NCBI GenBank assembly: GCA_036874045.1
Contig: CM072343.1
Span: 8,204,001 to 8,268,000 of the forward strand
Source: Cymodocea nodosa
Lineage: Eukaryota > Streptophyta > Magnoliopsida > Alismatales > Cymodoceaceae
Length of the DNA stretch: 64,000 nt
Direction of reading: 5' to 3'
Below the pieces are notes generated by a model that saw only the letters and a program-made list of their open reading frames with translations, searched no databases and was not told the DNA's origin. The position numbers and the translations under genes were made by a program. Shown here in pieces: positions 1 to 64,000 of this stretch. How positions within the stretch are numbered: the stretch's first letter is position 1; every line of letters starts with the position of its first letter.

Positions 1-740
1 ACAGGATGTAAGTGAAGTTTCGGTAAGTTATAGACACTTTTCGGTGAGTTATTCATATAACCATCCGAAAATCAAAGGAAATCGGAGGGTTACTTACTAA
101 ACATCAGACAGAACGGTAATTTACCATATTTAGGTCTGATTATTTAGCAAGTACAGTAGAATACATCCATTGGAAGAAAAATATGATTGTTATACCTTTT
201 GGTATAATATGAGAAGTTTAAGAGAAGATCAGATAGAGATAACGATCATACATTATACTGTGAGCTACACAAAATTCCAAATACACTCTCAAATCTACAA
301 CAGTCAAGTATACTCTTAAATATTCATTGTAGAAAAGTGCCCTTTGCCAAAACTCTAATAGAAAAATTCAAAGTTGTTGGTTCATGAGTTTCAACCTGAG
401 AACTCATTGTTGGTTGAGAGCTTCAACAACCTGAAAGCTCAAAAGAAAGGTTGGTTATTGAGTTTATACTTGAAAGCTCTAAGTGTTGGTTCTTGCTTCA
501 ACTCGAAAGCAAGTGTTGTAAGTACTTGTGTACTTAGTGAAGCCCAAGTGTATCTTGGGGGTGAACTAGCCAAGTTGGTGAACCACCTAAAATTTGTTGT
601 GTGTTATTTTCTTACTATTTTGTTTACATTTAAGTCATTTCATCTCACTATGTTGTAGAATCAATCAATTCTAAGATAAAAGAATTAAAAATTACACACA
701 TTCACCATTCACCTCGCTCTGGTGACCCTTTCGATCCTAA
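1..740 (+). repeat. Partial LTR, probably of a Copia/Sirevirus element
   Basis: The segment ends in CGATCCTAACA, which resembles the ACGATCCTACA end of the S1 LTR, and a CACCATTCACC stretch precedes it as in Sirevirus LTR ends. The first 110 bases carry motifs of the type CGGTGAGTTA with CCATCCGAAAA, as in the U3 region of the LTR at 58600. No primer site follows position 740 and the left end lies outside the window. The short ORF at 374-658 has no recognisable domain and is not called. Confidence 0.4.
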
Positions 741-771
741 CAAGAAGTACAGTTAAACAAATCACATTGAT

Positions 772-2037
772 TTATATTATACTGCATGATTCATCCCTTG
801 AATTACCTACTTCTACGTATTTATTACCTTGTTTCATGATAAAAGGAATTTTAGTCTTAGATTTACTTGAACTGCAACTAATAAATCCTTTATTAGCTTG
901 AGATTTAAGATATTCAAGATAATCAAATCCTAAGCCAAATTTATATGACACCACAGGGGTACTAGTTAGTTTGACTTAAATTCCATTTCTCAATGGCAGA
1001 ATTTAAATCTAGCTCTCTCATTTTTAAGTTATCAATCTCTACCTCAAAATCATTTTTATTGTTTTTCAACATTTCATTTTCAAATTATATCTTTAATTTT
1101 TCAGCATTTATATTCTGTATTTGTTCATGAAAGACACATTCTTTAAATCTAAATTTATGCAAATCTTTAGCATGATTTTCATTATCACATTTAAACTTTT
1201 CTAAAGTAGTAGACAGGAAACAATTTTCTTCTTCCACAATGGATAAAGAGTTTCTGATATTCTTATTTTCTAGTTTACAAACTTTAAGTTTTTGTAATAA
1301 TGCATAATAAGCACATAATAATTCATCAAAGTTAAAATCTGAATAACTTTCAAGATCAGATATTACCTCAGACTCATCTACCATGAAGCACACATGAGCA
1401 ACGTCTGCTAACACTTGTTCTTCTTCTGAATGTGAAGATTTTGATGATGATTCCTTAGATTCAGACTCTTCAGACGTGTCATCCCAAGTGACCTTCAAAG
1501 CCTTTTTCTTGTAAAACTTTTTCTGAGTTTTCTAAGTCGTCTTCTTCTGATTTGTCCTATTATGCTTTTCATTTTTCCTTATAGGACAATCTGGAGAAAG
1601 ATGTCCAGGTTTCTTACAATTGTAACATACATACTTTCTAGATGAAGAAGTCTTGTTATTCAGTGATTTTGACGTTGAGGGTTTATCATTCTTGTTCCTT
1701 TGTTGTTTCCTAGCTTTCCATGCTTTCCTGAATTTCCTAGTTAGCAAAATCAAATCTTCGTCAAAATCAGTAGATATATTAGAATCTGAATTAATTTCGA
1801 AAGCTATTTCTTTCTTCATTTTTAATTTATTTTGACTTAGTGATTCATTTAATTAAACTTCATAAGCAGTTAAGTTTCCTATAAGTTCATTCATGGTATA
1901 AACATTTAAATCTTGTGATTCTTCAATTGATGTTACTTTCTGAGACCATTTAGAACTTAGGGATCTGAGAATTTTCCTCACCAAATCCTTTTGTTCAAAA
2001 TTCTTTCCTAAGCATTTTAAAGAGTTTATGATATCAA
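772..2037 (-). pseudogene. Sirevirus gag fragment (S2), C-terminal half
   Basis: Reading leftwards from 2037 the protein matches the gag of S1 from the middle of the capsid-like (UBN2) domain, through the Lys/Arg-rich linker and a CCHC zinc knuckle (CYNCKKPGHLSPDC, near 1610), to an acidic Ser/Glu tail (near 1440). It then continues into a coiled-coil-like region (about 1090-1390) and a GLGFD segment (772-954) that S1 does not have. Several in-frame stops break it (near 1854, 1532 and 1085). Its N-terminus is missing: at about 2037 it abuts gypsy gag sequence, so it is an old truncated piece. Gag would be the nucleic-acid-binding structural protein of the retroelement particle. The family call is firm; the exact right boundary is approximate. 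Confidence 0.8.
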
Positions 2038-2150
2038 TGTAATTCTTGGTTTGCCATGGGTTCCACTCTATCTAGTTTACCACGCTCATTTCTAATCCTC
2101 CCTCTAACTAGTCTTGATGTACTATCTCTCACCTAACTAGAGGTTTGCAT
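2038..2150 (-). pseudogene. Gypsy (Athila-type) gag N-terminal remnant of G1
   Basis: A short translation containing SRLVRG, an Arg/Lys-rich stretch and then MANQ resembles the start of the gag gene of element B (RLVRV...MANQRG). It is cut off by the S2 fragment. Its value is positional: it lies on the same strand about 230 bases downstream of the G1 integrase end, so gag again follows pol. It is too short to be certain. Confidence 0.4.
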
Positions 2151-2379
2151 AAAAATAAAATAGTTACTCAAAACTATGAGTAAGAATACTAGTAAACTAT
2201 AAGAGATACTCACATTAGGGAGATCTACGTATCCAATACCTACATCATCAAACAAAATGAGGAGTGAGTTTTACACAAAATTAAATACACAATTCAATTA
2301 ACAAAAACACATAGGAAGTAAATAAATATTACAACAATCATATAGAAGCAAAAAGAAAAGAAATAAAACTACTGGATGT

Positions 2380-4165
2380 TTACACATAGAAAGCAGGGCT
2401 TAAATCCAAACTAGATCCACGACCCACAAAACCCTGCTGTAAAAATGGTTTAAGACGATGGCCATTGACCTTAGTTAAACTCCCACTCTTAGGGTCTTCT
2501 ATTTCCACAGCTCCATGCGGGAATATACTTTTAACCACAAAAGGTCTAGATCTAAGTTTTCCAAGAAAAAGATGCAATCTAGAATTATATAATAATACCT
2601 ACTGCCCTATTTCAAAATCCTTGTGTAAAAGCTTGCTATCATGAAGCACCTTGTTTCGCTCCTTAGCAATACTCGAATTCTCATATGCCTCACACCTTAT
2701 TTCTTCCAGCTCAACTAGTTGGAAAGATCTTTTACTACAAACAGCTTTTAAATCCAAATTAAGCCTCTTTATCGCCCATAAGGCCTTATGTTCTAGTTCC
2801 ACCGGTAGGTGACATGCTTTTCCGTACACTACTCTATAAGGGGACATTTTCAAAATTGACTTATATGTTGTACGGTAAGCCCATAATGCTTCATCTAACT
2901 TTTCAGCCTAGTCTTTTGTTGACTTTCCTACTATCTTTTCTAGAATTTGCTTAATCTGTTTATTCGCATTCTCCACTTGCCCATTTGTTTGCAGGTGATA
3001 AGGGGTAGTCATTTTGTGCGTTACACCATATCTTTTCATTAACGCTTCAAAACTCCTGTTACAAAAGTGGGTGCCCCTATCACTTAAAATTGCTCGTAGA
3101 ATACCAAACTTGGCAAAAATGTGACTCTTAATAAAATTTACTACGACTTTTGAGTCACAAGTACGAGTGGGTATGGCCTCCACCCACTTTGACACATAAT
3201 CAATGGCCAAGAGAATATACATGAAACCTCTAGAGTTAGGGAATGGTCCCATGAAATCAATGCCCCAAACATCAAATATCTCTACCTCAATGATAGGAGT
3301 GAGCGACATCATGTTTCTCCTTGTAAGTCTGCCTGCCCTTTGACATTCAGCACAGTTCTTTACAAAAGAGTATGCATCCTTATGTAGTGTGGGCCAAAAG
3401 AAACCACATTGCAAAACCTTTGTGGCCGTCTTGAGAGGATTGAGATGACCACCTGCAGGCTGGTCATGACAAAAAGATAGCACACTATGAACTTCAGTGT
3501 TAGGGATGCATCTTCTAATAATTAAGTCTTGACAAGATTTGAAAAGATATGGATCATCTTAATGATATTCTCTTGCCTTGGCCATAAATCTCTTAATTTG
3601 TTGGCTTGACCAATTTTTAGGCACTTGCTTTGTCACAAAATAGTTTACAATGTCAGCAAACCAAGGGGCTGGAGTTACCGCCATCAATTGTTCATCAGGG
3701 AATGAATCATTGATTGGTACTCCCTCTTGAGGTGTGACAAGACGAGACAAATGGTCAGCCACAATGTTTTTACTACCTTTCTTATCACGAATTTCTATAT
3801 CAAATTCTTGGAGTAGGAGGATCCTCCTAACTAGCCTAGCTTTTGCATCTTGCTTAGCTAACAAGAACTTGATAGCTGAGTGATCACTGTAAATGATAGT
3901 TTTTGACCCTAATAGATAAGAGCGGAATTTCTCAAGGGCAAACACTATAGCTAAGAATTCCTTCTCTATAACAGTGTAATTTACTTGGGCCAGGTTTAAG
4001 GTTTTTATTGCATAGTAAATCACCCTAGGTAAATTATCTACCTTTTGTCCAAAAACTGCCCCTACTGCATAATCTGAGGCATCACACATCAACTCGAATG
4101 GGTGAGACCAAATAGGAGGCTGCACAATAGGTGCAAAGACTAAGACTCTCTTAAGCTCCTTGTAC
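2380..4165 (-). pseudogene. Ty3/gypsy pol fragment G1: RT end, RNase H, integrase
   Basis: One reading frame runs over the whole interval, with three in-frame stops (near 3559, 2908 and 2599). In order it shows the end of the RT connection, RNase H (FELMCDASDYAVGAVFGQ, then a TIIYSDHSA motif and ADHLSRL), the integrase zinc-binding region (CHDQPAGGH, then CAECQ) and the catalytic core: first Asp in DVWGIDFMGPFP, second in SDRGTHF, Glu in NGQVENANKQ. The integrase C-terminal segment follows ([31 protein letters not shown]). No chromodomain is visible, which fits the Athila/Tat group. The upstream RT, protease and gag are absent: the fragment ends at about 4165, a few bases before an LTR. Confidence 0.9.
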
Positions 4166-4175
4166 AGAAATTTTT

Positions 4176-6786
4176 TGTATTTAGAATTAAAACACGAAAA
4201 TCTCAAATTTTACATTTATAAACCGTAAGCGCACGGTACCTATTGTATTAAGCATATGCAAGAGCAGGTCGATCCACAAGAAGCTTGTCTTAAACGAATT
4301 CAAGAAAATAAATGCTTAGCAAAATATTCACATCACTAAAACCATGATAAAAACTTTAATTACATATTAATAGGTAATAATTACATAAATACGATAAAGA
4401 GTTCAAGTATCATCATAAATTCAAGAAACTCCTAAGGTTAAACCTTAGGAAACTCAAGAAAATTAATGAGTTTCGTCACTGAAATTACAGAAATTAAGCT
4501 CTACTTCTAACTCTCCTTACATCCAACTTGGACATTGAAAAATCCAGAGAAAATATTGGCTGGAAAGATCCTCGAGTTATCTTCGAAATGGAAGTAATTT
4601 CATAGACTAAATCATTATAAAAGTCTAGAAGTGTTGTATTTACTGACAGGGCGTAGAACCGTTATGTAAACTTTCCAGAAACGCACCTTTGGTGCAAAAA
4701 TCATAACTCGGTCAAAACTCCATGAAATTCGGCGAAATTAAAGGGCTTTGAACAAAGACTCGTACTACTAATATGGAAAATTGACATAACAGCTTTCCAT
4801 AAAGTTTGCAGTGCAGGAAACACTAAGGCGTCGAGCACTGAAACTGGCAGCCGAATAGGAATTCAAAACTGCTGCGACCTCTGATAAAAAAAATCAAAAA
4901 CCAACGAAATATATTCTAAACAAATACAAAATTTACATGACTGCAATCTACACGAAATTTATTACAAAATAGAATCAAGAAACACTAAAAAACTCTACCA
5001 AAAGCATCTTTTATGAAAGGATTAATGTAGAGCAGGATTCTGTTTGGCTAGAATCCGGAACTACAAAAATCCACTTCCTTCCTAACTTGTTCTCCGAAAT
5101 CACAGAAAATATCTCCACTTATAATAACGATTTCTCCCAGCATAGGAATTGAAAAATCATGTAAAAATATAAACTGGAAAGGGTTTCAAGTTATCTAAAA
5201 GTACACGGTGATTTTACAGTCTAAATCATCTTCAATTGAAAATAATATTAAGCCCTAATAAGGTACGCAAAACGATCTTGAAATAATGCAAAACACGCAC
5301 TCACAGTAAAAACTCGATAACTTTATCAATTATTCATAAAAATCTATGAAATTACTACTGAACAAAAGTAGACTTATCAATCTAATAAAACCATTTTACA
5401 TATCTTAAAAACATACTGTACAGAGGGAGAAATCGCATTAGACATTTTCACAAAACTACTGATCGAAAATGTGATTTATAACTGAGAATACACTCTTTGT
5501 ATAAAATAGAAAAATCAAACCAAACATGCTAGAAAAATTAAAAAAAGTATACATAAGTAATCGTCTTTTATTTCTCTATAAAAAAGGATTAAGAATCGAT
5601 GAAAAACATTGAGAAAAACTCGATTTACAAAGAAAACAACACAAGGAAAGTTCTGTCTTTACAGTAAACGAACACCTTGACTACATGTATTCACATATCT
5701 ACACGAAAATCATTCATTTTCAAAGGCAAGTTTCATTAAACGAACTAATAGTTTTACAACATAAAAATGAAGATTATACTACTAAAAATAAACCTAAACA
5801 TACAAAGACATATGCAATACAAAAACAACATCAAACACAATGATAAGACACAACATATGCAAACATAATGTTAGTTTTTGGTCAACCCACTCCAAGTTAT
5901 ACCTTTAAATCTCCAACACCTTGAAGTAGGCTCCTGAAGTTGGCCTCCCTCATGTCCTCAAAACTCCAACATGGCCTGTCACACCACGTTTTCCTCTTGA
6001 AATACTAAGGGGCTTCAAGATTTCACCAAAGGATGAAGGCAACAAGCTTCCTTCTCATGGACGTCCACCAACCATGCCCTAGTTGGCTCCTTCCTTGCTT
6101 TCTCCACGCATATCACCTTCAAACCGGATGAAGAGGCCTCTCCACAAGAGGTTCCTACTGTCCTCCATGCAAGAAAGTTGTACACCGAAGAAGAAGGGGA
6201 GTTAAACCCAACAAAATCACCTTCTATGCATCCACGTCCTTCCTTGGAGCTTCCACGAACACGCCTCACTTAGGTCCAACTTGCTCTCTCCATGCACCAC
6301 TGAAATCAGCAACACCGGAGAGGAAGTGACTTGCTTCCAAGGAGCTTTGGCCACCGGTAATCCAAGGAGAAGAAGGAGCCACGTTTTTGCTTGGAGAGGA
6401 GAAGACAAAACCTAGTTTTGGGTTGTCCTTCCCTTTAAATAGACTTGGTAGTTGATCTCTTCCTTGGTAGATCCAACAGTTGAGATTCATCTATCTTATT
6501 TCCTTTAGATAACCTTTAAAACTTAAGCAAACAAATTAAAATATAACAAGAAGAAAACATCTAAGACATCTAAGTAAATAATCACTATTCATTCCCATGA
6601 TCATTAAGTCAATAATTAACAAAAGGGCTAAGTTGTGCAAATTTAAGTCATTAAATCTCATAATCATGCATACTCATGTAAATGCCTATGTGATGATATT
6701 TCAATTATAATCGTGCATTATTTAACATTTAAGTCATAAGAAGCACAAATAATATCACATAAAAATGCACAATTTTACTCCTTACA
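4176..6786 (-). repeat. LTR of element B, left (3') copy
   Basis: The left end TGTATTTAG and the right end TTACA give TG...CA-type ends. A polypurine tract (AAGTGTGGGGGTA on the minus strand) abuts the right end. Near 4225-4290 it has a block common to all the gypsy LTRs here (CCTATTGTATTAAG, then a GCAGGTCGATCC motif). A GC-richer part lies at about 5900-6480, just downstream of a TATA-like box in the element's own direction. The small ORFs in that part (6015-6490) are not supported as genes. Confidence 0.7.
6431..6442 (-). promoter_or_regulatory. TATA-like box of the B left LTR
   Basis: On the minus strand it reads CTATTTAAAGGG, directly upstream of the GC-richer leader block. The same arrangement occurs in the related LTR at 54288-54298. 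Promoter function is inferred. Confidence 0.5.
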
Positions 6787-8554
6787 AATACCCCCACACT
6801 TAAGTCTTGCTAGTCCCTAGCAAGTATTCAAGTATATAAACTAGGAAATGATTAGAATGACAATTACTAGAAGCTTTTATTCAAATACAAAACAAAACCA
6901 AAGGGAAATCCTAACTAGTACTCCATTTAGCATATGTAGTAAGCCATTAAACCCCTAGGCTACCCTAGTGGCGAAGTTTTGTCTCCGAAGGGTTTTCAGT
7001 AGATACACCCACAAAGTCCAAATCAAAATAATAAGAAAACACAACTAAAAACAATAAAAAGACAAGTAAATAAGATACACAACAAAACAAAGACAACGAT
7101 CAAACTTGAATGAGAAATTATTAAGCTCAATGGTGCTATAAGGTCAATAGGCATAATGGTGGCTCAGTAGAAAAGAAACCTCACTAGTTCTTTAGATTCC
7201 AATAAGCCCATATTAGAGTGTAAGAAGAGTCACTTTATCAAAAGGACCATTTGCCTTGATACAATAAGAATCTCACCCTCACTACACATAAGAACATATA
7301 ATGCACTTGACTATGAATATGCAGTAATAACCAAATAATAGGTAGTGACTACAACTCCCTCTCTTCTGTTGAGAAATGTTGGAAAATGTCTAGTACAAGT
7401 TACAAAGGTACCAACTACATAGCATGCCAAACACCCATATGCATAAAAGAAGGGAAAGCTAAAAATTGAAGAAAGTTAGCTACTTTCTTTCTTCCCATAT
7501 GATCTTTAAGCTCCCTTTTCAACGTTACTTGCTTCTTCTTTCTTTCTTTCTTTTTTTTCATTTATTTATTTATTTATTTTTTTTTTTCAAAACCTTGATT
7601 CCCAACAAAACTTGCTTAGCATGCTAGTAATGATAACCTTGGTACTTTCTTAGGCATATCCTTCAAAATCTCATAAAAGTTTGGGAGGATCCTAAATAAA
7701 AATCTCACCTTAAGGTTACATAATATGCAAACCTCTTTGTGGTGGCACTCAGCTTGGGATCACTCAAATAAGTGCATCAAACAAGGCATTAATCCTAGTG
7801 ATAAAGAAGACTTCACTCAAGGCACAACTAACATGAGACTCATCTTTCTCTAAAGAACATAACAATAGGTCCACGCTTTAGGTTTTGGAGTCCACTCAAA
7901 AAGTAATGGGGCTAAACCCATAAATCCTAATAGCATTTCTTGAGTTTCAAAATCTCATCACTTGGGTCTAATCAAAACACAATGTAAGAACAATAACAAC
8001 AAAAATAACAAGAAAAACACATGAAAATTCACTAACATCACAAAAAAAATACATGAAAATGCAATAAAAATAATGAGAATAATCTACATGTCACCCCCCC
8101 CCACACTTAAATGATGCATTGTCCTCAATGAATCTATTATGACACTTAAGTATGGAAATGTTATGCATGTAGATGATCTATTATTACACTAAACAAATAA
8201 GAAGTAAAAGGCAAGGTAAGCAAACAGATGTCTCTTTGAGATGTGCAAACATAAGCATAAAGCATATAAAGTTTCACTCCTAAAGACATGCAATGGAGAT
8301 TGCATAGCATATCCATAGAAAAATGTATACTATAAAATTTGTGCAAATGCAATAGAGAGTAGAGAGATGTAGCATTGCGTACCTTTCTCTTGTACACACA
8401 AAGGAAACTTCAAAACTAACAAACAGATCAAAACTGAAGAAAATAGAATATAAAGCATATGAAATAAAGACATATAAAGTAGAAATTTTTATTTTATGTT
8501 TTTATTTTTATTTTATTTTATTTTATTTTTACACTATCACTTGTGAGAATAAAA
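6787..8554 (-). other. 3' noncoding region of element B between two polypurine-like tracts
   Basis: A purine tract next to the LTR (6788-6803) and a second one at about 8093-8107 (GTGTGGGGGGGG on the minus strand, preceded by TTGAGGACAATGCA) bracket about 1.3 kb with no gene. The GAGGACAATG plus G-run motif is typical of the region downstream of the coding part in plant Athila/Tat elements. T-rich low-complexity DNA lies at 7530-7590 and A/T-rich repeats at 8490-8530. The ORF at 8161-8397 has no recognisable domain. Confidence 0.6.
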
Positions 8555-9950
8555 TCAAGAAGTACTTCCCTCCCTATGGCTGGTTCTAGGGTTGGGCACA
8601 GGCTGACTAGGCAATGATTGCCTATCCGTGGATGGTGTAGAGGTAGGTAACAACCGTGCAAGCTGGGATTCTATATGTTGAATTGCAAGTGAATGCTTAG
8701 TCAGAACAGGTGTTATCTTTAGTATCGTTTGGATGCCTTTTTCCATTTCAATTAATCTCTTCTCCAAATCCATAATAGAAGGCTGGGGAGGGGCTGGCAA
8801 AGCTGGTAAAGCTTGGGTAGGCCGTGTCAAGTGGCTAGATTGTGATGTTCCAACTCCTAATCCAATTGATGGCCCACCACCCCTATGATTATCTTGCGTC
8901 TTCCAAGAGAAGTTTGGGTGGTTTCTCCAATTTGGGTTATAATATTGAGAGCTATAACCTCCTCAAAAATTTTGCATAGCACAGACTGGCTCAGTTTGCC
9001 CATAAATCATAGGACATTGATCAATACTATGGTTATCAAGGCCACACCCCTCACAATGAATCTCAGAAATGTTGACAATGGAATCCTTCTTCTTATGAAG
9101 ATTTAGAACTTCTTGCATTTGTTCCTCTAGCTTAGTCATTTTAGAACTCATTCGAGCTTCTAAGGCTGTTAGGGGCTCCATAGCATGAACCCCTCTATTC
9201 AATGCAGCACCTATACTCCTATCTCCTGATGATGTAGGAGATGGTTCTTCCCATTGGATAGTTTGTTCCGCTAAATGCTCATATGCCTCCCAAGCTTCGT
9301 CTTCATTAAATTGCAGAAACTTCCCGAGTACATGGATTCCAATAACTGCTTCGAAGAAGCATTCAATCCTTCATATAAAATAGTACATTTCTTTGCTTTT
9401 TCAATGCCATGATTAGGACATCTTGCTAATAAGGTTCTGAAACGCTCAAAGAATCTCCAAAAGGTCTCATCAGTTTTTTGTTTAAAACTAAGTATGGAAT
9501 TCTTTAATTGAATAGTGCGGTGGATGGGGTTATACTTTTTGAGAAAAGCTGCATAGAATTCTAGAATTCTACCCAAGAGTTTATAGAAGATGGTGCAAGA
9601 CTATTCATCCAACGCTTGGCATCATCTTTAAGTGCAAATGGTATGAATCTTAATTGTACAGCATCCATGGGTGCGTCAGGGATGTGCACCAGTCTACAGA
9701 CTTCATTGAATTCTTGCAAAAACAAATAAACATCCTCATTTTCTCGGCCTAAGAATCTTGGCAATTGACTTATATAACTGGAGTGTAACTCAAATTTCTG
9801 ACCTTCAATATGAGGTAGAACTAAGCAAGATGATTGGTCAACTTGGGGTGGATAATAAATATCTGCTAAAGGCCTAAGTCCCCTTTGGTTGGCCATTTCT
9901 ACAATTGGTGGGTCTAAGTCCTCTACCCTAACTAGTCTATTTGCCCTCAT
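8555..9950 (-). pseudogene. gag: Athila-type gag (capsid + zinc knuckle) of element B
   Basis: The protein would form the retrotransposon particle and package RNA. The start MRANRLVR fits the Athila gag pattern. The capsid region follows with FELHSSYISQLPRFLG, LRFIPFALKDDAKRW and FWRFFERFRTLLARCPNHGI. A CCHC zinc knuckle (CEGCGLDNHSIDQC, near 9020-9060) and an NPNWRNHPNFSW motif (near 8900-8940) come next, then a Pro-rich stretch and a C-terminal coiled-coil-like segment. Two frameshifts break the gene, one near 9570 and one between 9270 and 9200, and there are in-frame stops near 9271 and 8963. It lies downstream of the pol remnant, the reverse of the usual gag-pol order. Confidence 0.85.
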
Positions 9951-10299
9951 CCGTCTCCAACGACTATCCAGTGTAACAAATAACTAAAGTAATATGAAGT
10001 GCAACAAAAGTGTAAATAGGAAAAGCGTACCAATTATATGTGGTCTTCAAGTCCTGCTAAGAAAAACACATTAGAATGGGTAGTGCTCTATTGAATAGTT
10101 TCAAAGAAAAGAATTACTGATACAACAAGAATGGTAGAAGTTACAACATAAACAATTAATATAAGATAAAAACTAAACAACTCAATAAGCATAAACTAAC
10201 AAGGCAAAAATAAGTATGTAAATAAATAAATATATTAACACTACCCTAACCATAGATGGGTTCCAATAGATCTTGCTCTATAGAAGGTCGTCCCATCTT
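9951..10299 (-). other. Spacer between pol remnant and gag in element B
   Basis: It is AT-rich with no ORF of note. It separates the integrase C-terminus from the downstream gag start. Confidence 0.5.
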
Positions 10300-11949
10300 C
10301 TAGTTCAGAAACAGCTTTAGGCGGTGGCCATTGACTTTAAATTCATCCTTTGTTTTTGGGTTTTCTATATCCACCGCTCCATGAGGGTACATCTTCTTCA
10401 CAATATAGGGGCCACTCCATCTTGATCGAAATTTCCCAGGGAAAATGTGGAGTCTAGAGTTATAAAGTAGCATTTGCTGGCCTGGTTGAAATTCCTTCCT
10501 CAAAATCTTCTTATCATGGAATATTTTGGCCTTTTCTTTAGCTATTCTAGAATTCTCATAAGCCTCATTCCTTAATTCTTCTAATTCCATGATCTGTAGG
10601 TTTCTTGCTTGTTTAATTGCATGCTCATCCAAGTTGAGTTTCTTAATTGCGCACATAGCTTTATGTTCTAACTCAACTGGCAAATGACATGCTTTACCAT
10701 AAACAACTCTAAATGGCGACATTCCCAAGACACTCTTGTAGGCAGTTCTATATGCCCATAAAACTATTTGCATAGACCCATCTCTACATCCGATGTAAGC
10801 ATCAACTATGGCAAGGAAGGGCCTTCCTAGAATTAAGGGCACATTTTGTTTTCTACTAGGTGACAATTGACTTTTTAATACTATAAAATCTATTGGGTAG
10901 ACAAAGTTCTCAACTTTTATTAAGATATCTTCCACTACCCCTAAAGGAGTCCTATAAAAATGGTCTACTAGTTGGATTAGGATCTTAGTGGGTTTAATGC
11001 CATTAAGACCTAATTCTACATAAATACTGGACGACATTACGTTTACACCGGCTCCTAGATCAATCAATGCCCTCTCAAAATAGGTGTCTCCTATGGTACA
11101 AGAAATGGTAGGAGTCCCCGGATCACTAAACTTCTTGGGCATACTTTGGCAAAAATGAGTGCCTATAGATTCTGCTAAGCAAGCTTTCCTTGGTAGTTTC
11201 CTAGCTCTTTTCCATGTGCAAACATCCTTTAGGAACTTAGCATAGGTAGGTATCTATTGAATAGCATCTAATAAAGGAATATTAATCCTTACTTGCTTGA
11301 ATATTTCCCTAAGTTCACCTAACTGTGCTTCTTGATTTTTACTTCTTAGTCTATGAGGAAAAGGAGCAGGAAGAGACTCTAAAGAGTTTCCCAAGTCATC
11401 CACCTTACCCTTGTTCTTTTCCATATGCACAACTTTCTCAACTTCTCTTGATTTGTTAAGATGTGGATTTCACTCTTCAGAAGGAGTCAAAGGAACTGAG
11501 GGAAGAGCTTCCTTACTCGATCTTAGAGTTACAAAAGCCTCCACCTCCTCATTTTCACACAGAGGCAAGGGCCCTATCCCTACATCCTCATCTAATTCCA
11601 ACTTCATAGGGGTGCTGGCAATTCTTGTTAACTCTAATAGCTGAATGGATGAATTCAACTCATACATAGTCTTGGATAAATCCACCTTTTGTTCACACTT
11701 TACTATGTCAACATTAGATGACTCAACTTGTGATCTCATTTGATAACCACTAGTACTAGCTTCATTTGCATTAATATTCAAACATGGCATGGATAAATCT
11801 GAAAAAACATTTGAATGTGCACCTACGGTATCATTTAGCATGTAAAATGGACAATCAGAAGCAAGATGATCATTTAACTTGCATTTAAAACATGTAGGTG
11901 TGAGGTCAAATTCAAAATTATCAATTTTAATCTCATGATGATTATCCAT
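10300..11949 (-). pseudogene. Zinc-knuckle + protease ORF fused to the integrase C-terminus (element B)
   Basis: A single frame starts at ATG 11949 and runs to 10300, with two in-frame stops (11470 and about 11255). It begins with a CCHC zinc knuckle (CFKCKLNDHLASDC). An acidic linker follows, then the conserved pre-protease segment ([19 protein letters not shown]) and a retropepsin with DLGAGVNVM (its active-site DLGA corresponds to the usual DSGA) and ILGRPFLA. At about 10770 the protease joins directly, in frame, to the integrase C-terminal part ([43 protein letters not shown]). RT, RNase H and the integrase catalytic core are missing. The last 280 codons of the fusion have no stop. Confidence 0.85.
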
Positions 11950-12610
11950 TAGAATTAAAAATGATATGCAATGTTAGACAAGTGAACTAACCTACTTAAC
12001 ATGCACTTAGATCCTCAGCAATTTAAAAGAATCTACAATATAATAATAGAATTGGAAAACAATTACTCTTTAATTCCACTTTAGACCTCATTTTCTTTAA
12101 CTCATTAAATTACAAGGTCTTACGTTCATGCCACTATGTTAAGCATAAAAAACATAATGTACTTTATCAAATAGCCATCAACTTCATCCAAAATTTTAAA
12201 AAACAAGCAAACACACTATTCCAGAAATTAAACTATGCCACTGCAACTTCAAGATTTTCTACAGAAATTTATATAGCTTAGAAATTCACAAATAAAAATT
12301 CGCATGAAAGATAATTACTTCTAGTTTCTAAGAAAAATAAGAGATAAAAATTACCAAAACTGACGTATTATCAAAATCGTGTGAAACTCAGATAACTCAA
12401 AATTCATAATTTACAGAACATGTCATCTTTGAAAAATTCTCCAGAAATGTATGCAAATCCAAATACAACGTATAATACCTTATTTGAAAGATATACTACT
12501 GTTGTTCCAAAGAAAATTTACAAAAATAATTTTTAAATAAACATTTAATTGCAATTTTGATTATAAGTATGCAGATAAAGAGAAATACCCGAAAAAACTG
12601 CACTCATAGA

Positions 12611-12780
12611 GAGTTCAGAAGGTTAGCCACCTAACCTTCTGGAAAGGCAAAAGTTTCGGAAGGTTACTAGTTAACCTTCCGAAAAACAGCAGAATATGAA
12701 GATTTCGGAAGGTTAACTACCTAACCTTCCGAAATGGCAAAATAAATTTCGGAATGTTAGAGGGAAACCTTCCGATTTGG
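12611..12780. repeat. Cluster of CGGAAGGTTA/TAACCTTCCG hairpins
   Basis: Four successive inverted repeats are present. The best are TTTCGGAAGGTTA at 12654-12666 with its exact complement at 12672-12684 (13-bp stem, 5-base loop), and ATTTCGGAAGGTTA at 12702-12715 with its exact complement at 12722-12735 (14-bp stem, 6-base loop). The flanking ones are imperfect. Confidence 0.85.
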
Positions 12781-13180
12781 CTGAAAGCTAAATATCTCAA
12801 CTTGAAAAAATCACACAGAAAATTATACAGCTTCAAAATTTACAATTAAATACTTGTCTGAAAGGTAATTAATTCTAATTTTTATAAAAAATCAGAGATA
12901 AAAATTTCCAAAACTGAAGTATTATCAAAATCATGTAAAACCTCAGACAACTCAAATTCGTAATCTACAGAATACATCATCTTAGAAAAATTCTCCAAAA
13001 ATGTATATAAGTCCAAATACAACGTATAATACCTTGTTTGAAAGGTAAACTCGTGTAGTTTCATGGAAAAATTTCAAAAATAAGTTTTATACAAACATGT
13101 ATCTACAGTTTCAAATATAAGAATTCAGATAAAACTGTTTTGCACCAGAAAATAACCATCTGAAAAATATCGGTGAAAAT

Positions 13181-13272
13181 AACTATCTGATTTTACTGTA
13201 CAATCAGATAGTTATGAGTGTAACTATCCGATTTTTTCATGGGGGTCGGATAGTTATGCCCTTAACTATCTG
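13181..13272. repeat. Cluster of AACTATCYGA/TCRGATAGTT hairpins
   Basis: AACTATCTGATT (13181-13192) pairs with AATCAGATAGTT (13202-13213). The next copy, AACTATCCGA (13222-13231), pairs with TCGGATAGTT (13246-13255). The T:A pair of the first hairpin is a C:G pair in the second, so both arms changed together. A further AACTATCTGA arm follows at 13263-13272. Confidence 0.85.
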
Positions 13273-13905
13273 ATTTTCATAATATTGGTTAAATCTGATA
13301 TGCCAACTTTAAAAATTCACACAGAAATTTATATAAATCCAAATGAAGCATATAAATACTCGTTGGAAAGGTAATTTCATCTAGTTTCTGAAAAAAAATC
13401 ATTGAATTAAATTTTAAATACTTTCATAATATCATATTTTCAAAATTCATTAACAGAAACCTATCCAGAATTCTGTAAAACATCCCTGTTTTCTAAGATT
13501 TTTATCTTTTAACATACTAATTAGAATTTTATGCATAAGTACTCAAAACAAATCTCAGAAACCGAGTATTTTAGGAAAAATATCATAAAAGTGAGTTCTA
13601 AATGCACATCAAAAGATTTACATTTCCAGATAGACAGATTCTGTCTTAATAATTTGTACACAAAGATTATCGTTACTCCATTAAGCTACTTGTTACCACT
13701 TATATACTTGAATTAAACATGTAACAAACAATTCAGATAACAAAGAATTTAACATATAGAATGGCCAATCTATGTATCCATTTCTTTGCAAACAAATAAA
13801 GAAAAACAATAAATCAACTAAAACAAGAAAACAACAAAACTAAAACAATATAAAGGATATTAAATCTTGCAAATCATCTAATAAATCATTTTAAAGCACC
13901 AAAAC

Positions 13906-13923
13906 TCCCCGACAACGGTGTCA
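13906..13923 (-). other. Primer binding site, tRNA-Asp type (element B)
   Basis: On the minus strand it reads TGACACCGTTGTCGGGGA, six bases downstream of the LTR end. It is a slightly diverged form of the TGGCGCCGTTGCCGGGGA site that Athila elements use for tRNA-Asp priming. Confidence 0.8.
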
Positions 13924-13929
13924 AAAACT

Positions 13930-16819
13930 TGTATGGATGAAACGTGTGTAAATAAAAGTACAAGTTTTACATTTATAATTTAACTTCAAGTACACGGTGC
14001 CTATTGTATTAAGTGGTGCAAGTACAGGTCATTTTCATAGGGAGTTGGTCTAAATAACTTTTATTAAATTAATTACTTGACTCATGTCATAATATAACCT
14101 GAAAACATTCTATACATCCTACTCTTATCAAAACAAAATTTATCACTATGATTGGTAATTATATTAGAAATTATACATATGTGGTTAATTAGTTAATTTA
14201 ACTACTTGAAAAACACTTCCATACAATCTCATTCATAACTCTAAAAGAACTCTCGAAATTACAAAATTTGCATCCACTTATGGAAATCATTTCTTCCCAA
14301 AATACTCACTGAAAAATCATGTAAAAATATGATTTGGAAAGGATTTTAAAAGATATAAAAATCTAGCATAATTTCGAGACCTAATTCAACCCAAAGAATT
14401 ATTAGTGATGAATCTAACACAGATGTGCAACAAGCGGAGATCAAAACACAGATTGTGCGACTTTACAAGAAAATTCATATCTCCCTGAAATATTTATGAA
14501 ATGACGTGAAACAAAATCTCAATGTAAGTTAACTTCATCATCTCAAAAATCCATTTTACAGATCATAAAAATACAATTTGTACTCCGAGAAATTGATAAT
14601 CAAAGACGCTCAAAAATTCTGCCCAGAACTTGCGTCCAAGTCAGAAACACCTATCAACACTTAAATTGAGAATACCATTCAAATGATCTCCAAAAATTAT
14701 GAAACCAAAACCATTGGTAAGTAGAGTCGAAAATACATGAGATTGCATCAAAAATTATTCAAAACCGATGTCTTAGCTGAGAGAATTGAAATAATAAAAA
14801 TACCCAAACTCTGTACACGGTTCCCCTTGTTACATAAGCAACCATTTCATCAAACATCCTATTTATAGCCATGATATGCACATATAAACAAGATGAAAAA
14901 CACATTTAAACTAGAATCCACATCAAGATAACATCTGGAATTAATTAAGTATATGAAAACTATACTGAAATGCAATGCAATAACATTCAAACAATACAAA
15001 CGTATACAAACAAAACATAAAAACATGAAACAACATACCTATGCATACATACACAACATGAACATAAAGGGCATGTTAGTGCATGACGGAAAATTCTGAC
15101 GGAAAGGAAAAGGAAAATTCTGACTAAAAGGAAATAGAAAATTTGTAACGGAAAGGAAAAGGAAAATTCTGAGAGGGGTTTAGTGCATGATGGAAAATTT
15201 TGATGGAAATTCTGACAAAAGTTTATTACAACTAATATTCGAAAAATACAAATACATCTTAATTGAAATATTACAATACGAAATAATATCATCTAGTTCT
15301 TACATCCCACATTGCCATCATCATATCTTCTCACATCTTATCTGTCATTTCTTTTCTTTATTCTTGAGTCATTCGAACCTGGGCATTGCTTTCTATATGT
15401 ATCTCTCCCATTGGTTGTATGTCATCAATAATATTTAACTCTTCCAACTCATCTAGCAGGTCCTCAAGTAAATCTTCCTTATCAGTCTTACGAATTCCGT
15501 CAGGCACGAGAGAGGGAGAAAAATTTTCTGAATGGGGGCGATCGGAAATTTTCTAACGGTAAAGGAAATTTTTGGATTTTATACAATGGTAAAATCCGAC
15601 TTTCCTTTCCGTTAAGTGTAATGCACACTAACAGCATTCTGACGGAATTCAATAATTTTCCTTTCCGTCAACTGAATTCCGTCAGGCACTAACCCCCCCA
15701 AAATATGCATAGGGATCTCTCTCAAATCTCACTCATACCTTGAAAAACACCTCTTCCTCAACAATGGATCTGTGGTTGGATGAAACCACACTCTTTAGCC
15801 ACGTTTTCCCAAGGTCTCACCCCTTGGAACGTCACCTATAGCAAGGGCCTTCCACGGTTGCAAGAGCAAGAGCAAGAGCACTCAGCCTCCTTCCACTTCC
15901 CTTGGACGTCAAAACAGAAGTTTCCAGCCCCTCCTTTGCTTTTGAAGATGCTCCTTGGAACCACCCAAATTCACACGTCAAACACCACTTCCACTTGCCG
16001 CCCAAGCTTCCTCCACCAAGACAGCCACAACCATCACCCTTGGAAACCCTTTGAGGACGTGAATCAAGATGGAAAAAGAGAGATATGATGCTGGTTTGAG
16101 AGGGGGAACGACACCCTTGAGTGTCCACCTTCAGCCACGAGAAGAGGAGTCCTTGGAGAAGAGAACCGTCGGCTGGAATGGAAGAAAATGAGAAGAGATG
16201 CCTTGGACGTGAGGCTTACTCCTCTTATTAATCTTGGTGTCTCTTGATCTTCCAAGATTGATCCAATGGCTGAGATTTATCCCAGCCCCTTTTACCTTTT
16301 GATACACCATCCAAGGGCTGAGATTTAACCCTCTTATAATTCCTTGATGTCAACTATTTTCATCAATAAAAACTCATACACAAATTAAGATTATTCAATC
16401 ACATGTATAATTATATCATGAACAATTACAACAATTATTATAAGTGCATCTATAATAATATTTCATTAAGATGATGAAAGTATAATCTTATATTCTTATC
16501 ATGCATCACTTTTATAACTTAATACTAAATCTTTGAAAAGCATAAGTGAAATTGATAAGTGAAGAACATGCATGCAATAAAATTGTGTTCCATGTAATTT
16601 ATCCTAAATAACTAAGTGTCTACACATGGGCTATTAAACTTAACATTAATTCCATTAAAGGTAAATTTGTGCATTATTTCATTTTTAATTCCTAAAAACA
16701 TGCATAGCCTAAAAATATAACTTTCATGTAATTCAATATAAAAATCATATACTATGCACTTGGAATCCATAAAATGCATGCTTTAACATATAATAAAATG
16801 CACAAATCTTAACTTTACA
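13930..16819 (-). repeat. LTR of element B, right (5') copy
   Basis: Its left end TGTATGG abuts the primer site and its right end is TTTACA. The conserved gypsy-LTR block (CGGTGCCTATTGTATTAAG, GCAAGTACAGGT) lies at 13995-14030. A GC-richer block is at 15720-16260. It is longer than the left copy, partly because of the inverted-repeat transposon at 15075-15698. ORFs at 15780-16255 overlap on both strands, have no domain and are not called. Confidence 0.7.
15075..15698. mobile_element. Small inverted-repeat DNA transposon (MITE-like) in the LTR
   Basis: The left end GTTAGTGCATGACGGAA is matched in inverse at the right end by TTCCGTCAGGCACTAAC (one mismatch). The interior is rich in GACGGAAAGGAAAA-type repeats on one side and their complements on the other, and a second left-end-like copy starts near 15176. 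No transposase is encoded. No clear target duplication was found, so the family (hAT, Mutator or other) is not assigned. Confidence 0.6.
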
Positions 16820-16990
16820 TACACCTTAGCTACAAAAAAGATTAAAATCAAGATCTTTCTCTACAAAGGAACTACAGAAATACTAGGAAACAGATGCACC
16901 TGAAATTCGATAGCAACAACAACAGGATCGACACACTCAATCACAACAGCAACAATCAACACAATTTTCAGAACATCAACATACTTGTAT
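16820..16990. other. Unassigned AT-rich stretch between B and S0
   Basis: It has CAA/ACA-rich DNA and no ORF or recognisable element end. It could be original target DNA or part of an older insertion. Confidence 0.4.
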
Positions 16991-18271
16991 GATTAAACTT
17001 GTAGAATAATTTATATGTAAATCATCTTAAACTATTAATCAAAAGTATAAGCTTATTGAAACTGATTCATATTTTCAGTAAACTCATAGAAGTGAAAATT
17101 GTATGAGATTTGTGTTTTATTGCATTTGTATTAATAGAATACATATATACTATGCTTAAAATGAAAAGTGCTTACAAAGTGAAAATCTTTGAGAGTTTAT
17201 TGATTAGTTTGATCACGAGCCTTTTGTACTTGAGCAGATAGGTATGTAAGGATTGTTGTCCTGAAAAAGGATTCTTTAAATTTGGCAACCTAAGGTCTTG
17301 ATCAAATCTAAGATTGTTGACTGAAAGCTCATTACACGAGTACATTAGAAAGCTCTTGTACGATTCAAGCTTTTCAAACTAACTTTTAAAGAAAATTATC
17401 AATATTTACTGTTTTGAAAAAAAAAAAAAAAATTCATTAACACAGATATCTTTGAATCGAATATAGTTTCTACCAATATGACTGCTGATTTGTTGAATCA
17501 ACATTAGTACTTTTGAAAATGTTTATTTGAGATACATTCTTTTATTCTCCTTGATTTAATCATATTAAGTTTAAAGTTGTGATTTGATTCATATACAGTG
17601 AAAATTGATTCTGGAAATTATTTTTCATGAATTCAGGATAATAGAAGTTTTTGAAAAAAAAATTTAAAAGTATGGTTATTCTTAACATCTATTGGTATAC
17701 AAGTATATTTTGTATGTTATTGAATATATTTAAAGTATATTTGTAGGAGGAGGATTAACAATGTCCAAAACAGATTAATATAATTCAAAATACAAATCTT
17801 GGTTAATCTAAGTTTAGTACCCTTAAGATCTTGATGAAACAATTTAAAAAGACAAAGAAACTATTTTAGCTTTCTGAGAAGAAAATATTAGAATAGTTTA
17901 CAATGTTCTCAAGATAATGTTAAGTGTAGCATGTGTGTTGCCTTCAGAAGGTTTCAGTTGAAAACATCTGAAACTTGGTTTTAGTAAAGTGTACTAACTG
18001 AACATTATGTTATGTAAGGTAACGTGTAAAACTACCTCTAGGCAACATTTTACTCGTTAGGTTAGTTAACTCAACGAGTTATAATTGAATATTTCAGGTA
18101 CCTTGATTGAATAAACCTTATTCAATATTCTTTTAAATCCAAACCCGACTTCTATACACGTTGTGTTATCCACCTAAAACCCTATTTAACAACTTATTAC
18201 ACGAGCACTTAGGTTATTCATAAACTTTGTCTAAAAATCTTTCTTGCTTGTTGCTGTTACAACCTACGATG

Positions 18272-20532
18272 ATGGTCTCCAAGTTCTACAAAGGTCGTGA
18301 CAGAGGAAAGGCAAAAGCAAAAGAGATGAAAAAGGAAAAGAAATAGACTATGATGAAGTTCCACGTGCTTGGTTTAAGAAAATACTTCAAGAGGACAAAA
18401 GGTTAGCAAAAATTTACAGTGAATACTTCTTTCCTAAAGGAATACTAAATGAAGTTAGATTAGAGCTTCATAATACTGATGCAAGTATTAAATACATGGG
18501 TATTCGAAGCAAGTTTGATAGGGAATACCGAATGAAATGTTTTGAGATTGTATTTCTCAAACAATATGCAAAATATATGGAAAAAGGTGTAGATTCATCA
18601 AATAGAATTACTCAAACTCCTCTCAGTGGTACACAACTACAACATTTTGAGGAAGAACATAAATCTACTATACCTACTCCTTTGTATTCAAAAGAAGTAG
18701 AATCAAATATTGCTGTAGATAAGAGAAAAGTTGAAGAACTTCGAACAGCTATAGCAATAGAAAGTGCCTTCGAAGAATTAAAGCAGAAAACTTTTATGGA
18801 ACAATTTCAAAAGAAAACAGCAATGCTTAAAGAAGAGAAACAAAAGTGTTATAGAAGAAGAAAAATCAGAAAACTTATGTCTAAGGAAACAAAGTTTATT
18901 GGAAAAGGAAAATCGAATGAGCATTTATTTCCAAAGGACAATGTATGTCTAGACATTGTTCCTTATAGTGCATCTGATAAACTCATCAATTCCAAGCATA
19001 CTAAAACTGATGAAGATAATGAAACCTTATTTTCCCTTGCTAGAAAACTTGAGAAGAAATCTAAGTCAAATATGAGCTCAAGTTTTTCTATTAGTACAAG
19101 TCCTCATGATGTAGAAATTGAAAAATCAGAGCATTAGGTAACTGACATTGAACAAGTTATTGCAAATATAATTGACAATGTTGAGGTAGTAACTAGTTCA
19201 AAGGCTGAATTATCTAGAGTAGAGGATATTGAAAAAGTTAAGACTCTAGAAGAGCTTAATGTCAACTAGCCTTCTTCAGAATCTATAAAAGCAAAGTTTG
19301 AGAATTCACAGCATGTATCAATGGAGATATCTGTTGAACAAAATGAACAATTATAGACAAATACATCAGCTATAGAATTAATGTAAAAATTGAACTTTGA
19401 TCATTCAATAGAGACTGAACCAATGAATGTTGAGCATATTGAAGATGTTCCTTACACTATTGAAGCTAAAGAATCAAGCTTACCTAAGCAGCTTCAAGAA
19501 AATATTTTCCTAGAGGAACAACATGACATTCATTTTGACAAAGAGGTTCTTGAAGATGAATTAAACTCTAAATCAAGGCTTCAGGTATCACCTTCTTTGT
19601 GTACAGTATTACAAATTCAAGGTAATTCAATTTATTTTAGATCTAAGGAAGTAGTGCAGAAATACCATAATCTGATTACATATCAGATTTTGCATGCTCA
19701 ACCAATTAAATTCATAAATTTGATTGATATGAGAGATCTTTTTGAGTATCAAGGCCTCATTCAATTCTTGCTAGTTGGAATGAAATGGAAGCAATACAAA
19801 GAGCTTATTGTAGCTTTTTATAGCAATCTGGTCAAGAAAGAAAATATACTGAAAATTCAAATAAATAAATAGGAGTTCATATTGTCTCTTGAATTAATTT
19901 TTGAAGTTTTGTGATTAAAGAATGAAGGTGTTGTTGTTACAAACAGATTTGAAATGATTAGACAACTAGAATGGAACATTCAGTCTTTATCAAAAATTCC
20001 AGATGTATATACTGAAATGAGATTAATGGAAAATCTGAATGCAAATGCAAGGTTTATTGCAAATATATTGCATGCCAATTTATTTCAGAGAGTCGGACAC
20101 AATATGGAAGTCAACAGAAGCTATTTATATGCAACTTATGGTCTACTAAATAGAATTCAAATCAATTGGTTTGATGTTTTTCCTTCTCAACTACAGCATA
20201 TGAGTTCAAAGTTATTTTTTGGTGATACTGTATGTAGACTCCTTACAAGCCAATTGAATTTATCTGACTGGCCCTCTAAAACTAAAGGCATGAGAGCTTT
20301 TAGTGTAAAAGATTTGCAACGATTCCAAGTCTTACATCAACCTCAACAACAACAACCGATAAATTGTACAGAATAGATTCCACCACAACAACCAAGTTAT
20401 TCAGTTCAAGAAGAATAGCAACCCCAACTACCTCTTGACCTAGATGTACTTAACGACATCAGAAATGATATTAGGCATCTAGGAGATAAAATATGTAATC
20501 CTATAACTAATATACTTAGGAGGAATAGATAG
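18272..20532 (+). pseudogene. ORFx (env-position ORF) of S0, decayed
   Basis: It corresponds to ORFx of S1 from MVSKFYKG onwards. A frameshift lies early (about 18310-18350) and there are several in-frame stops (19135, 19270, 19355, 19384, 19870 and about 19912). Visible blocks are a basic N-terminus, a Lys/Glu-rich coiled-coil-like part, an acidic middle, then the conserved region with MRDLFEYQGLIQFL, IVAFYSNLVK, ANILHANLFQRVGH, RIQINWFDVF and SSKLFFGD, and a Gln-rich tail ending in a short helix. Its function is unknown. The conserved part is reminiscent of the 'putative plant transposon protein' domain, but that is a memory-based guess. Confidence 0.75.
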
Positions 20533-21054
20533 CTGTCTATTTGCTTGTATCTGAATACAAAATGTAATGTTTGTATTCATTGTTTGATTCATTGAACAAT
20601 ACATTTTTTCTGTAAATGTTTACAATTCTTATTATTGTTTACAGAAAGCATTGTTGAAAATATGTCTCTTACTTTATGTACTGTGTAATCATCTTTTTGA
20701 TTAATGACAAAAAGGGGGAGAAATGTTATAAAAGAAGATGATTATGATTTTAAATTGCATATATTATAAAGGGAGATGATATTTATATGGTTAATGTAAT
20801 CTAAAAGAAAATTATATGGTTATTAAATTATATAATGAAAGGGGTAAAAATGATACTTATGTAATTATTGACATCTGGAAGTTTTATTTCTGAAAGGTGA
20901 ATTTTACACAAACAATAGAAATAAGCTTAAGTGAACTTAAGTCAACAAACAAGTTTGTTGAATTAAAAGTTAACCCAACGAATGTGCTTTGTTGAATTAA
21001 ATATATTTCATAATTGATTTTATATGGTTTTGTCATCATAAAAAATGGGGAGAT

Positions 21055-21315
21055 TGTTGAGTATTTTGTTTTGATGATATGTGTTGAATGAAAATAATCA
21101 TATTTGTTCAATTACTATTGCTTGTGAAAGGCAATTAATTACATCAATTAATACAGAAAAAGTTTACTAATATAAATACTTGTCTGTATTGGATCTAAAA
21201 TTATACTAAGTTAAATAACTAGTCGTTTCATTGCATTAATTTCTCATTTAACTAAACGTTAAGTTAACATGTGTTTTTATTGAAAAGCATGATATATTTT
21301 AAAGTTATATCTTCT
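21055..21315 (+). repeat. S0 3' LTR, first piece
   Basis: It starts TGTTGAGTATT after the polypurine tract AAAAAATGGGGAGAT and aligns with the first 260 bases of the S1 LTR that follows it. The last five bases, CTTCT, are the left copy of the S1 target duplication. Confidence 0.9.
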
Positions 21316-21841
21316 TGTTGAGTATTTTTGTTTTGATGATGTGTGTTGAATGAAAATAATCATATTTGCTCAATTACTATTGCTTGTGAAAAGAAATTAA
21401 AATCATCAATTAATACAGAAAAAGCTTATTGATATAAATACTTGTCTGTATTGGATCTGAAGTTAATAACTAGTCATTTCGTTGCATTAATTTCTCATTT
21501 AGCTAAACGTTAAGTTAACGTGTGTTTTTATTGAAAAGCATGATATATTTTAAAGTTATATCTTCTGTATCATGAATAGTGCACGTTTAGACAACTCGTT
21601 AAGTTAGAGTTTTGTTTGTATAGAGGTCACGTGAGAACTCGTTAAGTTAGAGGCTTAAAGGTTAAAATAGATCACGTGATAACTTGTTGAGTTAATGAGT
21701 AAAAGAAGAGACAAACTCGTTAAGTTAGTGTTATACACGTGGTGAAATTATAAGTTACGAATGTTGTATTGTATCACGTGAGGTGCACATGTTTAACTCG
21801 TTAAGTTAACATAACTAAACACGTTGAGTTGCTATATTGAA

Positions 21842-21898
21842 CACTAAGGCAACGCGTTAGGTTAGCGTTATAAACTTAAGTTGTTATTTTTGCACGTG
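21842..21898 (+). repeat. 57-bp U3 module shared with the gypsy LTR of element A
   Basis: The segment from CACTAAGGCAACGCG to TTTTTGCACGTG also occurs on the minus strand at 50055-50111 in the right LTR of A, with one difference seen by eye. A slightly more diverged copy lies at about 35161-35217 in the left LTR. Confidence 0.9.
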
Positions 21899-21934
21899 GT
21901 AAAATTCTTATTATAAAAACATTTGTGTATTACT

Positions 21935-22030
21935 GGTTCATTGAGTTATCATAACACAACAGAGATGGTTCGTTGAGTTATCATAACACAACGGAGATGG
22001 TTCGTTGAGTTATCATAACACCACGGACAT
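21935..22030 (+). repeat. Three tandem 32-bp repeats in the S1 5' LTR
   Basis: The units are 21935-21966, 21967-21998 and 21999-22030, each starting GGTTCRTTGAGTTATCATAA. The 3' LTR has two units (32305-32336 and 32337-32368). One unit accounts for the 30-bp length difference between the LTRs. Confidence 0.9.
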
Positions 22031-22104
22031 AGTTCGTTGGGTTAGCTACAGTACTTGTCACGTGAAATGGCACATGAGGAACTCGTTAAGTTAGAAACGT
22101 TAAG

Positions 22105-22116
22105 TTATATATATAC
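22105..22116 (+). promoter_or_regulatory. TATA-like box of the S1 LTR
   Basis: TTATATATATAC lies in the expected position downstream of the G-box cluster, with a purine- and A-rich leader following. Promoter use is inferred. Confidence 0.5.
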
Positions 22117-22927
22117 TTGTGTTACTCGTTTAGTTAACATTAAAGTAACGACTTCTTATTACACTGATGAAAAACTTTTGGACGAGAAAGTTTATTTTGC
22201 AGGAAATTTTTCAGAGATCCATGACTGATGATTAAAGAATATTCGAAATATAAACGTGGGTTAGAACGTGTGTGTTTCGATGAAGGAAAAAGAAAAGACG
22301 TGGAGAAGTGGAAAACTGGTGGTGGTTAAACGTGAAGGATATGCATGAAATGAAGATACAATATAAAAGGCATAGAATTCTCATTGATCAATTTATCCTT
22401 GCACACAAAACGAAAAATCTTTTCAAGAATCAAATAATCCCTGCACACCAAAAGAAAAATCTTTTTCATGGATCAAAAACACCTTCTCGGGGAAAATCTC
22501 TCAAGTGGAAGAAAGTTCAGTGAAGCATAAAAAGGTAAGATTTTCGTCATTGAAGATTTGAAGTACTAGAAGAAAGCAAATTCAGTGAAGCATGAAAAGA
22601 CAAGATATTAGTCACTGAAGAATTGCTGAAGAAGAAAAAGAAGAAGAAAGATCTCAAACAAGGAGAAAAGTTTTAAATTCTGTAAATTAGTTTTCTCTAT
22701 TTGTAGTTATGAAATTGTTTAGATGATACATGGTATCGAAATATAATTACATCTACAATTTCTGAGGAGAATTGAATTGTATATTGTAATTGAAACCTTG
22801 AATAAAAATGATTTTATGAAAACAATGTCTCGACTTGTTTTTGAGTTTTAAAGTTTCAATTATATTTCAGAAAATATTAAAAATACACAATTCACCCCCC
22901 TCTTGTGTAGCCATACGATCCTACAAG

Positions 22928-22939
22928 TGGTATCAAAGC
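22928..22939 (+). other. Primer binding site, tRNA-iMet type (S1)
   Basis: TGGTATCAAAGC lies two bases after the LTR end. It differs by one base from the TGGTATCAGAGC site common to plant Copia elements. Confidence 0.95.
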
Positions 22940-23125
22940 TTTATTAATAATCTTTGATATAAAATCGATAACAATTTATTTAATATCATTGCTTATTCTA
23001 CCTTCCTTGTTTTTAAACAGAAATTAATATCTGAGCATACGTTTAACTCTATTGATTTAAGGCTCAAGTTGTTTTAATGTTTTTAGACTGTTTAAAATCA
23101 AATAGGTTGAAAAATCTAAGGTAAA

Positions 23126-26100
23126 ATGGCTACTGGAAATGGTAATTTTTCTTTATATGAAGGCCAAAATCTTAATCGTCCTCCTTTATTTGATGGAATA
23201 CATTTTGAATATTGGAAATATAGGATGACTGTTTTTCTTCAAAGTATAGACCATAAGTTGTGGTTCATGATTTCTAAACCATATACTCCATTAACTACCC
23301 CTTATAATACTTGGACAATTACTGAAAGAGAAAATGAAACTCTTAATGCTAAGGGCTTAAATATTTTATTCTGTGCATTGAGTTATGAACAGTTTAGTAA
23401 AGTGTCGGCATATAAATCTGCTTATGAGGTGTGGCATGCATTAGAAGTTTCACATGAAGGTACTTCTCAAGTTAAAGAGACAAAAATAAACATGTTGATT
23501 CATAAGTATGAACTCTTTAAGATGCATGAAGACGAAAATATTTCTGAGATATTTTCCAGATTTCTTGATATCATAAACTCTTTAAAATGTTTAGGAAAGA
23601 ATTTTGAACAGAAGGATTTGGTGAGCAAAATTCTCAGATCCCTAAGTTCTAAATGGTCTTAGAAAGTAACATCAATTGAGGAATCACGAGATTTAAATGT
23701 TTATTCTATGAATGAACTTATAGGAAATTTAACAGCTTATGAAGTTCAATTAAATGAATCACTGAGTCACAACAAACTAAAAATGAAGAAAGAAATAGCC
23801 TTCGAAATTAATTCAGATTCTAATATATCTACTGATTTAGACGAGGATTTGATTTTACTGACTAGGAAATTCAAGAAAGCATGGAAAACTAGGAAACAGC
23901 AAAGGAACAAAAATGATAAACCCTCAACGTCAAAATCATTGAATGACAAGAATTCTTCATCCAAAAAGTATGTATGTAACAACTGTAAGAAACCTGGACA
24001 TCTTTCTCCAGATTGTCTTATGAGGAAAAATGAAAAGCAAAGTAGGACAAATCAGAAGAAGACGGCTCAGAAAATTCAGAAAATGTTTTACAAGAAAAAG
24101 GCTTTGAAAGTCACTTGGGATGACACGTCTAAAGAGTCTGAATCTAAAGAATCAGCATCAAAATCTTCACATTCAGAAGGAGAAGAGTTAGAAGACGTTG
24201 CTCATGTGTGCTTCATGGCAGATGAGTCTGAGGAGGAAACAACATCAAAATGGATCTTGGACAGTGGAGCATCAAGTCACATGACCGGACAAAAAAGTTT
24301 ATTACAAAATTTTACAAATACCATGAAAGGAAGTGTAACATTTGGAAACAAAAGCAAAGATAAAATCATAGGTATGGGCAATGTTCAAATAACTCCTACT
24401 TGTGTTATTTCGAATGTACTATATGTAGAAAACCTAGGATTTAATTTGCTGAGTGTCATAAAACTAACTGAAAATGGATATTTTGTAGTGTTCGAAGATA
24501 ATGTATGCAAAATAATTGATAAAAATACAGATGAAATTAAGTTTATTGCTAAAAGAAAAGATTCTATATGTATTTTATCTTTACCTTCTGGTGTAGTTGA
24601 TTTAAATTCATGTTTGCTAGCTGAAACTAGTGATGCATATCTATGGCATAGAAGGATTGGGCGTATAAATATGAGACTGTTACATAAACTATCTAGAAAA
24701 CATTTAGTGAGAGGTTTACCAAAGATTAAATACTCAAAGAACTTTATGTGTGATGCATGTGAGTTAGGTAAACTTCACAAAAACTCTTTTAAATCCAAAA
24801 CTGATATTTCAAGCAAGAGAGTCTTAGAACTTATACATATGGATCTATTTGGACCAACAAGAATCATGAGTCTTGGTGGTAAACGGTATGTATTTGTTTT
24901 AGTAGATGACTTCTCTAGATACACTTGGGTATATTTTCTAGCATCTAAGACAGAAGTTTTTGAAAAATTTAAAATGTTTTGCAATTTTGTTCAAAATGAG
25001 CAAAGTGTCTCTATTCAAAAACATAGGAGTGATCATGGAACTGAATTTGATAATGATCAAATGGATAACTATTGTAATGGGCATGGCATTGATCACAGAT
25101 TTTCTTTTCCAAGAGCACCGTGTCAAAATGGTGTTATTGAGAGAAAGAATAGATCACTTCAAGAAATGGCCAGAACTATGTTGAATGAATATAAGTTACC
25201 TCAAAATCTTTGGGCTGAAGCAGTAAATACAGCTTGTTATGTTATTAACAGAAGTCATTTAAGACCTCATGTTAATAAAACTCCTTTTGAAATTATGTTT
25301 AATAGGGTTCCAAAAATTTCCTATATGAAACCATTTAGGTGCAAGTGTTTTATTCTTAATACTAAGGATAAAAGGGATAAATTTCAAGCCAAATCGGATG
25401 AAGGAATTTTTGTAGGTTACTCTACTAGAAGTAAAGCCTATAGAGTATATAACAAGACTTCTAGGACTATTGAAGAAACCCTCCATGTAAGCTTCAATAA
25501 AAATTCTCTTAGAGAATCTCAATCTAAAGCTGATAATGATGACTTGATCAATTTTCCAAATGAGTTAGAGATCAATAGAGAGATTGATGATTTATCTGAG
25601 AAAATCAAAAATATGAACTTAAATGATCAAACTAATGATGAAAGTGATGGACTTTCAGATGTTGATGAGAATATTGAGGAAAATCAGAGAAATTGGCGTT
25701 ATTCTTCATCACATCCCATTACTCAAGTCATTGGTAATATTAATGAGGGAGTTAAAACTAGAGCTTCAGTAAATTTAAATAGTATGTGTATGTTTGTTTC
25801 TATGGTGGAACCAAGGAATATACAAGAAGCATTATCTGATGAAAATTGGATAATGGCAATGCAAGAAGAACTAAATCAATTCATTAGAAATGATGTATGG
25901 GAATTAGTCTCTCCACCAGAAAATCAGTCCATAATAGGTACAAAGTGGATCTTTAGAAACAAAACTAACGAAACTGGTCAAATTATAAGGAATAAAGTTA
26001 GATTAGTTGCACAAGGGTATACACAGGAAGAAAGATTAGATTATGATGAAACATTTGCTCCTGTGGCTAGGTTAGAAAGTATTAGAATATTATTGGCCTA

Positions 26101-27340
26101 TGCTTGTTATATGGATTTTAAATTATATCAAATGGATGTAAAGAGTGCATTTCTAAATGGTTTAATTAATGAAGAAGTCTATGTAAAACAACCACCTGGA
26201 TTTCAAGATATTAAAAATCCTGACTTTGTGTATAAATTGAAGAAAGCCTTATATGGTTTGAAGCAAGCACCTAGATCATGGTATGAAAGATTGTCTACTT
26301 TTTTAATAGAAAAATGCTATATCATGGGAAAAGTGGATCATACTCTATTTATTAAGAAAGATGGTAAAGATCAGATTGTTGTTCAAATATACATGGATGA
26401 TATAATCTTTAGAGCAACCTTTGATAAGTTGATAGAAATATTCTCTGAAGAGATGACTAATCAGTTTGAAATGAGTATGATAGGAGAACTTTCATATTTT
26501 CTAGGACTTCAAATTAAGCAAATGGATAAAGGTATATTTTTAAATCAGGAAAAATATGCAGATGAAATGCTTAAGAAATTTAATTTTAATCATACAAGGA
26601 TTCGAGGAACTCCTATGAGTACTACTTTAAAGTTAGATATTGATGACATAGGAAAATCTATAGATCAAAGAAAATACAGAAGTATGATTGGTTCTTTACT
26701 TTATTTGACTGCTAGTAGACCTGATATTATGTTTGCGGTGTGTGTTTGTGCTAGATTTCAATCTAATCCTAAAGAATCACACTTAATAGCAGTTAAAAGA
26801 ATATTTAGATATATACAAGGAACTAAAAATTTCGGACTGTATTATTCTAATGATAGTTCAATAGATCTTATAGGATATACTGATGCTGATTATGTAGGAT
26901 CTAAATCTGATAGAAAGAGTACCAGTGGCACATGTCAATTATTGGGAAATAATTTGGTGTCATGGTTTAGTAAAAATCAAAATTGTGTAGCACTTTCTAC
27001 TACAGAAGTTGAATATGTTGCTGCTGCACTGTGTTGCACTCAGATTCTGTGGATAAGGCAAACTTTAGAAGATTTTGGATTATCTTATGATACAACTGAG
27101 ATTTATTGTGATAGTAGTTCTGCAATAAATCTTTCCAAAAATCATGTATTACATTCAAGAGCAAAGCATATAGAGGTTAGACATCATTTTCTAAGAGATA
27201 ACGTAATTAAAGGAAAAATTAAATTAGAATTTGTGTCTAGTAAAAATCAATTAGCTGATATATTTACAAAACCTCTAGACGAAAATACATTCTGCAACAT
27301 TAGATTAAATTTAAGTATTTGTAGGCTATGTGATGTGTAA
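23126..27340 (+). pseudogene. gag-pol: Sirevirus gag-pol polyprotein of S1 (one in-frame stop)
   Basis: One frame of about 1400 codons encodes the proteins for reverse transcription and integration. A single TAG at 23660-23662 sits where a Trp codon is expected. Order: UBN2-type gag (residues 1-180), zinc knuckle CNNCKKPGHLSPDC (near 23975), protease WILDSGASSHMTG (near 24250), integrase zinc-binding region (from LWHRRIG, 24643) and core with Asp in HMDLFGP, Asp in RSDHGTEF and Glu in GVIERKNRS, RT with GTKWIF and YMDDIIF (near 26392), and RNase H with DADYVGSKSDRKSTSG and ending near LADIFTKPLD. The integrase-before-RT order is the Copia order. The gag tail lacks the coiled-coil part seen in S2: DESEEE joins almost directly to the protease. 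The element is close to intact, but this copy needs read-through or helper proteins. Confidence 0.95.
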
Positions 27341-28923
27341 AATGCTTAAACTCCACATAAAAAGATAAATATTATTGATGATGTTGTTCACCTCATAGAT
27401 ATTATATACTTATTATAAATATCTAAAGTAATATCTAAACTGCTGCTTAAGATACTATGTATTTATTGTAAAATCATAGTAGTATCTTATTGATTTTAAG
27501 TAGTTTATCAATTTTAATGGTTTTTACGATTTTAAGTGGAAGTGTAAATGAAAAACATTAAATACTTCTGACATTCTGAAATTTTGATTAAATGTTTTCT
27601 TTGAATTAAGGAAAATGCATATGATCATGCATAAATTTGACTTAATTCATTAAACTTGTAGAATAAGTTATATGTAACTCATCTTAAACTATTAATCAAA
27701 AGTATAAGCTTATTGAAACTGATTCATATTCTCAATACAATCATAGAAGTAAAAATTGTATGAGATTTGTGTTTTATTGCATCTGTATTAATGGAATACA
27801 TATATACTGTGCTTAAAATGAAAAGTGCTTACAAAGTGAAAATCTTTGAGAGTTTATTGATCAGTTTGATCACGAGCCTTTTGTACTTGAGTAGATAGGT
27901 ATGTAAGGATTGTTGTCCTAAAAAAGGATTCTTTAAATCTGGCAACCTAAGGTCCTGATCAGATCTGGGATTGTTGACTGAAAGCTCATTACACGGGTAC
28001 ATTAGAAAGCTCTTGTATGATTCAAGCTTTTCAAACTAACTTTTCAAGAAAATTATCAATATTTACTGTTTTGAAAAGAAAAAGTTGTTTCATTAATTAC
28101 AGATATCTTTGAATCGCATATAGTTTATACCAATATGACTACTGATTTATTGAATCAACATTAGTACTTTTGAAAACGTTTATTTGAGATACATTCTTTT
28201 ATTCTCCTTGAATTAATCGAATTGAGTTCAAAGTTGTGTTTTGATTCATATACAGTAGGAATTGATTCTGGAAATCATTTTTCATGATGTCAGGATAACA
28301 GAAGTCTCTGAAAATAAAATGTAAAAGTATAGTTATACTTAACATCTATTGTCACTACAAATATATTTTGTATTTTGATTGAATATATTTGAAGTATATT
28401 TGTAGGGGGAGCATTAACAATGTCAAAAACAGATTAATATAATTTAAAATACAAATCTTAGTTAATCTGAATTAATGTCCTCTTAAAATCTTGATGAAAT
28501 AATTTAAAAAGACAAACTATTCTAGATTCAAAAGACAAACTGATCAAATAGTTTACAATGTTCTCAAGATAATGTTAAGTTTAGCATGTGTGTTGTTTTC
28601 GAAAGGTTTTAGTTGGAAGCATCCGAAACTTGTTTAAGTGTACTAACTAGACGTTATATTAGATAAGGTAACGTGTAAAACTGCCTCTAGACAACGTTTT
28701 ACTCGTTAGGTTAGTTAACTCAACGAGTTATACTTGAATATTTCGGGTACCTTGATTGAATAAACTTTATTCAATATTTATTTAATTTCTAAACCCGACT
28801 TATCTTCACGTTGAGTTATACTCCTAAAAACCCTATTTAAACACTTATAACACAGGGACTTAGGTTATTTGTAAACTTTGTCAAGAAAATCTTTCCCGCT
28901 TGTTGCTGTTACAACCTGCGACG
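27341..28923 (+). other. Post-pol noncoding region of S1
   Basis: About 1.6 kb has no ORF. It is duplicated in S0 (from 16991), and a long part of it is homologous to the minus strand of element A at about 35640-36800. A hairpin-forming ACTCGTTAGGTTAG/TTAACTCAACGAGT pair lies near 28700-28730. Confidence 0.8.
28700..28900 (+). promoter_or_regulatory. Possible internal promoter for ORFx
   Basis: CCCTATTTAAACAC (near 28832) resembles a TATA box about 85-90 bases before the ORFx ATG. Upstream are a CGTTAGGTTAG...CTCAACGAG inverted repeat and the ACAACGTTTTACTCGTTAGG motif also found in the LTR. S0 has the same layout (CCCTATTTAACAAC near 18181). No transcript evidence is available. Confidence 0.35.
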
Positions 28924-31188
28924 ATGGTCTCCAAGTTCTACAAAGGTCGTGGCAGAGGAAAAGGCAAAAGCAGAAGAGATGCAAAAGGAAAAGAAATAGA
29001 GAATGATGAAGTTCCACGTACTTGGTTCAAGAAAATATTTCGAGTGGACAAAAGGTTAGAAGAACTTTATAGAGATTACTTCTTTTCTCAGGATATATTA
29101 GATGAAGTTAGACAAGAACTTCAACATACTTATGCAAGTATTACATACATGGGTATTCGAAGTAAATATGATAGAGAATACAGAATGAAATGTGCTGAGA
29201 TTGCATTTTTGGAACAGTATGCAAAATATTTGGAAAAAGGTGTAGGTTCATCAAATAGAACTCCTCAAACTCCTATAAATGGTACAAGACTACATGCATT
29301 TAAGGAAGAGCATGAATCAGCTGTCCCTACTCCTTTATATTCAAAACAAGTAGAATCAGATATTACTGTAGACAAAACAAAAGTTGATAGTCTTCGAAAG
29401 ACTATTGCAATAGAAAGTGCCTTAGAAGAATTAAAGCAGAAAACTTTTATGGAGCAATTTGAAAAGAAAACAACAATACTTGAAAAGGAGAAACAGAAAT
29501 GTTATAGAAGAAGGAAAGTCAGAAAAATTATGTCTAAGGAAACAAAGTCTATTGAAAAAGGAAAATCAGATGAAAATTTATTTTCAAAGGACAATGTATG
29601 TCTAGACATTGTACCTTTTTGTGCATCTAATAAACTCATCAGTTCCGAACACACTGAAACTGATGAAGATAATGAGACTTTATTTTCCCTTGCTAGAAAG
29701 CTTGAGAAGAAATCCAAGTCAAATATAAGCTCAAGTTTTTCTATTAGTACAAGTCCTGATGATGCAGAAATTGACAAATCAGAGCATCAGGCACCTGACA
29801 TTGAACAAGTTATTGCAGATATAATTGACAATGTTGAGGCAGTAACTAGTTAAAAGGCTGAATTGTCTGGAGTAGCAGATATTGAAATTGTTAAGACTCC
29901 AGAAGAGCTAAAAGTTAACCAGCCTTCTACGGAATCTATAGAAGCAGAGTTTGAGAATTCACAACATGAATCAATGGAAATATCTGTTGAACAAAATGAA
30001 CAATTACAGACAGATACACTGGCTGTAGAATTTGTAGAAAAATTGTACTCTGAACATTCTATAGAGACTGAACAGATGAATGTTGAGCATATTAACAACG
30101 TTCCTAACACTGTTGAAGCTGAGGAATCAAGCTTACCTAAGCAGCTTCAAGATAATATTTTGGAAGAGGAACAACATGACATTCATTTTGAAGAAGAGGT
30201 TCCTGAAGATGAATTAAACTCTGAATCACGACTTCAGGTATCACCTTCTTTGTGTACAATGTTAAACATTCAAGGTAATACAATTCATTTTAGATCTGAA
30301 GAAGCATTGCAGAAATACAATAATCTGATTATATGTCAGATTCTGCATGCTCGTCCAATAAAATTCAGAAATTTGATGGACATAAGAGATCTATTTGAGT
30401 TTCAAGGCCTCATTAAATTCTTGCCAGTAGGAACGAAATGGAAGCAATACACAGAGCTTATTGCAACTTTTTATAGCAATCTGGTCAAGAATGGAAATTT
30501 TCTGAAAACTCAAATAAATGAATAGGAGTTTATATTGTCTTCTGAATTAATTTTTGAAGTTTTAGGATTAAAGAATGAAGGTGTTGTTGTTACCAACAGA
30601 TTTGACATGATAAGACAACTGGAATGGAACATTCAGTCTTTATCAAAAATTTCAAATGTATATTCTGAAATGAGATTAATGGAAAATCTGAATGCAAAGG
30701 CAAGGTTTATTGCAAATATATTGCATGCAAATTTATTTCAGAGAGTTGGACACAATATGGAAGTCAGAAGAAGTTGTTTATATGCAACTTATAGCTTGCT
30801 GAATAGAATTCAAATCAATTGGTTTGATGTTTTCACTTCTCAACTACAGCATATGAGTTCAAAGTTATTTTATGGTGATGCTGTATGTAGACTCAGCCAA
30901 TTGAATTTATCTGACTAGCCCTCTGAAACTAAAGGCATGAGAGCATTTAGTATCAAAGATTTGCAAAAATTTCAGGCCATGCATAAACCTCAATGACAAC
31001 AACAACAACAACCTGATACAAACCATATACAATAACAACAACAACAAAGTTATTCAGTTCAAGTAGAACAGCAAACGCAGCTACCTCCTGACTTAGATGT
31101 AGTGCTTAATGACATCAGAAATGATATTAGGCATCTAGGAGATAAAATATGTAATGCTATAAGTGATATACTTAGGAGGGGTTGCTAA
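28924..31188 (+). pseudogene. ORFx of S1, ORF in the env-like position
   Basis: The frame runs about 755 codons from ATG 28924 (MVSKFYKGRGRGKGK; an in-frame ATG also exists at 28900) to TAA 31186-31188, with in-frame stops at 29851, 30523, 30916 and two in the Gln-rich tail. Regions: basic N-terminus, Lys/Glu-rich coiled-coil-like part, acidic Glu/Ser-rich middle, conserved block (IRDLFEFQGLIKFLP, TFYSNL, LGLKNEGV, ANILHANLFQRVGHNMEV, NRIQINWFDVF, SKLFYGD), poly-Gln, and a C-terminal helix. No signal peptide or membrane segment is visible, so it does not look like an envelope protein. It is clearly homologous to ORFx of the gypsy element A. Function unknown. Confidence 0.85.
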
Positions 31189-31686
31189 CTGTCTTTGTTT
31201 GTTTCTGAATACAAAATGTAATATTTGTATTACTTGTTTGATTCATTGAACAATACATTTTTCTGTAAATGTCTTCAATTATTATTCTTGTTTACAGAAA
31301 GAGTTGTAATTATATCTCTTATATATGTATATATATTCTTTGTAATTATCTTTTCGATTAATGACAAAAAGGGGGAGAAATATTATAAAAAGATGATTAT
31401 GATCTTAATTGCATATATATATTATAAAAGGAGATGCTATTTAAATGGTTATTGTAATCTGATAGATGATAATTAGAAAACTAATACTTATATAATTATT
31501 GACATTTGAGAGTTTTTAATTCTGAGAGGTAAAATTTACACAAACAATAGAAATAAGCTTAAGTGAACTTAAGTCAACAAACAAGTTTGTTGAATTAAAA
31601 GTTAACCCAACGAAGGTGCTTTGTTGAGTTATACATATTTCATAATTGATTTAATATGGTTTTGTCATCATCAAAAAGGGGGAGAT
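31189..31686 (+). other. S1 3' noncoding region with two polypurine tracts
   Basis: AAAAAGGGGGAGA at 31366-31377 and AAAAAGGGGGAGAT at 31673-31686 (next to the LTR) are near-copies about 300 bases apart. S0 has the same pair. Multiple polypurine tracts are a known Sirevirus feature. The ORF at 31225-31476 is not supported. Confidence 0.85.
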
Positions 31687-33266
31687 TGTTGAGTATTTTT
31701 GTTTTGATGATGTGTGCTGAATGAAAATAATCATATTTGCTCAATTACTATTACTTGTGAAAAGAAATTAAAATCATCAATTAATACAGAAAAACCTACT
31801 GATATAAATACTTGTGTGTATTGGATCTGAAGTTAATAACTAGTCGTTTCGTTGCATTAATTTCTCATTTAACTAAACGTTAAGTTAACGTGTGTTTTTA
31901 TTGAAAAGCATGATATGTTTTAATGTTATATCTTCTGTATCATGAACAGTGCACGTTTAGACAACTCGTTAAGTTAGAGTTTTGTTTGTATAGAGGTCAC
32001 GTGAGAACTCGTTAAGTTAGAGGCTTAAAGGTTAAAATAGGTCACGTGATAACTCGTTGAGTTAGTGAGTAAAAGAAGAGACGAACTCGTTAAGTTAGTG
32101 TTATACACGTGGTGAAATTATAAGTTACGAATGTTGTATTGTATCACGTGAGGTGCACATGTTTAACTCGTTAAGTTAACATAACTAAATGCGTTGAGTT
32201 GCTATATTGAACACTAAGTCAATGCGTTAGGTTAGTGTTATAAACTTAAGTTGTTATTTTTGCATGTGGTAAAATTCTTATTATAAAAACATTTGTGTAT
32301 TACTGATTCGTTGAGTTATTATAACACAACGGAGATGGTTCATTGAGTTATCATAACACCACAGACATAGTTCGTTGAGCTAGCTACAGTACTTGTTACG
32401 TGAAATGGCACATGAGAAACTCGTTAAGTTAGAAACGTTAAGTTATATATATACTTGTGTTACTCGTTTAGTTAACATTAAAGTAACGATTTCTTATTAC
32501 ACTGATGAAAAACTTTTGGACGAGAAAGTTTATTTTGCAGGAAATTTTTCAGAGATCTAGGACTGATGATTAAAGAAAATTCGAAATATAAACATGGGTT
32601 AGAACGTGTGTGTTTCGATGAAGGAAAAAGAAAAGACGTGGAGAAGTGGAAAACTGGTAGTGGTTAAATGTGAAGGATATGCATGAAATGAAGATACAGT
32701 ATAAAAGGCATAGAATTCTCGTTGATCAATTTATCATTGCACATAAAACGAAAAATCTTTTCAAGGATCAAATCATCCCTACACACCAAAAGAAAAATCT
32801 TTTTCAGTGATCAAAAACACCTTCTCAGGGAAAATCTCTCAAGTGGAAGAAAGTTCAGTGAAGCATAAAAAGGTAAGATTTTCGTCACTGAAGATTTGAA
32901 GTATCAAAAGAAAGCAAATTCGGTGAAGCATGAAAAGACAAGATATTCGTCACTGAAGAATTGCTGAAGAAGAAAAAGAAGAAGAAGAAAGCTCTCAAAC
33001 AGGGAGAAATGTTTTAAATTCCGCAAATTAGTTTTCTCTATTTGTAGTTATGAAATTGTTTAGATGATACATGGTATCGAAATATAATTGCATCTACAAT
33101 TTCTGAAGAGAATTGAATTGTATATTGTAATTGAAACCTTGAATAAAAATGATTTTATGAAAACAATGTCTCGACTTGTTTTTGTGTTTTAAAGTTTCAA
33201 TTATATTTCAGAAAATATTAAAAATACAAAATTCACCCCCCTCTTGTGTAGCCATACGATCCTACA
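31687..33266 (+). repeat. S1 3' LTR (1580 bp)
   Basis: It begins TGTTGAG directly after the polypurine tract, ends CCTACA and is followed by the target duplication CTTCT. It has two 32-bp tandem units instead of the three in the 5' LTR. Several CACGTG sites are mutated relative to the 5' copy (for example GCATGTGG). Confidence 0.95.
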
Positions 33267-33271
33267 CTTCT

Positions 33272-33718
33272 GTATCATGAACAATGCATGGTTAGAAAAG
33301 TTGTTAAGTTAGGGTGTTATTTGTATAGAGATCACGTGAGAACTCGTTAAGTTAAAGGCTTAAAGGTTAAAATAGGTCATGTGAGAACTCGTTAAGCTAG
33401 TGAGTAAAAGAAGAGACGAACTCGTTAAGTTAGTGTTGTACACGTGGTGAAATTATAAGTTACGAATGTCATATTATATCACGTGACGTGCACATGTTTA
33501 ACTCGTTAAGTTAACATAACTAAACGTGTTGAGTTGCTATATTGAGCACTAAGGCAATGCATTAGGTTAGCATTATAAACTTAAGTTGTTATTTTTGCAT
33601 GTAGTAAAATTCTTATTATAAAAACATTTGTTTATTACTAGTTCGTTGAGTTATCATAACACCACGAAGATGGTTCATTGAGTTAGCGTAACACCACGGA
33701 CTTTGTTCATTAAGTTAG
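33272..33718 (+). repeat. S0 3' LTR, second piece
   Basis: It continues the S0 LTR exactly where S1 broke it (GTATCATGAACA...) with visible divergence from the S1 LTRs. It ends in GTTAG, the left target duplication of element A. Confidence 0.9.
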
Positions 33719-33992
33719 TGTTCATGTTTTCCCAGCACTACACTAGAAAAACTTGGATTTGTTACTTCTATTTTTTACTTAGTTAATTTATCTTTATGCC
33801 TATTCTTTCTTTTAGAAGTAAACAAACAACCTTTAATACAATTTAGATATTCATTCCAATTTGTACTTTAACTGCAAGTGCACAGTGTCTATTGTATCAG
33901 TGTGCAAGTACAGGTTGATCCCACAGGGAATTGCTAACGAATTTAAGAAATGTTTGATTGTGAACAATTCAAATTTATATTCAATAAGCACT

Positions 33993-34050
33993 CCGTTGAG
34001 TTACAGTTAACTCAACGGACTAAGTTCGTTGAGTTATGGCTAACTCAACA
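33993..34050. repeat. Two CGTTGAGTTA/TAACTCAACG hairpins in the A LTR
   Basis: CCGTTGAGTTA (33993-34003) pairs with TAACTCAACGG (34008-34018), an 11-bp stem with a 4-base loop. GTTGAGTTA (34028-34036) pairs with TAACTCAAC (34041-34049), also with a 4-base loop. The same pair is in the right LTR near 48893-48950. Confidence 0.9.
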
Positions 34051-35092
34051 GACTATCCTTATGGACTTAAGTTAACTCCACGAGCCTGTCTCTTCTTTAT
34101 AATACTACTATTTACAAAGGAATTCGGCCAACCATTGGGCGATTCCACAGATTGTAAATAACATCAATTAAGCTTTTTAATGCTAGTTAACATTGGATTT
34201 ATCATTATGCAATACTAACATTCAGATGATTCAAATAGTAACCATTAAAATCTTTAAGTTGTTTTGTACGAACCAATTTCAATAAACTGTAAAATTAAAA
34301 CTAACATACAACAATCATAAAACTGATACAGATAACATTAATCACAATACAACACTAACAATACAACACTCAAATACAACATACAAACAAAGATAAATTG
34401 TTTTTGGTATTTTTGTTTTGATGTGAACATAGAAATGGGCGAAAGGTGAAATTTAAAGTAATTGCACTTGACAGTAAATACTTCCGACACAACTTGCAAC
34501 GCGATTACACCACTGAAAATTGAACCACTTACAATTCTGTCTCCTCTTTCTATAGAATCGCGAGTCCAGAATTGCAAGATGATCTCCTCTTCAGCATACA
34601 GGCATCAACCCGAAGCCAAGGCTAAAAGCTTTACGATCTCCTGAAATATAAGTCGGCACTTGGTGAAAATGTCTTCCCTTCCCGCGACACGATCACCCCT
34701 CACAGTGGTTGTCAGGCACTGTGTTTGGCTCGGAATCGACCCGACATTTAGCAAGTATCCTCTGAGACCTTCGATGATTGGTGATTATGGTGGTGATAAC
34801 GATGGTTGGTGTGACACTTCGGAGAATCGCCGATACTATCTGCAGAAAGCTCGGTGCTCCTCCTCTGTATACACTAGCCATCCATCGATCACACTCTTTC
34901 TTTTTTTCTTCTTTTCTTTTATATTTCCTTAGTGGTAACTGCTTCTGCTTGAATGATCGGTTGGATTTCCTTCCTTCAGATCAACGGCAATGATTTCTTT
35001 CTCCCTATGCGATTGAATTCCTACGTGATACGTGCGAACGTGGTTTTTCCTTCCAACTGTCTGTTCCTGCAACCGCTACAATGGCATACTAG

Positions 35093-35103
35093 AAAATATA
35101 TAG
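35093..35103 (-). promoter_or_regulatory. TATA-like box of the A LTR
   Basis: On the minus strand it reads CTATATATTTT. Directly downstream is a conserved CACTGTAGCGGTTGCAGG-like stretch shared with the LTR at 58600 (near 59492). The right LTR has the same box near 49990-50000. Confidence 0.5.
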
Positions 35104-35582
35104 TCTGTGGAGTTACAGATAACTCAACGGACTTCCTTCGTTGATTTAACTACAAAACACGTGCAAAAATTACAACTTAAGTTTATAATGCTAACCTAAC
35201 GCGTTGCCTTAATGTATTTTCATGTAACTCAACGCGTGTAGTTATACTATCTTAACGAGTTATAACGTAAGTAAATCTACCAGCTCTCAATACGTGTCAG
35301 CAGCAGTTTAAACATAAAATAACATTTCGGAGAGTTACAGGTATAACTATCTGATGCTCAGATGCATTTTCGGATACTTAAGAATTTCACAGCCTGCAAT
35401 TTACCGATAGTTCATAAATGTACTAAATTAACATTAATTCCCCAAAATTAAGCAGATTCTTCAATTAAAGCATATAACAGTGCAATTATAACATAATGGC
35501 TTAATTCTCATATGATAAGCTAAATATTATGCAATTAACCATCATTTAACCGTTAATAATATGCACTTTTTCATTCTAAACA

Positions 35583-36905
35583 CTTTCACCATACCTAAAT
35601 TTTGCTAGTCCCTTAGCAAACTAAGATCTAATTAATTGGTCTTTCAAAAAGTGCTAGAATTAATTCTCCCCCTTTTGTTTTTTTTCTTCTGTTTAGCATA
35701 AACATTTATTCTGTATGTTTCAGTAATCAACCTACAAAGATATTTAGAATATATGTAAATTACATACAAAGTATATCATCTTCATATAGGTGTTAATTAT
35801 ATTATCGTTTGTTCTTCTTTTTATCATTTGTAATCCTGAATTTTCCAATAAGTTTTTCTAGAAGAAATTTCAACAACATACAAATTAAAGTACAATCCAA
35901 TTCAATCTGATTAAGACAAGTAGAATAAAGAATTGTATTTCCATTAAACAACTTCAAAAGTCAATTCCAGATTCATATTTCAGCAATTCTAGATAACAGA
36001 AAATATACTCGATTCATAAGATATCTGTATTTCACAAAACACTTGTATCTTTTCAAAACAGTATATGTTTTTTTTTTTTTTCTTTTTTTTTTTTGTACTT
36101 TAAAAGTTAATTTGACAAGCTTGAATCATGCATGAGCTTTCTAATGTACCCATGTAACGAGCTTTCAGTCAACAATCCCAGATCTGATCAAGATCTTAGG
36201 TTGCCAGATTTTCAGAGTCCTTTTTCAGGTCAACAATCCTTACATACCTATCTGCTCAAGTACAAAAGGCTCGTGATCAAACAAGTCAAGGTTTTTTTTT
36301 TTTTTTTCTAAAAATAAATGCACACACAAAACAAAGCATTAATCACATACTGTATATGCATGTATTTCATTAATACAGATGCAATAAAATATCAATCTCA
36401 TATAATCCTGCTTCTATCATTTACTAAAGATATGAATCCATAACAATAAGTTCATACTTTATCTGTAGTTTAATAAGATCTACACAAAAATCATTCTACA
36501 AGTTCAATCAGTCAAAGTAAATGTATCTTTCATCATATGTGTTTCATTTAATCTAGAATTCACATCTCAGCTCCTTCAGGACTTCAGATAATTTTCTGAT
36601 TAAGCATTAAATATTCTGATTTCATTTTAAAATCGTGAAACTGTTAAACTCATGAAATTCAGAAAAATCATAAGATACTATATCTAGATTTACATAAATA
36701 ATAAATTCTATAGCATCTTCTATAGCCTTCTAAATATAACATTCAAGCAGTTTATAAAAATTTTACAGTCTCAATTATCGGATAGTTACAGCAAGTTCAT
36801 AAAAATTTTCAATTTCCTCAAAACTTTGCAGTACCATTTTAATTCCTTTAATTAACAAACTTACATGGCTGTTACTTTAATTACCTCCCCCCCATACCTA
36901 CATTT
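35583..36905 (-). other. 3' noncoding region of element A, largely Sirevirus-like
   Basis: It lies between a polypurine-like tract at the LTR (35583-35600) and a second G-run tract at 36885-36894 preceded by TTGAGGATAATGC. Most of the interior (about 35640-36800) read on the minus strand matches S1 from about 27430 to 28400. Shared pieces include GGCTCGTGATC/GATCACGAGCC, the TACCTATCTGCTCAAGTAC stretch and a GGTTGCCAGATT motif. Poly-T runs lie at 36070-36092 and 36292-36307. Confidence 0.8.
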
Positions 36906-37345
36906 TGCATTATCCTCAATGTAAAAGATTTGACAATAAGTACAGTAATTGTAGCAGACATGAATAAAGTTTTGTTTGATTTAAAATTCAGGATAAGTAA
37001 TTGGTTACATACCTTGTTCCATTTGTATCTCTTTCTGCATATTCCGATTTTTGATTCTGAAAAACTTTTCATTCCCAGATAAACACAGAATATAAAACAA
37101 AATAACATTTAACAGATATTAATAAATCAGTGTCTTGTATGGAACCCAGGTTCCTATGCCTTTGGTGGCTCACAAGCAAGCTAGTTGGTTTCCCAGAACA
37201 AATACCAACAAACTGGATTGATATTTTGTTTTGTTTGTTTTTTGTTTTTTTTTTTATAAAATGAACATGAAAAACTTTAAAATTCTTTTTTTTTTTTAAA
37301 TAAATAAATGCAGAATACACAACATTAAACACACAAAATCACAAC
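36906..37345 (-). other. Spacer between polypurine-like tract and F-box gene
   Basis: It is AT-rich with poly-T runs near 37240 and 37290. Small ORFs here have no recognisable domain. Confidence 0.4.
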
Positions 37346-38485
37346 TTAAGAACATGATTGAAAAGTAGAAACAAATGGAATAAATGTATCAGTCCAAGCA
37401 AACTTTTTAGGCATAGTTCTTCTTGCTATTAATTCTGTTTTAATGCAGTTCTTGGTCCTTTTTAATTTGTAAACATGCAATATATTATAAATTCCAAATA
37501 CGAGTGTATTACCATTAATGATATGTACTGCAGAAAGGGATCCTTTCTGGTTCCAAGGTAATGTAGCAGTTTCTATTTCTACATCTATTTCAATATACTC
37601 CTCTTCCCACTTCCATTCATTCATGTCTTCCATAATCCATATTTGAAATTTCATCAGTTCATCCCACCATCTTATCAAACATAAAGTAGGATCATCTTAT
37701 TCATTATACCACATTCCTATTTGAATTTTATTAAATTTTTCAGATGGTGGTTTAGCTATTTCACTCGGCGTAGGTAAAATTTCTGTATAATCATCATAAC
37801 TGTTTATGCTCACTATGTATAAATCAGATCTATATGCTATTGATATCTCTGTGACTAAATAAATATAACCATCAAGTATGGCATGTGTTAGGTTAATTAA
37901 TGATTTCTGTCTTAGATATATTATAATGTTTTCATTCCAAGATCTGTTTAGAAAATTATACACACTTAAGCGTAAATCTTCACCCCAATTTCCTGTAGGT
38001 CTCCAATAATATATATTTTTAGAAATTGCAGAATTTTTATCAGAAAATATTAAAATTGACCCACAATTTTCAGTTGGTGCTTCAAATATATTAGGTCTTC
38101 CTATATTACATTCTTCTCCTGTTATAGGATTTCTTATCAAAATCTCAGGTAATGATAAACTTGCATACCTTGGTCTCGTCTTATATATGATTAATCTTTC
38201 ATCTATCCCCATAATATGACTCATTCCTTCTAATGCATTGGGTGGAATTCCAGTAGATTCTTCCATAGCCAGATATTCATGGGTATTTGAACTACGATTA
38301 AATGACCTCCATATGAATCCATCTCTAATCTTAGTCATTTTTGCAACTTGTAGTCCCTGAAAATATTTTTCTTCAATACAGTCTTTAATATCCTTTGATA
38401 CACAACACATCCTACATAGATCTTTAGCTGACAAGTTACTTAGTATTTCCCTTTGTGCATCCAATGGTAATTGCATTAATTCCAT
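37346..38485 (-). pseudogene. F-box protein gene carried in element A (one in-frame stop)
   Basis: This is a 380-codon frame interrupted once, by TAA at 37697-37699. The N-terminus is a clear F-box (LPLDAQREILSNLSAKDLCRMCCVSK, given here as LPLDAQREILSNL followed by KDLCRMCCVSK), the part that binds Skp1 in SCF ubiquitin ligases. The rest (about residues 50-380) resembles plant F-box-associated domains: RNPITGEECNIG, IYYWRPTGNW, HAILDGYIYLVTE, then WWDELMKFQIWIMED and a C-terminal WTDTFIPFVSTF. It has no intron-like gap. It lies between gag and the 3' polypurine region, on the element's coding strand, with a 195-base hairpin-bearing spacer to gag. It was probably captured from a host mRNA. 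The substrate is unknown. It is much less decayed than pol. Confidence 0.85.
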
Positions 38486-38680
38486 TTGTCGATTCTGTAA
38501 AATAAAAACAAAAATTTAGCAGAGACAAAAATTAACATAACTAATGCACACCCTCTTGGAGTTAAGGCATAACTCAACGGACTAAGTTCGTTGAGTTAAA
38601 AATTAACTCTACGATACTATTAACTTAAAATAAAAATAAAAACATATATACATACAGATAGTTGCTTCAGATATGCTGCT
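38486..38680 (-). other. gag to F-box spacer with hairpin arms
   Basis: GGAGTTAAGGCATAACTC and CGTTGAGTTAAAAATTAACTC (38557-38613) form the same class of short inverted repeat as in the LTR. Confidence 0.6.
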
Positions 38681-40024
38681 TCATTTAGCTGCCCTCCTAG
38701 AAGAGGTATCAATTTCATTAATCGTTCTATTGACAGGATTAGGTATAGCTTGTATTGGCAATCCTCCAGTAGGTCTAACTTCCATTGGTTCCTTCTGTCT
38801 AAGTGGTATATTTCTATTCTGATTTTGATTTACAGCATTTCCAAATATAAATTCTAGACGATTGTTTACTTGTTGGATTATCTTTTCTAATTTCTCTATT
38901 CTAGTTCCTTATTCAATTAATACTTCATAACTTATGTTCTTCTCATTTATATTTTCTCCTCCCTGAAAATTGTTGTTTCTCCAAGATAAATTCGGGTGAT
39001 TTCTCCAATTAGGATTATAAGAATTTCCCATGTTATCTCTCTGGTTTCTAGCATAAATAATATCTAACTCATTTATGTTTGTATTCTTTTCTTCTAGCTT
39101 TTGATTTAATGATAACTCTTCTATTTTCCTTGTTAATTCATTTAATTTCACCTCAAGCATAGTATTGGAATCTATTTCATACTTTCCTCTTGGCAATAAT
39201 CTTTTATCTATAATAGCTTCAGCCGAATTTTTCCACTGTGTAGTTCTTTTTGCAAAATTTTCTAAATATGCCCATGCTTCTTCACTACATAATTTTAAAA
39301 ATCCATTTTGACAAGTAGATTCTAATAAAGATTTCGTTGAAACATCTATGCCTTCATAAATTATGCCTATTAATTGTGCTTTACTCATTGCATGATGTGG
39401 ACATTGAGTCAGTAAATCTTTAAATCTTTCAAAATATTTCCAAAATGATTCACCCTGTTTTTGGCTACACATTAATATTTCTTTCTTCTTTTTAATTGTT
39501 TGATGTGTTGGATAGTATTTTTCCAGAAAAACAGAGCAAAATTCAGTCCATGTAGAAATTGAATCAAGCGATAGAGTATATAACCATCTCTTAGCTGTAT
39601 CTTTTAAAGCAAAAGGGATATATCTAAGTTTAATAGCATCTATACTCATGTTCGGCATTCTCATCATTTGACAAACTTCGTTAAATTCTCTAAGGAAATA
39701 ATAGGCATCCTCTCTTTCTAATCCATGAAAATGTGGCAATTGACTAATATAATTAGATTTCAGTTCAAACCTATCTCCATCAAAGTTTGGCAATCGAATA
39801 CATGAAGGTTCATCAATTAATTCAAGATATAAAATCTCTCCTAATGGTTTTTCTACTAGAGCAGTCATCTCTACATTCTCTTTTAAAGAAAGGTTAGCTA
39901 CACCCCAAAGAATTTCGTTAAAGTTTAGTTCAGAAAATTTTTCAATACTCCTTTGCAATGAAAATTCCTGGATAGGTCTTCTTACTAATCGCTTAGTGCT
40001 TAGAGAATGAGTCCATGTGCTCAT
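38681..40024 (-). pseudogene. gag: Athila-type gag (capsid) gene of element A, downstream of pol
   Basis: The frame of 447 codons from ATG 40024 to TGA 38681-38683 has a single in-frame stop at 38909. It would encode the particle protein. Order: RLVRRPIQEF near the start, FELKSNYISQLPHFHGLERE, LRYIPFALKDTAKRWLYTL, FWKYFERFKDLLTQCPHHAM and GIIYEGID (capsid), then a Lys/Glu-rich stretch, YNPNWRNHPNLSW (the hallmark Athila gag motif) and a C-terminal coiled-coil-like tail. No zinc knuckle is present; one sits alone in the first ORF after the primer site. The gene lies about 950 bases downstream of ORFx and 3.8 kb downstream of the integrase, whereas gag normally comes first. Confidence 0.9.
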
Positions 40025-40973
40025 AAATAAATAACAGAAGATTAATTATATACCAGTCTGAAGCTTTCCATTCTATAAATATTTGTTGTTGGATGAAGGT
40101 TGAATCAGTTGCTTCTCCTTCCAGTTCCTCCAATGCTTTCTCCTTTCTCTTAAAAGTGCTGGTAACTCGTAAATAACATTCTGTTTCATATATATATTGC
40201 GCATCCATAAAGTGAATAAATCTTGTTGCAAGAACGTGTCTTGCAACGTGCATCGTGGTTCCTATTTTAATGGGTACGTGTACCACTACTAATTTCAAAT
40301 TTTGGTAACCGCTAAACCGACGAAGTTTCGTTTGTGGTTAAAAGAATAACCATTCTGCTTAATCCACGAACTAACCTCGTTGAGTTACAGATTACTCAAC
40401 AGAACATAGTCGGTTACTGTTGCTAACTCCACGGACTAACTTCGTTGAGTTACAGATAACTCAACGGAGTGACCTTATATTATATTAATGACCTCGTGGA
40501 GTTACGGTTAACTCAACGGAATTACTTCGTTGAGTTAACACTTGGAAACTTCTAAGTTTCACTCTCGTAAGTTTTCTATTCTATTTTTTTTTTTCTTTGT
40601 TTTTCATTCTGCTAACTGTAATAAAGTTAAATCTATGTCATTAATGCCTCATTTTGATTAAAATACATTTAAATCTGAACATTATATAAAGATTTAAATT
40701 GTAGGTCATTTTAAGTTATGCAGAATTTACATTTTACCTTATAACATGTAGAAATTTTTAAGCAGTTATCCTGTCATTCAGCAAATTGTAAATTTGTTAC
40801 ATATTCATAAAGTTCCACAAATTACATAATATTCAATAAATTCCATTCATTTCACATTCAAATACATATGAAAATTGCATCAGAAAAATTATATTCATTA
40901 ATATGAATCAATTACATTACAAGTACATCATACAATTTCATACAATTTTACATAAGTAGACGAACAATAAATT
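40025..40973 (-). other. ORFx to gag spacer, hairpin-rich
   Basis: At 40378-40545 there are at least four CGTTGAGTTA/TAACTCAACG-type pairs, the best at 40443-40452 with 40457-40466. A TTGCAAGA/TCTTGCAA pair is near 40230-40250. The ORF at 39993-40298 overlaps the gag start and has no recognisable domain; it is probably leader. Confidence 0.6.
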
Positions 40974-43196
40974 TTAATCTCTATGCCTAAGTTCATCTAC
41001 TTCCTTCTGGAGTTTTTCTAATTACTGCTCTAATTGATTTATCCTCTCTACTGCTCTTACAATTTCTCCAGAAGGTACAGCTAATTCTACAACTACAAAA
41101 TTTCTGTATTCTTTCACTGAAATGGTTCTAGATCTTATCCTTTTTGATGTCCATTTAGTGAAATCAATACTATCCACCATCAACAGTGGAATCAAATCTC
41201 CATAAAATAATTTCTTCTTCACTGTTTTCAGCTTGGAGATAAAAACTACAGACCAATTTATTTGGATCTTATTTACAACTGCATACGTGGCCCATTTGAC
41301 AAATTGACTTAATTCTATGTCATGGCCCTATCGTTGATAGACATTCTTAATCAGAATGTTAGCTACCATGTGTGCTTTACCATTTAAATGCTTCAATCTG
41401 TTTAATAATGGCACACCAGGATTGATAGCTAAACAATCCTTAATTTGCTGCTCAGTCCATTAAACTGCAGTTGTATCTTCCAAAATTTTTGTTCCTTCAT
41501 TCTTTAAACTAAATATGTTGTGGAGAAGCTCTGGTGTTATCTGTACATCAGCTTCCTCCACGTTTGAAATTAATCCTCCTTCTCCTTGTCTTAAATTTGC
41601 ATATAAACAGGACACTAAATTCTCATATACTGCATGCCCACTTTCTTGAGATATAAATTGCAGTAGACCTTGGAATTCAAATAGATCTTTGATTTCTTGC
41701 ATTCCATCCCAATTTACTGGTCTACTGTAAATAATATCGTAACCCCTTATTTCTTGGTATTTGGTATAAGCTTCCTGACTACAAAAATGTACTTCATTCA
41801 AAATTGTTGTTTCAATCAGATCAAGAAGGTAACTTTGTTGCTCCAAAGGGGTTTGCTCTTGCTCTTCCTCTAGCATAGGCTGCATTTGGACATTCTTTTC
41901 AAATTCCTGAATTTTTGCTTTTGCTTCTGTCTATGGTGGTGAGCCGGCAAAACTCTCCACTCTGTCTTGAATTCTTTCCATAATTTGCTGAAGAGTTTCT
42001 TGCTCTTCAGTGGAATCTGTGAAATTATTTTTGTCCAAATGGCTTCTTTCAGCCTCTTCATTTTCTACTCTTTCTTCTTCCTCCTGACTACCAATCTGTT
42101 CTGTTACTGTTCTTTCTGATTTTGTAACAGATTGGGATGGAGTCACGGGCAATTCAGTTTCTACCCTAACTTTTGTTTCTTCTCGTACAGACTGCAAACT
42201 AATTTTAGCCTGATTTTTTTCTTTTCTTTGCTCCTCCTGCTCCTTAGATTCGGATAGCAGGTTAATAAAAATCTGCTCCATAGGCCCTGTAAAAATTGGT
42301 ACTTCAGATTTAATTTCTTCATAATCAAGCACTTTTTCTTTTTCTTTCTTTTTTCTGATTAGTTGTGCCTGTTCTTCCTCTTCATCTTCTGAAATTAAAT
42401 CTACAAAAATAGGCTCTGCAGGCTTTCAAACCACAGGTATTGACTCTTCCTGTTTAATTCTTCCAATAATTGCTGGTCTCGAAGGACCAGCTTCAGCTTC
42501 TTTTGCAGCATATCTAACAGCAGTTCTAATAGTAGCTTCTTGATGTTGTTCCACTTTAATTTTATATTGGACTTTCAACTTTTCTGTAGCCCTCTTTTTG
42601 TACAGTGCATCAAACACCAGGTGTGCTTTAGCCACTACCAAATCTTCTGATTCTCCTTGGTTTTTTCCAACTTGAACCAATTCTGCAAATTCTCTTATTT
42701 CTTCTTCAGTCAAAGGCCCCATCATTTCTACTCGTGCCAATGGCTTAAATGGTGGAACTAAAGGTCTAGACTGCTGCTCCTCAGGAACAGGTCTTTCAGC
42801 AGTTGGTTCCTCCCGTTCTTCAGTTGCCTCTTCATTTGCTTTCCTTTCTTGCTCCTAGATCACCCGTTTAACTTGTCTACAGATTCGTCTTTTGAACCAG
42901 AGTCGGGACTTACGCTGGATTAATTCTAGGGCAACTTCATTACTTGGCCTTATTTGTCTTTCCTTGCTTACAGCTATTTCTGTTGCTATTCTGATTCGTG
43001 TTTCCATTATTTGAGGTATTTGTATATCCATATCTACTAAATCTCTTCTAAACTTGAAAAGTTCTGATTCTACCTTCTGTAGCTCTTTCTCTCTTGTCGT
43101 ATTTCTGATCTTCTACCGCGTGTGCCACTCTTCTGATTCCTTCAGAAATTCTGATGTATCAACATCTTCCCAGAATTCAGGCGTCATCTTCCTCAT
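40974..43196 (-). pseudogene. ORFx of element A, homologous to Sirevirus ORFx
   Basis: One frame of about 740 codons runs from ATG 43196 (MRKMTPEFWEDVD) to TAA 40974-40976, with about seven in-frame stops (for example near 43115, 42857, 42426, 41931, 41460, 41335 and 41022). The N-terminus is basic and helical, the middle acidic and Glu/Ser-rich. The conserved block has IKDLFEFQGLLQFIS, LVSCLYANL, IFSLKNEG, ANILIKNVYQR, GHDIEL, VNKIQINWSVVF and KLFYGD, followed by a C-terminal helix. The S1 ORFx has the same blocks in the same order and a similar total length, although the elements belong to different superfamilies. It occupies the env position but has no visible signal peptide or membrane segment. 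Function unknown. Confidence 0.85.
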
Positions 43197-43782
43197 TATG
43201 GAGTTACAGAACAGCACAGAATCGCTCTGATTTCTACTGTTCTAGATTCTAAATGATTTATCAGATAATGCCCCCAAAACCCTAGGTTTTAGTTTAAATA
43301 AGCACTAAGTTTAGGCGGGTAATCGGGTCATTTCCCGAACCAACTATTACTATTTTATCCATGATCTTAGCTACAGTACTCCATTGTGTTACAGGTAACT
43401 CAACGAAATAAGCTCATTGACTAACTCAATACTTAACGGAGTATGCTCGTTGAGTTAAGCGTAACTCAATGGACTCCATGTACAAGCAATTATAATAATA
43501 AAAATATTACAGAGAATAGTTTTTCTGTTTTTTTACAGGTTTAACCGATACAATGCTTCGGTCAGACCTAAATATTTTTTATTTTCTTATTTTTCTTTCG
43601 GTTGAACCGATACTATGTTTCGGTAAAACCAATATTTTTTTCTAAAAATTAATATACAATTTTTTTCCGGTTTAATCGATATTATGCTTCGGTCAGACCA
43701 AAATATTTTTTAATTTTCCGATCATACCGATGGATCCAATCGGTTGAACCGCAACTATTTTTATGTTTTATATATTTTTTTT

Positions 43783-43827
<45 letters not shown>

Positions 43828-43844
43828 ATAAAAACTGATTTCTT
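43197..43844 (-). other. Integrase to ORFx spacer with two repeat classes
   Basis: CGTTGAGTTA-type arms lie at 43385-43465. At 43537-43755 a diverged tandem array repeats a CGGTTTAACCGATACTATGC unit plus TTCGGTCAGACC three times; its own halves are near-complementary. An (AT)n microsatellite lies at 43786-43824. The ORF at 43744-44040 is the microsatellite and antisense of integrase. Confidence 0.7.
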
Positions 43845-45042
43845 ACTAAGTAAAACTCGAGTAGTCCTCTACTCTGACTTCTTCTATAATTCCAAAGGAG
43901 CTTTTTGGTGTTTTCAGAATAGGTTTAAGTCTTTGTCCATTTACTTTAAATATATTCTGATTTTTAGGATTTTCAATTTCAATAGCTCCATAAGGATAAA
44001 CATTTCGAACTATGTAACGTCCTACCCATCTAAATCATAATTTTCCTGGATGGTTATGGAGTCTAGCCATATAAAGATAAACTTATTGTTCTATTTCAAA
44101 GTTTTTAGGAATAATTTTTCTATCATACCAGAATTTAATTTTCTCTTTTTCTCTTACAGTCTTTGAATAAGCTTCATTTCTAAATTCTTCTAATTCAATT
44201 AGTTGCATTTTCCTATTTTCAGTAGCTTGATTTAAATTAGTGTTCAGAGTTTTTAATGCCCAATAAGCTTTATGTTCTATTTCAGTAGGTAAATGACAAC
44301 TTTTTCCATATACTAGCTTAAAAGGTGACATACCTAAGCTCGTTTTATAAGCAGTTCTATAAGCCCAAAGTGCATCAATCAATCTATTAGCCCAATCTGT
44401 TCTAGTAGGATTTACTACTTTTTCCAAGATTAATTTAATTTGTTTGTTTGCACTTTCTACTTATCTACTTGTTTGCAGATGATATGATGTTGCAATTTTG
44501 TGGTTTATTCTAAATTTCTTCATTAAGGCTTCAAAACTTCTATTACAGAAATGAGTTTCTCTATCACTGATAATAGCTTTAGGTATTTCAAATCTAGCAA
44601 ATATATTTGTTCTTATAAATTGTATTACCACTTTGTTATCATTACTTTTTGTAGGAATAGCTTCTATCCATTTAGATACATAATCCACCCCCAACAGTAT
44701 GTAATTAAATTAATTAGACATAGGAAATGGACCCATAAAATCTATTCCCCACACATCAAAGATTTCAACCTCAACAATAGGATTAAGAGGCATCATATTC
44801 CTCTTTGATATTCTTCCTATTTGTTGACATCTTAAACAACTTAAGCAATATTTATGAGCATCTTTGAATAGTGTTGGCCAATAAAACCCACATTGCAGAA
44901 TTTTTGCAGTAGTTTTCCCTGAACCAAAATGTCCTCCACAAGCTTGGTCATGACAAAAAGACAATATGCTCAAATATTCAATTTCTGGAACACACCTCCT
45001 TAAAACTAGATCAGGACATTTCTTAAATAAGGGTCTTCCCAA
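43845..45042 (-). pseudogene. Integrase of element A
   Basis: The zinc-binding part reads CHDQACGGHFGSGKT then CLRCQQ. The core has Asp in DVWGIDFMGPFP, Asp in SDRETHF (usually SDRGTHF) and Glu near VESANKQI. The C-terminal part has [32 protein letters not shown] and VNGQRLKPIL. Stops occur near 44710, 44461 and 44083. No chromodomain follows, as expected for Athila. Confidence 0.9.
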
Positions 45043-45080
45043 TAGTAATATTTTACTCTTGAGAAAAACAATTTCTTATC

Positions 45081-46589
45081 CTATCTATTCCAATCCTTAG
45101 GTGTTAAACCAGTAACTAAGTAACTAACTATGTCTGCATACAAAAGCATTGTGTTGATAGTCATTAATTGTTCATCAGGAAAATTATCCTTAATTTTAAT
45201 ATTTGATTTTTCTATTTGTAATCTTGATAAATGATCTGCTACTACATTCTCACAACCTTTTTTATCTTTCATTTCTAGATCGAATTCTTGCAATAATAAT
45301 ATCCATCGGATCAATCTAGGTTTAGTTTCTTTTTTCTTTATTAGATATTTTAGAGCTGAATGATCCGTGTATACAATTACTCTAGCTCCAATCAAATATG
45401 ATCAAAACTTTTCTAAAGCAAACACAACAGCTAATAATTCTTTTTCAGTAGTTGTGTAATTAACTTAAGCATCATTTAAGGTTTTGCTTGCATAATGAAT
45501 CACTCTAGGAGATTTTTCTATTTTCTGTCCTAACACTGCTCCTATAGCAAAATCAGAAGCATCGCACATTAATTCAAACGGATGGTTCCAATTAGGTGCT
45601 TGAATTATAGGAGTTGAAATTAAGCTAGTCTTAAGTCTGAAAAATGATTCCTTGCAATTTTTATCAAAGTTACATGGAACATCTTTTAATAGATTAGTTA
45701 AAGGTCTAGCTATCTTGCTAAAGTCTTTAATAAATCTTCTATAAAAACCAACATGTCCTAGAAATGATCTAATATCTTTTACTGATTTAGGTTCTGGTAG
45801 ATTAGAAATTACTTCTATTTTAGCTTTATCTACTTCCAATCCTTTTTTAGAACCAACATACCCTAACACTATTCCTTGTTTAACCATGAAGTGACATTTT
45901 TCCCAATTTAAAACCAGATTTTTTTCCACACAGCGTTTTAATATTTGGTCTAAATTGCTTAAACACACTTCATATGAGTTGCCATATACAGTAAAATCAT
46001 CCATAAATATTTCTAAAAATTCATCAGTCATTCCAGTAAATATGCCCTGCACACACCTTTGAAAGATAGCTGGTGCATTGCATAATCTGAATGGCATTCT
46101 TTTAAAAGCATAAGTTCCATTAGAACTGGTGAAAGTTGTTTTCTCTTGATCCTCTAATGCTACTGGAATTTGATTATACCCTGAATACCCGTCTAGGAAA
46201 CAAAAATATTCTTGCCCTGCTAATCTTTCCAGCATTTGATCTATAAAAGGTAAGGGAAAATGATCTTTCCTAGTCACAGCATTCAGCTTTCTATAGTCTA
46301 TACATACTCTCCAGCCTGATTGAATTCTAGTAGGTATCAAGTCTTGACTTTCATTCCTAATAACTGTTAATCCCGATTTCATGGGAACTACATGGATTGG
46401 ACTAACCCACGAGCTCCCAGAAATCGGATATATTATATCATTATCTAACCATTTAACTATTTCCTTCCTGACTACTTCCTTAAGGTTTGGATTTAATCTC
46501 CTCTCAGGAATTCTAACAGGTTTAGCATTCTCTTCTAAATATATGTGGTGGCAGCATAAAGTTGAACTTAACCTTTTTATATCAGTCAT
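45081..46589 (-). pseudogene. Reverse transcriptase and RNase H of element A
   Basis: RT motifs are present in order: VVRKEIVKWLDNDIIYPI, WVSPIHVVPMKSG, WRVCIDYRKLNAVTRKDHFPLP, FLDGYSGYNQI, the active site FMDD and LGHVGFYRRFI. RNase H starts at FELMCDASDFAIGAVLGQ, followed by [12 protein letters not shown] and ADHLSRL. There are in-frame stops near 45465 and around 45400. Between RNase H and integrase the frame shifts. Confidence 0.92.
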
Positions 46590-46592
46590 AGT

Positions 46593-47395
46593 TCATCCTA
46601 TTGCTTGTTTATAACTTTTTACTATATCTTTTAATTTAGCTATTTGATCCTCTTTCAAATCTGAAGCAATAATGATTGAATAGGTCTGTTTATCTTCCAA
46701 AAATATATAGGTTAATTCAGGAGGTAAAGGTTTTAATTCTAAATGCTGCCCATCAGAAGCTAGAGCTCCTAATTGAACATCATCATTTTTTAAATTAATT
46801 TCTTCCTGATCTCCTTCTATATTTATGTTTTCACTTTCTTCTAAAGTTTCAGAATTGATTTGCCTATTTAATTCTTCTTGAATCACATCATCTAACATAT
46901 CTCCTTCATCCTTTAAAAAGTCTATGGTATGTAAGGACATTTCTAAATCCTCAAACCTTTCTAGTTTGAAAATATTTAATTGAGTATCCTCATTACCATA
47001 TGCTAACTTCATTACTCTAGTTTTACAATTTATAACAGCCCCTGATGTTGCTAAAAATGGTCTTCCCAAAATTAAAGATGTATCACTATTTTTATGCTTA
47101 ATTTGTTGGGAATCCAAAATTACAATATCAATAGGATATATAAAATTCTTGATTTTAATTAAGACATCCTCTATTTTTCCTCTAGGATATCTTATACTTC
47201 TATCAGCTAATTGAATAACCGTACTAGTAGGAGTTAAGCCTTCTAATCCTAAGGATGCAAATATATCACTTGGCATAACATTTATTCCTGCACCTAAATC
47301 TATTAAGGTTCTTTCTAGAATGGTATTTCCTATGGTGCATGATATAACAGGGATTCCAAGATCAGATAACTTTTTAGGAATTTGTGGCAAAAATA
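46593..47395 (-). pseudogene. Aspartic protease of element A with acidic linker
   Basis: The retropepsin has the active site DLGAGINVMPS and [11 protein letters not shown]. An acidic linker with no known domain leads to the RT, joined by one stop at about 46590. A frameshift lies between this part and the upstream ORF. The pre-protease segment (CAKFLKDWCTKK, near 47440) is recognisable but broken by stops. Confidence 0.88.
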
Positions 47396-48489
47396 GGTAA
47401 CTACTTTGCTCAGCTAAAAAGACTTTTCTAAGAACTTTTCACTCTCTTTTCTTAGTACACCAATCCTTCAGAAATTTAGCACAAGGTAGCATATTCTACA
47501 ATAGATCTAACAAAGAAATGTTAACTTGTACTTTTTCAAAAAAATTCTCTGATTTTTTCTTGTTTTTCAGGAATTGTTTGTTGTAATCTTTCAGGATAGG
47601 GTGCTAAAGATTTTGATTTCAAATACTCTTTTTCTTTCAGTTGATTTGTTTGATCATTTTTAGCTTCAATTGCAGATTCAGATTGTTCTTTAGTGATTTC
47701 TAGATTTTCAACTATTACATTTTCATTATCATTTTGATTTCTACTCTTGTCCGCCTTCATATCATTTTCATTTTGAGTTCTTGGTGGTATATCAGTTCCA
47801 GATCTTAATGATACACATACATCTTCCAGATTTTCGTTACTTTCATGATATTTTTGTATATCATTTTCGTGATTATGATCTTCAATTGTTTTTAGTTTTA
47901 AAGTGCATTCTTTAAATTCTCTTACATTAGTGTTTTCTGTTTGTTGTATATTTTGCAAGTTGTGCAGGTTTATAACATTATAATTTTCATTGTCCTATTG
48001 TAAAACTTGTATTTTCATTGCATTTTTGTCTAATGCTTTTAATTTTGTTTCCAGATCATCTAATTTCATTGCATTCAATTTTTGATCAATTTTCTTTATG
48101 GCTTTTTCAGTTTCGTAAATTATATCCTGTTTAGGTTCTGAATATGCCTCCTTATAGTTTAATTGGTTGACTTCTTGTTGTTGACACACAAAGTATTCCA
48201 GTTTGTCTAGATTTTGCTCTATACTATGCTCCAGTCTGTCATAACTATCCTAAACTTCAGTGTCTCTCATCATATTACACATTCTATACTGACCATCAGT
48301 TGGGTAAACTATAGGATTCTCATACTCGGTTCTATTATATCAAGGATAATTCATTTGTTGTTCATGGGATCTATCAATCTGTAAATGTCTCAATTTCAAA
48401 CAATCAGAAATGTCGTGTCCTTTAGAATTGCAGAATTCACATATGCTAATTAAAGGTTTCAGAAATCTTTGAGCATAAGCATATGCCAT
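47396..48489 (-). pseudogene. First ORF of element A: zinc knuckle without capsid
   Basis: It starts at ATG 48489 (MAYAYAQRFLKP), 105 bases after the primer site. A CCHC zinc knuckle (CEFCNSKGHDISDC) follows at once, then a helical Gln/Lys/Glu-rich region with no known domain that leads into the protease. In-frame stops lie near 48340, 48245 and 47995. Copies at 56531-57599 and 61009-61938 begin the same way, so the capsid-less start is a family trait and not a local deletion. Confidence 0.8.
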
Positions 48490-48560
48490 ATTCTCAATTA
48501 CAAAAGAAAACACACAACTCTGACTATTAAAATGAAACAACTCTAACAATTGCTTATATC

Positions 48561-48593
48561 TATTCAATTCAATTCAATTCAGTTCAATTCAAT
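48561..48593. repeat. ATTCA pentanucleotide repeat beside the primer site
   Basis: There are about six copies of ATTCA with one interruption (AGTTCA). Confidence 0.9.
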
Positions 48594-48611
48594 TCCCTGG
48601 CAACGACGCCA
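48594..48611 (-). other. Primer binding site, tRNA-Asp type (element A)
   Basis: On the minus strand it reads TGGCGTCGTTGCCAGGGA, close to the Athila tRNA-Asp site TGGCGCCGTTGCCGGGGA, seven bases from the LTR end. Confidence 0.9.
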
Positions 48612-48618
48612 TAAAACT

Positions 48619-50460
48619 TGTTCGTGTTTTCCTAGCACTACACTAGAAAAACTTAGATTTGTTACTTCTATTTTTTACTTAGTTAATTTATCTTTATGCC
48701 TATTCTTTCTTTTAGAATTAAACAAACAACCTTTAATACAATTTAGATATTCATTCCAATTTGTACTTTAACTACAAGTGCATAATGTCTTTTGTATCAG
48801 TGTGCAAGTACAGGTCGATCCCACAGGGAATTGCTGACGAATTTAAGAAATGTTTGATTGTGAACAATTCAAATTTATATTCAATAAGCTCTCTGTTGAG
48901 TTACAGTTAACTCAACGGACTAAATTCGTTGAGTTATGGCTAACTCAACGGACTATCCTCGTGGACTTAAGTTAACTCCACAAGCCTGTCTCTTCTTTAT
49001 AATACTACTATTTACAAAGGAATTCAGCCAACCATTGGGCGATTCCACAGATTGTAAATAACATCAATTAAGCTTTTTAATGCTAGTTAACATTGAATTT
49101 ATCATTATGCAATACTAACATTCAGATGATTCAAACAGTAACCATTAAAATCTTTAAATTGTTTTGTACGAACCAATTTCAATAAACTATAAAATTAAAA
49201 CTAACATACAACAATCATAAAACTGATACAGATAACATTAATCACGATACAATACAAACAATACAACACTCAAATACAACATACAAACAAAGATAAATTG
49301 TTTTTGGTATTTTTGTTTTGATGTGAACATGGAAATAGGCGAAAGGTGAAATTTAAAGTAATTTCACTTGACAGTAAATACTTCCGACACTACTTGCAAC
49401 GCGATTACACCACTGAAAATTGAACCACTTACAATTCTGTCTCCTCTCCCTATAGAATCGCGAGTCCAGAATTGCAAGATGATCTCCTCTTTAGCATACA
49501 GGCATCAACCCGAAGCCAAGGCTAAAAGCTTTACGATCTCCTAAAATATGAGTCGACGCTTGGTGAAAATGTCTTCCCTTCCCGCGACGCGATCACTCCT
49601 CACAGTGGTTGTCAGGCACTATGTTTGGCTCGGAATCGACCCGACATCTGGCAAGTATCCTCATAGACCTCCGATGATTGGTGATTATGGTGGTGATAAC
49701 AATGGTTGGTGTGATACTTCGGAGAATCACCGATACTATCTGCAGAAAGCTCGGTGCTCCTCTATATACATTAGCCGTCCATCGATCACACTCTTTCTTT
49801 TTTTCTTCTTTTCTTTTATATTTCTTCAGTGGTAACTGCTTCTGCTTGAATGATCGGTTGGATTTCCTTCCTTCAGATCAACGGCGATGATTTCTTTCTC
49901 CCTACGCGATTGAATTCCTACGTGATACGTGCAAACGTGGTTTTTCCTTCCAACTGTGTGTTCCTGCAACCGCTACAGTGGCATATTAGAAAATATATAG
50001 TCTATGGAGTTACAGATAACTCAACGGACTTCCTTCGTTGATTTAATTACAAAACACGTGCAAAAATGACAACTTAAGTTTATAACGCTAACCTAACGCG
50101 TTGCCTTAGTGTATTTTCATGTAACTCAACGCGTGCAGTTATACTAACTTAACGAGTTATAACGTAAGTAAATCTACCAGCTCTCAATACGTGTCAGCAG
50201 TAGTTTAAACATAAAATAACACTTCAGAGAGTTACAGGTATAACTATCAGATGCTTAGATGCATTTTCGGATACTTCAAAGAGTTACAGTTCATAAATGT
50301 ACTAAATTAACATTAATTCCCCAAAATTAAGCAGATTCTTCAATTAAAGCATATAACATGCAATTATAACATAATGGCTTAATTCTCATATGATAAGCTA
50401 AATATTATGCAATTAACCATCATTTTACCGTTAATAATATGCACTTTTTCATTCTAAACA
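48619..50460 (-). repeat. Element A right (5') LTR, 1842 bp
   Basis: It matches the left LTR over its length with scattered differences. It contains the 57-bp module at 50055-50111 shared with S1, the TATA-like box near 49990-50000 and the CGTTGAGTTA hairpins near 48893-48950. Confidence 0.95.
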
Positions 50461-51363
50461 ATTAGCTACAGTACTTGTCATGTGAGTTGGCACATGAGGA
50501 ACTTGTTAAGTTAGAAACGTTAAGTTATATATCTACTTGTTTACTCGTTTAGTTAACATCAAAGTAACAACTTATTACACTTGATGGAAGATTCTAGGCA
50601 AGAAAGTTTATTTTGTAGGAAATTTTTCAGAGATCTAGGATTGATGATTAAAGAAAATTCGAAATGTAAATGTGGGTCAGAACGTGTGTATTTCGATGAA
50701 GGAAAAAGAAAAGACGTGAAGAAGTGGAAGACTGATAGTGATTAAATGTGGTGGATATGCATGAAATGAAGATACAATATAAAAGGCATAGAATTCTCGT
50801 TGATTAGTGATCTCTATACACCAAACGAAAAATCTTTTCAGGGATCAAAAACACCTTTCAGGGAAAAGCTCTCAAATAGAAGAAAACTCAGTGAAGTAAA
50901 AAAGGTCAAATTTATGTCGCTGAAGATTTGAAGTATCAGATATCAGAAAATTTAGTGAAACAGAAAAAGGTAAGATTTATGTCATGGAAGATCTGAAGTA
51001 TCAAAAGAAAGCAAATTCGGTGAAGCAAAAAAAGACTAGATATTTGTCACTAAATAATTACTAAAGGAAAAAGAGAAGAAGAAGAAGAAAGATATCAAAC
51101 AGGGAGAAATGTTTTAAATTCTACAAATTAGTTTTCTATGTTTGTAGTTATGAAATTGTATAGATGAAATATGGTATCGATATATAATTGCATCTACAAT
51201 TTCTGAGGAGAATTGAATTGTATATTGTAATTGAAACCTTGAATAAAAATGATTTTATGAAAATAATGTCTCAACTTGTTTTTAAGTTTTAAAATTTCAA
51301 TTATAATCAAAAATGTTGAAAAACACAATTCACCCCCCTCTTGTGTATCCATACGATCCTACA
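50461..51363 (+). repeat. S0 3' LTR, last piece
   Basis: It continues the S0 LTR from ATTAGCTACAGTACTTG (the right target duplication of A) and ends CCTACA at 51363. The three S0 pieces add up to about the length of an S1 LTR. Confidence 0.9.
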
Positions 51364-51674
51364 TAAAAGAATTTAGGAACGAAGCTTATTCAAAAACTGT
51401 AGAAGAAAAAGAGAAAATAAAGTTTTGGCATGACAAGAAAATTATTCCAAAAACTTTTGAAATAGGACAAGAAGTATAACTTTACATGACTATACTTCAT
51501 AGCCATCTAGGAAAATTAAGATCTAGATGGGTAGGACCTTACATAATTCAAAATATTTATTCTTATAGTATTGAAATTGAAAATCCTAAAAATCAAAATA
51601 TATTTGAAGTAAATGGACAAAGACTTGAACCTATTCTGAAATTTCTAAAATGTTTTGGAATTATAGAAGAGTAG
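51364..51674 (+). pseudogene. Integrase C-terminal fragment (A')
   Basis: It encodes [30 protein letters not shown] and VNGQRLEPIL, matching the end of the A integrase, with one in-frame stop at about 51477. It starts exactly at the S0 LTR end, so S0 probably inserted into an A-family integrase. Confidence 0.85.
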
Positions 51675-52261
51675 AGGACTACTCGAGTCCTATTAAGTAA
51701 AAATATATTTTAAAATATATATATATATAAAATTTAGATATTAAGTAAAAGTGTCAGTTTAACCAAAACATTATATTGGTTCAACCAAGTCTAGAAAACT
51801 TACAATTTCGATTCGACCGAGGATGTACAATGGTTTAACCGAAGTTAAGAAAATAGTAAAATTAAGAGTTAGTCAAACCGAAGATTCTTTGGTCTTGATC
51901 AAATAAAATTATTATTATAATTATTTTTATTAGTTATAACTTTACGAGAGGTCTGTTAAGCTTAACTCAACAAACTTATTCTATTAAGTCTAGGATAAGT
52001 TAATGAACTTACTTCATTAAGTTAACTGTAACTCAATAGAGTACTTAAGGTAAGTCCATGGAGTTGACTATAACTCCACAGAGTAGTACGTGTTAGTAGC
52101 GATAGATTGCGTAGGAAATAACCTGATTACCTACCAAAAACTTAAGGTTTATTTAGATTAAAACATAGGATTTGGGGGCATTATCTACATAAATCATTTA
52201 GAACTTATAACAATAAAGATTAGAGTCATTCTGTTCTGTTTAGTAACACCACGAAAACTAA
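51675..52261 (+). other. A' integrase to ORFx spacer
   Basis: It carries diverged GGTTTAACCGAAG and GGTTCAACCAAG motifs (51745-51900) and weak GTTAACTGTAACTCAA arms (51960-52090), matching the spacer of element A at 43197-43844. Confidence 0.6.
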
Positions 52262-52700
52262 GATGGTGTAAAACTTCTAGGATCAGATTGACACTACAAG
52301 ATTTCTCAAAGAGTCGAAGGAATGTCATTCAAGACAAAAAATCAGAAATACTACGAGGGAGAAACAGTTAGAAAAGGAAGAGGCTAACCTCTTCTTTTTT
52401 ACAAAAGTTTTGATAGATTTGAATGTCAAAATACCTGCATTAATGGAAACAAGAATACGAGTAGCTATAAAAACTACTATAAATAGAGAAAGAAAAATTA
52501 GACCAAATAATGAAGTTGCCCTAGAACTTATTAGACGCAAATCTAGATTGTGGTTCATACAAGAAATAATTGCACATGCAAGAATGCAACATAGAGAGCA
52601 ACAACGAAGAGATCAGGAAGAAAAAGAACAACCAAGACCTTCATATCAAGAAGAAAGAGAAGAAGTTGAAATGTTGGCTACAGTAGTAGAACAATGTAAC
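52262..52700 (+). pseudogene. ORFx N-terminal part (A')
   Basis: It matches the A ORFx: FLKESKE, KIRNTTRE, METRIRVAIKT and RPNNEVALELIRRKSRLWF. It is interrupted at about 52705 by element B' and resumes at 56262. Confidence 0.8.
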
Positions 52701-52710
52701 ATTTTTATGT

Positions 52711-54843
52711 GTTGTTAAATTAACGGCAAAAGTGCAAATTTTACATTTATAACCGCAAGTGCATGGTGCCCATTGTAATAAGCATGTGCAAGTACAAGTC
52801 ATATCGACAAGGAGTTTGTCTTAAATAAATTTTATTAAAATGATTATCCGATTAAATATCCACATTAAACTAACTCATAATTAAACTCTAATCACTTAAT
52901 ATTAATATACAAAATTTGTAGCACAATTAAGGTTTATAAGATTACCCCAAAATCCAATTAATTCTTAAGTTATCATAAGATATTTAAGAAATCAATGAGT
53001 ATTAATCCTGAAATCATAGAATTTATGCTCGACTTTTAACTCTAATAACTTCCAACTTGAACATTTAAAAATCTAGAATAAATAACGGTTGGAAAGATCC
53101 TCGGAATATCTTTAAAGTGGCAATGATTTCGTGGATTAACTCAACTTAAAACGTTGGCAATATCTTATTTAAGAAAGGGGTGTAGACGGTTATGGAAATT
53201 TTCCAAAAATGCACCTTCGGTGCAAAAATCAAATCTCCGTCAAATCTTCATGAAATGCTACGAAATAAGTGTACCTTGAAAGTAGATCTGTTACACTAAC
53301 AAGAAAAATTTACAGAACTGAATTCCACAAAATACACGACGCAAGCACAACATAGGCGTCGAGCTCAAAACTAGCACTCGACAGACTCAAAATTGCTGAT
53401 ACCTTTACAAAATAAAATAAAAAATCTTCGAAAAACATTCTAAAAAATTCTAAAACTTTGTAAAATTGTTCTACACTCATTATACTTACAAAACAAAACA
53501 AAAAATGAAATTTAGAAATGACGAACAAGTGGATACAATTCGAACAAAAACTACTAACAATCTGGCCAACTAAGAAACGCTTCACAATTCACATCATCAC
53601 ATTCATTCACACTATACATATGATATGAACTCAATTCTTATATCAATTAACATCAAAACAATATATGATCTTTAATTTAGAACATTTGAAACAAAGAATT
53701 ATGCATAGAATTTCATTCTTCCACATACTGAAACTATACTCATACATATAGAATTGTAAAACATGAAAACTAGTATGAGGATCTCTCCTTTCCATCATAC
53801 CTTTCAATCTTCCATGTTTCTTCAAGCAATAACTCCCCAAAGTCCTTGAAATCAATGCTCCACAAGGCTATCACCACTTGTAGCACGTCCAAGTGAAGCT
53901 TCTAGGGTTGCCTTGAAGAAGAATGGTGTACGTCCTCAAGATCTTGCCTCCAAGACCTACAACTTTGGCTTCCACGTCTAAGGATGGTGCTTCCGATGAC
54001 TCAACCCTAAAGATCCTAACCTTTTGCTCCACTCCAAATCAGTCACAAGAGCCTCCCAATCCACCAAGATCAATGCCCAAGGAGATCCTAATGTATGGCC
54101 GTCTGAATTGAAGAGAATGTGTCTTCTAGGAAGAGGGGAAGACGCTAAGGCTCACCATTCTTGAAGGGAGCTTGTTCAAGATCAAGGGGAAGATGAGACT
54201 TTCTGGATGGAGATGTTGGAATGGCTAGAATCGTCGGCTACAATGTGTTGGAAGAGGAGGAGATAGCCTAGGATTGAGTGGTCAAACACTTTAAATAGCC
54301 TAGGCTTTTGTTGCTTGATCTTCAATAAGTTGCATCCAATGGCCCACGTTTTTTTTCTCTTTGATCTACCTTGATTTCATGATTTATTGACCTTTACAAC
54401 TCAAAACCAAGTTAGATGCACATATACATTGAATATAAATCATATGATGCAAATATAGTATACATGCATGCATGAGTTATCATATATGGAAAGTTGCCAA
54501 ATTAGGAAAGTTTTGGTCTACAACTTCTTCACATGTGCATACATGAATTACTTAAAGTTCTTTAGTTTAACATCATATTTAAGTGATTTGGTAATTATAC
54601 AATGTATATAAAGTCATACATTGAAGAATTATAAGAATTATGTCTAATACAATGGCTATTGACTAGGTGTTTAATTGATAAAGGATAAATTTGTACATTA
54701 TCAACTATTTAATCCCTAATTCATGCATATGTCTAAAAATATGATTTTCATGTAATCCTTTATAAGAACATATATAATGATAACTTATAATCCTTAATAT
54801 GCATGAATTAACATATATAAAATGCATAGATTGATACTTTACA
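52711..54843 (-). repeat. LTR of B'
   Basis: It shares the ACATTTATAACCGCAAGTGC start, the GCACCTTCGGTGCAAAAATC stretch and the GC-richer block (53880-54300) with the B left LTR. A TATA-like box CTATTTAAAGT (minus strand) lies at 54288-54298. It ends TTTACA at 54843 next to a GGTATGGGGGTG tract. The small ORFs here are not called. Confidence 0.75.
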
Positions 54844-56250
54844 CACCCCCATACCTAGTCTTTGCTAGTCCCTTAGCAAAGGACTAAAGCTAAACAATGA
54901 TAACATAAAGCCCATATGAAATTACATTCATTAAAAAATAAAAAACAAATGAACTAAGAAATAAATAACAAAAATAAAACTAACCTAGGCCACTTTCGTA
55001 GGGATCACAACTACACTTACCATGTGTAACAAGCCTTTAAACCCCTAGGTTACCCTAGGGGTGGAGTTGTGTCTCTAGAGGATTTTCAGCAGATATACCC
55101 ACAAAATCCAAAACAAAACATAAAATAATAAAAATGAAAGATAAAAAAAAAATAAAAATATGCTCTTGGTTTCCTAAACATGGATAAAGTTGCTCTTAAG
55201 TAGTCTTGACCTATTAGCTTCACCTTTATTCAATCACCTCTCACCTTTCTAGTTTGGATTCAAATAATCATTCAATTTCCATCCTAAGAAAGTGAAGTAC
55301 TATATAAATAAGTGTATGTGAAATTGGTCAAGACTAAGAAATAACCTACTCAACTCCCTCCAAGTTACCTAGGTAATTCCAAAAGTCTATCCTTGAGTCC
55401 ATTGTCCCTTTATTTTAACTCTTTTTTTTTTTCTTTTAGATTTTTCTCTCTTTTTTAGATTACCTCCTACTCTAGCACCTTTTTACGTGACCACAATCCC
55501 TTACTTAGGGGAAAGTTGACCGGTTACTCAGTAGTTTTTGTAAAAGCAAGTAATCAATCTCTCTTCTTCTTCTTCTTCTTCTTTTTCTTTTTTTTCATTT
55601 TTCTTGTTTTTTTTTTCTCTCTCTCTCTCCCTAGCCCTCTACCCTTAAGAGTGCCTCCCACATCATTATGTGGGAACAAGAAATTTTATCTTATCCATTT
55701 TATTCTACCCTTCTCATAGGACAACCCCAAGGTATATTCCTAAGTTTTTACCAAAGTTTCCTTTCAAGAGGAGTGGTTCCTTCCTAGTCAAGGCCTCATG
55801 TAAGTGCAATACTACATGTAAGCTCAAAAATATGGATGGTTTTGAATTTTATTTTTCTCCTCCCCTTAAGGTTCAAGGTTTCTTTCCTAAAGGATTCACT
55901 TTTAGGTTTCAATTATACCTAAAAGAACTCTATCCATTAGGGCCTATGAGCATAAACAAAAACATAATAAACAAGAAAAAAAACACAAAATTGAAAAAAA
56001 AACTATCATCAAATGCCTCCCCCCCATACCTAAATTTTGCATTGTCCTCAATGTAAAAGAAATCATTTAGGCAATAAGATAAAAGGCATGAATATGACAA
56101 AAACAAAAGAAACAAACTATGACAAGCAAGAAAAGATTACACCCCCATACCTAGCATGCAATCCATATGCACTTGTATAAATTTAAATTATATTATTTCT
56201 AAAACATACAATGGATATTGAGTAGTATGCTGAAGAAATAATGTTTAATA
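54844..56250 (-). other. 3' noncoding region of B'
   Basis: Two polypurine-like tracts (minus strand GGTATGGGGG at 54846-54857 and at 56021-56032) bracket 1.2 kb. Low-complexity TTC and CT tracts occur at 55405-55450 and 55558-55632. A third C-run is near 56140. Confidence 0.65.
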
Positions 56251-56261
56251 TAGGTATCATT

Positions 56262-56515
56262 CAAATGCAAAACCATTAGAAAGAGTAGTATTCATGAGCC
56301 CATCTACTACAGAAGAATTAAAAGAATTTGAAGAACTTGATCAATTTGGGAAAAGTTAAGGAGAATCAGAAGATATGGTAGTAGCAAAAGAACATTTTGT
56401 ATTTGATGCACTTTAGAAGAGAAGGGTTGTAGAAAAGTTGAAGGCTCAATATAAAGTTAAAGTGGAAAAGTATTAAGAAGCAACTATCATACCTATTATA
56501 AGAGAATATGAGCTT
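56262..56515 (+). pseudogene. ORFx middle fragment (A', after B')
   Basis: It encodes KPLERV, TTEELKEFEELDQFGKS, GESEDMVVAKEHFVFDAL and VVEKLKAQYKVKVEK, matching A ORFx at about 42745-42560. There are three in-frame stops. It ends at an inverted junction with A''. Confidence 0.75.
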
Positions 56516-56530
56516 GGTCTTTCGAGACTT

Positions 56531-57599
56531 TCATTGAAACTTTTTGCTCTCTTTTCTTAGTACATCAATCCTTAAGAAACTTAGCACAAGGTAGCATTTT
56601 CTACAATAAGTTTAACAAGGGATTGTAAACTTATACTTTTTCAAAAATTTCTCTAATTTTTTCTTATTTTTCAAGAGATGTTTATTACAATCTTTTAGGA
56701 AAAGGTGCTAATAATTGTGATTTACAATATTCTTTTTCTTTCATTTCATTTTTTTGATCATTTTTAGTCTCCTCTTGAGATTCAGATTTTTCTTCATTGA
56801 TTTCTAAGTTTTTAGATATTACATGTTCATTTTTATTTCAAATTTCTTTCATACCTACCTTCACTTTGCTTTCTTTTTGAATTCTTGGTGGTATATTAGT
56901 TCCAAATCGTAATGTTATACTTACATCTTCTAAATTTTCATTACTTCCATGATGTTCTTGTATTTCATTTTCATGATTTTGATTTTCTATTGTTTCTAGT
57001 TTTAAATTACATTCTTTAAATGTTATTTCATTAGTATTTTCTTTTGTCTACATGTCTTGCAAATTATGTAGATCTTCAACATTAAAGTTTTCATTTGTAT
57101 TTTCATTCTGCATAACTTGTAATTTCATTGTAAATTCATCTAATGCTTTTAGCTTTCTTTCTAGATCATCTAATCTCATTGTATTCAATTTTTTATCAAT
57201 TTTCATTATGGTTTTCTTAGTTTCATAGATGATATCGATTTTAGGTTCTAAATAATCTTCCCTATAATTTAGTTGGTTGACTTCTTGTTGCTAATACATG
57301 TATTGTTCCAATTTGTCCAAGTTTTGCTCTAAACTACGCTCAAGTCTATCATACCTATCCTAAATTTCCTTATCTCTCGACATATTACTTGTTCTAAACT
57401 GACTATTTGTTGGGTAAACTATAGGATTCTCATACTCAATTCTATTATATTAGATATAATTCATTTGTTGTTCATGTCATCTAACCATCTGCAATCGTCT
57501 CAGTTTCAAACAATCAGCAATGTCATGCCCTTCCCAATTGCAGAATTCACATATGCTAACTACAAGTTTCATAAATCTTTAGGCATAAGCATATGTCAT
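56531..57599 (-). pseudogene. Zinc-knuckle first ORF of A'', heavily decayed
   Basis: It starts MTYAYA like the ORF at 48489, with CEFCNWEGHDIADC. More than ten in-frame stops follow. It continues to the pre-protease segment (CAKFLKD) and then breaks off at the junction with A'. Confidence 0.8.
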
Positions 57600-57679
57600 A
57601 TTCTCAATTATATAAAAAAAACATAAAACTCCCTCTAATATTAAAAAAAAACAACACTCACAGTTGCTTAGCTTTTCAA

Positions 57680-57697
57680 TCCCCGACAATGACGTTA
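57680..57697 (-). other. Primer binding site of A''
   Basis: On the minus strand it reads TAACGTCATTGTCGGGGA, a decayed tRNA-Asp site, eight bases from the LTR start. Confidence 0.7.
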
Positions 57698-57705
57698 GAA
57701 AAACT

Positions 57706-58599
57706 TGTTTAACGATTGTTTGTGCATATATTAATAAACTCTTTTAAGGTAAACAAACAACTTTTCACACAAATTAGATATTAAGTCCAATTTATATTTT
57801 AATTGCAAGTGCACAGTGTATATTGTATTTGTGTGCAAGTACAGGTTAATCTCACACAGATTGAGTAAGAATTATGTACTATTTTGATTTTTATACTAGA
57901 GTTTTTATGTGTTCAATTAAGCTCTCCATTGATTTACAATTAACTCAACGAACTTAGTTCGTGGAGTTATAGTTAATTCAACGAATTATCCTCGTAGACT
58001 TAAGTTAACTTCATGAGCCTAACTTGTAATTTTCAATTAAATGTTGCTATTCATAGAGGAATTCAGTCATCCATTGGGCGGTTCTATAGAATGTAAATAA
58101 CATCAATTAAGCTTTTTAATGTTAGTTAATCTAAGATTTATCATTAATCAACACTAACATTTAGATATTTTGAACAGTAACCATTAAGATTTTTTAGTAT
58201 TCTGTACGAATCAATTTTAGTAATCTATAAACCTATTTTCTATTTTCTAAATCAACTAAACATAAAACATTCATAATATTGACAATGATAACATCAATCA
58301 TGATACAAAACAAACAATATAACACATAAATACTAAATGTAAACATAGATAATTAGTTTTTTTTTGGTATTTTTGTTTTGATATGTTCCTAAAGTTGAAC
58401 AAAAGGTGAAATGTAAAAATTCTCTATTAACAGTAAAAACTTCTATCACTACATGCGACGCAATTACACCATTGAAAACTTAATCACTTACAATCTTGCC
58501 TCCTCTCCCTATAGAATTGTGAACCAAGACTTGTAAGTTGATCTCCTCTTCAGTATATTAGCATCAACTCGAAACTAAGGCTAGAAGTTTTACGATCTC
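57706..58599 (-). repeat. A'' 5' LTR, truncated by A'''
   Basis: It matches the PBS-proximal half of the A LTR (through TTTTACGATCTC, compare 34630-34640) and stops where the plus-strand LTR of A''' begins. CGTTGAGTTA hairpins near 57930-57980 are degraded. Confidence 0.85.
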
Positions 58600-58819
58600 T
58601 GTTTAGAATGAAAAAGTACATATTATTAACGATTAAATGATGGTTAATTACATAATATTTAGCTTATCATATGAGAATTAAGCCATTATGTTATAATTGC
58701 ACTATTATATGCTTTAATTAAAGAATCTGCTTAATTTTGGGGAATTAATGTTAATTTAGTACATTTCTGAACTATCGGTAAATTGCAAGCTGTGAAATCC
58801 TTAAGTATCGGAATTTTCT

Positions 58820-59410
58820 GATATTTCAAACAATTATGTTTAACATACCGAACATATTTCGGACAGTTATGTTTAACATATCGAATATGTATCGGATAGT
58901 TATGTTTAAACTGCCAAACAGTTATGTTTTAAAAGAATATTTTATTATTTCCTGAAATACACATGTCGAAACCATAATGCATGACTTAAGTGAACTTTCG
59001 GTGAGTTATCTATAACTATCCGAAATTGCAGCTGGGCATCGGATAATTATATGTGTAACTCTTCGAAATCTCCTTTTATTTATAAAATAGCTGCGAACAC
59101 GTGTCGTATTCTGGGAAAGTGACTTAAGTGGATTTTCTATGAGTTATCTCTAACTATCCAAAATGCATCTGAGCATCAGATAGTTAGACCTGTAACTCTC
59201 CAAAATGTTTCTTTTATTATTAAACTACTGCTGACACGTGTCAAGATCTGGTAGATTTACTTAAGTTATATATCGGTGAGTTATCTGCAACTATCCGAAA
59301 TGCACCTAAGCATCGGATAGTTATGTTGTAAGTATTTGAAATGCATCTAGGCATCGGATAGTTAAGTTGTAAGTATCTGAAATGCACTTGAGCATCGGAT
59401 AGTTAAATTT
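58820..59410. repeat. CGGATAGTTA-class inverted and direct repeats in the A''' U3
   Basis: There are many CGGATAGTTA arms and TAACTATCCGAAA partners. At 59330-59405 a unit of about 45 bases (AAGTATCTGAAATGCAC, then GAGCATCGGATAGTTAA) repeats in tandem. The start of the next LTR (63110-63620) has the same array with different copy content. Confidence 0.8.
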
Positions 59411-60537
59411 ATGCTTGTGTTTTATAGTTAAATCAATGAAGCAAGTATGTTGAGTTATTTGTAACTCCACGGACTATTTATTTTTTAATATACCACTGTA
59501 GCGGTTGCAGAAACAGGACAGTTGGAAGGAAAAACCACGATCGCACATATCACGTAGGAATTCACTCATCAAAGGGAGAAGAAATCATCCTCATTGATAT
59601 GAATGAAGGAAATCCAACCGATCATTCAAGCAGAAGCAGTTACCATTGAAGAAATATAAAAGAAAAGAAGAAAAAGAAGTAAAGTGTGTGATCGATGGGT
59701 ATAGCCAATGCATACAGAGGAGGAGCACCGAGCTTTCTGCAGATAGTGTCAGCAATTCTCTAAAGTACCACACCAACCATCATTACCACTACCATAATCA
59801 CCAACCATCGGAGGTCTGTGAGGATACTTTCCCGATGTCAGGTCGATTCCGAGCCAAACACAATGCTTGACAACCACTATGAGGAGTGATCGCGTTGCGG
59901 GAAGGGAAGCCATTTTCACCAAGCATCGACTCATATCTCAAGAGATCGTAAAGCTTCTAGCCTTAGCTTCGGGTTGATGCCTGTATGCTGAAGAGGAGAT
60001 CATCTTGCAATTCTGGACTCGCGATTCTATAGGGAGATGAGACATAATTGTAAGTGGTCTAATTTTCAGTGGTGTAATCGCATTGCATGTAGTGACGGAA
60101 GTATTTACTGTCGATTGAGATTACTTTACATTTAACTTTTCACCCATTTCCATGTTCATATTAAAACAAAAATACCAAAACCAACTTATCTGTGTTTGTA
60201 TTTTGTATTTGAGTGTTGTATTGTTTGTGTTGTATTGTTTGTGTTGTATCGTGATTAATGTTATCTTTGTCAATGTTGTGATTGTTTTATATTTGTTTTA
60301 GTTTTATAATTTACTGAAATTAGTTCGTTCAAAAGACTTACAGATTTTAATGGGTATCGTTTGAATTATCTAAATGTAAGTATGCTTAATGATAATCCAA
60401 TGTTTATTAACATTAAAGAGCTTAATTGATGTTATTTACAATCTGTGGAATCGCCCAATGGTTGGCTGAATTCCTCTATAAATAGCAGTATTAAAAAAAA
60501 AAGGCAGGCTCATAGAGTTAACATAAGTCCACGAGGT

Positions 60538-60601
60538 TAGTCCGTTGAGTTAACCATAACTCAACGAACTTTGTCTGTTGAGTTAACTATAACTCAACAG
60601 A
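60538..60601. repeat. Two GTTGAGTTA hairpins near the A''' LTR end
   Basis: CTGTTGAGTTA (60575-60585) pairs with TAACTCAACAG (60590-60600), an 11-bp stem with a 4-base loop. Element A has CCGTTGAGTTA/TAACTCAACGG at the matching place, so one base pair changed on both arms. Confidence 0.9.
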
Positions 60602-60911
60602 GGGCTTATTGAAGATATAAATTTGATAGTTAACAAACGGAACATTTCTCAATTCTTAAACAATTCTCTATGAGATCGACCTGTACTTGCACACTAATAC
60701 AATAGACACTATGCACTTGCAATTAAAATACAAATTGGAATTAATATCTAATTTGTGTTAAAGGTTGTTTGTTTACTTCTAAAAAAAGAATAGGCATAAA
60801 GATAAATTAACTAAGTAAAAATAGAAGTTAACAAATCCAAGTTTTTCTAGTGCATTGTTGGAGATCCAATCAGGTTTTCTGGTGTCGTGCTGGGTAATCA
60901 AACAAGTTTTA

Positions 60912-60929
60912 TGGTACCGTTGCTAGGGA
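60912..60929 (+). other. Primer binding site of A'''
   Basis: TGGTACCGTTGCTAGGGA is a tRNA-Asp-type site, seven bases after the LTR end. Confidence 0.85.
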
Positions 60930-61008
60930 ATTGAGTAGCTAAGCAACTGTTAGAGCTGTTTTGTTTTAATAGCCAGAGTGTTGTGTGATTTCTTTTGTAA
61001 TTGAGAAT

Positions 61009-62905
61009 ATGGCATATGCTTATGCTCAAAGATTTCTGAAAATTGTAGTTAGCATATGTGAATTCTACAATTCTAAAGGTCACAACATTTCTGACTGTTT
61101 GAAACTGAGACGTTTGTAGATGGTTAGATCCCATGAACAACAAATGAATTATCCTCAGTATAATAGAGTCGAATATGAGAATCCTATAGTTTACTCAACT
61201 AATGGTTAGTATAGAATGTGTAATATGTTGAGAGACACTAAAGTTTGGGATAGGTATGACAGACTAGAGCGTAGTATAGAGCAAAACCTAGACAAACTAG
61301 AACACTTTATGTGTCAGCAACAAGAAGTCAACCAATTAAATTATAAGGAAGTATATTTAGAACCTAAAATGGATATAATTTACGAAACTTAAAAAACCAT
61401 AATGAAAATTGATCAAAAATTGAATGCAATGAGATTACATGATTTGGAAAGAAAACTAAAAGCATTGGACGAATATACAATGAAAATACAAGTTATGCAA
61501 CAGGACAGTAAAAATTATAATATTATAGATCTGCATAATTTGCAAAATATACAGCAAACAGAAAATATTAATGCAAGAGAATTTAAAGAATGCACTTTAA
61601 AACTAAAAGCAATTGAAGATCATAATCACGAAAATGATATACAAAAACATCATGAGAGTAACAAAAATCTGGAAGATGTATGTGTAACATTAAGATCTGG
61701 AACTGATATACCACCAAGAACTCAAAATGAAAATAATATGAAGGTGGATAAGAGTAAAAATCAAAATGATAACGAAAATGTAATAGCTGAAAATCTAGAA
61801 ATCACTAAAGAACAATCTGAATCTGCTAATGAAGCTAAAAATGATCAAACAAATCAATTAAAAGAAAAAGAATCTTTTAAATCACAATCTTTAGCACCCT
61901 ATCCTGAAAGATTACGACAAACAATACCTGAAAAATAAGAAAAAATCAGAGAAATTTTTGAAAAAATACAAGTTAACATTCCTTTGTTAGATCTATCGTA
62001 GAAAATGCCACCTTGTGCTAAATTTCTAAAGGATTAGTGTACTAAGAAAAGAGAGCGAAAAGTTCTTAGAAAGGTCTTTTTAATTGAGCAAAGTAGTTCC
62101 CTATTTCTGCCACAAATTCCTAAAATGTTATCTGATCTTGGAATCTCTGTTATATCATGCACCATAGGAAATACCATTCTAGAAAGAACCTTAATAGACT
62201 TAGGACCAGGTATAAATGTTATGCCAAGTGATATATTTGCATTTTTAGGATTAGAAGGCTTAACTCCTACTAGTACGGTTATTCAATTAGCTAATAGAAG
62301 TATAAGATACCCTAGAGGAAAAATAAAGGATGTTTTAATTAAAATCAAAAACTTTATATATCCTATTGATATTGTAATTTTGGATTCCCAACAAATTAAG
62401 CATAAAAATAGTGATACATCTTTAATTTTGGGAAGACTATTTTTAGCAACATCAAGGGATGTTATATATTGTAAAACTGGAGTAATGAAATTAGCATATG
62501 GTAATGAGGATACTCAATTAAATATTTTCAAACTAGAAAGGTTTGAGGAGTTAGAAATATCCTTACATACCATAAACTTTTTAGAGGATGAAGGAGATAT
62601 GTTAGATGATGTGATTCAAAAAGAATTAAATAGGCAAATTAATTCTGAAACTTTAGAGGAAAGTGAAAGCATAAATATAGAAGGAGATCAAGAAGAAATT
62701 AATTTAGAAAATGATGGTGTTCAATTAGGAGCTCTAACTTCTGATGAGCAACGTTTAGAATTAAAATCTTTAACTCCTGAATTAACCTATATCTTTTTAG
62801 AAGAGAGACGAACCTATCTAATCATTATTGCTTTAGATTTAAAAGAGGATCAAATAGCTAAATTAAAAGATGTAGTAAAAAGTTATAAAGAAGAAATAGG
62901 ATGGA
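61009..62905 (+). pseudogene. Zinc-knuckle ORF and protease of A'''
   Basis: One frame from ATG 61009 (MAYAYAQRFLK) runs to the next LTR with about six stops (for example near 61120, 61207, 61390 and 61936). The zinc knuckle has lost one Cys (CEFYNSKGHNISDC). The protease starts near 62110, with DLGPGINVMPS in place of DLGAGINVMPS, and ILGRLFLA. The capsid domain is again absent. The frame ends at VKSYKEEIGW, where an LTR begins. Confidence 0.88.
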
Positions 62906-64000
62906 TGTTTAGAATGAAAAAGTGCATATTATTAACGGTTAAATGATGGTTAATTGCATAATATTTAGCTTATCATATAAGAATTAAGTCATTATGTTAT
63001 AATTGCACTGTTATATGCTTTAATTGAAGAATCTACTTAAATTAGGGGAATTAATGTTAATTTAGTACATTTATGAACTGTCGATAAGTTGCAGGTTGTG
63101 AAATTCTTAAGTATCCGAATTATCTGATAATTCGGACAGTTATGATTAACAAACCGAATATGTATCGGATAGTTATGTTTAAATTGTCGAACAGTTATCT
63201 TTTGAGAGAATATTTTATTATTTCCTGAAGTACACATGTCAAAACCATAATGAATGACTTAAGTGAATTTTCGGTGAGTTATCTATAACTATCCAAAATT
63301 GCAGCTGGGCATCGGATAGTTATCCTTGTAACTCTCCGAAATCTCTTTTTATTTATAAAATAGCTAAGGACACGTGTCGTATTCTGGGAAATTGACTTAG
63401 GTGGATTTTTGGTGAGTTAGCTGTAACTATTCGAAATGCATCTGATAGTTAGACCTGTAACTCTCCAAAATGTTATTTTATGATTAAACTGCTGCTGACA
63501 CATGTTGAGATCTGGTAGATTTACTTAAGTTATATATCAGTGAGTTATTTGTAAGTATCCGAAATACATCTGAGCATCGGATAGTTAAGTTTATAAGTAT
63601 CTGAAATGCACTTGAGCATCAGATAATTAAATTTATGCACGTGTTTTATAGTTAAATCAACGAAGAAAGTCCATTGAGTTATCTGTAACTCTTATCTGTA
63701 ACTCCACGGACTATATATTTTCTAATATGCCACTGTAGCAGTTGCAGGAACAGACAGTTGGAAGAGAAAAACCATGTTTGCACGTATCGCGTAGGGAAAG
63801 AAATCATCACCGTTAATACGAATGAAGGAAATCCAATCGACCATTCAAGCAGAAGCAGTTACTACTGAAGAAATATAAAAGAAAAGAAGAAAAAAGAAGT
63901 GTGTGATCGATGGGTGGACAATGTGTGTAGAGGAGGATCGGTGACGCAATTCTCTGAAGTACCACACCAACCACCATCATCACCACCATCATCACCACCA
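62906..64000 (+). repeat. LTR of a further A-family element (A4), cut by the window end
   Basis: It starts TGTTTAGAATGAAAAAGTGC directly against the A''' protease-RT linker and parallels 58600 onwards to the window end. It is most simply a new element inserted in A'''. The preceding ATGGA (62901-62905) would be its target duplication. An internal deletion of A''' joining to its own 3' LTR is the alternative. Confidence 0.8.

What the first reader, a model, noticed from the sequence alone, without database searches (positions are those of the whole stretch)
37346..38485. F-box gene inside a retrotransposon
A 380-codon F-box protein frame with one stop lies between gag and the 3' polypurine region of A, on the element's coding strand and intron-free. 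Capture of a host mRNA is the simplest origin. An SCF adaptor carried by a retroelement could redirect host protein turnover; by analogy, polerovirus P0 is an F-box protein that targets ARGONAUTE1. Such a role here is only a hypothesis.
Basis: partly seen in the sequence, partly recalled or inferred. Interest (0 to 1): 0.8.

Follow-up and report, generated by a model that had tools for sequence, protein, structure and literature searches.

The report
Spliced F-box gene in plant retrotransposons
A jumping gene present in well over a thousand copies in one plant genome carries a gene for an F-box protein (the kind that marks other proteins for destruction), and DNA copies made from spliced RNA suggest that splicing switches between the element's shell protein and this F-box protein.

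Summary
Window 38485→37346 (minus strand) is an F-box frame (Pfam E=2e-9) with one in-frame stop. It lies inside a 16.7-kb Athila-type LTR retrotransposon between a gag capsid ORF and the 3' LTR. It is not unique: 146 copies were scored of 6,110 candidates in the same genome, and the unspliced acceptor pattern occurs 1,531 times. 12 of 30 top-scoring copies keep all 379 codons; 0 of 16 pattern-chosen copies do.

New: the capsid ORF lies inside a 1,559-bp GT–AG intron that ends 9 nt before the F-box start. Another 191 genomic places carry the spliced junction (reversed control 0), and the 8 spliced copies read do not fit one clade (AU p=0.013). RNA spliced at this intron has therefore probably been reverse-transcribed repeatedly. 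I read this as a retrovirus-like switch: intron kept, capsid; intron removed, F-box.

Purifying selection on the F-box frame is modest (N/S ratio 0.72, 14 of 2,000 simulations) and absent from one variant class. The capsid and zinc-knuckle halves of gag are split to opposite sides of pol. Host donor, SKP1 binding, targets and expression are untested; the AGO1 analogy remains a hypothesis.

The parts
37346..38485 (-). F-box ORF, 379 codons, ATG at 38485, internal TAA at 37697-37699
   Evidence: same frame without stops in 12 of 30 top-scoring copies
38495..40053 (-). Facultative GT-AG intron (1,559 bp) that holds the gag capsid ORF; donor CAGACTG^GTATAT (GTATGT in 5 other copies), acceptor TTTTATTTTACAG^AATCGACAAATGG
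   Evidence: absent in 4 copies found without the junction pattern (3 exactly, L030 with one base changed at the junction) and in 4 picked by it; 191 genomic places within 2 mismatches, reversed control 0; donors
38681..40024 (-). gag capsid (CA) ORF with Retrotrans_gag domain, one stop at 38909-38911, then a further 75 codons; no zinc knuckle seen
   Evidence: PF03732 E=5.8e-20; frames
40054..40300 (-). Exon upstream of the donor, with a short open frame; splicing puts TGA 8 nt before the F-box ATG
41025..42854 (-). ORFs downstream of pol at the env-like position (interrupted)
   Evidence: frames; the 41.0-41.9 kb part is 30-39% identical in protein to ORFs at 19.6-20.3 and 30.3-31.0 kb; no Pfam match over cut-off in the three pieces scanned
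44083..47438 (-). pol: protease, reverse transcriptase, RNase H, integrase (integrase named by recall and by similarity to other window ORFs)
   Evidence: RVT_1 E=1.8e-27, RT_RNaseH_2 E=3.5e-16, Asp_protease_2 E=1e-4 just under its cut-off
47539..48489 (-). Gag nucleocapsid-type ORF (CCHC zinc knuckle, VSLRSG motif), interrupted, no capsid domain found in the pieces scanned
   Evidence: zf-CCHC_2 E=0.038, below cut-off; frames
48594..48611 (-). Primer binding site TGGCGTCGTTGCCAGGGA, tRNA-Asp-like
   Evidence: tRNA-Asp PBS in Diaspora/Calypso, PMC1142308 section 9
48619..50460 (-). 5' LTR
33719..35582 (-). 3' LTR (K2P distance to 5' LTR 0.043)
35583..37345 (-). 3' untranslated region with purine-rich stretches before the 3' LTR
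   Evidence: 96.0% median pairwise identity among 30 copies; L023 and L025 have deletions in it

Best explanation
The F-box ORF is a fixed accessory gene of a high-copy Athila-type LTR retrotransposon family, placed near where related elements carry an env-like gene. SHOWN: it is family-wide, it lies downstream of a separate capsid ORF, and that capsid ORF sits in a GT-AG intron whose precisely spliced form is present in many genomic copies. INFERRED: one precursor RNA serves two products. If the intron is retained, capsid can be made; if it is removed, the F-box ATG comes next, 8 nt after the stop of a short upstream frame. The F-box protein, with an N-terminal F-box and a C-terminal half weakly resembling plant F-box-associated domains, would bind the host SKP1/ASK subunit and bring a host or element protein to the SCF ubiquitin ligase. 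A host silencing or other antagonistic protein is the most likely class of target; the element's own capsid is an alternative.
For: 146 scored matches of 6,110 candidates. All 30 loci read share F-box and 3' UTR. Of 10 copies followed further, 8 keep pol in the same order up to the F-box and 2 (L007, L015) begin inside the env-like ORF. Spliced junction 191 places, unspliced acceptor 1,531, reversed controls 0. The 4 intron-less copies found without the pattern have the same GT-AG ends, L030 with one base changed; other deletions of 40 bp or more in that comparison are not GT-AG and, apart from slippage in one A-run, do not recur between different copies. The 8 spliced copies need 6 changes on a 34-copy tree, none of 200 bootstrap trees has them as one side of a branch, and one clade is rejected, AU p=0.0132. 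Donor GTATGT in 5 of 6 other unspliced copies examined (in L031 the search string was not found). F-box Pfam E=7.9e-10 on an open copy; TIGR01640 E=3e-5, under its cut-off. N/S ratio 0.72 over all variants of 15 pattern-chosen copies, 14 of 2,000 simulations as low; other frames 0.97 and 1.11. NG86 ratio of mean dN to mean dS 0.56.
Against: No RNA data and no protein test. 0 of 16 pattern-chosen copies keep the full frame. Variants shared by 2-12 of the 15 pattern-chosen copies give 0.84, 589 of 2,000 simulations, not significant; differences common to L051 and L054 give 0.86, not significant. The stronger signals come partly from copies picked by protein score. On the tree, well-supported (starred) branches alone force only one change of the spliced label, and shuffled labels need 7.4 changes on average against 6, as low in 54 of 500. 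The acceptor AG is lost in 6 of 25 unspliced loci, among them three with an open F-box frame: L002, L017 and L022. T content of the intron (0.32) is above the upstream exon (0.26) but not clearly above the F-box (0.31). L016, L018 and L030 keep pol, so how a ribosome reaches the F-box so far from the 5' LTR is unexplained; an internal promoter or further splicing is needed. Structure prediction failed (mean pLDDT 33).
Confidence: 0.66

Rival explanations
1. Passenger: the F-box was captured once by a successful family and rides along without a function; the intron is a by-product.
For: All 16 pattern-chosen copies are broken; weak selection signal, not significant for shared variants; retrotransposon capture of host genes is known (PMC7264820, first of three parts read).
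Against: N/S below neutral in the gene frame only; NG86 0.56; frame kept in 12 of 30 top-scoring copies, though these were chosen by protein score; canonical splice sites placed just before the start codon.
Confidence: 0.27
2. The intron-less copies arose by DNA-level deletion or recombination, not splicing.
For: Other copies do show deletions, e.g. L021 next to the F-box start; spread of one spliced form by recombination between copies cannot be excluded.
Against: GT...AG ends in the 4 copies found without the junction pattern (L030 with one base changed); 191 genomic places fit the junction within 2 mismatches; spliced copies scattered on the tree. The letters before the gap (GACTG) and at its end (TACAG) share only the last base in a row, so there is hardly any repeat for a deletion to use.
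Confidence: 0.03
3. The F-box gene is a resident host gene into which an element inserted.
For: F-box genes are numerous in plants (recalled).
Against: The same F-box and 3' UTR recur at 30 of 30 loci read, and LTR sequence follows in the 10 copies traced; it is inside the two LTRs.
Confidence: 0.02
4. The F-box acts on the element itself, e.g. it degrades capsid to limit copy number, rather than on host silencing.
For: F-box and capsid come from opposite choices at one intron.
Against: No target data at all.
Confidence: 0.2

Closest known systems
Athila lineage endogenous plant retroviruses (Athila4, Calypso, Diaspora, Bagy-2)
   Same: Long LTRs, tRNA-Asp-type PBS, PR-RT-RH order, ORFs after pol; splicing has been proposed (Diaspora, PMC1142308 passages) or reported (Bagy-2, PMC3735527 passage) for the env-like gene.
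   Different: Capsid ORF is downstream of pol inside an intron, separate from the CCHC ORF; the accessory gene is an F-box protein. Diaspora has gag core, zinc finger and protease in one ORF (PMC1142308 section 9).
Ogre (spliced intron between gag-pro and pol)
   Same: A facultative intron in a plant Ty3/gypsy element controls which frames are translated (PMC6317226 passages).
   Different: There the intron lies between the gag-pro and pol ORFs and its removal joins them; here the intron contains the capsid ORF and its removal exposes an F-box gene.
BARE1 subgenomic gag RNA
   Same: Splicing makes a subgenomic RNA for one product.
   Different: [quoted passage not shown] here 191 genomic places carry the spliced junction.
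Gene-capturing LTR retrotransposons (maize Bs1, rice, sorghum)
   Same: An extra, host-like ORF on the sense strand.
   Different: [quoted passage not shown] here the gene is family-wide. No donor was identified.
Polerovirus P0
   Same: A parasite-encoded F-box-type protein that some poleroviruses use against AGO1 (start of the abstract of PMC6593998 in a listing).
   Different: No sequence link looked for, no target shown here.

Membership tests
F-box proteins | F-box domain over the curated score | tested here: met
   PF00646 37.3 bits (window piece) and 38.7 bits (open copy P0001), cut-off 20.5
F-box proteins | Binds SKP1/ASK | not testable with these tools
   needs a binding assay
Plant F-box-associated (FBA) subfamily | F_box_assoc_1 domain over cut-off | tested here: inconclusive
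   TIGR01640 E=3e-5, 23.5 bits, cut-off 37.9, residues 172-333
LTR retrotransposon (Ty3/gypsy) | Paired LTRs, PBS, TSD | tested here: met
   TSD CTAAT/CTAAC matches 4 of 5
LTR retrotransposon (Ty3/gypsy) | Domain order GAG-PROT-RT-RH-INT | tested here: not met
   PR-RT-RH-INT kept, but the capsid domain lies after INT; standard order from PMC6317226
Athila lineage | tRNA-Asp-type PBS | tested here: met
   against PMC1142308 section 9; the match to the tRNA letters is recalled
Athila lineage | RT places it in the Athila clade | not tested
   no reference RT set at hand
Athila lineage | Capsid and CCHC in one gag ORF upstream of protease | tested here: not met
   A family: CCHC at 48.4 kb, CA at 40.0 kb. 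Relatives: P0004 (Tasmannia) has CA then PR in one protein; P0002 and P0003 have CA then a CCHC-type motif, read by eye
Transduced host gene | Identifiable host donor | tested here: inconclusive
   no hit at E<=0.001 of 148 candidates, none at E<=1 of 3,835; own-genome F-box list (150 scored of 4,219) could not be read
Spliced retroelement RNA | GT-AG junction seen in copies | tested here: met
Spliced retroelement RNA | Spliced RNA seen in RNA data | not testable with these tools
   no RNA reads available

The most novel reading that the evidence does not exclude
A plant retrotransposon lineage has split its gag, moved the capsid gene into an intron at its 3' end, and uses retention or removal of that intron to switch between making capsid and making an SCF-type F-box protein that acts against host defence. 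The spliced RNA is itself packaged and inserted, giving a standing capsid-less class of copies that keep the F-box and depend on complete copies to move.
Probability: 0.34. Interest if true: 0.88.

Novelty: new variant of a known kind. Interest (0 to 1): 0.74.

Why it matters
If the F-box works, a plant mobile element carries a ubiquitin-ligase adaptor as a standard gene in more than a thousand copies. That would be a protein-degradation route for an element to act on its host, beside sequence-specific anti-silencing such as VANC (PMC5735166, start of the abstract seen in a listing). The genome also holds some 190 DNA places with a spliced retrotransposon junction next to some 1,500 unspliced ones. 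So packaging of spliced RNA, which retrotransposons are said to have to avoid (PMC3735527 passage), can be measured directly.

Tried and rejected
Considered and rejected: a resident host gene (same F-box and UTR at 30 of 30 loci); a nested second element (the order 48.5k to 38.5k is co-linear in L041 in one block and in L031, L033, L037 with gaps); DNA deletion instead of splicing; the T element at 56-58 kb as a pol-spliced copy (the neighbouring match is on the other strand); L035 as an LTR-to-gag splice product (its LTR lacks the last bases, so it is a deletion).

Led nowhere: fold of the 262-aa piece (pLDDT 33); PDB sequence searches (3 chance-level rows, best E=0.86; 0); viral contigs (4 pattern stretches, 0 relatives); protein database for the F-box. 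One search printed nothing because of wrong BLAST settings and was redone. One search used wrongly oriented loci and was replaced. One search failed and was redone. L059 was dropped from the selection test because its match to the F-box stops after about 500 bases (with it: 0.85 over all variants, 46 of 1,000). Four further pattern counts (F-box, capsid, RT, donor) never got an answer, so the share of family members that carry the F-box is unknown.

Literature: searches gave listings and one search gave 0 papers. No listed title or abstract start described a retrotransposon family with an F-box ORF. Listed papers that hold both words, such as PMC8764390 and PMC3852528, were not opened. Papers opened: PMC7264820 (outline and first of three parts), PMC1142308 (passages and section 9), PMC11963269, PMC6317226, PMC3735527 (passages). 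Most subscription papers are not held there.

Full report
WHAT IS THERE. The frame reported at 37346-38485 is real and lies on the minus strand: 379 codons, one internal TAA. Pfam finds an F-box at residues 4-41 (E=2.1e-9). In copy L002 the same frame has no stop (P0001), with F-box E=7.9e-10. Residues 172-333 weakly resemble the plant F-box-associated domain TIGR01640 (E=3e-5, below its cut-off). The longest open stretch, 262 codons, exceeds the 131-codon maximum of 2,000 Markov sequences.

THE ELEMENT. The frame lies in a 16.7-kb LTR element on the minus strand. Its LTRs are 48619-50460 and 33719-35582, 94.9% identical; K2P is 0.043, or 1.7-3.1 million years with recalled rates of 1.3e-8 and 7e-9. 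A tRNA-Asp-type primer site follows the 5' LTR (compare PMC1142308 section 9). The flanks CTAAT and CTAAC agree in 4 of 5 bases. From 5' to 3' the order is: a zinc-knuckle ORF ending in a VSLRSG motif, protease, RT, RNase H, integrase, ORFs at the env-like position, capsid ORF, F-box, 3' UTR, LTR. The zinc knuckle (E=0.038) and protease (E=1e-4) matches are under their Pfam cut-offs. The integrase and env-like labels rest on position, similarity within the window and recall.

SPLIT GAG. In near database relatives the capsid domain is followed in the same protein by protease (P0004, Tasmannia lanceolata, 48% identical over 66% of the query) or by a CCHC-type motif read by eye (P0002, P0003) (33 hits at E<=0.001 of 1,872 candidates; five sequences read). 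The surveyed order for Ty3/gypsy is GAG-PROT-RT-RH-INT (PMC6317226 passages). Here the zinc knuckle stays upstream of protease, while the capsid ORF lies downstream of integrase. A second, diverged element in the window shows the same split: zinc knuckle 11949-11470, protease, then capsid 9983-8558. I did not prove that this is one uninterrupted element.

THE F-BOX IS FAMILY-WIDE. In the own genome (374.6 Mb, 28 contigs) 146 matches were scored of 6,110 candidates, all at 90-93% protein identity apart from the window copy itself. All 30 loci read carry the F-box (pairwise median 97.1%) and the following 3' UTR (median 96.0%, minimum 61%; L023 and L025 have deletions in it). 24 of 30 have the same capsid sequence upstream, 4 lack it at the intron ends, L021 has another deletion and L019 another upstream sequence. 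Of ten copies followed 10 kb upstream and 6 kb downstream, eight keep pol in the same order (with gaps in some) and two (L007, L015) begin inside the env-like ORF. 12 of the 30 top-scoring copies keep the full 379 codons; 0 of 16 copies chosen by DNA pattern do. What share of all family members carries the F-box was not measured.

THE INTRON. In L015, L016 and L018 the stretch 40053-38495 is missing exactly, and in L030 with one base changed at the junction. These four turned up among the 30 F-box matches; L051-L054 were then picked by the junction pattern and agree with it by construction. The missing stretch begins with GT (GTATAT here, GTATGT in 5 other unspliced copies; in L031 the search string was not found) and ends TTTTATTTTACAG, 9 nt before the F-box ATG. 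It contains the whole capsid ORF, whose ATG lies about 30 nt after the donor. The acceptor AG is kept in 19 of 25 unspliced loci. Genome-wide, the 24-base spliced junction occurs 191 times and the 25-base unspliced acceptor 1,531 times with up to 2 mismatches; the reversed patterns occur 0 times. On a tree of 34 copies the 8 spliced ones need 6 changes (shuffled mean 7.4), no bootstrap tree of 200 has them on one side of a branch, and holding them as one clade is rejected (AU p=0.0132). Well-supported branches alone force only 1 change, the tree is shallow and recombination between copies could add changes; with the splice-site ends, the simplest reading is still repeated splicing followed by reverse transcription. 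L045 (copy L016), L047 (L018) and L049 (L030) keep pol, so of the parts seen only this intron had been removed. Splicing also places TGA at the end of the upstream short frame, 8 nt before the F-box ATG.

SELECTION. Copies picked by F-box protein score bias the test, so the main test uses 15 copies picked by DNA pattern (16 fetched; L059 dropped because its F-box is cut short). Against a neutral model matched for base and CG/CHG context, all variants give N/S 0.72 of expectation (14 of 2,000 simulations as low), singletons 0.63 (3 of 2,000), shared variants 0.84 (589 of 2,000, not significant). The other two frames give 0.97 and 1.11. With L059 kept, all variants give 0.85 (46 of 1,000). The C-terminal codons, which were outside the search query, give 0.69 for singletons and 0.60 for shared variants over 44 copies plus reference (178 and 160 of 2,000). 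NG86 ratio of mean dN to mean dS is 0.56 for the 15 (no transition correction). The capsid ORF gives about 1 in 23 copies plus reference, but these were chosen by F-box score, so the two genes cannot be compared fairly. The evidence for past purifying selection is modest.

HOW IT MOST LIKELY WORKS. Shown: family-wide gene, capsid in an intron, and many genomic copies of the spliced form. Inferred: retained intron for capsid, removed intron for F-box, as retroviruses do for gag and env. Also inferred: an SCF adaptor role, and a target in host defence (alternatively the element's own capsid). Unexplained: how ribosomes reach ORFs 8-10 kb from the 5' LTR.

WHAT IS KNOWN. Plant elements with spliced RNA include Bagy-2, Ogre and BARE1 (PMC3735527 and PMC6317226 passages). 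DNA copies of spliced BARE RNA could not be amplified from barley. The Diaspora paper proposed that splicing of genomic RNA could delete an env-like gene in one step (passages); the present copies look like such an event for a capsid gene. The review of additional ORFs (outline and first of three parts read) says transduced genes are present in one or a few copies; the term F-box occurs 0 times in it. The listings under Tried and rejected showed no paper with an F-box ORF as a family-wide gene.

VERDICT. Observation confirmed; the capture and anti-silencing reading is partly supported. A new variant of a known kind.

Noticed in passing
window 8558-11949: A second, diverged element shows the same split gag: zinc-knuckle ORF and protease first, integrase end, then a capsid ORF downstream; no F-box match in the window beside the reported one.
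   Followed up: partly
window 16992-22925 and 27649-33266: Two direct copies of a 6-kb unit (87-96% identical) with ORFs related to the env-like ORFs of the F-box element; no capsid or F-box match there at E<=1e-4.
   Followed up: partly
window 23126-27340: A copia-type element (label recalled) with a 1,210-codon open frame and a 178-codon gag-like frame.
   Followed up: no
window 34000-34090, 38567-38614, 40356-40543: Units around GTTGAGTTA/TAACTCAAC recur in the LTR, in the intron and just upstream of the capsid ORF; possible promoter or hairpin repeats.
   Followed up: no
L043 (upstream of copy L015): Apparent recombinant: 5' part like the 27.6-33 kb unit, 3' part from the F-box family, joined inside the env-like ORF.
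   Followed up: partly
genome-wide: The F-box profile has 4,219 first-look candidates (150 scored); some rows match to profile position 42 rather than 39-40, which may mark another F-box subfamily.
   Followed up: no
window 40054-40300: A short frame upstream of the splice donor is open in the window and in 5 of 8 copies read (stops in L033, L039, L049) and ends at the spliced junction.
   Followed up: partly
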